NCBI GenBank assembly: GCA_027488335.1 | Contig: JAIYBU010000235.1 | Location: 1 to 44,059, forward strand | DNA: 44,059 nt | Reading direction: 5' to 3' | From: Cytophagaceae bacterium | GTDB lineage: Bacteria; Bacteroidota; Bacteroidia; Cytophagales; Spirosomataceae | Shown: one piece after another, positions 1-44,059 of the stretch | Layout of the letters: each line of letters begins with the position of its first letter | Numbering within the stretch: position 1 is the stretch's first letter | Translations under genes and position numbers: made by a program | Notes under the pieces: generated by a model | Database searches by the model: none | Told to the model about the DNA's origin: nothing | Seen by the model: only the letters and a program-made list of their open reading frames with translations

Positions 1-2861
1 AAGAATCAATGAAGCACATTCAAGTACCTGCTGATTTTGATTTGAGTTTGTTTGCTGCCGAACCAAACGTAATGCACCCGATTGCGATGAGTTGGGACGA
101 AAAAGGACGTTTGTATGTATTAATCACGAAAGATTATCCGAACGAACGTAAAGAATCGGACGGTAGCGATTATATCTTAATATGTGAAGACACCAATAAA
201 GATGGTAAAGCCGATAAATTTACTCGTTTTGCCGAAGGTTTGAGTATTCCAACGGGAATGGTGTTTGCCAATGGTGGTTTGATTGTTTCGCAAGCTCCGC
301 ACATGTTGTTTTTGAAAGATACCGACGGCGATGATAAAGCCGATGAAAAGAAAGTATTATTCACTGGTTTCGGCACGGGCGATACGCACGCAGGTCCATC
401 GAACTTGCATTATGGATTTGATAACTGGATTTGGGGCTGTGTAGGTTATTCGGGCTTCAATGGAAAACTGGCTGAAGGCGATTCGTTGAAATTTGGACAG
501 GCATTTTTCCGCTTCAAACCAGATGGCTCGAAAATGGAATGGACAACCAGCACTTCAAATAATACTTGGGGAATGGGCTTCAACGAAGCGGGCGATATTT
601 TTGGTTCAACGGCCAACAACTCACACGGTTGGTACATGGCGATTCCACACCAAAACTTCTTGAATCCAGGGTTTAATGGCGACAACGGAAGCCGTAGCAC
701 TGATACCCACAAAGACATGAAACCTATCACCGAAAAAGTTCGTCAGGTGGATGTTTTTGGCGGTTTTACGGCCGCTGCTGGACATAATTTCTACACGGCT
801 CGTGCTTTCCCGAAAAACTATTGGAATCAGATTGCATTTGTTGCCGAACCAACAGGACACATTTTGCACCAAAACAAGATGGTAAAAAATGGCACTAACT
901 ACGAAGACAAAGAATCGTTTAACCTCATGGCAGGTGCTGATGAGTGGTTTTCGCCAGTTTTTGCCGAAGTGGGTCCAGATGGAGCAGTTTGGGTGGCCGA
1001 TTGGTACAGCTATATCATTCAGCACAATCCAACACCACAAGGTTTTGGCAATGGTAAAGGAAATGCCTATGATACAGATTTGAGAGATTTCACGCACGGA
1101 CGTATCTACCGTGTTGGCTATAAAAATGCTCCTGCGTATCAGCCAATGACGCTTAGCAAAAACGACAAAGACGGCTTATTAAAAGCTCTTAAAAATGATA
1201 ATATGTTTTGGAGAAATCATGCTCAACGCCTCTTGGTAGAGCGTGGAAATACCGACGTTGTTCCTGCTTTGATTGCACTCGTCAACGACCCATCAGTTGA
1301 TGAACTTGGACTAAACCCAGCAGCTATTCATGCACTTTGGGCATTGAAAGGCTTAGGTGCGATTGATAAAAACCCTACGGCATTACAAGCAGCAGTGGGA
1401 GCATTGAAACACCAATCTTGGGCAGTTCGTAAAAATGCGGTACAAGTTTTACCAACCAATGCAAAATCGGTTGATGTTATCCTGAAAAACAATTTATTGA
1501 ACGATAAGGAACCTTTGGTTATCTTAAATAGTGTGTTGGCACTCAACCAAATGCCATTGACGGCCGCAGCCGAAAAAGCCCTTTTAACTCGCATCGACCA
1601 AGCAACGGAGGCCAACGACCGCTGGCTTCCAGATGCGTTTGCTACTGCCTTGACAAGCCACAAATCGGTTTTATTAAAGAAACACTTGCGTAATCTTGCT
1701 TCAGCTCCTAAGCCAGCCGCAATGTCGCACGACCATTCGATGATGAATCATGGTGCTGCCATGACCGAAACGAAAGCAGCTACTGCCGAAGCAACTTCAC
1801 AAGGTGTAGATTTAGTTATCACGAATGTACGTACCGAACCAACTTCACCGTTTGTGCGTGAAGGTATGAGATATTTTGTAGAAGTAAAAAACAACGGAAC
1901 TGATTCATTGAAAAAAGGTCAAGTTGCTTCTTTGAAAATTGACATTACGGGAATGGGGCAAAAATCAACGGTTTGGAGTAAAGTACACAATACAGGAATT
2001 GCACCCAACGAAACCGTGACGATTAGTAAAAACACCAACGGCCCGTGGTCAGGTGACTTTGGGTTCTCAACCGATATGGCTGGCGAATATACCTTCACAA
2101 TCATGGTTGATGAAGAAAACAAAATTGCGGAAGGCAACGAAAGAAACAACACTTTCGTGAAAAAAGTAACTTACCAACAAGCACAAAAACTCAGCACATT
2201 TGCACTCGAAAGAGCGGCTCGTAGCTATGCTTCGGTTTCTGCACCCGATTCAATTGTGGCTCTTTTGAAATTGTGGGATAAACTACCAAGCACCGAAAAC
2301 GTTGCTTTATTGAAAGGTTTATCAAGCGGTTGGAATCCTCGTAAAAAAGGCACAGTCAATGCTGCTAATCAAGAATTTATGGCGAGTTTGAGCAGTAAAT
2401 TGAGCGATGACAATTTGACAAGAATCAATAAATTGATGCAGGCTTGGAACTTGAAAAACTCGGCCAGCGAAGCTGAAAAAGATGCAATTATTATCAATAT
2501 CAAAACGGTGGTGGAAGCCATGAAATTTGATAAAAAAGAGTTTTCGGTTCCAGCAGGAAAAACAATCATTTTGGTTCTTGAAAACCCCGATGCAATGCAA
2601 CACAATTTGGTAATTGGTAAGCCAAAAAGCCTTGAAATCATTGGAAATGCAGCCAATAAAATGATTACGCAGAAAGATGCCGTAGAGAAAAACTACGTTC
2701 CTGCTATTCCGCAAGTATTATTTTCAACACCGCTCGTAAATGCAGGCGAAACGTATCGTTTGAAATTTACAGCCCCAGCACAAGTTGGTGATTATCCGTT
2801 TGTGTGTACATTCCCAGGACACTGGAGTATCATGAATGGTATTATGAAAGTTGTAAAGTAG
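1..2861 (+). CDS. Propeller/HEAT dehydrogenase-like protein with C-terminal azurin-type copper domain (5' truncated)
   Basis: The frame is open to the window edge (two codons precede the first Met at 9) and no signal peptide is visible, so the gene probably starts upstream. Numbering from that Met, residues about 1-380 resemble the sugar-dehydrogenase-like beta-propeller of PVC-type heme-binding proteins (EDTNKDGKADKF, GPDGAVWVADWYSYIIQHNP). HEAT-like helices follow at about 385-560, then a Met/His-rich linker at 571-585, a CARDB-like beta domain at about 600-720, and a cupredoxin domain at about 840-950. The copper ligands H865, C933, H938 and M942 are visible and the end reads CTFPGHWSIMNG, as in azurin. 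No CxxCH heme motif is present, although relatives usually carry one. I infer an exported redox enzyme acting on sugars or similar substrates; the substrate is unknown. Confidence 0.75.
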   Translation, partial: ESMKHIQVPADFDLSLFAAEPNVMHPIAMSWDEKGRLYVLITKDYPNERKESDGSDYILICEDTNKDGKADKFTRFAEGLSIPTGMVFANGGLIVSQAPHMLFLKDTDGDDKADEKKVLFTGFGTGDTHAGPSNLHYGFDNWIWGCVGYSGFNGKLAEGDSLKFGQAFFRFKPDGSKMEWTTSTSNNTWGMGFNEAGDIFGSTANNSHGWYMAIPHQNFLNPGFNGDNGSRSTDTHKDMKPITEKVRQVDVFGGFTAAAGHNFYTARAFPKNYWNQIAFVAEPTGHILHQNKMVKNGTNYEDKESFNLMAGADEWFSPVFAEVGPDGAVWVADWYSYIIQHNPTPQGFGNGKGNAYDTDLRDFTHGRIYRVGYKNAPAYQPMTLSKNDKDGLLKALKNDNMFWRNHAQRLLVERGNTDVVPALIALVNDPSVDELGLNPAAIHALWALKGLGAIDKNPTALQAAVGALKHQSWAVRKNAVQVLPTNAKSVDVILKNNLLNDKEPLVILNSVLALNQMPLTAAAEKALLTRIDQATEANDRWLPDAFATALTSHKSVLLKKHLRNLASAPKPAAMSHDHSMMNHGAAMTETKAATAEATSQGVDLVITNVRTEPTSPFVREGMRYFVEVKNNGTDSLKKGQVASLKIDITGMGQKSTVWSKVHNTGIAPNETVTISKNTNGPWSGDFGFSTDMAGEYTFTIMVDEENKIAEGNERNNTFVKKVTYQQAQKLSTFALERAARSYASVSAPDSIVALLKLWDKLPSTENVALLKGLSSGWNPRKKGTVNAANQEFMASLSSKLSDDNLTRINKLMQAWNLKNSASEAEKDAIIINIKTVVEAMKFDKKEFSVPAGKTIILVLENPDAMQHNLVIGKPKSLEIIGNAANKMITQKDAVEKNYVPAIPQVLFSTPLVNAGETYRLKFTAPAQVGDYPFVCTFPGHWSIMNGIMKVVK

Positions 2862-2873
2862 TTTTGATTAATA

Positions 2874-2904
2874 AATAAGATAGGGCTTATAGCCCTATCT
2901 TATT
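2874..2904. terminator. Bidirectional terminator
   Basis: A perfect 14-bp inverted repeat (2874-2887 with 2891-2904) closes on a 3-nt loop between two convergent genes. Short A/T tracts flank it on both sides, so it can serve both strands. Confidence 0.8.
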
Positions 2905-2913
2905 TTACAATAC

Positions 2914-5900
2914 CTATAAGCCCTTCAAAATTTCCTCAATCGCTTTATCTAACTGTGGGTCTTTATCTTCGAGACGGTCTTTGAAAGTTTGTTTTATATA
3001 AACGTCTGGTTTTACCCCTTCTGTTTCGATATTCTTGCCATCGAGCGTATAGCAGCCCCACGCAGGTAAACGATAAAACGAGCCATCAACCAAACCTTTA
3101 CCCGAAGTAAAAATTATCCAACGATACGTTTCTGTACCAATAATCCTTCCAAGTTGCAGTTGCTTGAAACCTTGGGCTGTCATTTCGGCATCACTCAACG
3201 ATTGTTCGTTAATTAACAAAACCAATGGTTTGGCGGCAGGAGCAAAATTTGGTTGAATCGTAAATTGACCTTCACGGTATTTCCATTTCAGATATGGCTT
3301 TTGAGCCAAGAAATTCAAAACCAAATCATGCACATTTCCGCCCGTATTATAGCGTAAATCAAAAATCAAACCTTCTCTATTATAAGCCTCAGAGGTCATA
3401 TCTATCATAAACTTCTCCAATTCTTCATTTCCCATGTTTCGCATGTGAGCGTAGGCAATTCGTTTTTTACTCTTGGCATCTACATAATTCTGATTCCACT
3501 GAATCCACTCATCGTATAAATTACTCACCAACGAACCCGAACTTTGTGGATGAATTTTCACCGAAAACGAGCTATCTTTTCGGACAAAAGTCAATTCAAT
3601 TTCATCATCCATTGATGGTTTTTGGAAGTAAAAATCACGATTTTGTTTCGTATCAATACTTTCGCCGTTTACCTTAGTAAGAACATCGCCCGCTGCCACA
3701 CCTTTACCTGCTTTATCTGCCGCCGATTTTTTCACAATGTACTTTACCTTGTACGGATTTTCTTCTTCAAACATAATTCCCGTTGCCAAAGTGGTTGTTT
3801 TGAAGAAAGTATTTTCTTCCGAACCAAAACTCGAAAAACCTGTATGCGAAGCATTCAATTCACCTAACATATCATTGAGCATCGTACGGAAATCTGCACG
3901 GGTATTGATGTATGGTAAAAATGCCTCATACTTTTTCTTTATACTTTCCCAGTTGAGGTTATTAAGAGCTTCGTTGTAGAAATTCTCTCCGACATTTGCC
4001 CATGTTTCGTAGAACATTTGCTTAAACTCAGCATTGAAGTCTTTACGGAATGTGAAACTTATATCAATTTTATCGGCCTTATTTCCATCTAAATTGAGCT
4101 TGCAAATCGTACCATTTATTAAGGCATAATATTTACCATCGGCTTGCACAATATTGGTAGTTGACGCATCTGCACCTTCTATTTTTTCGGTTTTATTGGG
4201 TGTAAAAGGCTCAATGGTTGTCTTATAAAGATTATTTTTGCCATCAACGTGGTCGGATGGATAAACCACAAAAGTTTTGGTGTCTTTCTGCATCACAATG
4301 GGCGAATCAGCCGAGCCATTGCTTGGACTAATGGCTTCCATTCGTTCCATTAAACCTTCAAAATCAATGACCATTGGCTCAATTTTCTTTGTTTTGGTCG
4401 AATCCGTTTTTGCTTTATCATCTGCTTTTTTCTCGGCAGCTTTGAATAAATCATTGAATTTATCCGACTTAAACGGTGCTTCGATTTTGGTCAATGGCAA
4501 ACGATAAATTCGCTCTTTGTCAAGCCCAAACGGATAACTGGCTTTTGTGCGATTCGATGCAAAATAAAGGTATTTTCCATCGGGCGACCAATAGGGACTT
4601 TCTTCGGTTATGCCCGTATTTGTCACATTAATCGTTTGGTTTTTGAGTAAATTATGCAGAAAAAGTTCACCCTCAAAGTTCTTTTTTGCCATAAATACCA
4701 CATATTCATCATTCGGCGAAATATAAGGTTTTGAGTTTTGAAAGCCCCAAATTTCTTCTTTAGCGATTGTTTTTGTGGTAAATGCCTTCAAATCAATTGT
4801 TTTAATTTCATCTCTGCCGCTCAAAAACACGCCCAAAGTTCGGTCTTTGTTGAGCGTTAAATCTCGATTATTTCTTAAATCATTGGTCAATTGTTTTTCT
4901 GCACCTTTCCCATCGGCCGCAATCGAAAACCAATTTTGATACCCATTTACTGTTTGATTAAAAACCAACGTTTTGCTATCAGCCAACCATTTTACTTCTA
5001 AAACTCTACCACCGGCTCTGGTATTGAGTTGTTTCACAAACTTGCCTTCGAGGTCAGAGACAAATAACTGTCCACGAGAACTAAAGGCCATCTTTTTGCC
5101 ATCAGGGGCAACATCGAAGTCAGTAATATTTCCTTTTACATTGAAATCTTGGTCTTTCGGTAGCGTAAGATTTCGGTTGAGCGTTAGCTGCAAAGGCTGC
5201 GTTTTTTTGCTCGAAACATCATATAAAAATAGCTGGTAATCTTTTTCAAAAATCACCTTTTCGCCATTGGCACTTACTTGCGGCCGTTTGATGGCTTCCT
5301 TAAAATTGGTCAACGAAGTCTTTTTTGTTCCATCAAATGTGTAGAGATTATATTCCCCATTTCCTTCATCCGATACGAAATAGACTTTTCCCAAACGGTC
5401 AATGGTTGTCCAAAAATCTTTTCCGTTATATTCCGTGTAGCGTTTATAGGTTTTTGTTTTGAGGTTATACGATTGAATATCAGGGTTAAATTCGCCTTTG
5501 TAGCCTTTGCGGTAAGCCTGATTATCACTTTCCCAAGTATCATTAAAAAACAATTCGCCCGAACTCGGATGCTCAATTACATTATGCGTTCGATTGAAAA
5601 AATGCTTGAAAACTCGCACAGGCGTGCCACCATTGACAGAAATCTTATAGGTTGTTCCGCCATTATATGCACTTGAAGTAAGGTAAATATGTTGCGAATC
5701 CCACGTCCAAGATTCAACCAAATCGGCGGCATCATGAAACGTAAGCTGGCGAATCGTTCCTCCTTCTAAAGGCATCACATACACATCGGCATTACCATAT
5801 TGTCCACCCGAAAATGCCACCCATTTGCCATCAGGCGAAATTCTTGGGCGAGTTTCGTTACCCACCATTGCGGTTAGTCGAGTAGCCATTTTTGAGGGTA

Positions 5901-6057
5901 AATCGGCCTTCCAAATATCACCTTCGTAGCAAAATACGGCAGTTTTGGCATCGGGGCTTAGGCTTGGGTAAGAAGCAAAATAGAGGTCGTTGGTTTGAGC
6001 AAAGGCATGATACGCTCCCAATGCCCACGCACCCAAAAGTAAAAGTGCTTTTTTCAT
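2914..6057 (-). CDS. Tricorn-like S41 family peptidase
   Basis: This 1047-residue protein has an N-terminal signal peptide ending near HAFAQ. Residues about 25-500 hold repeated TolB/WD40-like blades (SPDGKWVAFSG, APDGKKMAFSS, SPDGKYLYFAS), followed by a Lys-rich linker near 550-570. A tricorn core with a PDZ-like segment (KGVAAGDVLTKVNGESID) and a C-terminal S41 domain follow. The catalytic His is probably H738 in LNASHTGF and the nucleophile S955 in NEQSLSDAEM. The family degrades peptides and proteins; the signal peptide places this one in the periplasm or beyond. Length and domain order fit tricorn homologues of Bacteroidota. It is transcribed alone, away from the pectin cluster, and shares a terminator with the preceding convergent gene. 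Confidence 0.9.
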   Translation of the reverse strand: MKKALLLLGAWALGAYHAFAQTNDLYFASYPSLSPDAKTAVFCYEGDIWKADLPSKMATRLTAMVGNETRPRISPDGKWVAFSGGQYGNADVYVMPLEGGTIRQLTFHDAADLVESWTWDSQHIYLTSSAYNGGTTYKISVNGGTPVRVFKHFFNRTHNVIEHPSSGELFFNDTWESDNQAYRKGYKGEFNPDIQSYNLKTKTYKRYTEYNGKDFWTTIDRLGKVYFVSDEGNGEYNLYTFDGTKKTSLTNFKEAIKRPQVSANGEKVIFEKDYQLFLYDVSSKKTQPLQLTLNRNLTLPKDQDFNVKGNITDFDVAPDGKKMAFSSRGQLFVSDLEGKFVKQLNTRAGGRVLEVKWLADSKTLVFNQTVNGYQNWFSIAADGKGAEKQLTNDLRNNRDLTLNKDRTLGVFLSGRDEIKTIDLKAFTTKTIAKEEIWGFQNSKPYISPNDEYVVFMAKKNFEGELFLHNLLKNQTINVTNTGITEESPYWSPDGKYLYFASNRTKASYPFGLDKERIYRLPLTKIEAPFKSDKFNDLFKAAEKKADDKAKTDSTKTKKIEPMVIDFEGLMERMEAISPSNGSADSPIVMQKDTKTFVVYPSDHVDGKNNLYKTTIEPFTPNKTEKIEGADASTTNIVQADGKYYALINGTICKLNLDGNKADKIDISFTFRKDFNAEFKQMFYETWANVGENFYNEALNNLNWESIKKKYEAFLPYINTRADFRTMLNDMLGELNASHTGFSSFGSEENTFFKTTTLATGIMFEEENPYKVKYIVKKSAADKAGKGVAAGDVLTKVNGESIDTKQNRDFYFQKPSMDDEIELTFVRKDSSFSVKIHPQSSGSLVSNLYDEWIQWNQNYVDAKSKKRIAYAHMRNMGNEELEKFMIDMTSEAYNREGLIFDLRYNTGGNVHDLVLNFLAQKPYLKWKYREGQFTIQPNFAPAAKPLVLLINEQSLSDAEMTAQGFKQLQLGRIIGTETYRWIIFTSGKGLVDGSFYRLPAWGCYTLDGKNIETEGVKPDVYIKQTFKDRLEDKDPQLDKAIEEILKGL

Positions 6058-6491
6058 GTAAAATATTGATTTGTTGATTGAAATTGAAAGTTAAGGAAAA
6101 AGATTTTTACGGAAAAGGAGAAAGTCTTTAATGATAAAATTTCCATAAATAGTAGCCATCCTAATTTAACATTTATCATCAAATAATTACACTAAATTAG
6201 ACCTTAAATGAATCTTACACGCCGTTTGAAAAATTTGGGCTAAAAACTCCCAAAAACCTATCTATATTCTCCCAAATTTTTCAAGAGGAGATTGTAAGGT
6301 TCGTGTTTTTTTTCGGACCGCCGAAGCGGTTACTTTTTTTCAAAAAAAAGTAAGATAGAGTATAAAATAAAAGGACTCTAAATAAGCTATTCGTAATATA
6401 TCTAATAATAAAAATCCCACTACATGAAGGCAGTTTTCGAGACGTTTACGATATTTGTAATTTAAGCCTTTTTATCACCCTACCTCATCAA
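6058..6491. other. 434-bp intergenic region between divergent genes
   Basis: This AT-rich spacer must hold the promoters of the tricorn-like protease (minus) and the pectinesterase (plus). It contains two adjacent hairpins at 6317-6353. An imperfect relative of the CAAACGTTTG operator, GAGACGTTTAC, lies at 6439-6449, about 45 bp before the pectinesterase start. No coding region is convincing. Confidence 0.5.
6317..6353. repeat. Paired hairpins (GC-stem plus A/T-stem element)
   Basis: The first hairpin is ACCGC-CGAA-GCGGT (6317-6330). It runs straight into a second, TTAC plus T7 facing A7 plus GTAA (6330-6353). No gene ends just before it on either strand, so a simple terminator role is unlikely. 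It resembles short dispersed palindromic elements of Bacteroidota intergenic DNA, but no second identical copy lies in this window. Confidence 0.45.
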
Positions 6492-7190
6492 ATGAAACAA
6501 TTTTCGAGTATTTTCTTAGTTTGTTTATTGCTTTTCAGTACAAAACTCTATGCCCAAGCACTTAAAATTCAACACGATTTAGTAGTAGCCAAAGATGGCA
6601 GCGGCGATTTTCGCTACATTCAAGATGCTATCAATGCCGTGCGGGTATATTTACCGAAACCGATTACAATCAAAATCAAAAAAGGGATTTACAAAGAAAA
6701 ACTCGAAGTTTATAGCACTTTAACAAACATCACTTTTGTGGGCGAAAGCCTCGATAGCACCATCATTAGCTATGATGATTTTTCGGGAAAAGGTAAAATG
6801 GAAACTTTCGATTCGTACACCTTAAAAGTGTTGGGAAACGATATTAAATTTAAAAACCTAACTATTGAAAATACCGCAGGAAGAGTTGGGCAGGCAGTAG
6901 CACTTCATGTTGAAGGCGACCGTTGTACGTTTGAAAACTGTAAGTTTCTCGGAAATCAAGATACTATTTTTGCTTCGGGCGAAAACGCAAGACAATATTT
7001 TTCGAAATGCTACATCGAAGGCACAGTCGATTTTATTTTCGGGTCGTCAACGGCTTTGTTTGAAAACTGTCATATTCATTCCAAAACCGATGGTTATGTT
7101 ACGGCCGCTTCTACGCCGAAATGGGTAGTTTATGGCTATGTTTTTAAAGACTGTAAACTAACGGCCGATAAATCACTAAAGTCTATTTAG
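6492..7190 (+). CDS. Pectinesterase (CE8), N-terminal part, frameshifted
   Basis: This 232-residue reading frame starts with a signal peptide (cleavage near KLYAQ) and carries a right-handed beta-helix pectin methylesterase. The CE8 catalytic set is visible as Q134 (GQAVAL), Q156-D157 (GNQDT) and D180 (GTVDFIFG). The frame stops at 7188-7190 just before the catalytic arginine block. That block, YLGRPW, is encoded at 7184-7201 in the -1 frame and joins the next reading frame. One additional A in the run at 7178-7180 would give S-L-K-V-Y-L-G-R-P-W and a single gene 6492-8383. The enzyme removes methyl esters from homogalacturonan, which fits the neighbouring lyase and KdgF genes. As written the product lacks Arg and is probably inactive, unless the indel is an artefact or is suppressed. 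Confidence 0.85.
   Translation: MKQFSSIFLVCLLLFSTKLYAQALKIQHDLVVAKDGSGDFRYIQDAINAVRVYLPKPITIKIKKGIYKEKLEVYSTLTNITFVGESLDSTIISYDDFSGKGKMETFDSYTLKVLGNDIKFKNLTIENTAGRVGQAVALHVEGDRCTFENCKFLGNQDTIFASGENARQYFSKCYIEGTVDFIFGSSTALFENCHIHSKTDGYVTAASTPKWVVYGYVFKDCKLTADKSLKSI
7178..7181 (+). other. Frameshift site in pectinesterase-esterase gene
   Basis: The sequence CTAAAG (7176-7181) is read CTA-AAG in the upstream frame. The conserved protein continues with GTC-TAT-TTA-GGG starting at 7181. A fourth A restores the conserved K-V-Y-L-G-R-P-W sequence without altering other residues. Confidence 0.85.
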
Positions 7191-7237
7191 GGCGACCGTG
7201 GCGAGATTTTGCCAAAACGGTTTTCATTAACTGCGAA

Positions 7238-8383
7238 ATGGACAGCCATATCTTGCCAGAAGGCTGGAATAATTGGGACAGACCCGAAACCGAAAAAACA
7301 ACTTTCTATGCAGAGTATGGTTCAAAAAGCGAAGGCTCAAATACGCAAAGCAGAGTAAAATGGGCTCACCAACTCAGCGAAAAAGAAGCTTCATCTTACA
7401 CAAAAGAAGAAGTATTCTCAGGAAAATTACTGACACAATACCAAGATTTTTGGAGTAAAACGCCTTCAATGAAAGGCATTACAAACGTTCGAGATACCTC
7501 ATATAGCAATTATAGTGCCTTGAAAAGCAGCCTAAAAACGCACCTGAATGCTACTTTGGTACCCGAAAAAACGCCAGAAAATGTTATTGAAGAACGAAAC
7601 CTTGTCTATGCTAATACTGGCACGAGAAATTTACAACTCGATGCTTTTTACCCAAAAACGAAGTCAAAAAAACTTCTCCCTGCCATTCTGATTATTCATG
7701 GGGGCGGTTGGCGTACAGGCAATCGTACACAACATATTCCATTGGCTCAACGCTTGGCAGCTTTGGGTTATGCAACTTTTACGGCCGAATATCGCCTTTC
7801 AACTGAAGCCCTCTACCCTACTGGCGTTTATGACTTGAAAGCAGCCGTAAGATGGATTCGAGCCAATGCCAAGAAATATGGCATCGACACCAATAAAATA
7901 GCCAGCGTAGGTTTTTCGGCGGGGGGTCAACTTTCGGCACTTATTGGAAATACGAATAATTTATCAAAATTTGAAGGAACTATCGGTAATTTGAAACATA
8001 CAAGTCAAATAAATGCCATCGTAGATATGGATGGAATATTGGCTTATATTCACCCAGAGTCAGGCGAAGGAGATGACCGAAAAAGTACCTCAGCCGCTAC
8101 TTATTGGTTTGGATTTAGCAAAGACGAAAACCCCGAACTTTGGCACGAAGCCTCGGCTCTTACGTATGCGGGTAAAAATACGCCACCAACCCTTTTCTTG
8201 AATAGTTCAGTTGATAGAATGCACGCTGGCCGTGACGATTATAGAAAAAAATTGGATGCGTTTGGTATTTATTCAGAAGTACATACTTTTGAAAATTCTC
8301 CTCACTCGTTTTGTTTACTCTCGCCGTGGTTTGACCCTACGGTTGAGTATATTGACAAGTTTTTGAAGAAAGTTTTAAAGTAG
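7238..8383 (+). CDS. Pectinesterase C-terminus fused to alpha/beta-hydrolase esterase
   Basis: By homology this frame reads from 7181; the Met at 7238 is internal. Residues 1-80 complete the CE8 beta-helix (PEGWNNWDRPETEKTTFYAEY). Residues about 120-381 are an alpha/beta hydrolase of the BD-FAE/acetylesterase kind: oxyanion motif H154-GGGW, nucleophile S227 in GFSAGG, acid probably D326 in SSVDRMHAG, and catalytic H356 in NSPHSF. The fused architecture suggests that one secreted protein removes both methyl and acetyl (or other acyl) groups from pectin. The acyl specificity is an inference. If translated alone from 7238 the product would lack a signal peptide and stay in the cytoplasm, a further reason to read both frames as one gene. 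Confidence 0.82.
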   Translation: MDSHILPEGWNNWDRPETEKTTFYAEYGSKSEGSNTQSRVKWAHQLSEKEASSYTKEEVFSGKLLTQYQDFWSKTPSMKGITNVRDTSYSNYSALKSSLKTHLNATLVPEKTPENVIEERNLVYANTGTRNLQLDAFYPKTKSKKLLPAILIIHGGGWRTGNRTQHIPLAQRLAALGYATFTAEYRLSTEALYPTGVYDLKAAVRWIRANAKKYGIDTNKIASVGFSAGGQLSALIGNTNNLSKFEGTIGNLKHTSQINAIVDMDGILAYIHPESGEGDDRKSTSAATYWFGFSKDENPELWHEASALTYAGKNTPPTLFLNSSVDRMHAGRDDYRKKLDAFGIYSEVHTFENSPHSFCLLSPWFDPTVEYIDKFLKKVLK

Positions 8384-8454
8384 CATAATTCTCCGAATTG
8401 TTTATTTCTCAAACAAAAATATAGGCACAATGTAGAAAATTGTGTTACGAAACT

Positions 8455-8799
8455 ATGATACAATTTAACAAAACCTTAGTCACCGATGACGAACTTCCTT
8501 GGGAAGTGGTTGACCCAAAAATCAAACGAAAAATAATGTCGTATAATGAAGACATTATGCTCGTGAAAGTTGCTTTCGAGAAAGGAGGCATTGGCACCAC
8601 GCACAAACATCCTCATTTACAAATTAGCTATGTGGCCAGTGGTGCATTTGAAATAACGGTTGCTGGTGAAAGTAAAATTTTGAAAGAAGGAGATGTCTAT
8701 TTTATTCCTTCCAATGTTCTTCATGGTGCGGTTTGTTTGGAAGATGGCATTTTAATCGATGTATTCAACCCTATGCGTGAGGATTTTGTAAAACCATAA
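8455..8799 (+). CDS. kdgF: KdgF-like cupin (unsaturated uronate ring-opening)
   Basis: This 114-residue single-domain cupin is numbered from ATG 8455; the frame also opens at a TTG at 8440, but the ATG is the better start. The metal-binding signature is clear: H-K-H-P-H-L-Q at 50-56 (H50, H52 and Q56 as likely ligands) and H90 in PSNVLHGAV. Size and motifs match KdgF, which converts 4,5-unsaturated uronates released by pectate and alginate lyases into the linear ketouronate. It lies 71 bp after the pectinesterase-esterase and 15 bp before a polysaccharide lyase, which supports that role. No signal peptide is present, so it acts in the cytoplasm. A generic cupin is the alternative. Confidence 0.75.
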   Translation: MIQFNKTLVTDDELPWEVVDPKIKRKIMSYNEDIMLVKVAFEKGGIGTTHKHPHLQISYVASGAFEITVAGESKILKEGDVYFIPSNVLHGAVCLEDGILIDVFNPMREDFVKP

Positions 8800-8814
8800 A
8801 CACCCCCGCCAAAA

Positions 8815-9975
8815 ATGAAAATTGTTCATATTTTTATCTTTCTACATCTTTTCTCCATTACTTTATTTGGGCAAAAACAACTATCAAACCAAGTAATTGA
8901 GGTTTTGCAGAAAGATATTATTGCTCAAGCCAATTGGGCAATGGTCCAACAACCAATCACGATAACGGCCGAACAGTGCGAGCGTTCGGCAGGTGGTTTG
9001 CATGATTTTTATTCCGAAGGTGATTATTGGTGGAAAAATCCAGAAGACCCAAACGGGCCATACATTCAGCGAGACGGACAGACTAATCCAGATAATTTTG
9101 TGGCCCACCGTAAAGCCATGATTAGGTTTAGTCAAATCGTTGGTTCGTTGGCTTCGGCGTATCTGATTACCAAAGATGAAAAGTATGTTAAACAGGCTTT
9201 TTTGCACATTAATGCTTGGTTTGTTGACAAAAACACCCTCATGAACCCTTCATTGCTTTATGCCCAAGCCATCAAAGGTAAGGCTACGGGCAGAGGCATT
9301 GGAATTATTGATACGATTCATCTGATGGAAGTTGCACAAGGAATTATTGTCATGCAAAAGGCAGCGAGTGTAGATAAAAATAATCTGCAAATTATCAAAA
9401 ACTGGTTTGCTCAATATCTTGCATGGCTTACCACTCATCAGTATGGTATTGACGAACGAGAAGCCAAAAACAATCATGGCACTTGCTGGGTAATGCAGGT
9501 GGCCTCCTTTGCGAAACTAACCGAAAATCAAAGCTTAATTGACTATTGCAACAATCGTTTCAAGACAGTTTTATTGCCCAATCAGCTCGAAAATGATGGT
9601 AGTTTCCCGCTTGAGTTAAAACGTACAAAACCTTACGGATATTCAATTTTCAACCTTGATGCCATGGCTACGCTTTGCCAAATTTTGTCTGACTCAAAAG
9701 ATAATTTGTGGAATTTTCAATTGGAAGATGGCCGTTCAATGAAAAAGGCGATTGAATTTTTGTACCCTTTTATTGAAAACAAAAGCCTTTGGGCTTTCCA
9801 AAAAGATGTAATGTATTGGGAAGAATGGCCAGTAGCTCAGCCTTTTTTATTATTTGGTTATCAGCACTTAGGTACTAAAAACTGGTTTGAGACATGGAAA
9901 AATCTGGAGCATTTTCCAAAAAATGATGAAGTAATCAGGAATTTACCCATCCGAAATCCATTAATTTGGCTTTAA
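8815..9975 (+). CDS. Alginate-lyase-superfamily polysaccharide lyase (PL38-like)
   Basis: This 386-residue protein has a signal peptide (cleavage near LFGQ) and the all-alpha toroid of the alginate_lyase superfamily (PF05426). Typical blocks are DFYSEGDYWW (64-73), the RDGQTNPDNF segment (86-95), NNHGTCW (219-225) with the likely catalytic Asn/His, and a late FQKDVMYWEEWP block. The fold performs beta-elimination on uronic-acid polymers; related PL38 enzymes act on glucuronan- or alginate-like chains. The gene sits between kdgF (15 bp) and an esterase (28 bp), so these genes are probably co-transcribed. The exact polymer cannot be told from sequence. Pectin is suggested by the pectinesterase, glucuronan or alginate by the fold. 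Confidence 0.8.
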   Translation: MKIVHIFIFLHLFSITLFGQKQLSNQVIEVLQKDIIAQANWAMVQQPITITAEQCERSAGGLHDFYSEGDYWWKNPEDPNGPYIQRDGQTNPDNFVAHRKAMIRFSQIVGSLASAYLITKDEKYVKQAFLHINAWFVDKNTLMNPSLLYAQAIKGKATGRGIGIIDTIHLMEVAQGIIVMQKAASVDKNNLQIIKNWFAQYLAWLTTHQYGIDEREAKNNHGTCWVMQVASFAKLTENQSLIDYCNNRFKTVLLPNQLENDGSFPLELKRTKPYGYSIFNLDAMATLCQILSDSKDNLWNFQLEDGRSMKKAIEFLYPFIENKSLWAFQKDVMYWEEWPVAQPFLLFGYQHLGTKNWFETWKNLEHFPKNDEVIRNLPIRNPLIWL

Positions 9976-10003
9976 TAACTATTCAACCTTATAAAATACA
10001 TCT

Positions 10004-11185
10004 ATGAAAACCTTATCTTTAACACTTATCTTAATACTCGTTGGGAAAATGAGCTTTGCTCAATACAACCCCGAAAAACCCGACCTTTGTCAAGGCAAAT
10101 TCTTTACAGAAGAAGATGCAAAGAACCTGCACGCTGATTTTGCAAGGCGATATTCTGATAAAAAATCTTGGCAAAAACACGCCCAAGAAATACGTCAAGG
10201 AATTTTGGAAGGTGCTGAATTGAACGATTATGAATTCAAGAAGCCAACTAATATTGTCATTCATAGCAAAAAGGAATTGAATGGGTATTCGGTCGAAAAT
10301 GTGTCGTTTCAGAGCATTGAAGGAATTTATGTAACTGGAAATTTGTATCGTCCTGCCGAATCTAACGGTTTGCCGCCCAAAGGTAAAAACGCAGGAATTT
10401 TATGTCCGCACGGGCATGGTCCAGACCCACGTTTCGCAGCTTACACGCAGCAACGCTGTGCTACGCTTGCACGCATGGGAGCGGTTGTTTTTGCTTATGA
10501 TATGATTGGCATGGGCGACTCAAAACAATCTACCCACAAACTTGAAAAAGCTCTCAAACTACAAATCATCAACAGTAAAGCAGCTCTTGACTTCTTGATA
10601 GATTTGCCTAATATTGATAAAAACCGAATTGGTATGACAGGCGAGTCAGGGGGTGGAACACAAACTTTCATACTTTCGGCTCTTGACGACCGCATCAAGG
10701 TTTCCGTACCCGTTGTGATGGTTTCTGGCTATTTTTTTGGCGGTTGTGTTTGTGAAAGTGGAATGCCGATTCATAAACGTCCAACTCACCAAACAACCAA
10801 TGTAGAAATTGCCGCAACCTTTGCTCCAAAACCTATGCTTTTAGTTTCGGATGGCGGAGATTGGACGGTAAACACACCTACGATGGAATATCCGTACATC
10901 AAGAATGTTTATTCATTTTTTGGGGCAGTCGATAACGTTGAAAATGTGCATCTCGCCAACGAAAAGCACGATTATGGCCCTTCAAAACGCATGGCTGCTT
11001 ATCCGTTTTTAGCAAAACATTTAAAACTCGACCTCCAAAAAGTGATGGTGGCTGGCAAAATAGACGAAAGTGCCAATAAAGTTTTAAGCCAAATGGAACT
11101 CCAAGTTTTTGATGAACAACACCCTCGCTCAGCAAATGCTGTGATGGGCGATGCAGAAGTAATGGCTCTTTTAGAAAAGAAATAA
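10004..11185 (+). CDS. Secreted alpha/beta hydrolase, acetylxylan-esterase-like (Abhydrolase_7 type)
   Basis: This 393-residue protein has a signal peptide ending at SFAQ. It is an alpha/beta hydrolase with an N-terminal helical extension. The oxyanion region is CPHGHGPD (134-141), the nucleophile S215 in GESGGG and the catalytic histidine H322 in EKHDYG; the acid may be D286 in GGDW. The family contains putative acetylxylan and other carbohydrate esterases, often beside polysaccharide lyases. It is the last gene of the cluster, 28 bp after the lyase and just before a terminator. I infer removal of acyl groups from plant or microbial polysaccharide; the substrate is unknown. An unusual Cys pair (GGCVCESG, about 246-253) sits in the cap region. 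Confidence 0.78.
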   Translation: MKTLSLTLILILVGKMSFAQYNPEKPDLCQGKFFTEEDAKNLHADFARRYSDKKSWQKHAQEIRQGILEGAELNDYEFKKPTNIVIHSKKELNGYSVENVSFQSIEGIYVTGNLYRPAESNGLPPKGKNAGILCPHGHGPDPRFAAYTQQRCATLARMGAVVFAYDMIGMGDSKQSTHKLEKALKLQIINSKAALDFLIDLPNIDKNRIGMTGESGGGTQTFILSALDDRIKVSVPVVMVSGYFFGGCVCESGMPIHKRPTHQTTNVEIAATFAPKPMLLVSDGGDWTVNTPTMEYPYIKNVYSFFGAVDNVENVHLANEKHDYGPSKRMAAYPFLAKHLKLDLQKVMVAGKIDESANKVLSQMELQVFDEQHPRSANAVMGDAEVMALLEKK

Positions 11186-11191
11186 CCTATA

Positions 11192-11228
11192 AAAATGAGG
11201 CTCGGCTGTAATAGACATGCCTCATTTT
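11192..11228 (+). terminator. Terminator of the pectin/uronate cluster
   Basis: A 10-bp perfect stem (AAAATGAGGC with GCCTCATTTT) encloses a 17-nt loop and is followed by a short T-rich tract. It begins 6 nt after the esterase stop codon. Confidence 0.7.
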
Positions 11229-11289
11229 CTTCTATGGCAATGTAAAAGTTATGCTGTATCTTTGCTAAATATCACTACTTACCTATTGA

Positions 11290-12090
11290 ATGAAAGAAAA
11301 TAACTCCTTGAATACTTCTTGGCGAAAAACCGCCTCAACAATATACAAAAAACCTGTTGACTCAAAAATCTTTGGTTCAGTCGAGATTGATATTACAGAT
11401 TTAGAAAAATACATTTCCGAAAAGCGTAAATCTGGCGTAAAAATTACACTCACACACTTTTTTTTGGTAGCTACAGCTCGGGCTATTAAAGAAATTCCAG
11501 AACTCAATACTTACGTAAAAAGAGGTAATATTTATTCGCACCAAGCAATCAATGCTACTGTGAGTGTACTTCTGCAAAACGGAGAAATGGGTTCGGTAAA
11601 GATGCTACATGCTGATAAACTAACACTTACAGAGTCTGCTATAAAACTGAAAGAAGAAATCCAAAAAACTTACAAAGGCGATGAAAATGCCACCATGCAA
11701 ATGAAAGAAAAACTGGCGGCTATTCCGTGGCCGTTGCGTGGGTGGGTTTATCAGACAATCAAATACATTACTACTACGCTCGGTATTTCTATTCCTCCGT
11801 TGGGGCTTTCGGCCAACAATTTTGGTTCGTTTATTTTATCAAATATCGGTAGCATTGGTCTGGATATTGGCTATCCTGCTTTGATGCCCTCGGCCAATAT
11901 CGCCTTTGTCTTGATTTTGGGTGGAGTTACAAAAAAACCGTGGGTAGTAAATGACGAAATCGTACCTCGTAGCATTCTGATGCTCGGTGCAGCCCTCGAC
12001 CATCGCGTAATTGATGCGTCGCACGGTGGCAAATTATTCAAACTACTGAAACGATTTGTTAGTAATCCTGAGTTGTTGGAGATAAACTAA
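11290..12090 (+). CDS. Stand-alone 2-oxoacid dehydrogenase E2 catalytic domain
   Basis: The 266 residues cover only the CoA-dependent acyltransferase fold of dihydrolipoamide acyltransferases (PF00198). There is no lipoyl domain or peripheral-subunit-binding domain. Visible signatures are FILSNIGSIG (181-190) and the active-site block DHRVIDASHGG, with H238 and D242. The usual HxxxDG is HxxxDA here. Full E2 proteins usually exceed 400 residues, so this is a dedicated short relative rather than a truncation; the N-terminus looks native. No E1 or E3 gene is nearby. It probably transfers an acyl group from CoA to an unknown acceptor. It lies 12 bp upstream of a methyltransferase-like gene, likely as an operon. 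Confidence 0.8.
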   Translation: MKENNSLNTSWRKTASTIYKKPVDSKIFGSVEIDITDLEKYISEKRKSGVKITLTHFFLVATARAIKEIPELNTYVKRGNIYSHQAINATVSVLLQNGEMGSVKMLHADKLTLTESAIKLKEEIQKTYKGDENATMQMKEKLAAIPWPLRGWVYQTIKYITTTLGISIPPLGLSANNFGSFILSNIGSIGLDIGYPALMPSANIAFVLILGGVTKKPWVVNDEIVPRSILMLGAALDHRVIDASHGGKLFKLLKRFVSNPELLEIN

Positions 12091-12102
12091 ACGCACTATT
12101 CC

Positions 12103-12801
12103 ATGAAATCTGCACTTGTAACTTTATTAAATTTTTTCTTATTCAAGATTAGCTGTTTTGCCCAAAATATTGACGAAAAAGAGATTATTTCTCTTCGTAC
12201 AGAGTGTGGAGGTGTTTATTTTAATAGCAAAGCAGAATTAGAAAAGAGTTGGGGAAAATCGCTTCGTTTTTTTGAATTGAAAAAGGGCGATAAAGTAGCC
12301 GATATCGGAGCAAAGTCCATGACCTTTATTGGTACTTTATCCGTATTTTATGAAAACGTAGATTTTTATTGCGAAGATATTGACTCGGCCTGTACTACTT
12401 CCAAACAAGCTCAGAAAGTCATTGATTTTTACAGTAAAATAAAAGGTTCGCCCATCACTTGCAGGTTTACTCCTGTTATTGGAACCGAAACTTCTACAAC
12501 ACTTTCTGAAAATTCCTTCGATAAGGTTATCATTGATAATTCGCTCCATGAGTTTTCGGAAAAAGTTCTAATGCTAAAAAATATCAACCAAATCTTAAAG
12601 AAAAACGGCATCTTATACCTCCGAGAATCTCTCGGACTCACCAACGGAGAACTCCATATAGGTTGTAAAAAAGCTCTTTTCGATGAAGCACATTTAATCG
12701 CTTTTATTACACAACAGGGCTTTAAATTTATTAAATCTCAGGATTGTCAGATTCCTACGGGAGCTTTTTCTTCAAAATTATTCCTATTTGTAAAACAATA
12801 A
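12103..12801 (+). CDS. Class I methyltransferase-fold protein with apparent signal peptide
   Basis: The first 21 residues form a signal peptide (hydrophobic core about 4-19, ending CFAQ). The rest resembles a Rossmann methyltransferase: motif I VADIGAKSM (65-73), acidic EDID (91-94), FDKVIIDNSLHEF as motif IV, and LKKNGILYL. Motif I lacks the usual GxGxG glycines, so SAM binding is uncertain. Export of a SAM-dependent enzyme would be unusual because SAM is cytoplasmic. The predicted signal could be a membrane anchor, or the protein may have lost catalysis. It follows the E2-like gene by 12 bp. Confidence 0.65.
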   Translation: MKSALVTLLNFFLFKISCFAQNIDEKEIISLRTECGGVYFNSKAELEKSWGKSLRFFELKKGDKVADIGAKSMTFIGTLSVFYENVDFYCEDIDSACTTSKQAQKVIDFYSKIKGSPITCRFTPVIGTETSTTLSENSFDKVIIDNSLHEFSEKVLMLKNINQILKKNGILYLRESLGLTNGELHIGCKKALFDEAHLIAFITQQGFKFIKSQDCQIPTGAFSSKLFLFVKQ

Positions 12802-12809
12802 AGCTGTAT

Positions 12810-12869
12810 ATATCTTCTCTCACTTTGGATAACAATAGATTTGGTTATCCAAAGTTTAGAGAGAGATAT
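12810..12869. repeat. Long imperfect inverted repeat
   Basis: A perfect 12-bp core (ACTTTGGATAAC, 12822-12833, facing 12844-12855) is extended outward by CT-rich/GA-rich arms (12810-12821 with 12856-12869, with bulges). It starts 8 nt after the methyltransferase stop. No T-run follows, so it may be a weak terminator or a structured mRNA end. Confidence 0.6.
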
Positions 12870-12875
12870 CCTCCC

Positions 12876-12917
12876 CAATTTCAAACGTTTGCATAACAAT
12901 TTCAAACGTTTGCATAA
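12876..12917. promoter_or_regulatory. Tandem LacI-type operators upstream of susC
   Basis: Two identical 21-bp units (12876-12896 and 12897-12917) abut each other. Each contains the perfect palindrome CAAACGTTTG (12882-12891 and 12903-12912), whose central CG and A/T flanks are typical of LacI-family operators. The 21-bp spacing puts both sites on the same DNA face. The TTTG of the second unit is also 19 bp before TATCTTAT (12932-12939), so a regulator bound there could cover a -33 element. The same core recurs before the inositol oxygenase gene. Confidence 0.7.
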
Positions 12918-13049
12918 TAATTTATACAAAATATCTTATTTTTTATTAGTAAAATGCAGTATTAAACCTTCCTAACCAGTTTTTCATCTCTCATGCCTCT
13001 GGCAATATAATCGTAATACTACGGTAATATTCTCTTAATCAGCAGGGTG

Positions 13050-13057
13050 TAGTTTTG
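13050..13057 (+). promoter_or_regulatory. Candidate -7 box for susC
   Basis: TAGTTTTG matches the Bacteroidota TAnnTTTG -7 consensus. No clear TTTG -33 element lies at the expected distance. It would give a 5' leader of about 190 nt. Confidence 0.3.
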
Positions 13058-13249
13058 CAGTTGTTTAGTAAGGCAACAATACCTAAACTCTAAACTTTTC
13101 TTTTTTATTAACCAAAACTTCGCTAATTAATCATTTATGTTCACCTAATTTAACACCAATGTCACGTACTGTTCATTTGATACAATTTTCTGTATCTCTC
13201 TTTCACAAGCTCAACAAGTATTCTTAATCACAAAAATCAGTCAACGACA

Positions 13250-16200
13250 ATGAATCAAAAACTACCGAAAAACAGGTTGCTTTCTTCTGTATTCGCAAAG
13301 CTATCTGTTACTATCCTATTATTTGCATTGCTGGGAATCGATGTAGGCTATGCTAAAAATCAGCCTAATACTATCGACATCACCGTAAAAGGTAAAGTTA
13401 CCGATGCCGAAACAGGAGATGGGCTTCCAGGGGTAAGCATAACGACCAAGGGTAGCACGAAAGGTGCAATCACAGACGGCAACGGAGATTATACAATCGC
13501 TGTGACTGATACCAAAGCTGTCTTGGTATTTAGCTATGTAGGCTACACGCCGCAAGAAGTAAACGTAGGCGGACAAACCCAAATCAATATACAGCTCAAA
13601 TCTGATAGCAAAACCCTCAGCGAAATAGTGGTTGTGGGTTACGGTACTGCCAAGAAAACCGATATCACGGGTGCGGTAAAATCAGTTAGAAGCGAAGAGT
13701 TCAACAAAGGTATCATCAACTCGCCTGAGCAGCTTTTACAAGGTAAAGTAGCGGGTGTAAACGTTACCTCAGCCAGTGGTGAGCCAGGTTCGGCACAAAA
13801 TATCTCAATCAGAGGGCCAGGTGGTGTTCGTACAGGCAGTACTCCTCTATTTGTAGTAGATGGTTTAGCTCTTGACAATTCGGGAACGGGCGGTGCTATG
13901 AACCCGCTTACATTCTTAAACCCACAAGATATCGAAACAATAGATGTATTGAAAGATGCTTCGGCAACGGCTATCTACGGTGCTCGTGGAGCCAATGGTG
14001 TTGTGTTAATTACTACTAAAAAAGGAAAAGCAGGAAGTTCTTCTATGAACTATTCAGCTACTTTAGGTATTTCCGAAATTGCTCGTGCATTGCCTGTTTA
14101 CACGGCTGATGAATACCGCAAAGCCGTACCAAGTGTAGGTGGTGTTTTAGAAGACCTGAAAGGAAATACCGATTGGCAAAAAGAAATCACTCGCACAGCC
14201 TACACACAAAACCATAACCTTACGATGGGTGGCGGTGCAGGAAAACTAACCTATTATGCTTCATTTGGAGCTCAAAAACAAGAAGGTATCTTGAAAAACA
14301 ACGATTTGAACCGCTATACAGGTCGTATCAATGTTAACCAGAAATTCTGGGAAGACCGCCTAAGTGTTGATGTAAATCTTAATGCTACTTTCACAACCAA
14401 TATGCGTCCGCCAATCGGAAGCATGATTGGAAATGCAATTTCGGTAAACCCTACTTATCCTGCACTTGATGCCGATGGGAATCCTGCGGTTTATCCTAAC
14501 TTAGTGAATCCTTTGGTTAGTTTGAAATTGGAAAAAGATATTACAAAAACAAATCGTTTGATAGGAAATATCTCGCCATCGCTCAAAATCACAAAAGATT
14601 TGACTTATAAACTGAATTATGGCATTGATAACTCAAATTCGGTACGTGATTTAGAATCTTTACCAAATGCTGTGCCTTTGCAAGATGGTCGCCTCGAAAC
14701 TATCTACACAAACAATAGCAATAGCCTCATCGAAAACTATCTGACTTACAGTAAAGATTTCAATAACCACAGCCTAACTGCGTTGGTTGGACACTCTTAC
14801 CAAAAGTTTTTCTTACAAGGTCGCTCGTCGAGTATCAATAAATTCCCGATTTCAGATATTGAACCTATTTATAACCCAGGGTTGGGTCAAGAGCTTACGT
14901 TAGCCAATAACAAACCTTCGGGATATGCACTCAAAAATGAATTACAGTCGTTTTTCTCAAGAGTAAATTATAGTTTTAAAGATAAATATTTACTCACTGC
15001 TACGGTTCGTGCCGATGGTTCATCAAAATTTGGTGCAAACAACAAATACGGTATTTTCCCTTCGTTTGCGGCAGGTTGGAGAATCTCAGAAGAAGCTTTC
15101 ATGAAAGGCTCACCAGTGAGCAACTTGAAGCTTCGTGCAGGTTGGGGGCAAACGGGTAACCAAGAAATTCCTTCAAAAATTACTCAAGCCTTATTTACAT
15201 CGTCGGTTTCGGCATCTACAAGTTATCCGCTCAATTCTTCGAGTGTTTATCCAGCAGGTACTACTTATAGCCGTTTAGCAAATCCTAATATTCAATGGGA
15301 AGTTTCGACACAAACAAACCTTGGTCTCGACTTTGGTTTCTTGAATGGTGCGTTATCTGGCTCGGTTGATTATTTCAATAAAGTTTCAAGCGATATTCTC
15401 TTAGAAGTTATTCCATCTGACCCTGTTCAACCAGCAGGTACATTCTGGACAAACGTAAAAGATATGAATATCACTAACAAAGGTTTGGAAATCGAATTGG
15501 CATATCGTCAGAAAACAAATAGTGGTCTAAACTACGGAATCGGTGGAAACGTAACTTTTATTCGTAACAAAGTAACCAACTCACCTTATTCGGTTATTCC
15601 TTCAGGAAGTGCTTCGGGTTCTGGACTTACTTCGGCTACAATCAATGGATATTTGAGCGGTGAGCCAATCGGAACTTTCTTCTTAAAAGATTTCACAGGT
15701 TTCGACGACAAAGGTCTTAGTACTTACCGTGATGTTGACGGCGATGGCCTCGTGACCGACAAAGACCGTATTGCTGCAGGTAGTGCTTTACCTACCATGC
15801 AATATAACTTCTTCGGAAATATCGGCTACAAAGGCTTTGATTTAGTAGTTAACTTCAACGGTGTTCGTGGCAATAAAATCTACGATAATACTGCCAACTC
15901 TAACTTCTACAAACTCCGTTTGTCGAAAGGAATCAATACAACACCTGAGGCTGTAAAATACGCCAATGAATCTACTAATAATGCGGCTCCTGTTTCTACT
16001 CGTTTCTTGAAAGATGGAGCATTCCTTCGTCTTAATAACTTAGCATTGGGCTATAGCTTCAATACCAAAGCATTGGGTATTGATAAGTACATTCCAGCAT
16101 TGCGTTTATCTGTTACTGGTCAAAATCTTTTTGTAATCACGAAATACGACGGCTATGACCCAGAAGTAAACACTGACCGAACTATCAACGGTATTTCATC

Positions 16201-16270
16201 GTACGGTATCGACTATTTAAGCTATCCAAAAGCTAAATCAATCATCTTTGGTCTAAATGTTTCATTCTAA
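13250..16270 (+). CDS. SusC/RagA-family TonB-dependent outer-membrane transporter
   Basis: This 1006-residue protein has a signal peptide (about 1-35). A carboxypeptidase-regulatory-like domain follows (about 44-125, KGKVTDAETGDGLPGVSI), then the TonB plug (about 135-260) with the conserved ATAIYGARGANGVVLITTKKGK-like block, then a long beta-barrel ending in a C-terminal Phe (FGLNVSF). SusC proteins import oligosaccharides or other large ligands across the outer membrane with a SusD lid. It is preceded by tandem CAAACGTTTG operators and followed 19 bp later by its SusD partner. The ligand is unknown; neighbouring uronate genes and the shared operator with inositol oxygenase suggest a uronate- or inositol-containing compound. 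Confidence 0.93.
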   Translation: MNQKLPKNRLLSSVFAKLSVTILLFALLGIDVGYAKNQPNTIDITVKGKVTDAETGDGLPGVSITTKGSTKGAITDGNGDYTIAVTDTKAVLVFSYVGYTPQEVNVGGQTQINIQLKSDSKTLSEIVVVGYGTAKKTDITGAVKSVRSEEFNKGIINSPEQLLQGKVAGVNVTSASGEPGSAQNISIRGPGGVRTGSTPLFVVDGLALDNSGTGGAMNPLTFLNPQDIETIDVLKDASATAIYGARGANGVVLITTKKGKAGSSSMNYSATLGISEIARALPVYTADEYRKAVPSVGGVLEDLKGNTDWQKEITRTAYTQNHNLTMGGGAGKLTYYASFGAQKQEGILKNNDLNRYTGRINVNQKFWEDRLSVDVNLNATFTTNMRPPIGSMIGNAISVNPTYPALDADGNPAVYPNLVNPLVSLKLEKDITKTNRLIGNISPSLKITKDLTYKLNYGIDNSNSVRDLESLPNAVPLQDGRLETIYTNNSNSLIENYLTYSKDFNNHSLTALVGHSYQKFFLQGRSSSINKFPISDIEPIYNPGLGQELTLANNKPSGYALKNELQSFFSRVNYSFKDKYLLTATVRADGSSKFGANNKYGIFPSFAAGWRISEEAFMKGSPVSNLKLRAGWGQTGNQEIPSKITQALFTSSVSASTSYPLNSSSVYPAGTTYSRLANPNIQWEVSTQTNLGLDFGFLNGALSGSVDYFNKVSSDILLEVIPSDPVQPAGTFWTNVKDMNITNKGLEIELAYRQKTNSGLNYGIGGNVTFIRNKVTNSPYSVIPSGSASGSGLTSATINGYLSGEPIGTFFLKDFTGFDDKGLSTYRDVDGDGLVTDKDRIAAGSALPTMQYNFFGNIGYKGFDLVVNFNGVRGNKIYDNTANSNFYKLRLSKGINTTPEAVKYANESTNNAAPVSTRFLKDGAFLRLNNLALGYSFNTKALGIDKYIPALRLSVTGQNLFVITKYDGYDPEVNTDRTINGISSYGIDYLSYPKAKSIIFGLNVSF

Positions 16271-16289
16271 ACGAAAAAAAAATACTCCA

Positions 16290-17972
16290 ATGAAAAAGAA
16301 AATATATTCAATATTATTCCTGTGTAGCTTTGCTGTTTTAGAAAGTTGCACCGACCTCAAAGAAGAAATTCTGGACGAAACCCTTTCGGCTGCAAAACTT
16401 ACTGATAAACAAGCCGCTGATGGTATCATCGCCCCCGTGTATGCACGTCTCCCAGATATTTTCTTGCATACTAACTATTTTGCTATTCAAGAAATCTCGA
16501 CCGATGAGGCTATCTTACCTTATCGTGGCGGTACTGACTGGGGTGATAATGGTATTTATATTGCCATGCACCAACATACTTACCAAAGCACCGACCCAAA
16601 TATTAGAAATACTTGGAACTTAATTTTGCAAGGAATGTCTCGTGCCATTACGGCCATGAATACCCTTCCAACGCTTAATGATGCCAATGCTAAAGTATAT
16701 TTGGCTGAAGCTCGTGGAATGCGTGCTTATTATTCGATGCTTACACTTGATTTGTTTGGCTTAGTTTTCGTGAAAGAAGACATCGGCGAAACTTCAAAAA
16801 TTCTTCGTGGAGAAGAAGCATTTCAATATGTAAAAAATGAATTCTTGGCAGTTGAACCTAACTTAGATGCCACGGTTGGCCCAGGTCGTTTGTCGAAAGG
16901 TGCCGTATGGGGATTATTGGCTCGTTTATACTTAAATGCTGCGGTTTATCGTGATGTGTACGGAACCCCTACGTTCAAAGCTGATGAAATGGATAAAGTA
17001 ACCGAATATTGTGATAAAATCATTAATTCGGGTACGTACAAATTATCGTCTGATTATTTCTCAATTTTCGGTTCTGACAACCACACCAACCCTGAGTTGA
17101 TTTTTGCAGTTGACCAACGAGCAGAGCTAAACGGACATAATCGTATGGCGTATTTCTCGCTATCAGGCGACCAGTTCCCCCTCCCTGCCTATCCGAATGC
17201 AAACGGTACTGATGGTCCAGCTATCACGCCTGATTTCTATCGTACTTGGGCTAATGAGTATGCTCCTAAAGACCCTGCAGAAGTTGACCCTCGTTTTTAT
17301 AAACAAAACCTCTCGGCCTATTCAAACCCTGCTGATTCATGTGTAGCTGAGGCTAATTTCAATATCAATCGTGGTATTCTCAGAGGTCAACAATATGGCT
17401 TGATTAGAAAAAATGGTGTATTTTTGAAATGTCCAGATGGTAAATTTAAAGTAGGTAAACTCTTCAACGATACTCGTAACCGTCCGACTGTACCAGTAAA
17501 CTTTACAGAAAAAGTTGATTTTACACCCGCAGGAAGCGATTACAGCTCTGGATACCGTGTTGAAAAATATGAATTCAGTAAAAAATCAGTTAGTGGACGT
17601 AACTTCGGAGACGCTGACATTATAATTCTTCGTCTGGCCGACGTTTATATGATGCGAGCCGAAGCCAAACTTCGTAAAAGCAATGACGCTGCGGGTGCTT
17701 TGGCCGATGTAAACTTCGTTCGTGCTGCCCGTACTACCCCTCCACCTGCTCTTACGTCTATGTCGCTGGATATTTTATTTAAAGAGCGTGGCTTTGAATT
17801 TTACTGGGAACACCAACGACGTACTGACATGATTCGCTTCGGAAAATACGAAGGAACTTGGACCGAAAAAACCAATACCGACAAACTAAAACGTATCTTC
17901 CCGATTCCACAAACAGCCATTGATGGTGCCTCAAACCTTCCTGGCTATTTGAAACAAAATCAAGGATATTAA
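16290..17972 (+). CDS. SusD/RagB-family surface lipoprotein
   Basis: I chose ATG 16290, giving 560 residues, because it starts directly with a lipoprotein signal (Cys20 in VLESC). An upstream in-frame ATG at 16257 overlaps the susC end and would add a non-signal extension. The protein has the SusD helical TPR scaffold, the RGMRAYYSMLTLDLFG-type block in its N-terminal half, and a C-terminal RagB/SusD segment (RLADVYMMRAEAKLR, LFKERGFEFYWEHQRRTDMIRFG). It is the surface ligand-binding partner of the preceding SusC. A strong terminator follows, so the pair forms a two-gene unit. Confidence 0.93.
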   Translation: MKKKIYSILFLCSFAVLESCTDLKEEILDETLSAAKLTDKQAADGIIAPVYARLPDIFLHTNYFAIQEISTDEAILPYRGGTDWGDNGIYIAMHQHTYQSTDPNIRNTWNLILQGMSRAITAMNTLPTLNDANAKVYLAEARGMRAYYSMLTLDLFGLVFVKEDIGETSKILRGEEAFQYVKNEFLAVEPNLDATVGPGRLSKGAVWGLLARLYLNAAVYRDVYGTPTFKADEMDKVTEYCDKIINSGTYKLSSDYFSIFGSDNHTNPELIFAVDQRAELNGHNRMAYFSLSGDQFPLPAYPNANGTDGPAITPDFYRTWANEYAPKDPAEVDPRFYKQNLSAYSNPADSCVAEANFNINRGILRGQQYGLIRKNGVFLKCPDGKFKVGKLFNDTRNRPTVPVNFTEKVDFTPAGSDYSSGYRVEKYEFSKKSVSGRNFGDADIIILRLADVYMMRAEAKLRKSNDAAGALADVNFVRAARTTPPPALTSMSLDILFKERGFEFYWEHQRRTDMIRFGKYEGTWTEKTNTDKLKRIFPIPQTAIDGASNLPGYLKQNQGY

Positions 17973-18024
17973 TTTTATTTGAATGTATAATTAATAATTG
18001 TAAAGCGTTCACTATTAATTGATT

Positions 18025-18066
18025 AAGCGATGATAAATAAAACTTAAGTTTTATTTATCATCGCTT
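18025..18066 (+). terminator. Terminator of susCD
   Basis: A perfect 21-bp inverted repeat (18025-18045 with 18046-18066) with no spacer is followed by a T-run. The centre must open to form the loop. Confidence 0.85.
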
Positions 18067-18091
18067 TTTGTCAAATTGCTTTTTTGCAACG

Positions 18092-18106
18092 ATTTCAAAC
18101 GTTTGC
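18092..18106. promoter_or_regulatory. LacI-type operator upstream of inositol oxygenase
   Basis: CAAACGTTTG (18096-18105) occurs within TTTCAAACGTTTGC, identical over 14 bases to the two copies before susC. It lies about 140 bp before the oxygenase start and directly after the susCD terminator. A -7-like TAGATTTT follows at 18129-18136, so the operator again sits near a plausible -33 position. Confidence 0.65.
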
Positions 18107-18246
18107 GTAAAATTTATTTGAAATTTTATAGATTTTATTACTTTATTGCATCAAATTTAGTTTGAATGTCTGTATCATAAGTCAGATATTCTTATTAAGT
18201 TTCAAAAAGTAGAAAAATTCATTAGACAATTCAAAAAATAATAGAA

Positions 18247-19125
18247 ATGAACTTCACTGAAAAAGAAATTTCGCCCCTCGCAAGCATCGAAGAATGGGAA
18301 GATGATTTGCTCGAAAGATACCCAGAGCCTAAAAACGCTGAAACAAAGAAAGCAAAAGAAGAATACCGTAATTATACAGATTCTGAGCGTGTGAATACCG
18401 TTAGAGAATTCTATCGTTTGAATCATACCTATCAAACTTACGATTTTGTTGTTCAGAAAGAAAAAGAGTTCTTGAAATTCGACAAACGTGAAATGTCTGT
18501 TTGGGATGCCATTGATTTCTTAAATACATTGGTAGATGATTCTGACCCTGATACAAACCTCGACCAGTTTCAACACCTACTTCAAACATCAGAGGCTATC
18601 AGAGCCGACGGCCACCCAGATTGGTTCGTTCTGATGGGCTTTATGCACGATTTAGGGAAGGTTCTTTGTTTGTTCGGCGAGCCACAATGGGCAGTTGTAG
18701 GCGATACCTTCCCTGTTGGTTGCAAACACTCTGATAAAATCGTTTATCCTGAGTTTTTCGAGGCAAACCCAGACTCAAAAGATGAGCGTTATAACACAAA
18801 ATACGGTGTTTATTCACCAAATTGTGGACTTGAAAACGTTAAGATGTCTTGGGGACATGACGAGTATCTTTACCAAATGATGAAAAATTATTTACCCGAA
18901 GAAGCTCTTTACCCAATTCGTTATCACTCATTCTATCCGCAACACCGTGATGACGCTTATAGTCATTTGATGTCAGCACATGACTACAAAATGTTTAAAT
19001 GGGTAGATAAATTCAACCCTTATGATTTGTATTCTAAAGTGCCAGTACCACCAAATGCAAAAGAACTTCGCCCGTATTACGAAGATTTAGTAGCTAAGTA
19101 TTTACCTGCTACATTGAAATTCTAA
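18247..19125 (+). CDS. miox: Myo-inositol oxygenase
   Basis: This 292-residue protein is close in length to animal MIOX (about 285). All diiron ligands can be placed: H110 (QFQHLL), H134-D135 (GFMHDLGK), H204 (WGHDEY), H227 (IRYHSFYP) and D260 (NPYDLY). The catalytic lysine is K138. Spacings match the human enzyme closely (for example H227 to D260 equals H220 to D253). The enzyme uses O2 to cleave myo-inositol to D-glucuronate in the cytoplasm. It has its own CAAACGTTTG operator, shared with susC, and is bounded by terminators on both sides, so it is probably monocistronic. No other inositol gene lies in the window. Confidence 0.93.
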
Positions 19126-19140
19126 TACAGATAAATAGGT

Positions 19141-19180
19141 AACAAAAAAGGGAAAATCGTAAGATTTTCCCTTTTTTGTT
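19141..19180. terminator. Bidirectional terminator between miox and gldN
   Basis: An 18-bp perfect stem (19141-19158 with 19163-19180) has a GTAA loop and runs of A and T at its base. It sits between convergent genes and can serve both. Confidence 0.9.
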
Positions 19181-19197
19181 AGATTACTGACTGAATC

Positions 19198-20076
19198 TTA
19201 ATACTCCCACAAATTATGTTCAAACTCCATCAATTCGTGTTCTAATTGCTCAGATTTCAACAAACCTTCACGTGGAGACTTATAAATATCATCTAAGAAA
19301 TTATCCAAAGCATTCGATTTTTTGATAATCTTACCGTGGAACAAACGCAATTCAAACGCATCTGCTAAGTTTTTGTGCGATGCTACATTGGCAGCATTAT
19401 ACCAAATACACTTAGGATTGCTACGGAAATAACGCTCCAATTCTTTGTATTTGAATACACAAATCGGACGGTCAAATCCTAAAGTAGTTTGGTCGGCTGG
19501 AATGATTAATTTCAACGTAAGAATATCAAAATACTGACGTGAACGTTGTTTGTCAAAAATCCAGTCTTCTTTCAACTCTAAGGTTGTCAATTGTGTCGGA
19601 AAAATTTCTACACCAGCACCTGGGTCTGCGGCCGCAGCAGTAGCAGCACCACCAGCTGTGGGTTTAGCAGCACCGCCACTATCTCCACCCCAACCGTCGT
19701 CGCCACCAGCCGAGAAACCAGCAGCTTTTTCTTCTTCCGATAAACCACCGCCTTCACTTTTCAATAACAAGCGTTCATTGAATTGGTCAAGTGTAAGCTT
19801 TGTTGTCAATGAATCATTATCGTAGGCTTCAATCAAACCAGCTTTAACGGCATCAATCAAGTGTCGCGTAATTTCACTTCCTTTCGAGAAAAGCGGTTGA
19901 TTTTGCTTTTCCTTCAAGTCAATTCTTCGCCATAAAGTTGCTTTAAACATGACATTTTCTTCATGTATAGGGCGAAGCGATAGCGGATTCAAATAATTAT
20001 TTGACTTTTCTTGAGCTACTGCAAAATGGCTGATAATCAATGAGATACCAAAAGCCAAGCCTTGTAATTTCTTCAT
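19198..20076 (-). CDS. gldN: Type IX secretion / gliding protein GldN (PorN)
   Basis: This 292-residue protein has a signal peptide ending HFAVAQ. The body matches GldN: an N-terminal NYLNPLSLRPIHEENVMFKA-like region, TLWRRIDLKEKQNQPLF, and the C-terminal ELERYFRSNPKCIWYN block. GldN forms a periplasmic ring with lipoprotein GldK around the type IX secretion motor. It is the last gene of the porP-gldKLMN order, 21 bp after gldM. An insert at about 120-155 is very rich in Gly, Ala and Asp (GGDDGWGGDSGG, then an Ala run), probably a flexible linker. A terminator shared with miox follows. Confidence 0.92.
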   Translation of the reverse strand: MKKLQGLAFGISLIISHFAVAQEKSNNYLNPLSLRPIHEENVMFKATLWRRIDLKEKQNQPLFSKGSEITRHLIDAVKAGLIEAYDNDSLTTKLTLDQFNERLLLKSEGGGLSEEEKAAGFSAGGDDGWGGDSGGAAKPTAGGAATAAAADPGAGVEIFPTQLTTLELKEDWIFDKQRSRQYFDILTLKLIIPADQTTLGFDRPICVFKYKELERYFRSNPKCIWYNAANVASHKNLADAFELRLFHGKIIKKSNALDNFLDDIYKSPREGLLKSEQLEHELMEFEHNLWEY

Positions 20077-20097
20077 AATTCTGACAATTATTTTTTA

Positions 20098-21684
20098 TTA
20101 ATTCAATGGCACAGTGAAAATCATTTCTCCAACATCCACCGTTTCCACTTCTCCTTTAAAATTTCTACGTTCTACACGCTTTACTACTATTACATAACGG
20201 TCACCCGCTTGTGCTTGTTGTGCAAGGTTCGAAACATTTGCAGTATTGCCATTAAATGGTCCTCCTCCTACTCTTCTTGAACCACGAGCCAAATTAACCT
20301 CAAACTCAGCTACTCTAAATGCAGCATCTTCAGGGTTAGTCGATTTGAATGATTCATCAGCGATTGCACTAATATTAATTGTTCTTAAACCAGTTGCCGA
20401 AGCTCCTCTACGCTCATCAATTCCAACTAACTTAATTGTTGGCTTAGGCACACGACGCACTGGAAAATTAAATGTTTGCAACGTAATACCACCATTTACA
20501 ACATTCATTGAAGCTTTGGCTGAATTTGGTACAATAGTAACTTTGCCACCTTCTCCTTGAATAAATTCTGCACCTGACCCACTAAAAGATGGGCTGTATA
20601 ATGCACCTAAACCTGGAGAATAAGTTGATAAACGGTTGGCACATTTAAAGTATAAAGCTGGCATTGAAGCTGTTTCGATTTGAACCGAAGGCTTCAATAC
20701 TGTGTATGTTTCTTCTTTCTCTACCGATTTCATTGAGCCATCTGGTGAAGGATAAGAAACAGTTGCTTTATATGAACGTTTCAACTGTCCGTTTTTATCA
20801 AAATCGCCACCAGATGCTGTGATTTCGTATAAACCTTTACCGTCTTTTACTGGTAAAGCCGAACCATTGATACTGATTCTTGGTGTAATAGATTTAGAGT
20901 ACGCTCCGATTGCTACCTCAGCTTTGTATTTCTGACCAGCAACTACCGAACGTGAATCTGGAATGACTACCGCAAAGATTTCATCAAATTTGATTTCTTT
21001 GATACCCACTTGGCTTGCGAGATATTCTAATACTTCTCCTTCTAAACGACGAACCTCTGATTGTTTTTGGCTCAATACAGCCAATGCCGCTGGTACTGGT
21101 GTTTGAGCAAAATATAATTCAGAGAAATCTTTACTTTTAGTAATATTATCGGTTCTTGCCAGAGCAGGGTCTTGAGAAGCATCAACTGCTAACTCTGGAA
21201 ACTTAGTGTTTGGTGCAGCAAATTTTTGTAACTGAACAGCGAAATCATTCAACTTCTTTTTCAATTCATATCCTTTACCATTTTTTGCATCACCAACCAT
21301 CAATATGGCTACTTTTTCTTCTTCCGAAGGGTTTTTCACACCACCCGTTTCAGCATCAAGGCCACCGCCAGCATTGACGATTTCTTGCTTCAAACCACTG
21401 ATATAATTATCCATTTCGGTTGTAATTTTTCTTACTTCAACAGCCTTTTGAAGTACATCAGCATACTGAGCACCACCAGGTTTCTCTCTGATTTCTTTTT
21501 CAATTGCTTTTACTGACTTCTCGTTATTGCCGTTAGCCGCAGAGTTTGCTCTTTCTAAACTATTATTTAAAAGCTGAAATTTCTGCAAGAGGGCATTACT
21601 CACTTGCAGTGCTAACATTGCCGTCAGAACGAGATACATCATGTTTATCATCTTCTGACGTGGCGACTCTTTTCCACCTGCCAT
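20098..21684 (-). CDS. gldM: Type IX secretion / gliding motor protein GldM (PorM)
   Basis: This 528-residue protein starts MAGGKESPRQKMINMMYLVL. A single N-terminal transmembrane helix (about 12-32) is followed by a long periplasmic part. The helical domain (about 35-220) and the beta-rich D2-D4 domains (after about 220) fit GldM. The C-terminal part ends in VDVGEMIFTVPLN. GldM dimers, together with GldL, form the proton-driven motor and reach toward the GldK/GldN ring. The gene lies between gldL (121 bp gap) and gldN (21 bp). Confidence 0.93.
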   Translation of the reverse strand: MAGGKESPRQKMINMMYLVLTAMLALQVSNALLQKFQLLNNSLERANSAANGNNEKSVKAIEKEIREKPGGAQYADVLQKAVEVRKITTEMDNYISGLKQEIVNAGGGLDAETGGVKNPSEEEKVAILMVGDAKNGKGYELKKKLNDFAVQLQKFAAPNTKFPELAVDASQDPALARTDNITKSKDFSELYFAQTPVPAALAVLSQKQSEVRRLEGEVLEYLASQVGIKEIKFDEIFAVVIPDSRSVVAGQKYKAEVAIGAYSKSITPRISINGSALPVKDGKGLYEITASGGDFDKNGQLKRSYKATVSYPSPDGSMKSVEKEETYTVLKPSVQIETASMPALYFKCANRLSTYSPGLGALYSPSFSGSGAEFIQGEGGKVTIVPNSAKASMNVVNGGITLQTFNFPVRRVPKPTIKLVGIDERRGASATGLRTINISAIADESFKSTNPEDAAFRVAEFEVNLARGSRRVGGGPFNGNTANVSNLAQQAQAGDRYVIVVKRVERRNFKGEVETVDVGEMIFTVPLN

Positions 21685-21805
21685 ATATTCTATATATTAT
21701 ACAGTTAGTAAATTTTTTAATTATAAAATTGGACTGCGTTGTCGTAAATTTCTGCGTAAGATGAGTAAAAACTCATAACTTTTACCTTTTAACTCAGCAC
21801 TCTTA

Positions 21806-22621
21806 TTAGTTTCCTTTCATTGCCGACAACATACTTCCATAAACATTATTTAACGAAGTAAGGTTGTTTGTCAGTTTCGACATTTCAGTTTTGAACTGTT
21901 GAGCTTCTTTCGAGGCATCTGACATATCTTGCATGGCAGTCGTCAAATTACCATAAAAAGCGTTCATTGCTTTCAAATGTTTATTAGTATCTTGTAATTC
22001 AAGTTCATAAACAGCATTCAAAGCACCCATGTTTTGAGTTATCTTTGTGAATTGTGAACGATACTCTTGAGCATCTTTAGTGGCATCAGCCATGCTATTC
22101 ATTGCATTTACGGCAGTACCATAAGCAGTGTTCATAGCTGTTACTTGCACAGACGCATTTTTCACATTTTTAGCGTAATCGCTGGTTGCTACGGTTGCAT
22201 CTGTTAAATCTGACATTTTAGCAACTTGACCAGTAAGGCTTTGGATACCAGTTTTCAAACCGTCAAAAATATCTGGTGAAATCTTAGCGTTAGCAAGCAT
22301 ATCATCCATTTTCGCAGTTAAACCAGCACCTTGAGTTGACGTAACACTTCTTTTCGGAAGTTCGCCTTGAAAATCATCAGCTAACTCTGGATAAACTTTT
22401 TCCCACTGATACTCATTATCTGGACGAAGAAATGATTGAAAGGCATAAATCAAGAAAATAGCAGCTTCTGTGCCTAAACCGATAGGTAACATAAAGTTCG
22501 CCCAGTCGTAGTGCATGATTTTACCTAATGCTCCTAAGATTACAACCGAAGCTCCTGCTCCATAAAAAAACGGAATGATTTTGTCCCAAAATAAACTTTT
22601 ACCGTTGCTATTTGCTGCCAT
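21806..22621 (-). CDS. gldL: Type IX secretion / gliding motor protein GldL (PorL)
   Basis: In this 271-residue inner-membrane protein, two transmembrane helices lie at about 16-36 and 43-64. E53 lies in the second, a plausible counterpart of the proton-handling Glu known in GldL. The cytoplasmic tail is helical and contains two tandem copies of a roughly 43-residue unit (163-205 and 219-261), each opening with MNxxYG and closing with LNxVY. It pairs with GldM as the motor of type IX secretion. A 53-nt hairpin lies in the gap between gldK and this gene. Confidence 0.93.
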   Translation of the reverse strand: MAANSNGKSLFWDKIIPFFYGAGASVVILGALGKIMHYDWANFMLPIGLGTEAAIFLIYAFQSFLRPDNEYQWEKVYPELADDFQGELPKRSVTSTQGAGLTAKMDDMLANAKISPDIFDGLKTGIQSLTGQVAKMSDLTDATVATSDYAKNVKNASVQVTAMNTAYGTAVNAMNSMADATKDAQEYRSQFTKITQNMGALNAVYELELQDTNKHLKAMNAFYGNLTTAMQDMSDASKEAQQFKTEMSKLTNNLTSLNNVYGSMLSAMKGN

Positions 22622-22707
22622 GTGTTTAAAAATTTAATAATTAAGCTTTAATTTAAAAGGGAATTGATTTATAATTTTTGAATCTACTTTCATTTAGACA
22701 TAATAAA

Positions 22708-22760
22708 TGCGAAGTATAAGTCGAAATATTCATATAGAATACTTCGGGATATACTTCGCA
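22708..22760 (-). promoter_or_regulatory. Long hairpin in the gldK-gldL gap
   Basis: The outer stem TGCGAAGTATA (22708-22718) pairs with 22750-22760. The inner stem 22722-22731 pairs with 22737-22746 (9 of 10), around a 5-nt ATATA loop. No T-run follows on the minus strand. It could be an RNA processing or stability element, or a partial terminator, that sets the gldK to gldLMN ratio. Confidence 0.6.
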
Positions 22761-22773
22761 ATCATTTTTGTTA

Positions 22774-23868
22774 TTATTCTCTTCCTGGAACACTACCCAA
22801 ACGGTCCATCACACAACGGAAACCGATATATGAGCGGCGTTCGTTACGGAATTCGTACGTTCGAGTACCCGTTTCGAGGAAATAAGCTACATCTTTCCAA
22901 GAACCACCTTTGATAATTTTACGAGGTTCGTTTTCGTCATTATACACAGGGTTTAAATCCCATGTAACTGGCATATACGACTCAGCATAAGCATCTTGAC
23001 ACCATTCTGCTACGTTTCCTGCCATGTTATACAAGCCATAATCATTCGGATTGAAAGCATTTGATGGAGCAGTATAAGCATAGCCATCGGCACGATAATT
23101 TCCTCTATATGGTTTAAAGTTGGCTAAGAAACAACCTTTTCCATTAGCTACGTAAGGATTACCCCAAGGATATTTCGCTCCTTCTTTGCCACCACGTGCA
23201 GCCCATTCCCATTCAGCTTCTGAAGGCAAACGATAGCGTGGCGATTTGAATAAGTTTTTCTGAGCTCTATTATCGTTCAATAATTTTGTACGCCATTTAC
23301 AGAAATATACTGCGGCATCCCAGCTAATACCCACTACTGGATACATATCAAAGGCTGGTGACGAATAGTAATATTCTGTCATTTGGTCGCCATTATGATA
23401 AGTAAAATCTTTACTCCAAACTGATGTATCTGGGTAAAGTGTTGACATAATAAATTCTTCACCTAAAACAGAAACCGAGTCAGTCATCATTGAATTCATA
23501 AACTGACGGTATTCGTGGTTAGTAACTTCTGTATCATCCATATAAAAAGGAACAATAGTTACTCGCTTGTTCATTGAGATACGAGCCGACATTACATCTT
23601 CATCAGCCTGCCCCATCATTAACGAACCCGAAGGAATTAGCACCATTCCATGTGGAGCAGTTTGCTTATAGCCTTTGCGAGAGGTTGCTATGATTTCACC
23701 ATCACGGATTCCATCCATGCCAATGTCCTTGCCACCTCCTTTGCTACCTTTCTTTCCTCCAATCCCTATTTTACTCAAGGGACTTTTAGAACCGCAACTC
23801 TGCATCATTACGATTGGGGCAATCACTAACAGACTTTTCAAAAAGGTACTTAATATTCTCTTGTTCAT
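22774..23868 (-). CDS. gldK: Type IX secretion lipoprotein GldK (PorK)
   Basis: I start at ATG 23868, four codons inside the open frame (which opens at TTG 23880). This gives a direct lipoprotein signal with Cys25 in MMQSCGS and a protein of about 364 residues. The body is a formylglycine-generating-enzyme (SUMF1-like) fold: FYMDDTEVTNHEYRQFM, YPVVGISWDAAVYFCKWR, RLPSEAEWEWAARGG, YNMAGNVAEWCQDAY and GGSWKD. In GldK the fold is structural rather than catalytic. GldK with GldN forms the periplasmic ring below the outer membrane. It is the first gld gene after the porP-like gene. Confidence 0.93.
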   Translation of the reverse strand: MNKRILSTFLKSLLVIAPIVMMQSCGSKSPLSKIGIGGKKGSKGGGKDIGMDGIRDGEIIATSRKGYKQTAPHGMVLIPSGSLMMGQADEDVMSARISMNKRVTIVPFYMDDTEVTNHEYRQFMNSMMTDSVSVLGEEFIMSTLYPDTSVWSKDFTYHNGDQMTEYYYSSPAFDMYPVVGISWDAAVYFCKWRTKLLNDNRAQKNLFKSPRYRLPSEAEWEWAARGGKEGAKYPWGNPYVANGKGCFLANFKPYRGNYRADGYAYTAPSNAFNPNDYGLYNMAGNVAEWCQDAYAESYMPVTWDLNPVYNDENEPRKIIKGGSWKDVAYFLETGTRTYEFRNERRSYIGFRCVMDRLGSVPGRE

Positions 23869-23880
23869 AGCTGAAAACAA

Positions 23881-24253
23881 GTTGGTTATCTATTTTTTAT
23901 TGGTATTGATACGTTTCGATAATATAGAAACGTGACTTCCGAAATTAATATTGCATTAGGCCGCAAAGTTATGAAAAAAAATAAGCTTTTCCGATAACTA
24001 TCAATTGATAGAGCAATTATTAAGCCAAAATATCTATTTAGAGTTCTTGAATAAACCTATTCACACAATTTCCAAGCAGTTACTGTGGAAACAGTAACAT
24101 TTTGTTAGGGTTAGAGAGATGGGTGGAAAAAATAGCAATTTTATTATTAAACGGCACAAATTGTGCCAATGTTTGATTCTTAGGTGTTTTTTGAAATAAA
24201 AATCAGTAGTTACTTCAAATTTTCTTTGGTAATCATTTATATCAAAACTAATA
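23881..24253. other. 373-bp intergenic region between the porP-like gene and gldK
   Basis: It is AT-rich and probably contains the gldK promoter (minus strand). One clear hairpin, GTTACTGT-GGAA-ACAGTAAC (24079-24098), lies downstream of the porP-like gene and may end its transcript, although the T-run is poor. No convincing coding region is present. Confidence 0.5.
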
Positions 24254-25195
24254 TCAGTATCTATATCTTGGTGTACGAACAATTGATTTTTTGCCCGCTC
24301 TAAGAGCAGCTAACGAATAACTCAAAAGTACTTCGTGCGAAAGTGGGCTTTTAGCATTTCTACCGCCAATTATCACATCAACTGCATACCCAATTCGCAT
24401 ACTTCCTCCCAAAATATTTGCTCCTAAAAGTCCCGAAACGGCATCGCCTGTTCGGTAACTTGCCCCTACCCAATATCGACTATCGTAAGTTGCTATTGCA
24501 CCAGCTTCGGCAGAAAATGTCGTTAAATCTGATTTTATAATCAACATCGGACTCACATCAATTGTGTATGAAACGCCAATTAGTACGCTTGCAGTTAGAT
24601 ATGCACTACGTTTAAGCGTATTTGTTGCCTTATCTGTTCCGAGTCCGAAGGTTGGTTGGTTAATGTGATTCATCGACAAACCAATGGTATAAGATGGATT
24701 ATTCAGATAAATTCCTGCTCCAACATCAATAGCTGACTGACTTAAACGTCCAGTTGCCAAAAGTGGGTCACCTTCATCTTTCGGACGTAAACGACCGTAA
24801 TCAATACCTCTTGCAAAATAGCCTCCACTCACCCCTACTCCCAACTGGCTATTTCCAACTGGCATTTGGTAGGCGTAGGATAATTTAAAGTCTTGTTGGG
24901 TACTTGCTCCTATTTTATCGTTAACGAACGTGACACCTACGCCACTTTTGAGCATTTTAAGTGGGATATTTGCCGAAATTACTTGCGAAACTGGGGCTCC
25001 GCCATCATCAAAAGTGCTTTGATAACCCTGATATTGTGTACGGTATATTGCCTGAAAACGAGTTACGTTCTCAGAGCCAGCAGTAGCAGGGTTTAGAAAT
25101 AACTGATTATATATATAGTGTGTAAACTGGGCATCCTGCTGTGCATGAACTGTAAAAGATGCTATCAATAAAATTATATAATAAATCTTTCTCAT
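24254..25195 (-). CDS. Type IX secretion system PorP/SprF-family membrane protein
   Basis: This 313-residue protein has a signal peptide (ending TVHAQQ). It continues with the family opening DAQFTHYIYNQLFLNPATAG and repeated amphipathic strands of an outer-membrane beta-barrel (PF11751). PorP/SprF proteins anchor type IX components or secreted adhesins at the outer membrane. The order porP, porK, porL, porM, porN is the classic type IX cluster, which supports PorP rather than one of the many SprF paralogues that follow adhesin genes. A 373-bp gap separates it from gldK. Confidence 0.88.
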   Translation of the reverse strand: MRKIYYIILLIASFTVHAQQDAQFTHYIYNQLFLNPATAGSENVTRFQAIYRTQYQGYQSTFDDGGAPVSQVISANIPLKMLKSGVGVTFVNDKIGASTQQDFKLSYAYQMPVGNSQLGVGVSGGYFARGIDYGRLRPKDEGDPLLATGRLSQSAIDVGAGIYLNNPSYTIGLSMNHINQPTFGLGTDKATNTLKRSAYLTASVLIGVSYTIDVSPMLIIKSDLTTFSAEAGAIATYDSRYWVGASYRTGDAVSGLLGANILGGSMRIGYAVDVIIGGRNAKSPLSHEVLLSYSLAALRAGKKSIVRTPRYRY

Positions 25196-25333
25196 AGTGG
25201 GCGTAAGATAGTCGAATAGTCAATAGACGAGAATTGAGATTACTTTGGCTGCAAATCGGCAATTATTTAATCATTTCTCTTTCCAAAGGCAATTTAATTA
25301 ATTATTTGTATTACTAACACCATAACGAAAAAA

Positions 25334-25362
25334 AATAGGCTAAACTTGTGGTTTAGCCTATT
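25334..25362 (-). terminator. Terminator of hemD
   Basis: A 12-bp perfect stem (25334-25345 with 25351-25362) has a 5-nt loop. On the minus strand it is followed by a run of eight T. It starts 12 nt after the hemD stop and separates hemD from the porP-like gene. Confidence 0.85.
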
Positions 25363-25374
25363 AACTTATTTTTA

Positions 25375-26160
25375 TTAGATATTGTTTGCCTTTTTTATGT
25401 AGAGTTCTAACGCTCCTGTCATTGAAGGGGCATTGGGTAGCGGAGCCTCAATATCAAGAATAAACTCTGCATCTCGAATAGCTTTAGCGGTTGTTGGGCC
25501 AAAAGCTGCCAAACGAGTATTGTTTTGTTTCCAATCTGGAAAATTAGAAATCAAAGATGTAATTCCAGATGGGCTATAAAAACAGATAATATCGTAGAAA
25601 ACCTCAGTCAAATCGGACAAATCTGATGGAACCGTTTCATACATGATTGCTTCTGTCAGATGCAAGTCATTGCGATTCATCAGATTAGGAATATCATTAC
25701 TACGAATATTTGAGCATGGGAACAAAAACTTCTCAGCTTTGTGCTTCAAAATCAATGCTTCTAAGTCGGCGGCCGTTTTCTGACCTACAAAAATCTTACG
25801 TTTTCTAATAACGATATATTTCTGCAAATAATTAGCTGTTTGTTCCGAAATACAAAAATATTTCATATCAATCGGAATCTCTATTCTTAGTTCTTTAGCA
25901 ATGCGAAAGAAATTATCTACTGCATTACGACTCGTAAGAATAATAGCCGTATGTGCCAGAATATCCACTTTCTGACGGCGAAAATCACGGTGGTCTAAGC
26001 CTTTTACTTCAATAAAAGAACGAAAATCCACTTTTAAATTAAATTTTTTAGCCAACTCAAAATACGGAGACTTTTCGTCGGTCGGTCTCGCTTGAGTCAC
26101 CAAAATACTCTCCACTTTACGGAGGCGGTCCTGAATTATTTTTTCTGTTACTTCACTCAT
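25375..26160 (-). CDS. hemD: Uroporphyrinogen-III synthase
   Basis: This 261-residue cytoplasmic protein has the two-lobed HemD fold. Recognisable parts are ILVTQARPTDEKSPYFELA at the start of lobe one, AIILTSRNAVDNFF, the FFCSNIRSNDIP-like linker (FPCSNIRSNDIPNLM), IICFYSPSGITSLI, and FGPTTAKAIRDAEF near the end. The enzyme cyclises hydroxymethylbilane to uroporphyrinogen III in heme synthesis. It lies 66 bp after the DUF4271 gene; this pairing is common in Bacteroidota. Confidence 0.88.
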   Translation of the reverse strand: MSEVTEKIIQDRLRKVESILVTQARPTDEKSPYFELAKKFNLKVDFRSFIEVKGLDHRDFRRQKVDILAHTAIILTSRNAVDNFFRIAKELRIEIPIDMKYFCISEQTANYLQKYIVIRKRKIFVGQKTAADLEALILKHKAEKFLFPCSNIRSNDIPNLMNRNDLHLTEAIMYETVPSDLSDLTEVFYDIICFYSPSGITSLISNFPDWKQNNTRLAAFGPTTAKAIRDAEFILDIEAPLPNAPSMTGALELYIKKANNI

Positions 26161-26226
26161 CCAAATTGCGGGTTTTCAAGTACAAAATTGTATTTGGTTT
26201 TTAAAATGATGAAAACTAAAAAGACA

Positions 26227-27384
26227 TCATTGCATGGCAAACCGTATGCCGAGAATAACGGGCAATATTTCCACAATACAAAGGTACGAAATTAAATAGA
26301 GACTTTGTATAGGAATACTACGAATTATGGTAAAATATAGAATGAAAAATCTAATCAAATAAAATGCTACTACTGGTGTGAATAAATAGACTTGCCAGTT
26401 AAAATTATGCGGGAAGTAGTCCATAAACAAGACTAATAGCACTAAAACCAATACTGAGTAAAAAAGACTTGACGCCTGAATAATCTTGAAATAATGCAAA
26501 TCGACTACTTTTTCGAGATTAAATAATTGCCCGACTAAGCCTATGAAAAAGTATTTCATGACTAAGATTACAAACATAGTCAAACTGATTCGGAAATAGT
26601 TTGAAAGTAAAACTCCGAGTGTATCGCCTTCTTGCAAAATGGCTCTTCCACCAAAAATATCAATCCCCTTGCTTTGCAGCAACATATAAAACAAACTGAT
26701 AATTAAGCTCAGAAGAATGATAAACATTACATTCATTCGATTGAGGGGCTTATTTATCAGAAATGACTGTTCTCGAACAAAGGTATTAAACAAATCCTTG
26801 AAATTAAAATACCGCTGAAAAGCTCGAATGTAAGAGTTGGATAAGTATGAAAAACATACTAAAATAAACATCGACACTAATACAATATAGTTTCTGTAGG
26901 GGGCAGGCGTTCGAGGTTTGGCCGTAATACCAGACTCGGCCAAAACGATTGGTTTCTGATTAAGTGAGCGTTTATAGCCCAACATCAGTTTTTTATCGTC
27001 AATATTATTCGAGCCGTAAAGTGTAATATAGATGGTTGGCTGCTCGTAAGCTCGATACAAACTATCGACACTCAATACAATCCATTTACCAACTGGTATT
27101 TTTTGGCGAAGTGAACCATTGATAAACAAAAAATTATCGGCTTTTTGGGCGTAAACTAAAATATTATAGCCTCGGTTACTCTGAATATCGCAGAAAACTG
27201 TGTGCGAAGGATACCCCAAGTGCTGCTCCGAAATGTATGGAATGTAGGCTTTCATTCGGTCGTTATATACTTGCCAATCATCGTGGTAATCATGTACCAA
27301 AAAGTATTGGTCGTTTGGGCCAACGGTTGTGGCAAACGACTTCGATGATAGGATTAGCAAAAGTATGTAAAGAATTTTCTTCAA
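26227..27384 (-). CDS. DUF4271 polytopic membrane protein
   Basis: This 385-residue protein has an N-terminal signal peptide (1-18) and a soluble, probably periplasmic part (about 20-150). About six transmembrane helices follow from residue 165 (such as LVSMFILVCFSYL, MNVMFIILLSLIISLFYML and YSVLVLVLLVLFMDYF). The C-terminal half matches DUF4271. The family's function is not established. It lies directly upstream of hemD, and downstream of sucD on the same strand, with a terminator between sucD and this gene. Confidence 0.8.
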   Translation of the reverse strand: MKKILYILLLILSSKSFATTVGPNDQYFLVHDYHDDWQVYNDRMKAYIPYISEQHLGYPSHTVFCDIQSNRGYNILVYAQKADNFLFINGSLRQKIPVGKWIVLSVDSLYRAYEQPTIYITLYGSNNIDDKKLMLGYKRSLNQKPIVLAESGITAKPRTPAPYRNYIVLVSMFILVCFSYLSNSYIRAFQRYFNFKDLFNTFVREQSFLINKPLNRMNVMFIILLSLIISLFYMLLQSKGIDIFGGRAILQEGDTLGVLLSNYFRISLTMFVILVMKYFFIGLVGQLFNLEKVVDLHYFKIIQASSLFYSVLVLVLLVLFMDYFPHNFNWQVYLFTPVVAFYLIRFFILYFTIIRSIPIQSLYLISYLCIVEILPVILGIRFAMQ

Positions 27385-27418
27385 CGGCCTGCTTTAAATT
27401 TTTTGCAAAATTAAACAA

Positions 27419-27449
27419 AAAAGGTCAGACTTTTTGAGTCTGACCTTTT
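27419..27449 (-). terminator. Terminator of sucD
   Basis: A 12-bp stem (AAAAGGTCAGAC with GTCTGACCTTTT) has a 7-nt loop. On the minus strand it is followed by a run of T. It starts 23 nt after the sucD stop. Confidence 0.85.
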
Positions 27450-27472
27450 GTTTTTATCAATATTCTGATTTA

Positions 27473-28348
27473 TCAAGCTTTTCCGAGTGCTTTCAACATC
27501 GTTGCACCGATGTCGGCAGGAGACGCTACTACGAAGATTCCACATTCTTCCATGATTTTCATCTTAGCTGCAGCTGTATCGTCAGCACCACCGATGATTG
27601 CACCTGCATGACCCATACGGCGACCTTTCGGAGCTGTTTGTCCAGCAATGAAACCAACTACTGGTTTTGTACCGTTTGCTTTAATCCAACGAGCAGCTTC
27701 TGCTTCCATTCCACCACCAATTTCACCAATCATTACGATACCTTCTGTTTCTGGGTCGTTCATTAATAATTCAACCGCTTCTTTGGTAGTTGTACCGATG
27801 ATTGGGTCACCACCGATACCGATAGCTGTTGTTTGGCCAAGACCAACTTTTGATAATTGGTCAACGGCTTCGTAAGTCAACGTACCTGATTTAGAAACTA
27901 CACCGATTGTACCTTTTTTGAAGATAAAACCTGGCATAATACCTACTTTACATTCTTCGGCTGTAATAATACCTGGGCAATTTGGCCCGATTAACGTAAC
28001 GTTTTTACCTTGAATATAAGATTTGGCTGTTACCATATCTTTCGTAGGAATACCTTCTGTAATACAAACGATTACTTTGATACCTGCATCGGCTGCTTCC
28101 ATGATTGCATCGGCGGCAAACGCTGGTGGTACGAAAATAATTGAGACATCAGCTCCTGTACTAACTACTGCTTGCTCAACAGTGTTGAAAACAGGGCGGT
28201 CAAGGTGTAATTGTCCACCTTTTCCTGGCGTTACACCACCAACGACATTTGTGCCGTATTCAATCATTTGACTCGCATGGAATGTACCTTCCGAGCCAGT
28301 GAAACCTTGTACGATTACTTTGGAGTTTTTATTTACAAGAACGCTCAT
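27473..28348 (-). CDS. sucD: Succinyl-CoA ligase, alpha subunit
   Basis: The 291 residues match the normal SucD length. An N-terminal CoA-binding Rossmann domain ([20 protein letters not shown]) is followed by the ligase domain. The phosphorylated active-site His is H247 in [13 protein letters not shown], and IGPNCPGII is the conserved loop. It carries out the substrate-level phosphorylation step of the TCA cycle together with SucC. The beta-subunit gene is not adjacent, which is common in this phylum. A terminator follows, so it is probably monocistronic. Confidence 0.96.
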
Positions 28349-28731
28349 TATTTTCGTGTATTTTGAATTTTACGTAAAAGTAGTTTGAAATGAGAAAAGT
28401 ACAAAATGAAATTGTTAATTATCAATTACCAATTTCAAATAATCATTATAAAAAACTAATAATCAATAACTTACAAATAAATTAATTTTTGCTAAAATTT
28501 TATAGTTCTTTGAAAATTTTAACGTAGGTATCTCCTAAACTTCATATTTATATCACTTTTGCTCAAAATTTTATTAGCCAATAACTTAGTTAATCAAATA
28601 CCTGAATGACACCCGTATTTTCTGATGAAATTTAAACAGGAATAAGAGTAAAATCTAACTTCGTGAAATTTTCCATTACCTTTATATAAAACTTTGGGCA
28701 ACACGCTATAATAGTGCAATAAACTACAAAA
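28349..28731. other. 383-bp AT-rich divergent intergenic region
   Basis: It separates sucD (minus) from the DUF4249 gene (plus) and must carry promoters for both. It is extremely AT-rich with many short AAT/ATT tracts. I see no coding frame, operator palindrome or terminator. Confidence 0.5.
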
Positions 28732-29856
28732 ATGAAAACTAAACTTACAGGACTACTACTAATATTAGTATCTTGGGTATCTGCTTGTGTAGAACCTTTT
28801 GAGTTGGGTGTTGTGAGCAATTTAAAGATACTAACCGTAGATGCCACGCTTACCGATATTTCGCAAGAACAACGCATTACGATATCAGAGTCGTTCAATG
28901 CAAAAGGAACAGCTTTCAATTCACCAGTTATAAATGCTTCCGTAGAATTATTAATCAATGACCAAGAAACTATTAAGTTTATTGAAAAAGAAGAAGGTAT
29001 ATATGCACTTCCGACAAGTTTTAAACTAAAAACTGGCACAAACTATCAATTATTCTTTAAGAAAAATGATGGTAGTAGCTATAAATCTGGTGTTGAGAAG
29101 CTCGTTATTGTACCCGAAATAGAACGTATTCATGATGAATTTCGTAAAGAGGGTGTATTAAAGGGAGATAGTTTTCTTCCAGCAAATTATGTTTATCTTG
29201 ATATAAAAGACCCTGCCGAAGAAAAAAACAATTATTTGTGGACTTGGAAACTTTGGGAAAAACAAGACATTTGTATCACTTGTGAAGGCGGTAGATATTA
29301 TCCAAATACTGGTTGTCGAATTCAGAAAGAATATCAAGGGTTATTTTTTGATTATTATTGTGAAGGCGATTGTTGGGATATTATGAGAAGTTCGGAATTA
29401 AATGTTTTAAACGATTTTACATCCAACGGCAAAACCATTACCAATAGATTAGTGGCCCAAATTCCTTATTATACTACCAATGGAGCTTTGATTGAAATTA
29501 GTCAACAGTCCATTTCAACCGATGCTTATAAATACTTAAAACTATTAGCCGACCAAACCCAAAATACAGGCACTTTGGTTGATACGCCACCTGCTGCAAT
29601 TATCGGAAACATTAAAAATATCAACAACGCCAACGACCCCGTTGCGGGCTTTTTTATGGTTAAAAGCATAAAAAGCCAACGATATTGGATAGATAGAAAA
29701 GAACCCAACGAATTAAAAATAAAAACTGTGGGCTTAAGAGACCATAATTTTAGTTCCGAACCCCCAGTTTCTGGCGAATTTGGTCGCCCCCCATTAGTTA
29801 AATGTCTTTTGAGCCCCACCCGAACTCCTTACAAGCCAGATGGGTGGATTCAATAA
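28732..29856 (+). CDS. DUF4249-family lipoprotein
   Basis: This 374-residue protein has a lipoprotein signal (Cys19 in VSACVEPFE). It continues with the DUF4249 opening (EPFELG...LTVDATLTDISQEQRITISES) and ends in the family-typical CLLSPTRTPYKPDGW. DUF4249 proteins are beta-rich surface or periplasmic lipoproteins of unknown function, usually encoded right after a TonB-dependent receptor. No receptor gene lies here, so it is an orphan. A cysteine cluster (ICITCEGG, NTGCRIQ, YCEGDCWD, about residues 181-222) may form disulfides. It ends 8 bp from the convergent xylanase gene. Confidence 0.82.
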   Translation: MKTKLTGLLLILVSWVSACVEPFELGVVSNLKILTVDATLTDISQEQRITISESFNAKGTAFNSPVINASVELLINDQETIKFIEKEEGIYALPTSFKLKTGTNYQLFFKKNDGSSYKSGVEKLVIVPEIERIHDEFRKEGVLKGDSFLPANYVYLDIKDPAEEKNNYLWTWKLWEKQDICITCEGGRYYPNTGCRIQKEYQGLFFDYYCEGDCWDIMRSSELNVLNDFTSNGKTITNRLVAQIPYYTTNGALIEISQQSISTDAYKYLKLLADQTQNTGTLVDTPPAAIIGNIKNINNANDPVAGFFMVKSIKSQRYWIDRKEPNELKIKTVGLRDHNFSSEPPVSGEFGRPPLVKCLLSPTRTPYKPDGWIQ

Positions 29857-29864
29857 CTCGGTAA

Positions 29865-31004
29865 TTACTTCAATCTCTTTGGTAAATTCAAGACTGCATC
29901 AAACGCAGGTTTGGGTTGTTTATTTCTGTCCCAAAGCAACGGGTAATTTGTTCGATTAGGTATCGGATAACCATTTTTCCAAGACATATCGTCGTGGATT
30001 CCCCACATCGTTACTCGGTCTATTTTATCACGTTTTTTATAAAAAATCTCAAATAACTGAGCATAACGGTTAGCCAACTGTGTTTGAACTTCGGCTGGTA
30101 AGCCTTTACTATATGGGTCCAGAAACTCCTTAAACTCTTCATTCTGGAATTGCTTTTCGCTCATTCCTTGTCCGATTACTTGTCCTTCTTTTGTCAATGG
30201 TAATACATCAACATCCAACTCAGTAATCATTACTTTTACCCCCAAAGCAGCATAGGCTTCAATGGCAGCTTCAATGTATTCGGTTTTTGGATAATTTAGG
30301 CCCCAATGCCCTTGAATACCGATTCCATCAATCTTTATACCTTCTTTTTGAAGCATTTTTACCATTCTCACGATTCCGTCTCGCTTGGTTGGTCGCCACG
30401 CATTGAAATCATTGTAATAAAGTTCGGTATTCGGAGCATATTCGGCGGCGTATTTGAAGGCCAATTTTACCAATTCATCGCCACTACCCACGCCTTTTAC
30501 CCACGTGGTTTGTCGATAATTACCGTCATCGTCAATTACTTCGTTGACTACATCCCACGCATTCACTTTGCCAGCGTACCTTCCTGCAATCGTCTTGATA
30601 TGCTCACGCAAACGCTCTATTACTTCTTCTTTAGTTTTGGGTTTTCCATCCTCATTCTGAAAAAACCATGCGGGCGTTTGATTATGCCACACGAGTGTAT
30701 GGCCAATAATAAACATATTATTTTTCTTGCCAAATTCTACAAAAGCATCGGCAGGGCCATAATTAAACACCCCAGGCTTAGGATTGATTCGTTCGGCCTT
30801 CATAGAGTTTTCGATAGTAATGGTATTGAACTGCTTTACAACAATATCTTGCGAGGCTTTGTCTTGCCCCGAAACAATGGCATCATTTACGGCAACACCT
30901 ACTTTAAAAGCATCTTTATAAGCTTCTTTGAGGGTTTGTGCAGCACAATAATTTGAGAGTAAAATTAGAAATGAATAGCGGATTGTACGTTTAATAGAAA
31001 TCAT
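29865..31004 (-). CDS. GH10 endo-1,4-beta-xylanase
   Basis: I chose ATG 31004, giving 379 residues, because the signal peptide begins there; the open frame extends 22 codons further without a signal. A single GH10 TIM barrel follows (GHTLVWHNQTPAW, residues 101-113). The acid/base is E155 in DVVNEV and the nucleophile E262 in ITELDVD. A C-terminal TMWGIHDDMSW block and WDRNKQPKPAFDAV are also typical. It hydrolyses the xylan backbone and is exported. No carbohydrate-binding module or type IX C-terminal sorting domain is present. It stands alone rather than inside a xylan utilisation locus. Confidence 0.94.
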   Translation of the reverse strand: MISIKRTIRYSFLILLSNYCAAQTLKEAYKDAFKVGVAVNDAIVSGQDKASQDIVVKQFNTITIENSMKAERINPKPGVFNYGPADAFVEFGKKNNMFIIGHTLVWHNQTPAWFFQNEDGKPKTKEEVIERLREHIKTIAGRYAGKVNAWDVVNEVIDDDGNYRQTTWVKGVGSGDELVKLAFKYAAEYAPNTELYYNDFNAWRPTKRDGIVRMVKMLQKEGIKIDGIGIQGHWGLNYPKTEYIEAAIEAYAALGVKVMITELDVDVLPLTKEGQVIGQGMSEKQFQNEEFKEFLDPYSKGLPAEVQTQLANRYAQLFEIFYKKRDKIDRVTMWGIHDDMSWKNGYPIPNRTNYPLLWDRNKQPKPAFDAVLNLPKRLK

Positions 31005-31110
31005 TAGTATAGGGTTGAATTTTGGTTTTAAAGATAGAGCAAAATGAAGAATTAAACAATCGGAGAGCATTGATAGTTGAAAACATATTTCAAACTAAAT
31101 CTTTGAAACT

Positions 31111-31344
31111 ATGAAAAAGGCCTCATTTGCTATCTACATCACTACGCTTTTTGTGGTGGTTTACTGCTTGTTTATTATTTTCGAAATGCCCTATTCGTTT
31201 ATAATGGCGACCTTTCTTGTGCTGCATATCATAGTTATTTGGATGATTTATGCAATACTCAAAAGTAAAGATGAACCTAAGGTTACTTTCGATGAAAAAT
31301 TTTACTTAGATGCTTCATTCAAGCCAACGATTTTAAAGAAATAA
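31111..31344 (+). CDS. Small two-helix membrane protein, unknown function
   Basis: The 77-residue protein has two predicted transmembrane helices (about 6-25 and 30-50) and a short charged C-terminal tail (SKDEPKVTFDEKFYLD). I do not recognise a family. A strong terminator right after its stop and a 106-bp divergent gap to the xylanase gene support a real, independently transcribed gene. Confidence 0.6.
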   Translation: MKKASFAIYITTLFVVVYCLFIIFEMPYSFIMATFLVLHIIVIWMIYAILKSKDEPKVTFDEKFYLDASFKPTILKK

Positions 31345-31346
31345 TA

Positions 31347-31388
31347 AACCAAAATCCCCAAACTCTTGCGAGAATGGGGATTTTGGTT
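31347..31388. terminator. Terminator with long perfect stem
   Basis: A 14-bp perfect stem (31347-31360 with 31375-31388) encloses a 14-nt loop and starts 2 nt after the stop of the small membrane protein gene. On the minus strand it could also serve the RND operon. A second hairpin (GTTGC 31386-31390 with GCAAC 31413-31417) overlaps its end. Confidence 0.8.
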
Positions 31389-31456
31389 GCTGCTGCCTTC
31401 GGCTTCGCTCAGGCAACACGACTTTTGGTAGAATTAAGCAGTTTCTTCAACCAACT

Positions 31457-34400
31457 CTACTGTTTTTTCTTGCGGAACCATTTATCACGTACACGCTCAT
31501 TGATGTAGTACAGACATGGCACGATAACCAATGTAAGGACGGTCGAGAAACTCAAACCAAAAATGATTGTCCATGCCAAAATTCCCCAGAAAACGGCACT
31601 ATCACCACCAAAGAATAAATGTGGATTTAATTCGGTAAACATCGTCACGAAATCGAGACTTACACCGAAAGCCAACGGAACAAGTCCTAAAATTGCCGCC
31701 GATGCCGTCAATAATACAGGAGTCAGACGGACACCACCTGCTTCAACAATTGCTTCTTTGAGGGCATAACCTCTACTACGTAATTCGTCGGTGAACTCAA
31801 TGAGCAAAATACCGTTTTTCACCACAATACCTGCCAATGCAATAATACCAACACCCGACATGATTACCGAGAAGGTCATTCCAAAGGCCATAAAGCCTAA
31901 AAATACCCCAATAAATGAAAGTAGAATCGTAACGAAAATGATAATTGGCTTAATAACCGAGTTGAATTGAGTTGCTAAAATCAAGTAAATCAATAACACA
32001 GCTGCACCTAAGGCTCCTGCCAAGAACATTCCTGTTTCAGCTTGCTCTTCTTGCTCGCCACCCATTTTAACGGTGTAACCACTCGGAATCTCCATTCGGT
32101 CGATAACTTTATCTTGAATTTCGGCCACAATTTCGTTCGCATTATAGCCATTCAAAACCTCTGAACCAAGCGTAATGATACGTTGTTGGTTTTTACGGTT
32201 AATTTGGCTAAAAGTGGTCGAATAACTCACTTTTGCTACCGAATTTAATGGAACTTGACGTAAAACTCCGCCCAAATTCATATCACGATACGTAATATTC
32301 AGACTCAATAATTTTTCAATCTGATTACGGTCATCCGCCTTTAATCTTAGCTGAATCGGATATTCGTCCTTATCATCTCTATATTTCGAGATTTCTGCTC
32401 CAAACAAGGCCGTACGAATCGCCAAGGCAATTTGTGAGGTACTGATACCTTCACGTTGAGCTTTCACTTTATCAACATCAATAATAATTTCTGGTTTATT
32501 CGTAATCAAATCTGACTTCAACTCTTCTATTCCCTCAATTCCTGCAGCCGTGATACGTTTACGAACTTCTTTTTCAATCGTAATTAATTTATCAAATTCA
32601 TCGCCCGAAATTTCTACCGAAATTGGCTTTCCAGTTGGTGGGCCGTTGTTTTCACGTTGTACAGAAATCTCGCTTCCAGGTATTCCCTGAATTTCTTTTC
32701 TCATTTCTTCCAAAAGCTTGGCCGATGAGGTTTCGCCACGTAATTCTTTTTTCACAAACGCCACTGTTACCTTCGACTTCTGAGGCGTTGCCGAACGGTC
32801 AGGATTGAATGGGTCGCCTGCGTTTTTACCTACGTTTGAAATAACTGAGTTTATGGCACCTTCGGCTTTATTTCTTTTGATTACTGCAAAAACTTTGTTT
32901 TCGATAACCTTTGTCACAGAGTCAGTCACTCGAGCATCCGTTCCAACAGGCATAACATTATACACATAGATATAATCAGGCTCGCCACTTGGGAAGAAAA
33001 TAACTTTTGGTTTTACGATACCCAATAACACGAATGTAAGAATCAATAAACCAAACATACTCAACACCGCAAATACTGGACGGTAGCCCGTAATTACCCA
33101 AGAAATAAGGTTACGATACGCTTGTTTGAAACGAGGTAATGCTCCATCTTGAAAAGGTATGATAATTTTCGGCGTAAGTACAAAATGATTGAAAAGGTAC
33201 AATAATGCACACAAAACAATAAAATTACCGATACCAACATTAATTAAATATGCTGGCAGGGCAATTACTGCCATGATAATTAGTGGACGTTTGATAGCGT
33301 TGAAACTTGTGTCTTCGTGGTCACCTTCATTGTGGCGTTTCATGAACGAAATCGCAAAAACTGGGTTAATTACATAAGCTACAATCAACGAAGCTAAAAG
33401 CGTATAAATCAAGGTTATTGGCAAATACTTCATAAATTCACCAACAATACCTGGCCAAAATAGCAACGGAAAGAACGGAGCAATGGTTGTGAGTGTTCCT
33501 GACAATACAGGTAAGAAAACCTCTGATGCCGCCAAAGCTACGGCTTCTTTAATACTCAGATTTTTGAACTTATTGAACAAACGGTGGGCGTTTTCGATAA
33601 CCACAATAGCATCATCAACCACAATACCGAGTCCGAGTAAGAAAGCAAAAAGTACGATTGTATTGAGTGTGAAACCCGAAAACCACAGCGGAATAAACGC
33701 AATCAAGGCCGAAAGTGGCACCGAAAGACCCACAAAAATGGCATCACGCACACCCATGAAGAACATCAATACGATTACCACGAAAATAAAACCTAAAACA
33801 ACGGTATTTACTAAATCGGCTATCTCGCTTTTTACACGCTCCGAAGTATCGGCCGTCACCCTCACTTCTAATCCTTGTGGAAAACGGTCTTCACGATATT
33901 TTTCGAGTAATTTTTCGATACGTTCCGAAACCGCAATTACGTTTGCACCAGCACGCTTTACAACGTTGAGCGTAACGGCCGACTTTCCATCTAAACGAGC
34001 AAAATCTTGTTGTTCTTCGCTGCTATCACGTACGTCAGCCACATCGCCTAAACGAACCGTTGCACCTGTCGAACTACGAATTTGTAATTCTTGAATTTGC
34101 TGAACACTACTAAACTCTCCTTTTACACGAATCGTGCGACGTACATTGTCGACATTGAGTTCTCCACCCGATATATTCACGTTTTCGCCTTGAACCGCAC
34201 TCTGTACATCATAGAATGTCAAGCCCGCTGCTTGCATTTTATAAAAATCGAGGTTAATCTGAATCTCACGTTTCAAAGTACCCACAATATCAACTTTCGT
34301 GATTTCTGGATAAGATTCTATTTCATCTTGCAATTGCTCGGCATACCCTTTGAGTTTTTCAAGTGGGAAATTTCCGACCAAGTTGATGTTCATAATCGGA

Positions 34401-34864
34401 AATTCCGAGAAGTTTACATCTTGGGCAGTTGGACCGCTATCGAGTTTTTGTGGTAAATCACGCTTGGCTTTATCAACCGCATCACGTACTTTTTGCAAAG
34501 CAGCCTCCACTTTTACGTCGGGGTTAAATTCTACTAAAATTACCGAAACATCTTGCAAAGCATTCGATTTAATACGTTTTACACCCGAAATCGTCTTTAA
34601 TTGTTTCTCAATTGGTTTATTGATTACGTTTTCGATATCAGAAGGGGTAGTTCCGAAATAAATCGTTTGAACGTAAATCTGTGGTACTTTAATATCAGGA
34701 AATTGCTCTTTTGGTAGGTTGAAATAAATTCCTAAACCCGCCATAAAAATCATGACCGTGAAAATATAAACCGTCGTTTGGTTATTGCCTAACCAGCGAA
34801 CGAGGTTGTAGATAGACCCACTTCCGTGCGGTAAATCTTGTTCATGTAAATTATCTTTTTCCAT
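31457..34864 (-). CDS. RND efflux transporter, inner-membrane pump (AcrB family)
   Basis: The 1135 residues have the RND layout: an N-terminal helix, a large periplasmic loop (about 52-350), a transmembrane block, a second periplasmic loop and a final transmembrane block. The proton-relay pair D417-D418 lies in GLGIVVDDAIVVIENAH. Substrates are exported with the adjacent membrane fusion protein and TolC-like channel. The NxxxDD-type helix suggests the hydrophobe/amphiphile (HAE) group rather than the metal (CusA) group; the substrate is unknown. It is the last gene of the operon, with a 190-bp gap before it carrying a degenerate palindromic repeat. Confidence 0.94.
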   Translation of the reverse strand: MEKDNLHEQDLPHGSGSIYNLVRWLGNNQTTVYIFTVMIFMAGLGIYFNLPKEQFPDIKVPQIYVQTIYFGTTPSDIENVINKPIEKQLKTISGVKRIKSNALQDVSVILVEFNPDVKVEAALQKVRDAVDKAKRDLPQKLDSGPTAQDVNFSEFPIMNINLVGNFPLEKLKGYAEQLQDEIESYPEITKVDIVGTLKREIQINLDFYKMQAAGLTFYDVQSAVQGENVNISGGELNVDNVRRTIRVKGEFSSVQQIQELQIRSSTGATVRLGDVADVRDSSEEQQDFARLDGKSAVTLNVVKRAGANVIAVSERIEKLLEKYREDRFPQGLEVRVTADTSERVKSEIADLVNTVVLGFIFVVIVLMFFMGVRDAIFVGLSVPLSALIAFIPLWFSGFTLNTIVLFAFLLGLGIVVDDAIVVIENAHRLFNKFKNLSIKEAVALAASEVFLPVLSGTLTTIAPFFPLLFWPGIVGEFMKYLPITLIYTLLASLIVAYVINPVFAISFMKRHNEGDHEDTSFNAIKRPLIIMAVIALPAYLINVGIGNFIVLCALLYLFNHFVLTPKIIIPFQDGALPRFKQAYRNLISWVITGYRPVFAVLSMFGLLILTFVLLGIVKPKVIFFPSGEPDYIYVYNVMPVGTDARVTDSVTKVIENKVFAVIKRNKAEGAINSVISNVGKNAGDPFNPDRSATPQKSKVTVAFVKKELRGETSSAKLLEEMRKEIQGIPGSEISVQRENNGPPTGKPISVEISGDEFDKLITIEKEVRKRITAAGIEGIEELKSDLITNKPEIIIDVDKVKAQREGISTSQIALAIRTALFGAEISKYRDDKDEYPIQLRLKADDRNQIEKLLSLNITYRDMNLGGVLRQVPLNSVAKVSYSTTFSQINRKNQQRIITLGSEVLNGYNANEIVAEIQDKVIDRMEIPSGYTVKMGGEQEEQAETGMFLAGALGAAVLLIYLILATQFNSVIKPIIIFVTILLSFIGVFLGFMAFGMTFSVIMSGVGIIALAGIVVKNGILLIEFTDELRSRGYALKEAIVEAGGVRLTPVLLTASAAILGLVPLAFGVSLDFVTMFTELNPHLFFGGDSAVFWGILAWTIIFGLSFSTVLTLVIVPCLYYINERVRDKWFRKKKQ

Positions 34865-34946
34865 TTAGTGTAATGTTTTTAGATTCCGATATTTTCCCCC
34901 GGGCGACGGTCGCTCATTTTGAATTTTATTAAAGATTAACCACTGT

Positions 34947-34961
34947 AGCGGAGTCCCCGTG
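34947..34961. repeat. Degenerate copy of the GCGG...CCGC palindromic repeat (MFP-RND gap)
   Basis: AGCGGAGTCCCCGTG resembles the better copies at 36223-36237 and 37571-37600 over its first half and can form only a short CGG/CCG stem. A second GC-rich palindrome, GCGAC-G-GTCGC, lies at 34902-34912 in the same gap. Confidence 0.35.
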
Positions 34962-35054
34962 CAATTGGCAATTGTTGATTTTAAACTACAATCAATAATC
35001 TTCAATACAACTTCTAATGGCATTATTCTATTCAATGAGGGCAAGATGAGCTTT

Positions 35055-36185
35055 TTAATAATTGACCGCCTGCCCATCAACTAAATCTTGGTAGCCTTGC
35101 GTAATAAGCATATCGCCCACTTGCAAGCCCGATGTAATTTCGATGTCACCATTATAGGTTACGCCTGTTACTACCTTGCGACTGCGTGCTACCTTCTTTG
35201 CACCTTCGGTTACGGCAACATAAACAATATCGCCCAACTCAGTATGCTGGATATAGTTTTGATTAATGATAATCGCATTACCTTTTGCTTGGTCGTTGAT
35301 ATTCATCACGGCTGTCATGTTTGGCTTTAATTTAGGGTCAATTTTTGAAATCGAAGCTTCTACAGCAAATGTTCTTGAAGCAGGATTCACGGTTTGACCA
35401 ACGAATGTCAATCTGGCAGTTGTTTCTTTACCCAAATCTGGGAATTTAATAGTTACCATATCGCCTTGTTTGATTGTACTTGCATACGTATCAGCCACTT
35501 GTGCTACTACTTTTAAGTTATCCGAGTTTACGATTCTCACGATTCCCAACCCTGGAGCAGCCATTTCACCAGCTTTCATGCGTACTTCATCAACAAAACC
35601 ACTCAATGGAGCAATTACTTTGGTCATCGCTGTTTGAGTTTGCAGCGTAGCCAAACGTTTTTCGAGAGCGTCAACATTAGCTTTTGCTTGAATGTATTGA
35701 ACCTCTGTACCGATTTTTTGGTCCCAAAGAGCTTTTTGTTTTTCGTAGAATACCTTTGCTGTACCCAACTGTACATCAATTTCTTGAATGGATTGTTTCA
35801 AAACTGCATTGTCAATCGTAGCAATTACTTGGCCTTGTTTTACGTAGTCACCTTCTTTTACATAAAGATTCGTAATAGCTCCCCCCATTTGTGGCGATAC
35901 AAAAAGATTATTTTTAGCATCAACACGGCCTTGAATTTCTACAAAATGTTTGAAAGTTTGCGTTGTAAGCGGTGAAACCGTTACGGCTATCACCTTCTCT
36001 ACTTCTTTCTTTGGGTCAAGAATATCTAACTCTGTTTGTAGTTTCTTAATACTTGCTGCCAGTGTTTTTTCTTCGGCTTGAAGTTTAGCAAGTTCGGCTC
36101 TTTTTTCTGAAACTTTATCTCCGCCTCCTTTAGAGCAAGAGGCCAAAATAATAACTGCTGATAAAATATATAATGTGTTTTTCAT
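35055..36185 (-). CDS. RND efflux membrane fusion protein (HlyD/AcrA family lipoprotein)
   Basis: This 376-residue protein has a lipoprotein signal (Cys17 in ILASCSKGG). It continues with a predicted coiled coil (about 25-60, rich in E, K, L and A). The barrel-sandwich half (FVSPQMGGAITNLYVKEGDYVKQGQVIATID) and its partner (VIAPLSGFVDEVRMKAGEMAAPG) flank an alpha-hairpin, followed by beta-barrel and membrane-proximal domains. It links the RND pump to the outer-membrane channel in the periplasm. The order is tolC, MFP, RND on the minus strand. Confidence 0.92.
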   Translation of the reverse strand: MKNTLYILSAVIILASCSKGGGDKVSEKRAELAKLQAEEKTLAASIKKLQTELDILDPKKEVEKVIAVTVSPLTTQTFKHFVEIQGRVDAKNNLFVSPQMGGAITNLYVKEGDYVKQGQVIATIDNAVLKQSIQEIDVQLGTAKVFYEKQKALWDQKIGTEVQYIQAKANVDALEKRLATLQTQTAMTKVIAPLSGFVDEVRMKAGEMAAPGLGIVRIVNSDNLKVVAQVADTYASTIKQGDMVTIKFPDLGKETTARLTFVGQTVNPASRTFAVEASISKIDPKLKPNMTAVMNINDQAKGNAIIINQNYIQHTELGDIVYVAVTEGAKKVARSRKVVTGVTYNGDIEITSGLQVGDMLITQGYQDLVDGQAVNY

Positions 36186-36222
36186 AAATGATTCAATGAA
36201 TAATTGATAATTAATAATTTAT

Positions 36223-36237
36223 AGCGGAACACCGCCC
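36223..36237. repeat. GCGG-AACA-CCGC palindromic repeat (tolC-MFP gap)
   Basis: This 15-bp unit, AGCGGAACACCGCCC, matches the second unit at 37586-37600 at 12 of 15 positions. It forms a 4-bp GC stem with a 4-nt loop in otherwise AT-rich DNA. Confidence 0.55.
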
Positions 36238-36245
36238 GATTGTTT

Positions 36246-37619
36246 TTACTCTGCCAATAGTTTACCCATTGCTTTGTCTAAATCTACTTTTGCAATCAAT
36301 AAATCATAGAGTGCCGCAAAATAATTGGTTTGTGCTTCTTTCAGAGATGATTCTGCATTAACAACCTCAATGTTTGTGCCTGCACCTGCTTGATATTTGA
36401 TTTTTGAAACTCGTACAACTTCGGTTGCCAATTCCATGTTTGCTTTTTGAGATTTAAGCGTTTCCAAACCATTTTTCAAACTGATAATGCCTTGGTTGGC
36501 TTGTAGCTCAAATGATTCACGCAATAACAAAGCACTTTGGTCGATTTTTGTCAGATTAATATTTTGTTGTTGCACTTGAATTTTACGAAGGCCACTATCA
36601 TAAATCGGAATCTGTACGCCCAAACTCAACGCCGACGAGCCAAACCAACGCTCGAAAGGATTGAAGCGTGGATTACTATGTCCAGCTCCCAACGAACCAC
36701 TGAAAAATACTTTTGGTAAAGCACCTTTTTGAATACGTTCGATGTCAAGGGTTGTAAGTTTACGTTGTGTCATCAACGTCGAATATTCGATACGATTTAC
36801 GTAATCAACGCCTTGATATTCTGGCAATTGCAATAAATTCACATCTGTTTCAGAAAGCTTATCTTTCAACGAAATCGACTCTTGTTGCTTAATTCCCATC
36901 TGGAATTTCAACAAACCATAAGATAACTGAATTAAATTCTGAACCTTGATTGTTTCCGTCACCAAATTATTACGTTGCACTTGTAAGCGGTCAACATCTA
37001 ATTTTTCTACGAAACCTTTTTCGTTCATTATCTTGATTTCACGTAGAAGCGTATCTAAGCGGCTAATATTCAAACCCAAAATCTTGCTTCTTTCTTCGGC
37101 CACTAAAACCGAATAATATGCCTTCATTACGTTTTCGGCAACTGCCACTTTCGAGTTTGTAACGCTACGCTGAGCCAGCTCACGATAAACTGGTGCCGCT
37201 TTTAAGCCAACTAACCAAGTAGCATCAAAAATCAACTGATTAACACCAATACCTGCTTGTCCGCCCCATGGCACACCAAACTTAAATTTTACAACTTCGC
37301 CTTCGGCAGCTTGTGGATTAAAGTTTTTGGCAGCAACCAATTGTGTCGGAACAATCACGTTGGAAGTATACTGAAACTGGCCGTTGATTTGCGGCATACC
37401 AGCAACTTTTACTTGCTTAATCGTATTTTCAGCTGAATAAATCTCAAGTTCAGCATTTTTTACGGTAATGTGATTTTTTAAAGCATATTGAACGGCCTCT
37501 TTTAGCGTAAACGATTGCTGACTATACGCATTCGTACCCACAATCAGAAAAAGTAAGCTTAATGCCCTTCGACGGAGTGCCGCCCAGCGAAATGCCGCCC
37601 TTAGGTATTTAATTTTCAT
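36246..37619 (-). CDS. TolC-family outer-membrane efflux channel
   Basis: The 457 residues show the duplicated outer-membrane-efflux-protein pattern (SFTLKEAVQYALKNHITVKNAELEI near the start, and YQAGAGTNIEVVNAESSLKEAQTNYFAALYDLLIAKVDLDKAMG at the end). The signal peptide is unusual. Between the start MKIKY and the hydrophobic core ALSLLFLIVG lies an Arg/Trp/Ala-rich stretch (LRAAFRWAALRRR) encoded by two tandem 15-bp palindromic repeats (37571-37600). No alternative start follows, so the repeat is translated and lengthens the n-region. The protein forms the outer-membrane exit duct for the RND pump. Confidence 0.92.
   Translation of the reverse strand: MKIKYLRAAFRWAALRRRALSLLFLIVGTNAYSQQSFTLKEAVQYALKNHITVKNAELEIYSAENTIKQVKVAGMPQINGQFQYTSNVIVPTQLVAAKNFNPQAAEGEVVKFKFGVPWGGQAGIGVNQLIFDATWLVGLKAAPVYRELAQRSVTNSKVAVAENVMKAYYSVLVAEERSKILGLNISRLDTLLREIKIMNEKGFVEKLDVDRLQVQRNNLVTETIKVQNLIQLSYGLLKFQMGIKQQESISLKDKLSETDVNLLQLPEYQGVDYVNRIEYSTLMTQRKLTTLDIERIQKGALPKVFFSGSLGAGHSNPRFNPFERWFGSSALSLGVQIPIYDSGLRKIQVQQQNINLTKIDQSALLLRESFELQANQGIISLKNGLETLKSQKANMELATEVVRVSKIKYQAGAGTNIEVVNAESSLKEAQTNYFAALYDLLIAKVDLDKAMGKLLAE
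37571..37600. repeat. Two tandem 15-bp palindromic repeats inside the tolC signal-peptide coding sequence
   Basis: Units 37571-37585 and 37586-37600 agree at 11 of 15 positions and share ATGCCGCCC/GTGCCGCCC ends. They are GC-rich against an AT-rich gene. Being 15 bp each, they preserve the reading frame. A related unit lies in the downstream tolC-MFP gap. Confidence 0.65.
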
Positions 37620-37750
37620 ATTTGTGTATTTGTTTTTAATTAAGACTTTGGTTTTGTAGTTTTTAGTTAAAAAATAAACTGTGATTTTACAGAATTAAGG
37701 AATTATGAGTACAAATTTCAAATACTATGGCCAACTTTATTCGTAAATCA

Positions 37751-38368
37751 TCAATCGTCATTCGTACCTTTATTTATGTATTGTTCATAAATGGTCAACC
37801 CCTTTGGAGTTAGCACCCCTCTTAGAAAGTGGTCGATAAACGTTTGATGAATCTCAAGCTGATTAAAAACATTATTCGGAAAAACACTTTGGTCAAAAGC
37901 AAAATCAATTTCTTCCATGCGTAATCTTGATAAAACTTCAATATTAATTTCGGGTCTGTAAAGCCCCTGTTTTACCCCTTCTTGCAGATTACGACGGGTT
38001 ATATCCAAAAAAATTGTTTGTTTATGTTGTTGAAAAACCGCCCATGTTTTCGGATAATACTTTTTCAAATCATATATAACTACTGGATTTAGAGCCGTAA
38101 TGTGGGTTTGCAACATTTCGATTTCTTTGACTACTTCATGAATCGGATTTTCGGCTTCTTTCCAAATCTGCTCAGAAATATCCTGCTCACAACTCATTCT
38201 GAATGTAGCAACTTCGTGTACGATTGCATCTTTATCTTCAAAGTGCATGTAGATTGTCTTCTTCGAAATCCCCAGTTCAGAAGCAATCTCGTCCATCGTC
38301 ACACTGCGAATCCCAAACTTCATAAAAAGCTCTTCGGCAGTCTTTAATATACGCTCTCTTACTTCCAT
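37751..38368 (-). CDS. TetR-family transcriptional regulator
   Basis: This 205-residue protein opens with a typical TetR helix-turn-helix (RSVTMDEIASELGISKKTIYMHF, about 21-43) and continues with a helical ligand-binding domain. It lies 131 bp upstream of tolC on the same strand. It is therefore the likely local repressor of the tolC-MFP-RND efflux operon, and possibly of itself. I found no obvious inverted-repeat operator in the gap. Confidence 0.9.
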   Translation of the reverse strand: MEVRERILKTAEELFMKFGIRSVTMDEIASELGISKKTIYMHFEDKDAIVHEVATFRMSCEQDISEQIWKEAENPIHEVVKEIEMLQTHITALNPVVIYDLKKYYPKTWAVFQQHKQTIFLDITRRNLQEGVKQGLYRPEINIEVLSRLRMEEIDFAFDQSVFPNNVFNQLEIHQTFIDHFLRGVLTPKGLTIYEQYINKGTNDD

Positions 38369-38874
38369 TATTTGCTCTTAAAAATGACCCAGTTTCATTG
38401 CAACAAATTGCTTTTATAATCTAAAAAACTCAGGAAACTTTCAAAAGGTTCAAAGTTTTTATAATTTTTTTTAGAAGTGTTTTTTTATACAAATTTTAAA
38501 AATCACGCCCATATCGAAAAACCAAAGATGATGAAGCATTAAAATATGGGTATAAACCTTAAAAATATGAGGATAAACATATTTTTGAACACAAAACAGA
38601 ATCCTACATAATTGAACCAAGCCTATAAAAAATTGCACTTTTCAAATATATGATTTCTTAAAAAAATGTTATACATAATTTTTGAGGAAATTTTAGGGAT
38701 AAATCGTATTTTTGTAAACCTATCTATCCGTTCTGCTTTGCTGTACATTTTTAATACTCAAAAAGTCATATATAAAATTCAATATTTGGTTTTGACACTA
38801 TCCAAAAGTTCAAAATGAGTATTAAATAATTTACAAAAACACTTACATTAAAACCTAAAATTTATAAGTCTAAA
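38369..38874. other. 506-bp divergent intergenic region between tetR and pyrD
   Basis: It is AT-rich with no convincing coding frame. It carries two near-identical direct repeats of about 20 bp (38539-38557 and 38559-38578, pattern TTAAAA-ATATG-GG/AGG-ATAAAC) and one good -7 box (38708-38715). Confidence 0.55.
38708..38715 (+). promoter_or_regulatory. pyrD: Candidate pyrD promoter (-7 box)
   Basis: TATTTTTG fits the TAnnTTTG consensus. A TTTG at 38681-38684 could be the -33 element, with a slightly long 23-bp spacer. It would give a leader of about 155 nt before pyrD. Confidence 0.4.
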
Positions 38875-39924
38875 ATGAGTTTCTATAAAAGTTTTGTATT
38901 CCCATACCTCACTCGCTACGATGCTGAGAAGATTCACTACGTAGTGATGAACGCTCTCAAAACTGCCTGTGCGATTCCGCTCATGCCCAGTATTTTAAGA
39001 TTACTTTTTGAGAAAAAAGATACTCGTCTCGAACGAACAGTTTTTGGTTTACGCTTCAAAAATCCCGTAGGTTTAGCCGCAGGTTTCGACAAAAATGGCG
39101 TCTGGACTGACCAACTGTCAAATCTTGGTTTTGGGTTTATCGAAATCGGAACAGTAACCCCTAAGCCACAAGCAGGCAATGATAAACCTCGCCTTTTCAG
39201 ACTAAAACCAGACCAAGCACTAATCAATCGAATGGGTTTTAATAATGAAGGCTCAATCGAAGCGGCCAATAATCTGCGTAAACGTAAATCAAAAGTGATT
39301 ATTGGCGGAAATATCGGTAAAAACAAAGTCACCGAAAATGATGATGCCGTCTATGATTACCTCAAAGCTTTCAATGACCTTTACCCCTATGTTGATTATT
39401 TTGTAGTAAACGTAAGTTCACCCAATACACCAGGCCTAAGAGATTTACAAGAAAAAGAGCCGCTAAAATATATTTTAAAAGTTTTGGAAAGAGACAACGG
39501 CCGAAAATCAAAACCAAAGCCAATTCTCTTGAAAATTGCTCCCGATTTGACCAACGAACAACTCGACGACGTAATAGAAATCGTGAAAGAAACTCGCACA
39601 GCGGGTGTAATTGCCACCAACACAACCATCAGTCGAGAAGGCTTAGTGTCTGATAAAGAGATAGTTGCCGAAATCGGAGCGGGTGGTTTAAGCGGAAAGC
39701 CTTTGACCGACCGCTCAACTGAAGTTATCAGATATTTGTCAGAAAAATCTAACAAAGCATTTCCCATTATTGGCGTAGGCGGAATCTACACAGCCCAAGA
39801 TGCCATTGATAAAATGAATGCAGGTGCATCGCTCGTGCAAGTCTATTCGGGCTTTATCTACGAAGGCCCAAGTATTGTTAAAGAAATTTGTGAGGGAATT
39901 TTGAAAGAAACTCCCAAAAAATAA
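38875..39924 (+). CDS. pyrD: Dihydroorotate dehydrogenase (quinone), class 2
   Basis: The 349 residues match membrane-associated class 2 enzymes. An N-terminal helical segment (about 1-45) for quinone access precedes the FMN-binding TIM barrel. Visible blocks are [13 protein letters not shown] (63-75), [10 protein letters not shown] (117-126), the catalytic-serine block [12 protein letters not shown] (179-190, S182 as catalytic base), NTTISREGL and GVGGI. It oxidises dihydroorotate to orotate in pyrimidine synthesis, delivering electrons to the quinone pool. No other pyr gene is adjacent; a terminator follows. Confidence 0.96.
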
Positions 39925-39952
39925 TCGACTGATATTCAAATAGTTAACTATC

Positions 39953-39988
39953 AAAAAGTGTTGTTCCGAAAAAAGAATAACACTTTTT
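39953..39988 (+). terminator. Terminator of pyrD
   Basis: The stem AAAAAGTGTT (39953-39962) with AACACTTTTT (39979-39988) is followed by more T. Partial extra pairing inside the loop lengthens the stem. Confidence 0.8.
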
Positions 39989-40091
39989 TTATTTCCCTGA
40001 AACTTTTTATTATTCTTAGTTGTATTATATGTATATACATACAATGTAAAGACATTATTAAAATATTCCTAAATTTAAATATTACAAAACA

Positions 40092-40622
40092 ATGGCAACT
40101 TGGATTATTGACCCAACGCACTCAGAAGTACATTTCAAAGTAAAACACTTAATGATTTCGACGGTAACTGGTACTTTCGGAACGTATGAAGGAAGTGTAG
40201 AAACAGCAAACGACGAAGATTTTGCAGGTTCAAAAGTAAATTTCTCGGCTGATATCGACAGTATCTCGACTGGCCAAGAACAAAGAGACGGTCACTTGAA
40301 ATCAGCCGATTTCTTTGATGCAGCAAATTTCCCAAAATTGACTTTCGCTTCTACTTCAATGGAAAAAGCTGACGACGATACATATACAGTAACTGGCGAT
40401 TTGACAATCAGAGGAACTACCAAACAAGTAACTTTGAAAGCTGAATTTGGTGGAATTATGGGTGATTTCTACGGAAATACAAAAGCAGGTTTTGATATTT
40501 CAGGTAAAATCAATCGTCAAGATTTTGGTCTTACTTGGGGTGCAGTTACCGAAGCAGGTGGTGTAGTTGTGAGCGACGAAGTAAGATTAGCTTTCAACAT
40601 TCAGGTAGCTAAACAAGCGTAG
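40092..40622 (+). CDS. YceI-family lipocalin-like protein
   Basis: This 176-residue protein is a complete YceI domain: WIIDPTHSEVHFKVKHLMIS at the start, SISTGQEQRDGHLKSADFFD, FPKLTFASTS and a C-terminal EVRLAFNIQV. YceI proteins form a beta-barrel that binds isoprenoid-like lipids in some members. Unlike E. coli YceI it has no signal peptide, so it is predicted to be cytoplasmic. It is flanked by terminators on both sides and is probably monocistronic. The physiological role is unknown. Confidence 0.9.
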   Translation: MATWIIDPTHSEVHFKVKHLMISTVTGTFGTYEGSVETANDEDFAGSKVNFSADIDSISTGQEQRDGHLKSADFFDAANFPKLTFASTSMEKADDDTYTVTGDLTIRGTTKQVTLKAEFGGIMGDFYGNTKAGFDISGKINRQDFGLTWGAVTEAGGVVVSDEVRLAFNIQVAKQA

Positions 40623-40642
40623 TTTTTTAAGGTGATAAACGC

Positions 40643-40676
40643 AAAAGGCTCTTTGATTATTTTCAAAGAGCCTTTT
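40643..40676. terminator. Bidirectional terminator between yceI-like and SDR genes
   Basis: A 14-bp perfect stem (40643-40656 with 40663-40676) has a 6-nt loop and a T6 run. It sits between convergent genes. Confidence 0.88.
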
Positions 40677-40721
40677 TTATTACGAATACATTAATTTATC
40701 GACCAAAAACTGTGGTCTTTC

Positions 40722-41510
40722 TTACAAACTACTCATTTTTCCTCCATCAACTGGAATACTTACGCCATTGACCGAAGCCGCAGCGGGCGAACATAAAAAT
40801 GCAATTACGGAAGCTGTTTCTTGTGGCGTAGTAAATCGCCCAATCGGAATCTCTTTGATTAAATCTTGCTCAACATCCGCAATAGGTCTTCCAGTTGAGG
40901 CAGCTTTCATTTCGTTTACTTTCTGTAAGCGAGCGGTTGTGGTGTAGCCTGGCAAAACATTATTGGTCGTAATACCAAATTTCCCCAATTCATTGGCCAG
41001 TGATTTTGCCCAATTCCCCATTGCTCCACGAATAGTATTAGAAACGCCCAAACCTACAATCGGTTGTTTCATTCCAATCGAAGTCACATTAATAATTCGA
41101 CCAAAACCTGCTTTTATCATACTTGGAGCTATCGCTTGTGTCATGATTTGAGCCGAAACCACGTGTTCGTTAAAAGTTTGTACAAAAAGTTCTGTACTTG
41201 CTTCAAGTACTGCCCCTCCTACTGGACCACCCGTATTATTGACCAAAATATGTGCTTCTGGATATTTTGATAAATGACGCTCAATACGAGATTTAATTTG
41301 ATTGGTCTTTGAGAAATCTATCAACAGATATCGGTGTTTTTGTCCTTTTTTGCGTGGTAATTCGTCTAAAACGGCTTTCAGTTTTTCTTCATTTCGGGCT
41401 ACAAGCGTGATATTTGCCCCCAAAAGAGCCAGTTCTATGGCCGTAGCTTTTCCGATTCCTTGTGTGCTACCACATACGAAAGCAGTTTTTCCTGTTAAGT
41501 CAAGATTCAT
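40722..41510 (-). CDS. Short-chain dehydrogenase/reductase-fold protein with atypical active site
   Basis: The 262 residues show the Rossmann start GKTAFVCGSTQGIGKATA (dinucleotide binding), the NNTGG block (91-95) and a C-terminal FLCSPAAASVNGVSIPVDGG. The catalytic Ser is S144 (NVTSIG). Exactly 13 and 17 positions later, where Tyr and Lys are expected, there are S157 and R161 (GVSNTIRGAM). The Tyr-x3-Lys signature is therefore Ser-x3-Arg. Some SDR subfamilies share this SN..R pattern, so the protein may catalyse a different reaction or work with altered acid/base chemistry. Oxidoreductase activity should not be assumed. It is monocistronic. Confidence 0.88.
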   Translation of the reverse strand: MNLDLTGKTAFVCGSTQGIGKATAIELALLGANITLVARNEEKLKAVLDELPRKKGQKHRYLLIDFSKTNQIKSRIERHLSKYPEAHILVNNTGGPVGGAVLEASTELFVQTFNEHVVSAQIMTQAIAPSMIKAGFGRIINVTSIGMKQPIVGLGVSNTIRGAMGNWAKSLANELGKFGITTNNVLPGYTTTARLQKVNEMKAASTGRPIADVEQDLIKEIPIGRFTTPQETASVIAFLCSPAAASVNGVSIPVDGGKMSSL

Positions 41511-41626
41511 AGCTATGTTTTATTTGTTATCAAAATTACGAATTTATTGATATATTTTAAAATCATTACTAAATCATTTGGCACTCTAATTGTAAGTAGC
41601 GAATATTGCAATAAAAACACTTTTCG

Positions 41627-42547
41627 ATGTACTTATCTATTATTTCGCCCGTTTACCGAGCCGAAGAAATTGTTGAACAATTAGTTACTGAAATTCATCA
41701 AGCAGTCAGACCAATAACTGATTCTTATGAAATTCTTTTGGTAGAAGATGGCAGCCCTGATAAATCCTGGGAAGCTATTTTGCGTATATGTGAGCGAGAT
41801 AAAATAGTTAAAGGTGTAAAACTTAGTAGAAATTTTGGTCAACACGCAGCTATTACGGCGGGTTTGGCTACTTCAAAAGGTGAGTGGGTGGTAGTGATGG
41901 ACTGTGACCTTCAAGACCGCCCCGACGAGATTCCTCATTTACTGGCTAAAGCAAAAGAAGGCTATGAACTTGTTTTTGCCCAACGACAGGTTCGTCAGGA
42001 TAGTTTTTTCAAGAAACTTTCTTCTAAATTATTCTACAAAGTATTTAGCTATTTGACTGATACTGTGCAAGATAGTAGTGTAGCTAACTTCGGCATTTAC
42101 CATCGGAAAGTTGTTGATGCTGTTGTTAGCTTGGGCGACCGTATTCGGTTTTTTCCAACCATGACTCAGTGGGTGGGTTTCAGAAAAGCCTATTTGCCTG
42201 TGAAACACGATGAACGAGCTTCGGGAAAATCGTCATATTCTTGGTCGAAACTCATAGAGCTGGCCTTTAATAATATTATTTCGTTTTCGGATAAACCTTT
42301 ACGTCTGACCGTCCGCTTGGGCTTAATCATGTCGGGTATAGCCATTCTGTTAGGCGTGGCTTATCTGTACCTTTATTTTACCAATCAAATCAAGCAACTG
42401 GGTTTTGCAAGTATCATTATTTCTATTACTTTCTTTTCAGGCTTAATTATCTTTATTTTGGGTATTATTGGTATTTATTTAGGCAAAACTTTCGAGCAAG
42501 TAAAAGGCCGTCCGGCTCATATTATCGACCAAAAACTTAATTTCTGA
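41627..42547 (+). CDS. Glycosyltransferase family 2, GtrB/DPM1-like membrane enzyme
   Basis: The 306 residues start with a GT-A domain: ISPVYRAEE, LVEDGSPDKSW, the KLSRNFGQHAAITAGL block and MDCDLQDRPDEIP, with DxD-like D-C-D. Two C-terminal transmembrane helices (about 228-252 and 262-288) follow, as in GtrB/ArnC/DPM1-like polyprenyl-phosphate sugar transferases. It probably moves a sugar from a nucleotide donor to undecaprenyl phosphate at the inner membrane. Its stop overlaps the start of the next gene by one base (TGATG), indicating translational coupling to an acetyltransferase. Confidence 0.9.
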   Translation: MYLSIISPVYRAEEIVEQLVTEIHQAVRPITDSYEILLVEDGSPDKSWEAILRICERDKIVKGVKLSRNFGQHAAITAGLATSKGEWVVVMDCDLQDRPDEIPHLLAKAKEGYELVFAQRQVRQDSFFKKLSSKLFYKVFSYLTDTVQDSSVANFGIYHRKVVDAVVSLGDRIRFFPTMTQWVGFRKAYLPVKHDERASGKSSYSWSKLIELAFNNIISFSDKPLRLTVRLGLIMSGIAILLGVAYLYLYFTNQIKQLGFASIIISITFFSGLIIFILGIIGIYLGKTFEQVKGRPAHIIDQKLNF

Positions 42548-43245
42548 TGATAGATTTAGCTTGGGATAGCCATTTTTTCGGTAAGAAAATCGGTAGAATT
42601 GATGTTACAGACAATTATGAGTTTTTAAGCAAAAATCTCGAAAATGCGTTCAAACAGGCTTACGATTTAGTGTATGTCTTTGGAAGTAAGCAAACGGTGA
42701 TTCCGAACGAAATCCTCGTAAGATTCAATGGGAAATTAGTTGACCAAAAAATCACTTATACTGCTCAAATCGAAGATTTACGAACCAAAACTACAACTAA
42801 TATTAAAGAATTTGATAAACAAAACGGCAGTCATTTATATGATTTAGCCTATTTGAGTGGTACACACTCACGATTTAGGTTAGATAAAGGTTTAGGAGTT
42901 GACAATTTCAAGCATTTATACCGAGAATGGATTGATAAATCGGTAAGCCATCAAATTGCTAAAAAGATTTTTGTTTATGAAAATAACGAGCAAATCAAGG
43001 GAATGATTACTCTGGCAGTCAAGGAAAAAGCCGCAAATATTGGACTCATAGCCGTTGATGAAACTCTGCAAGGAAAAGGGGTAGGTATGTCGTTAATTGA
43101 TACTTGTGTTGAATATTGTAAAACCGAAACTATCGCTACGCTTGATGTACCAACCCAACTTGATAATACTAAAGCTTGCAGATTTTACGAAAAATGTGGT
43201 TTTACCGAAAAATCAGTTCAGAATATTTATCATTTTTGGGCATAA
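42547..43245 (+). CDS. GNAT-family N-acetyltransferase, amino-sugar type
   Basis: This 232-residue protein opens LAWDSHFFGKKIGRI, a start typical of dTDP-amino-sugar acetyltransferases (WecD/RffC-like). It ends with a GNAT domain: NIGLIAVDETLQGKGVGMSLID carries the acetyl-CoA-binding loop (Q/R-x-x-G-x-G/A), and KACRFYEKCGFTEKS completes it. It starts inside the stop of the GT2 gene, so both are likely made together. The pair may modify and then transfer an amino-deoxy sugar for a surface glycan. The specific sugar is an inference. Confidence 0.8.
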   Translation: MIDLAWDSHFFGKKIGRIDVTDNYEFLSKNLENAFKQAYDLVYVFGSKQTVIPNEILVRFNGKLVDQKITYTAQIEDLRTKTTTNIKEFDKQNGSHLYDLAYLSGTHSRFRLDKGLGVDNFKHLYREWIDKSVSHQIAKKIFVYENNEQIKGMITLAVKEKAANIGLIAVDETLQGKGVGMSLIDTCVEYCKTETIATLDVPTQLDNTKACRFYEKCGFTEKSVQNIYHFWA

Positions 43246-43276
43246 AAAAAGCCTTTCTGAGAAGAAAGGCTTTTTT
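43245..43276. terminator. Bidirectional terminator between acetyltransferase and nusG
   Basis: A 14-bp perfect stem (43245-43258 with 43263-43276) has a GAGA loop and A/T runs at its base. It overlaps the last base of the acetyltransferase stop codon. Confidence 0.9.
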
Positions 43277-43293
43277 CAATATTCTTTAAATGA

Positions 43294-43851
43294 CTATTGC
43301 ATTTTTTCAACTTGCATATATCCTAACTCAACTGGTGTACTACGACCGAAGATTTTTACGCTCACGCTCAATTTCTTCTTATCTTCGTTCACTTCTTCTA
43401 CTGCACCATCGAAACCACTGAATGGTCCGTCGATTACTTTCACGTTTTCGCCTTTTGTAAAGGTCAATGAAGGAGAAATATTATCACCAATAATAACCTC
43501 TTCTTGCACACCTAATATACGATTAATTTCTGATTGACGTAAAGGCTCTGGGGTCATGGATGTACCATTATTACGACCTAAGAAACCAATTACCCCTGGC
43601 ATACTCTTGATTAAGTGAAGCACTTCACCGTTATTTAGGTCAGCATTAACAATAATGTATCCAGGAAAGAAATTTTTCTCACGAACACGTTTTTTGCCAT
43701 TACGAACCTCAGTAATTTTTTCGGTAGGAATTAAAATTGTTGGTATTAATTCGTCCAAATTGCGTCGGACTGCTTCGTTTTCGATGTAGGTTTTAATTTT
43801 CTTCTCCTGTCCCGAAACTGCCCGCACAACGTACCAATTGATTTCGCTCAT
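43294..43851 (-). CDS. nusG: Transcription termination/antitermination factor NusG
   Basis: The 185 residues comprise a full NGN domain (WYVVRAVSGQEKKIKTYIE, FFPGYIIVNADL, MPGVIGFLGR) and a C-terminal KOW domain (GENVKVIDGPFSGFDGAVEEV). NusG binds RNA polymerase and couples it to Rho and ribosomes. It follows secE by 23 bp on the minus strand, the standard secE-nusG order ahead of ribosomal protein genes. An RfaH/UpxY-type specialised paralogue is unlikely given this context. Confidence 0.95.
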   Translation of the reverse strand: MSEINWYVVRAVSGQEKKIKTYIENEAVRRNLDELIPTILIPTEKITEVRNGKKRVREKNFFPGYIIVNADLNNGEVLHLIKSMPGVIGFLGRNNGTSMTPEPLRQSEINRILGVQEEVIIGDNISPSLTFTKGENVKVIDGPFSGFDGAVEEVNEDKKKLSVSVKIFGRSTPVELGYMQVEKMQ

Positions 43852-43874
43852 TGTATAGGAAATTTATAGGAAAC

Positions 43875-44057
43875 TTAGATTGACTGGTAGAATAAACGCA
43901 GACCATTTTCGATTAAAAAATCGATAACACCTACTACTAAAGCAAAAATTAATGATGCTACCAATACAAGTGTTGCACTTGATTGTAGTTAACTCCATTT
44001 GGGCCATGTTACCTCTTTGGTTACTTCTTCCCAAGAGTTCTTAAAAAATTCTTGCAT
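43875..44057 (-). CDS. secE: SecE preprotein translocase subunit, interrupted by an in-frame stop
   Basis: Read from ATG 44057, the frame encodes the SecE amphipathic motif (EEVTKEVTWPKWS) and then meets TAA at codon 23 (43989-43991). The same frame continues without a break as LQSSATLVLVASLIFALVVG and a single transmembrane helix, ending at TAA 43875-43877 after 60 codons in total. The expected residue at the stop is Glu (WSELQSS in relatives), so one G-to-T change (GAA to TAA) explains it. SecE is essential in bacteria, and it directly precedes nusG as usual. A sequencing or assembly error is the simplest explanation; a real nonsense mutation would require suppression or a second secE copy. 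Confidence 0.85.
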
Positions 44058-44059
44058 AA

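Follow-up and report, generated by a model that had tools for sequence, protein, structure and literature searches.

A candidate LacI-family inositol regulon linking susCD and myo-inositol oxygenase in Emticicia and related bacteria

A susCD gene pair and a gene for myo-inositol oxygenase (miox) follow one another on a 44,059-nucleotide contig (hereafter the window) of a bacterium that appears to belong to Emticicia, and the same short palindrome lies in front of both. Does this palindrome join outer-membrane uptake and inositol oxidation in one regulon, as had been proposed from a sequence-only reading of the window, and which regulator, of which the window itself contains no gene, would recognize it? 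The best explanation is that the three copies of the site are operators of one LacI-family, IolR-like inositol regulator, predicted to be encoded on another contig (C89) and to control susCD and miox as a single regulon; we give this reading a probability of roughly 0.88. At the level of comparative genomics the proposal of one regulon largely holds, the sites being conserved and co-occurring with one clade of LacI-family proteins.

The palindrome CAAACGTTTG has three exact matches in the window (12882-12891, 12903-12912 and 18096-18105), two before susC and one before miox, as first reported. The two copies before susC indeed form a perfect 21-bp tandem, CAATTTCAAACGTTTGCATAA being repeated without change. 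The three sites are also identical over a common stretch, which had been counted as 14 bases and in fact covers 15 consecutive ones, ATTTCAAACGTTTGC. The sites and the features around them are listed in Table 1; gene annotation of the window extended to about 29.9 kb.

Table 1. Operators, genes and hairpins of the susCD-miox region, in window coordinates.
Feature	Position	Strand	Remarks
Hairpin between upstream methyltransferase-like gene and tandem operator	12818..12866	.	read from sequence; probable terminator
Operator copy 1 before susC, CAATTTCAAACGTTTGCATAA	12876..12896	+	present in 9/9 Emticicia susC orthologues, own included; one with 1 core mismatch here
Operator copy 2 before susC, 21 bp 3' of copy 1	12897..12917	+	AAACGTTTGC exact in 9/9 orthologues
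susC-type TonB-dependent outer-membrane transporter, 1006 aa	13250..16270	+	TIGR04056, 775 bits
susD-type outer-membrane lipoprotein, mechanical ORF 571 aa	16257..17972	+	PF07980, 74 bits
Perfect hairpin then T run, between susD and miox	18027..18064	.	read from sequence; probable terminator
Single operator before miox, ATTTCAAACGTTTGCGTAA	18092..18110	+	exact in 6/7 Emticicia miox genomes (own included) and in L196
miox, myo-inositol oxygenase, 292 aa	18247..19125	+	PF05153, E 7.6e-109

The adjacent products match the SusC/RagA and SusD_RagB models, as is characteristic of a SusC/SusD uptake pair; the ATG at 16291, inside the mechanical ORF, looks the likelier start of susD. In other genera, relatives of this susC (62-72% identity) are neighbours of miox, lacI or iol genes. 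The miox product is a full-length match to its Pfam profile (residues 50-292 against positions 2-249 of 249). With a perfect hairpin and a T run lying between susD and miox, two promoters are likely, and miox is likely to have its own.

Copies of the site were counted by pattern search throughout the host genome (5.01 Mb in 240 contigs, 94.7% complete). The bare 10-mer occurs at 22 places, versus 5 for its reversed control. Eight of these places, including the three in the window, are intergenic and 14 fall within mechanical ORFs, and the core alone was rejected as a marker of the regulon on these grounds. Four of the five other intergenic copies adjoin regulator genes, of the lacI family (C46, C218), the ROK type (C209) and the tetR family (C91), the copy on C91 lying downstream of its tetR-family gene. 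The 10-bp core, which resembles the PurR operator, is a generic palindrome, and specificity is therefore carried by its flanks. The longer form TTTCAAACGTTTGC has only four exact copies in the genome, three of them in the window, and ATTTMAAACGTTTGCRTAA is matched perfectly only at the three window sites, with no copy at one or two mismatches and 17 at three (29 matches at up to three mismatches for its reversed control). Since these longer forms are so concentrated, the three window sites are not due to chance. A genome scan, which the sequence-only reading had put forward as a check, thus bears out the long site as non-random but not the bare core.

Within the genus, 11 genomes were compared, including our own (G000), and seven of them contain miox. 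The exact site precedes miox in six of these seven, our own included, and the seventh (G002) has two degenerate copies spaced 21 bp apart. Upstream of susC, the 21-bp tandem is found in all nine orthologues of at least 74% identity, our own included, a count that excludes G009, where susC is cut by the contig end, and G002, where the best match is 51% identical. The sequence AAACGTTTG is exact in both tandem copies of eight orthologues, and the ninth differs at one base of the upstream copy. The base preceding AAACGTTTGC in the second copy is C in five orthologues and A in four; the four miox-less genomes of the genus have A instead of C just before the core. Conservation of the site before susC and miox, on which the original proposal had been made to depend, is thus seen in the genus, and in other genera the site is again met in front of orthologues of miox, iolB and susC, beside one LacI-family gene.

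The host genome encodes six LacI-family proteins and the genus set 56. In a tree of these 56 proteins, the four that are linked to iol genes (see below) group in one clade (100/100) with six others, one per genome with an intact miox site. The member of this clade in our genome, on another contig than the window, is C89:8564-9583 (L063:3565-4587). A single LacI-family candidate has thus been located for a window that, as had been noted, holds no regulator gene. The C89 protein has an N-terminal helix-turn-helix (PF00356, 44.8 bits against a cut-off of 27, a cut-off that its relatives L178, L206, L212 and L201 also exceed) and a C-terminal effector domain resembling periplasmic binding proteins (PF13377, E 7.4e-31; PF00532, E 1e-22). 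Members of the clade are present in 10 of the 11 genomes, G002 being the only one without, and the stretch ITIKDIARKFKCSPSTVSRALND is identical in all ten proteins and differs in C46, C117 and C147. No exact site was found in front of the C89 lacI gene in the host genome, where this gene is also unlinked to its putative targets, and autoregulation through such a site was discarded as an idea; the expected lacI gene preceded by the same site is nevertheless encountered in many relatives.

Might a different LacI paralogue read the susC and miox sites? The core is common, it lies upstream of both C46 and C218 in divergent spacers beside their own lacI genes, and these paralogues probably use the same 10 bp. 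The C191 clade, in addition, is represented in all 11 genomes of the same tree, so that presence alone does not exclude a regulator of the C191 type. In their flanks, however, the sites at C46 and C218 are unlike the inositol site, and the helix-turn-helix of C46, C117, C147 and C218 differs from that of the C89 clade. Among the clades of the tree, only that of C89 is both present in all 10 intact-site genomes and missing from the degenerate-site genome; close relatives of C46 are found in four other genomes and of C218 in one. In the loci that were read, furthermore, every LacI gene within an iol operon, or adjoining miox where the site is present, belongs to the C89 clade or is a relative of it from another genus. 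Recognition by another paralogue is accordingly very improbable, and C46 and C218 were judged unlikely regulators on account of their flanks, helix-turn-helix and patchy distribution.

The four miox-less genomes of the genus (G001, G005, G007 and G008) provide a second context for the candidate C89-type regulator. All four have a tandem site of this kind in front of an operon of the iolB-C-A-G-SSF-J-D type, with the same series of ORFs. Its products were named in G005, where they match the NCBIfam models for IolB, IolC, methylmalonate-semialdehyde dehydrogenase (IolA), IolG, a sodium-solute symporter, a ketose-bisphosphate aldolase (IolJ-like) and IolD; the other three operons were matched to it by ORF pattern. 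Gene-by-gene reading of the operon end in G005 and G008 revealed an IolE-like protein, a TIM barrel according to a profile scan in G008, followed by lacI, and in G001 and G007 a lacI gene lies at matching coordinates. Searches at E 1e-60 or better detected no miox in these four genomes or in the 48 genomes of group g8 described below; the mutual exclusion of miox and iol is thereby described in one direction, miox having been looked for in genomes that bear iol. The loci of G001, G005 and G007 have an additional single site before another susCD (HMM-checked in G007), with an unknown membrane gene, and G008 has a site with one mismatch on C2.

Beyond the genus, named records provided 56 miox loci, and a LacI was searched for at 43 loci in 42 genomes. 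Eight of these genomes have a LacI of at least 52% identity, and every one carries the site in its miox unit, seven directly before miox and one in front of the susC that belongs to the cluster. In the remaining 34 the best LacI match does not exceed 44% identity, and one of these genomes (L200) has the site. The association of LacI with the site is thus 8/8 against 1/34 (Fisher test, p = 8e-8), or 7/8 against 1/34 when counted strictly (p = 2e-6). Gene order varies around the site: a Jiulongibacter MAG (L206) has lacI-GCAAACGTTTGC-susC-susD-miox, Runella zeae (L212) has site-miox-lacI, and Xanthocytophaga (L201) and G112 have lacI-site-miox.

In the family as a whole, 95 of 222 genomes encode a LacI of at least 47% identity, and 84 such loci, all outside Emticicia and Jiulongibacter, were examined. 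The site lies beside lacI in 78 of them, and the neighbour is iolB, miox or susC wherever the contig extends to one; in the remaining six (G161, G162, G165, G167, G193 and G199) the site is absent from the stretch beside lacI. Arrangements are consistent within groups of genomes. In g8, lacI and iolB diverge around the site in 48 of 48 genomes, and a 20-bp tandem site precedes susC at all 11 loci, fetched afterwards, where susC is next to lacI. Groups g2 (14/14) and g3 (2/2) have lacI and the site, then susC wherever the contig reaches it; the four g22 genomes have lacI-site-susC-susD-miox, and g9 and g24, with one genome each, have the site beside lacI. Eight of 12 genomes in g29 have site-miox-lacI, and loci fetched afterwards for the four exceptions have the site before an unlinked miox in every case. 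A predicted palindromic operator with a central CG near the regulator or its targets, as expected of the LacI/GalR family, is therefore present at the 78 loci and in the four genomes with unlinked miox, and the link of regulator or operator to inositol catabolic genes agrees with the LacI-family IolR (inositol) group.

The same association was evaluated in 30 of the 156 family genomes with miox, at the LacI threshold of at least 47% identity. The site is present in the miox unit of 18/18 genomes with the LacI and 1/12 without (p = 2e-7), where the 18 include five (G124, G143, G144, G147 and G150) that are counted through a site before susC of a presumed susC-susD-miox operon, and upstream units were examined unequally in the LacI-less genomes. 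Restricting the comparison to sites within 500 bp of miox gives 13/18 against 1/12 (p = 8e-4). Because the genomes are related and the 30-genome set overlaps with the 42-genome set, all these p-values are nominal. The exceptions are G127, an 88% complete MAG and the same genome as L200/L403, with a site before miox and no LacI orthologue found, and G193 and G199, in which LacI is present and no convincing site was seen in the stretch near lacI. That the palindromes are chance occurrences, or promoter elements with no dedicated regulator, is hardly credible against this background: the core copies inside ORFs are probably chance and every site does contain a TTTG that could serve as -33 element, but the sites are conserved across genera in the expected places, adjoin one regulator gene, and are degenerate where this regulator is not found.

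The regulator-operator pair would thus have been kept constant between sister lineages that differ in the catabolic pathway, with the oxygenase route in the clade of the window and the Iol route in others. Since the same pair is found on susCD together with either route, we propose that the breakdown pathway, MIOX or Iol, was exchanged beneath a fixed LacI-operator inositol switch, and that the operator repeats served as recombination points that deleted susCD where the regulator is no longer found; we hold this proposal as a whole to be probable. G002 offers a view of such a loss. This 90% complete MAG has degenerate sites, has lost susCD, and lacks a detectable lacI of the C89 clade, which at this completeness may be an assembly gap. 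Its alignment with G010 extends over both flanks (3051-6420 with 3237-6605, and 6367-14547 with 11844-20000), and the two aligned blocks share 54 bases where the operator repeats lie. The alignment implies that some 5.29 kb were deleted, which to within a few bases is the spacing in G010 between the second susC operator and that of miox (95425 and 90132). Because of this match, susCD appears to have been excised in the G002 lineage by recombination between operators, leaving before miox a tandem that would then have decayed. The miox frame of G002 is intact, with 95% identity. Another Emticicia MAG (L196) also has no susCD beside miox and has kept one exact site.

How would the regulator act? 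Catabolic regulators of the LacI family are mostly repressors, and repression by occlusion of the -33 element had been suggested for the window. Using the Bacteroidota promoter pattern TTTG/TAnnTTTG, six groups of sequences were scanned with a joint -33/-7 score and with the -7 score alone. In the joint scan, four of the six groups (both Emticicia groups for miox and susC, the g8 susC group and the Runella miox group) gave their highest score when the TTTG within the operator was taken as -33 element, at spacings of 19 to 23, although such a score is biased towards the operators, since a TTTG is present in each of them. On the -7 score alone, four of the six groups put the promoter further downstream, at 41 to 53 bp from the operator centre (41 for iolB of Emticicia, 53 for susC of g8 and 53 for miox of Runella), so that occlusion of the -33 element is favoured by one score and not by the other. 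For iolB of g8, represented by 45 distinct sequences, the joint score peaks at 9.0 of 10 with a -33-like TTTG at 29 bp and a -7-like element at 52 bp, both measured downstream from the operator centre; a near-tied alternative (8.84) uses the operator's TTTG.

Such positions are also compatible with activation by the same LacI protein, in a ligand-dependent manner or within a dual role like that of Cra, from sites upstream of the core promoter. The best iolB pair of g8 lies entirely beyond the operator centre, the -7-only positions are about one helical turn apart between groups, tandem copies are spaced 20 or 21 bp, and Cra and PckR are precedents for activation in the LacI family, according to the accessible text of Ravcheev et al. 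2014 (PMC4052901). The joint scan, biased as it is, points the other way, with iolB of g8 nearly tied. The intact miox of G002, whose regulator is apparently lost, is also easier to understand with a lost repressor than with a lost activator. Activation is therefore less probable but far from negligible; repression relieved by a ligand seems rather likelier, given the family precedent, the intact miox without detectable regulator in G002, and the joint promoter scan.

The ligand itself is most likely myo-inositol, as the shared starting compound of the MIOX and Iol routes. SusCD pairs commonly import larger molecules, and the additional single site before another susCD and a membrane gene in G001, G005 and G007 would also fit a regulon that senses some other compound (e.g. 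glucuronate, phytate or an inositol glycoside), with the inositol genes as one branch. We consider this unlikely, however, as the gene sets converge on myo-inositol, through MIOX in some genomes and Iol in others. In the inositol regulon proposed here, the C89 LacI would bind the susC and miox operators, the SusCD pair would take up inositol or an inositol-releasing compound across the outer membrane, MIOX would oxidize myo-inositol to D-glucuronate, and the ligand would relieve repression.

If so, an inositol-linked function may be suggested for a SusCD pair that had no substrate prediction, a candidate regulator can be named for the aerobic inositol pathway in Bacteroidota, and inositol-serving SusCD pairs are predicted in dozens of related genomes. 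The system would also be an example from nature of one pathway taking the place of another while regulator and operator are conserved.

Several known systems resemble this putative regulon in part. The best NCBIfam matches of the C89 protein are CytR (206 bits), RbsR (191) and PurR (166), all under their curated cut-offs and with no equivalog above cut-off, and CcpA, RbsR and PurR are among its nearest solved structures; repressors of the PurR/RbsR/CytR type differ from it in targets and clade. In Bacillus subtilis, IolR belongs to the DeoR family. Like that protein, Salmonella IolR and ReiD, the latter an AraC-type activator of iolE and iolG1 (PMC9430895), control iol genes, but they are of other regulator families, and SusCD and MIOX are not mentioned in the accessible text. 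Iol clusters are reported there for 3% of 2,227 Bacteroidetes species, and the accessible main text contains neither LacI nor Emticicia. A search by title and abstract opening, in which subscription journals are thinly covered, retrieved no literature account of this regulon. Closer in taxonomy are UxuR, UxaR and KdgR of Bacteroides (PMC4052901), which as described in the available portion of that survey are LacI-family regulators of a neighbouring pathway, glucuronate being the product of MIOX, and differ in controlling uronate genes. Closest in function are the LacI-family IolR regulators of the same survey, with seven orthologous groups in its Table 1, which share with our candidate the family, the link to inositol catabolism and an even palindrome with central CG; the survey is confined to a single Bacteroides taxonomic group, and its available portion has no mention of miox or susCD as targets or of one regulator over two pathways. 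LacI-family inositol regulators as such are thus already known; what would be new is one that spans susCD and two non-homologous, interchangeable inositol pathways.

Beyond the sites before susC and miox, CAAACGTTTG, the 10-bp palindromic core of the proposed LacI-family operator, recurs elsewhere in the same genome, with copies on contigs C46, C218, C209 and C76 among them (see table). The repeats on contigs C46 and C218, each lying in the divergent spacer of a further LacI-family gene, probably mark LacI-SusC regulons of their own, in which the operator core is similar; the copies on C209 and C76 are single sites. A further site of the inositol type is found before a second susCD in Emticicia genomes lacking miox, where the SusC (1084 aa) and its partner are followed by a PSCyt1/DUF2231/LRR protein (domains scanned in L134).

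Operator sites and gene sets discussed in the text
Location	Feature	Context
L032:680-760 (contig C46)	CAAACGTTTG-containing repeats, divergent spacer of LacI-family gene	faces GH88-like gene, then susC
L059:4015-4055 (contig C218)	CAAACGTTTG-containing repeats, divergent spacer of LacI-family gene	faces susC
L058:4021 (contig C209)	single CAAACGTTTG site	before ROK-family gene
L050:2911 (contig C76)	single CAAACGTTTG site	before glutaminase A-like gene, which adjoins GH43 gene
L132:9216, L134:7950, L136:8432	further inositol-type site	before second susCD, miox-less Emticicia
Window 6492-8383	split pectinesterase domain, two ORFs	domain scan
Window 6492-11185	pectinesterase, alginate-lyase-family, esterase-like genes	5' of inositol locus; domain scan
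Window 19198-25195	type IX secretion/gliding genes	opposite strand, directly 3' of miox; domain scan

In the genus genome G002 (locus L122), susCD appears to have been deleted from the region upstream of miox, with breakpoints within the operator repeats, and this is also the only genome of the genus in which the regulator was not found.

The genes upstream of the inositol locus form a uronate-related neighbourhood. Of the two ORFs that share the pectinesterase domain, the first matches positions 1-206 of the profile and the second positions 233-297 before running on into a BD-FAE esterase; either the gene is interrupted or the split is a sequencing error. A uronate is also the product of MIOX. 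The downstream set comprises GldN, GldM, GldL, PorP/SprF and an FGE-sulfatase-domain protein, possibly GldK.

Outside the genus, seven cyanobacterial (Nostoc-type) records (L233-L236, L238, L239, L248) carry miox at 72-74% identity together with a LacI-family gene (34-35% identity) on the opposite strand, the match to which starts approximately 2.5 kb upstream of miox. This LacI-MIOX arrangement is possibly an independent pairing.
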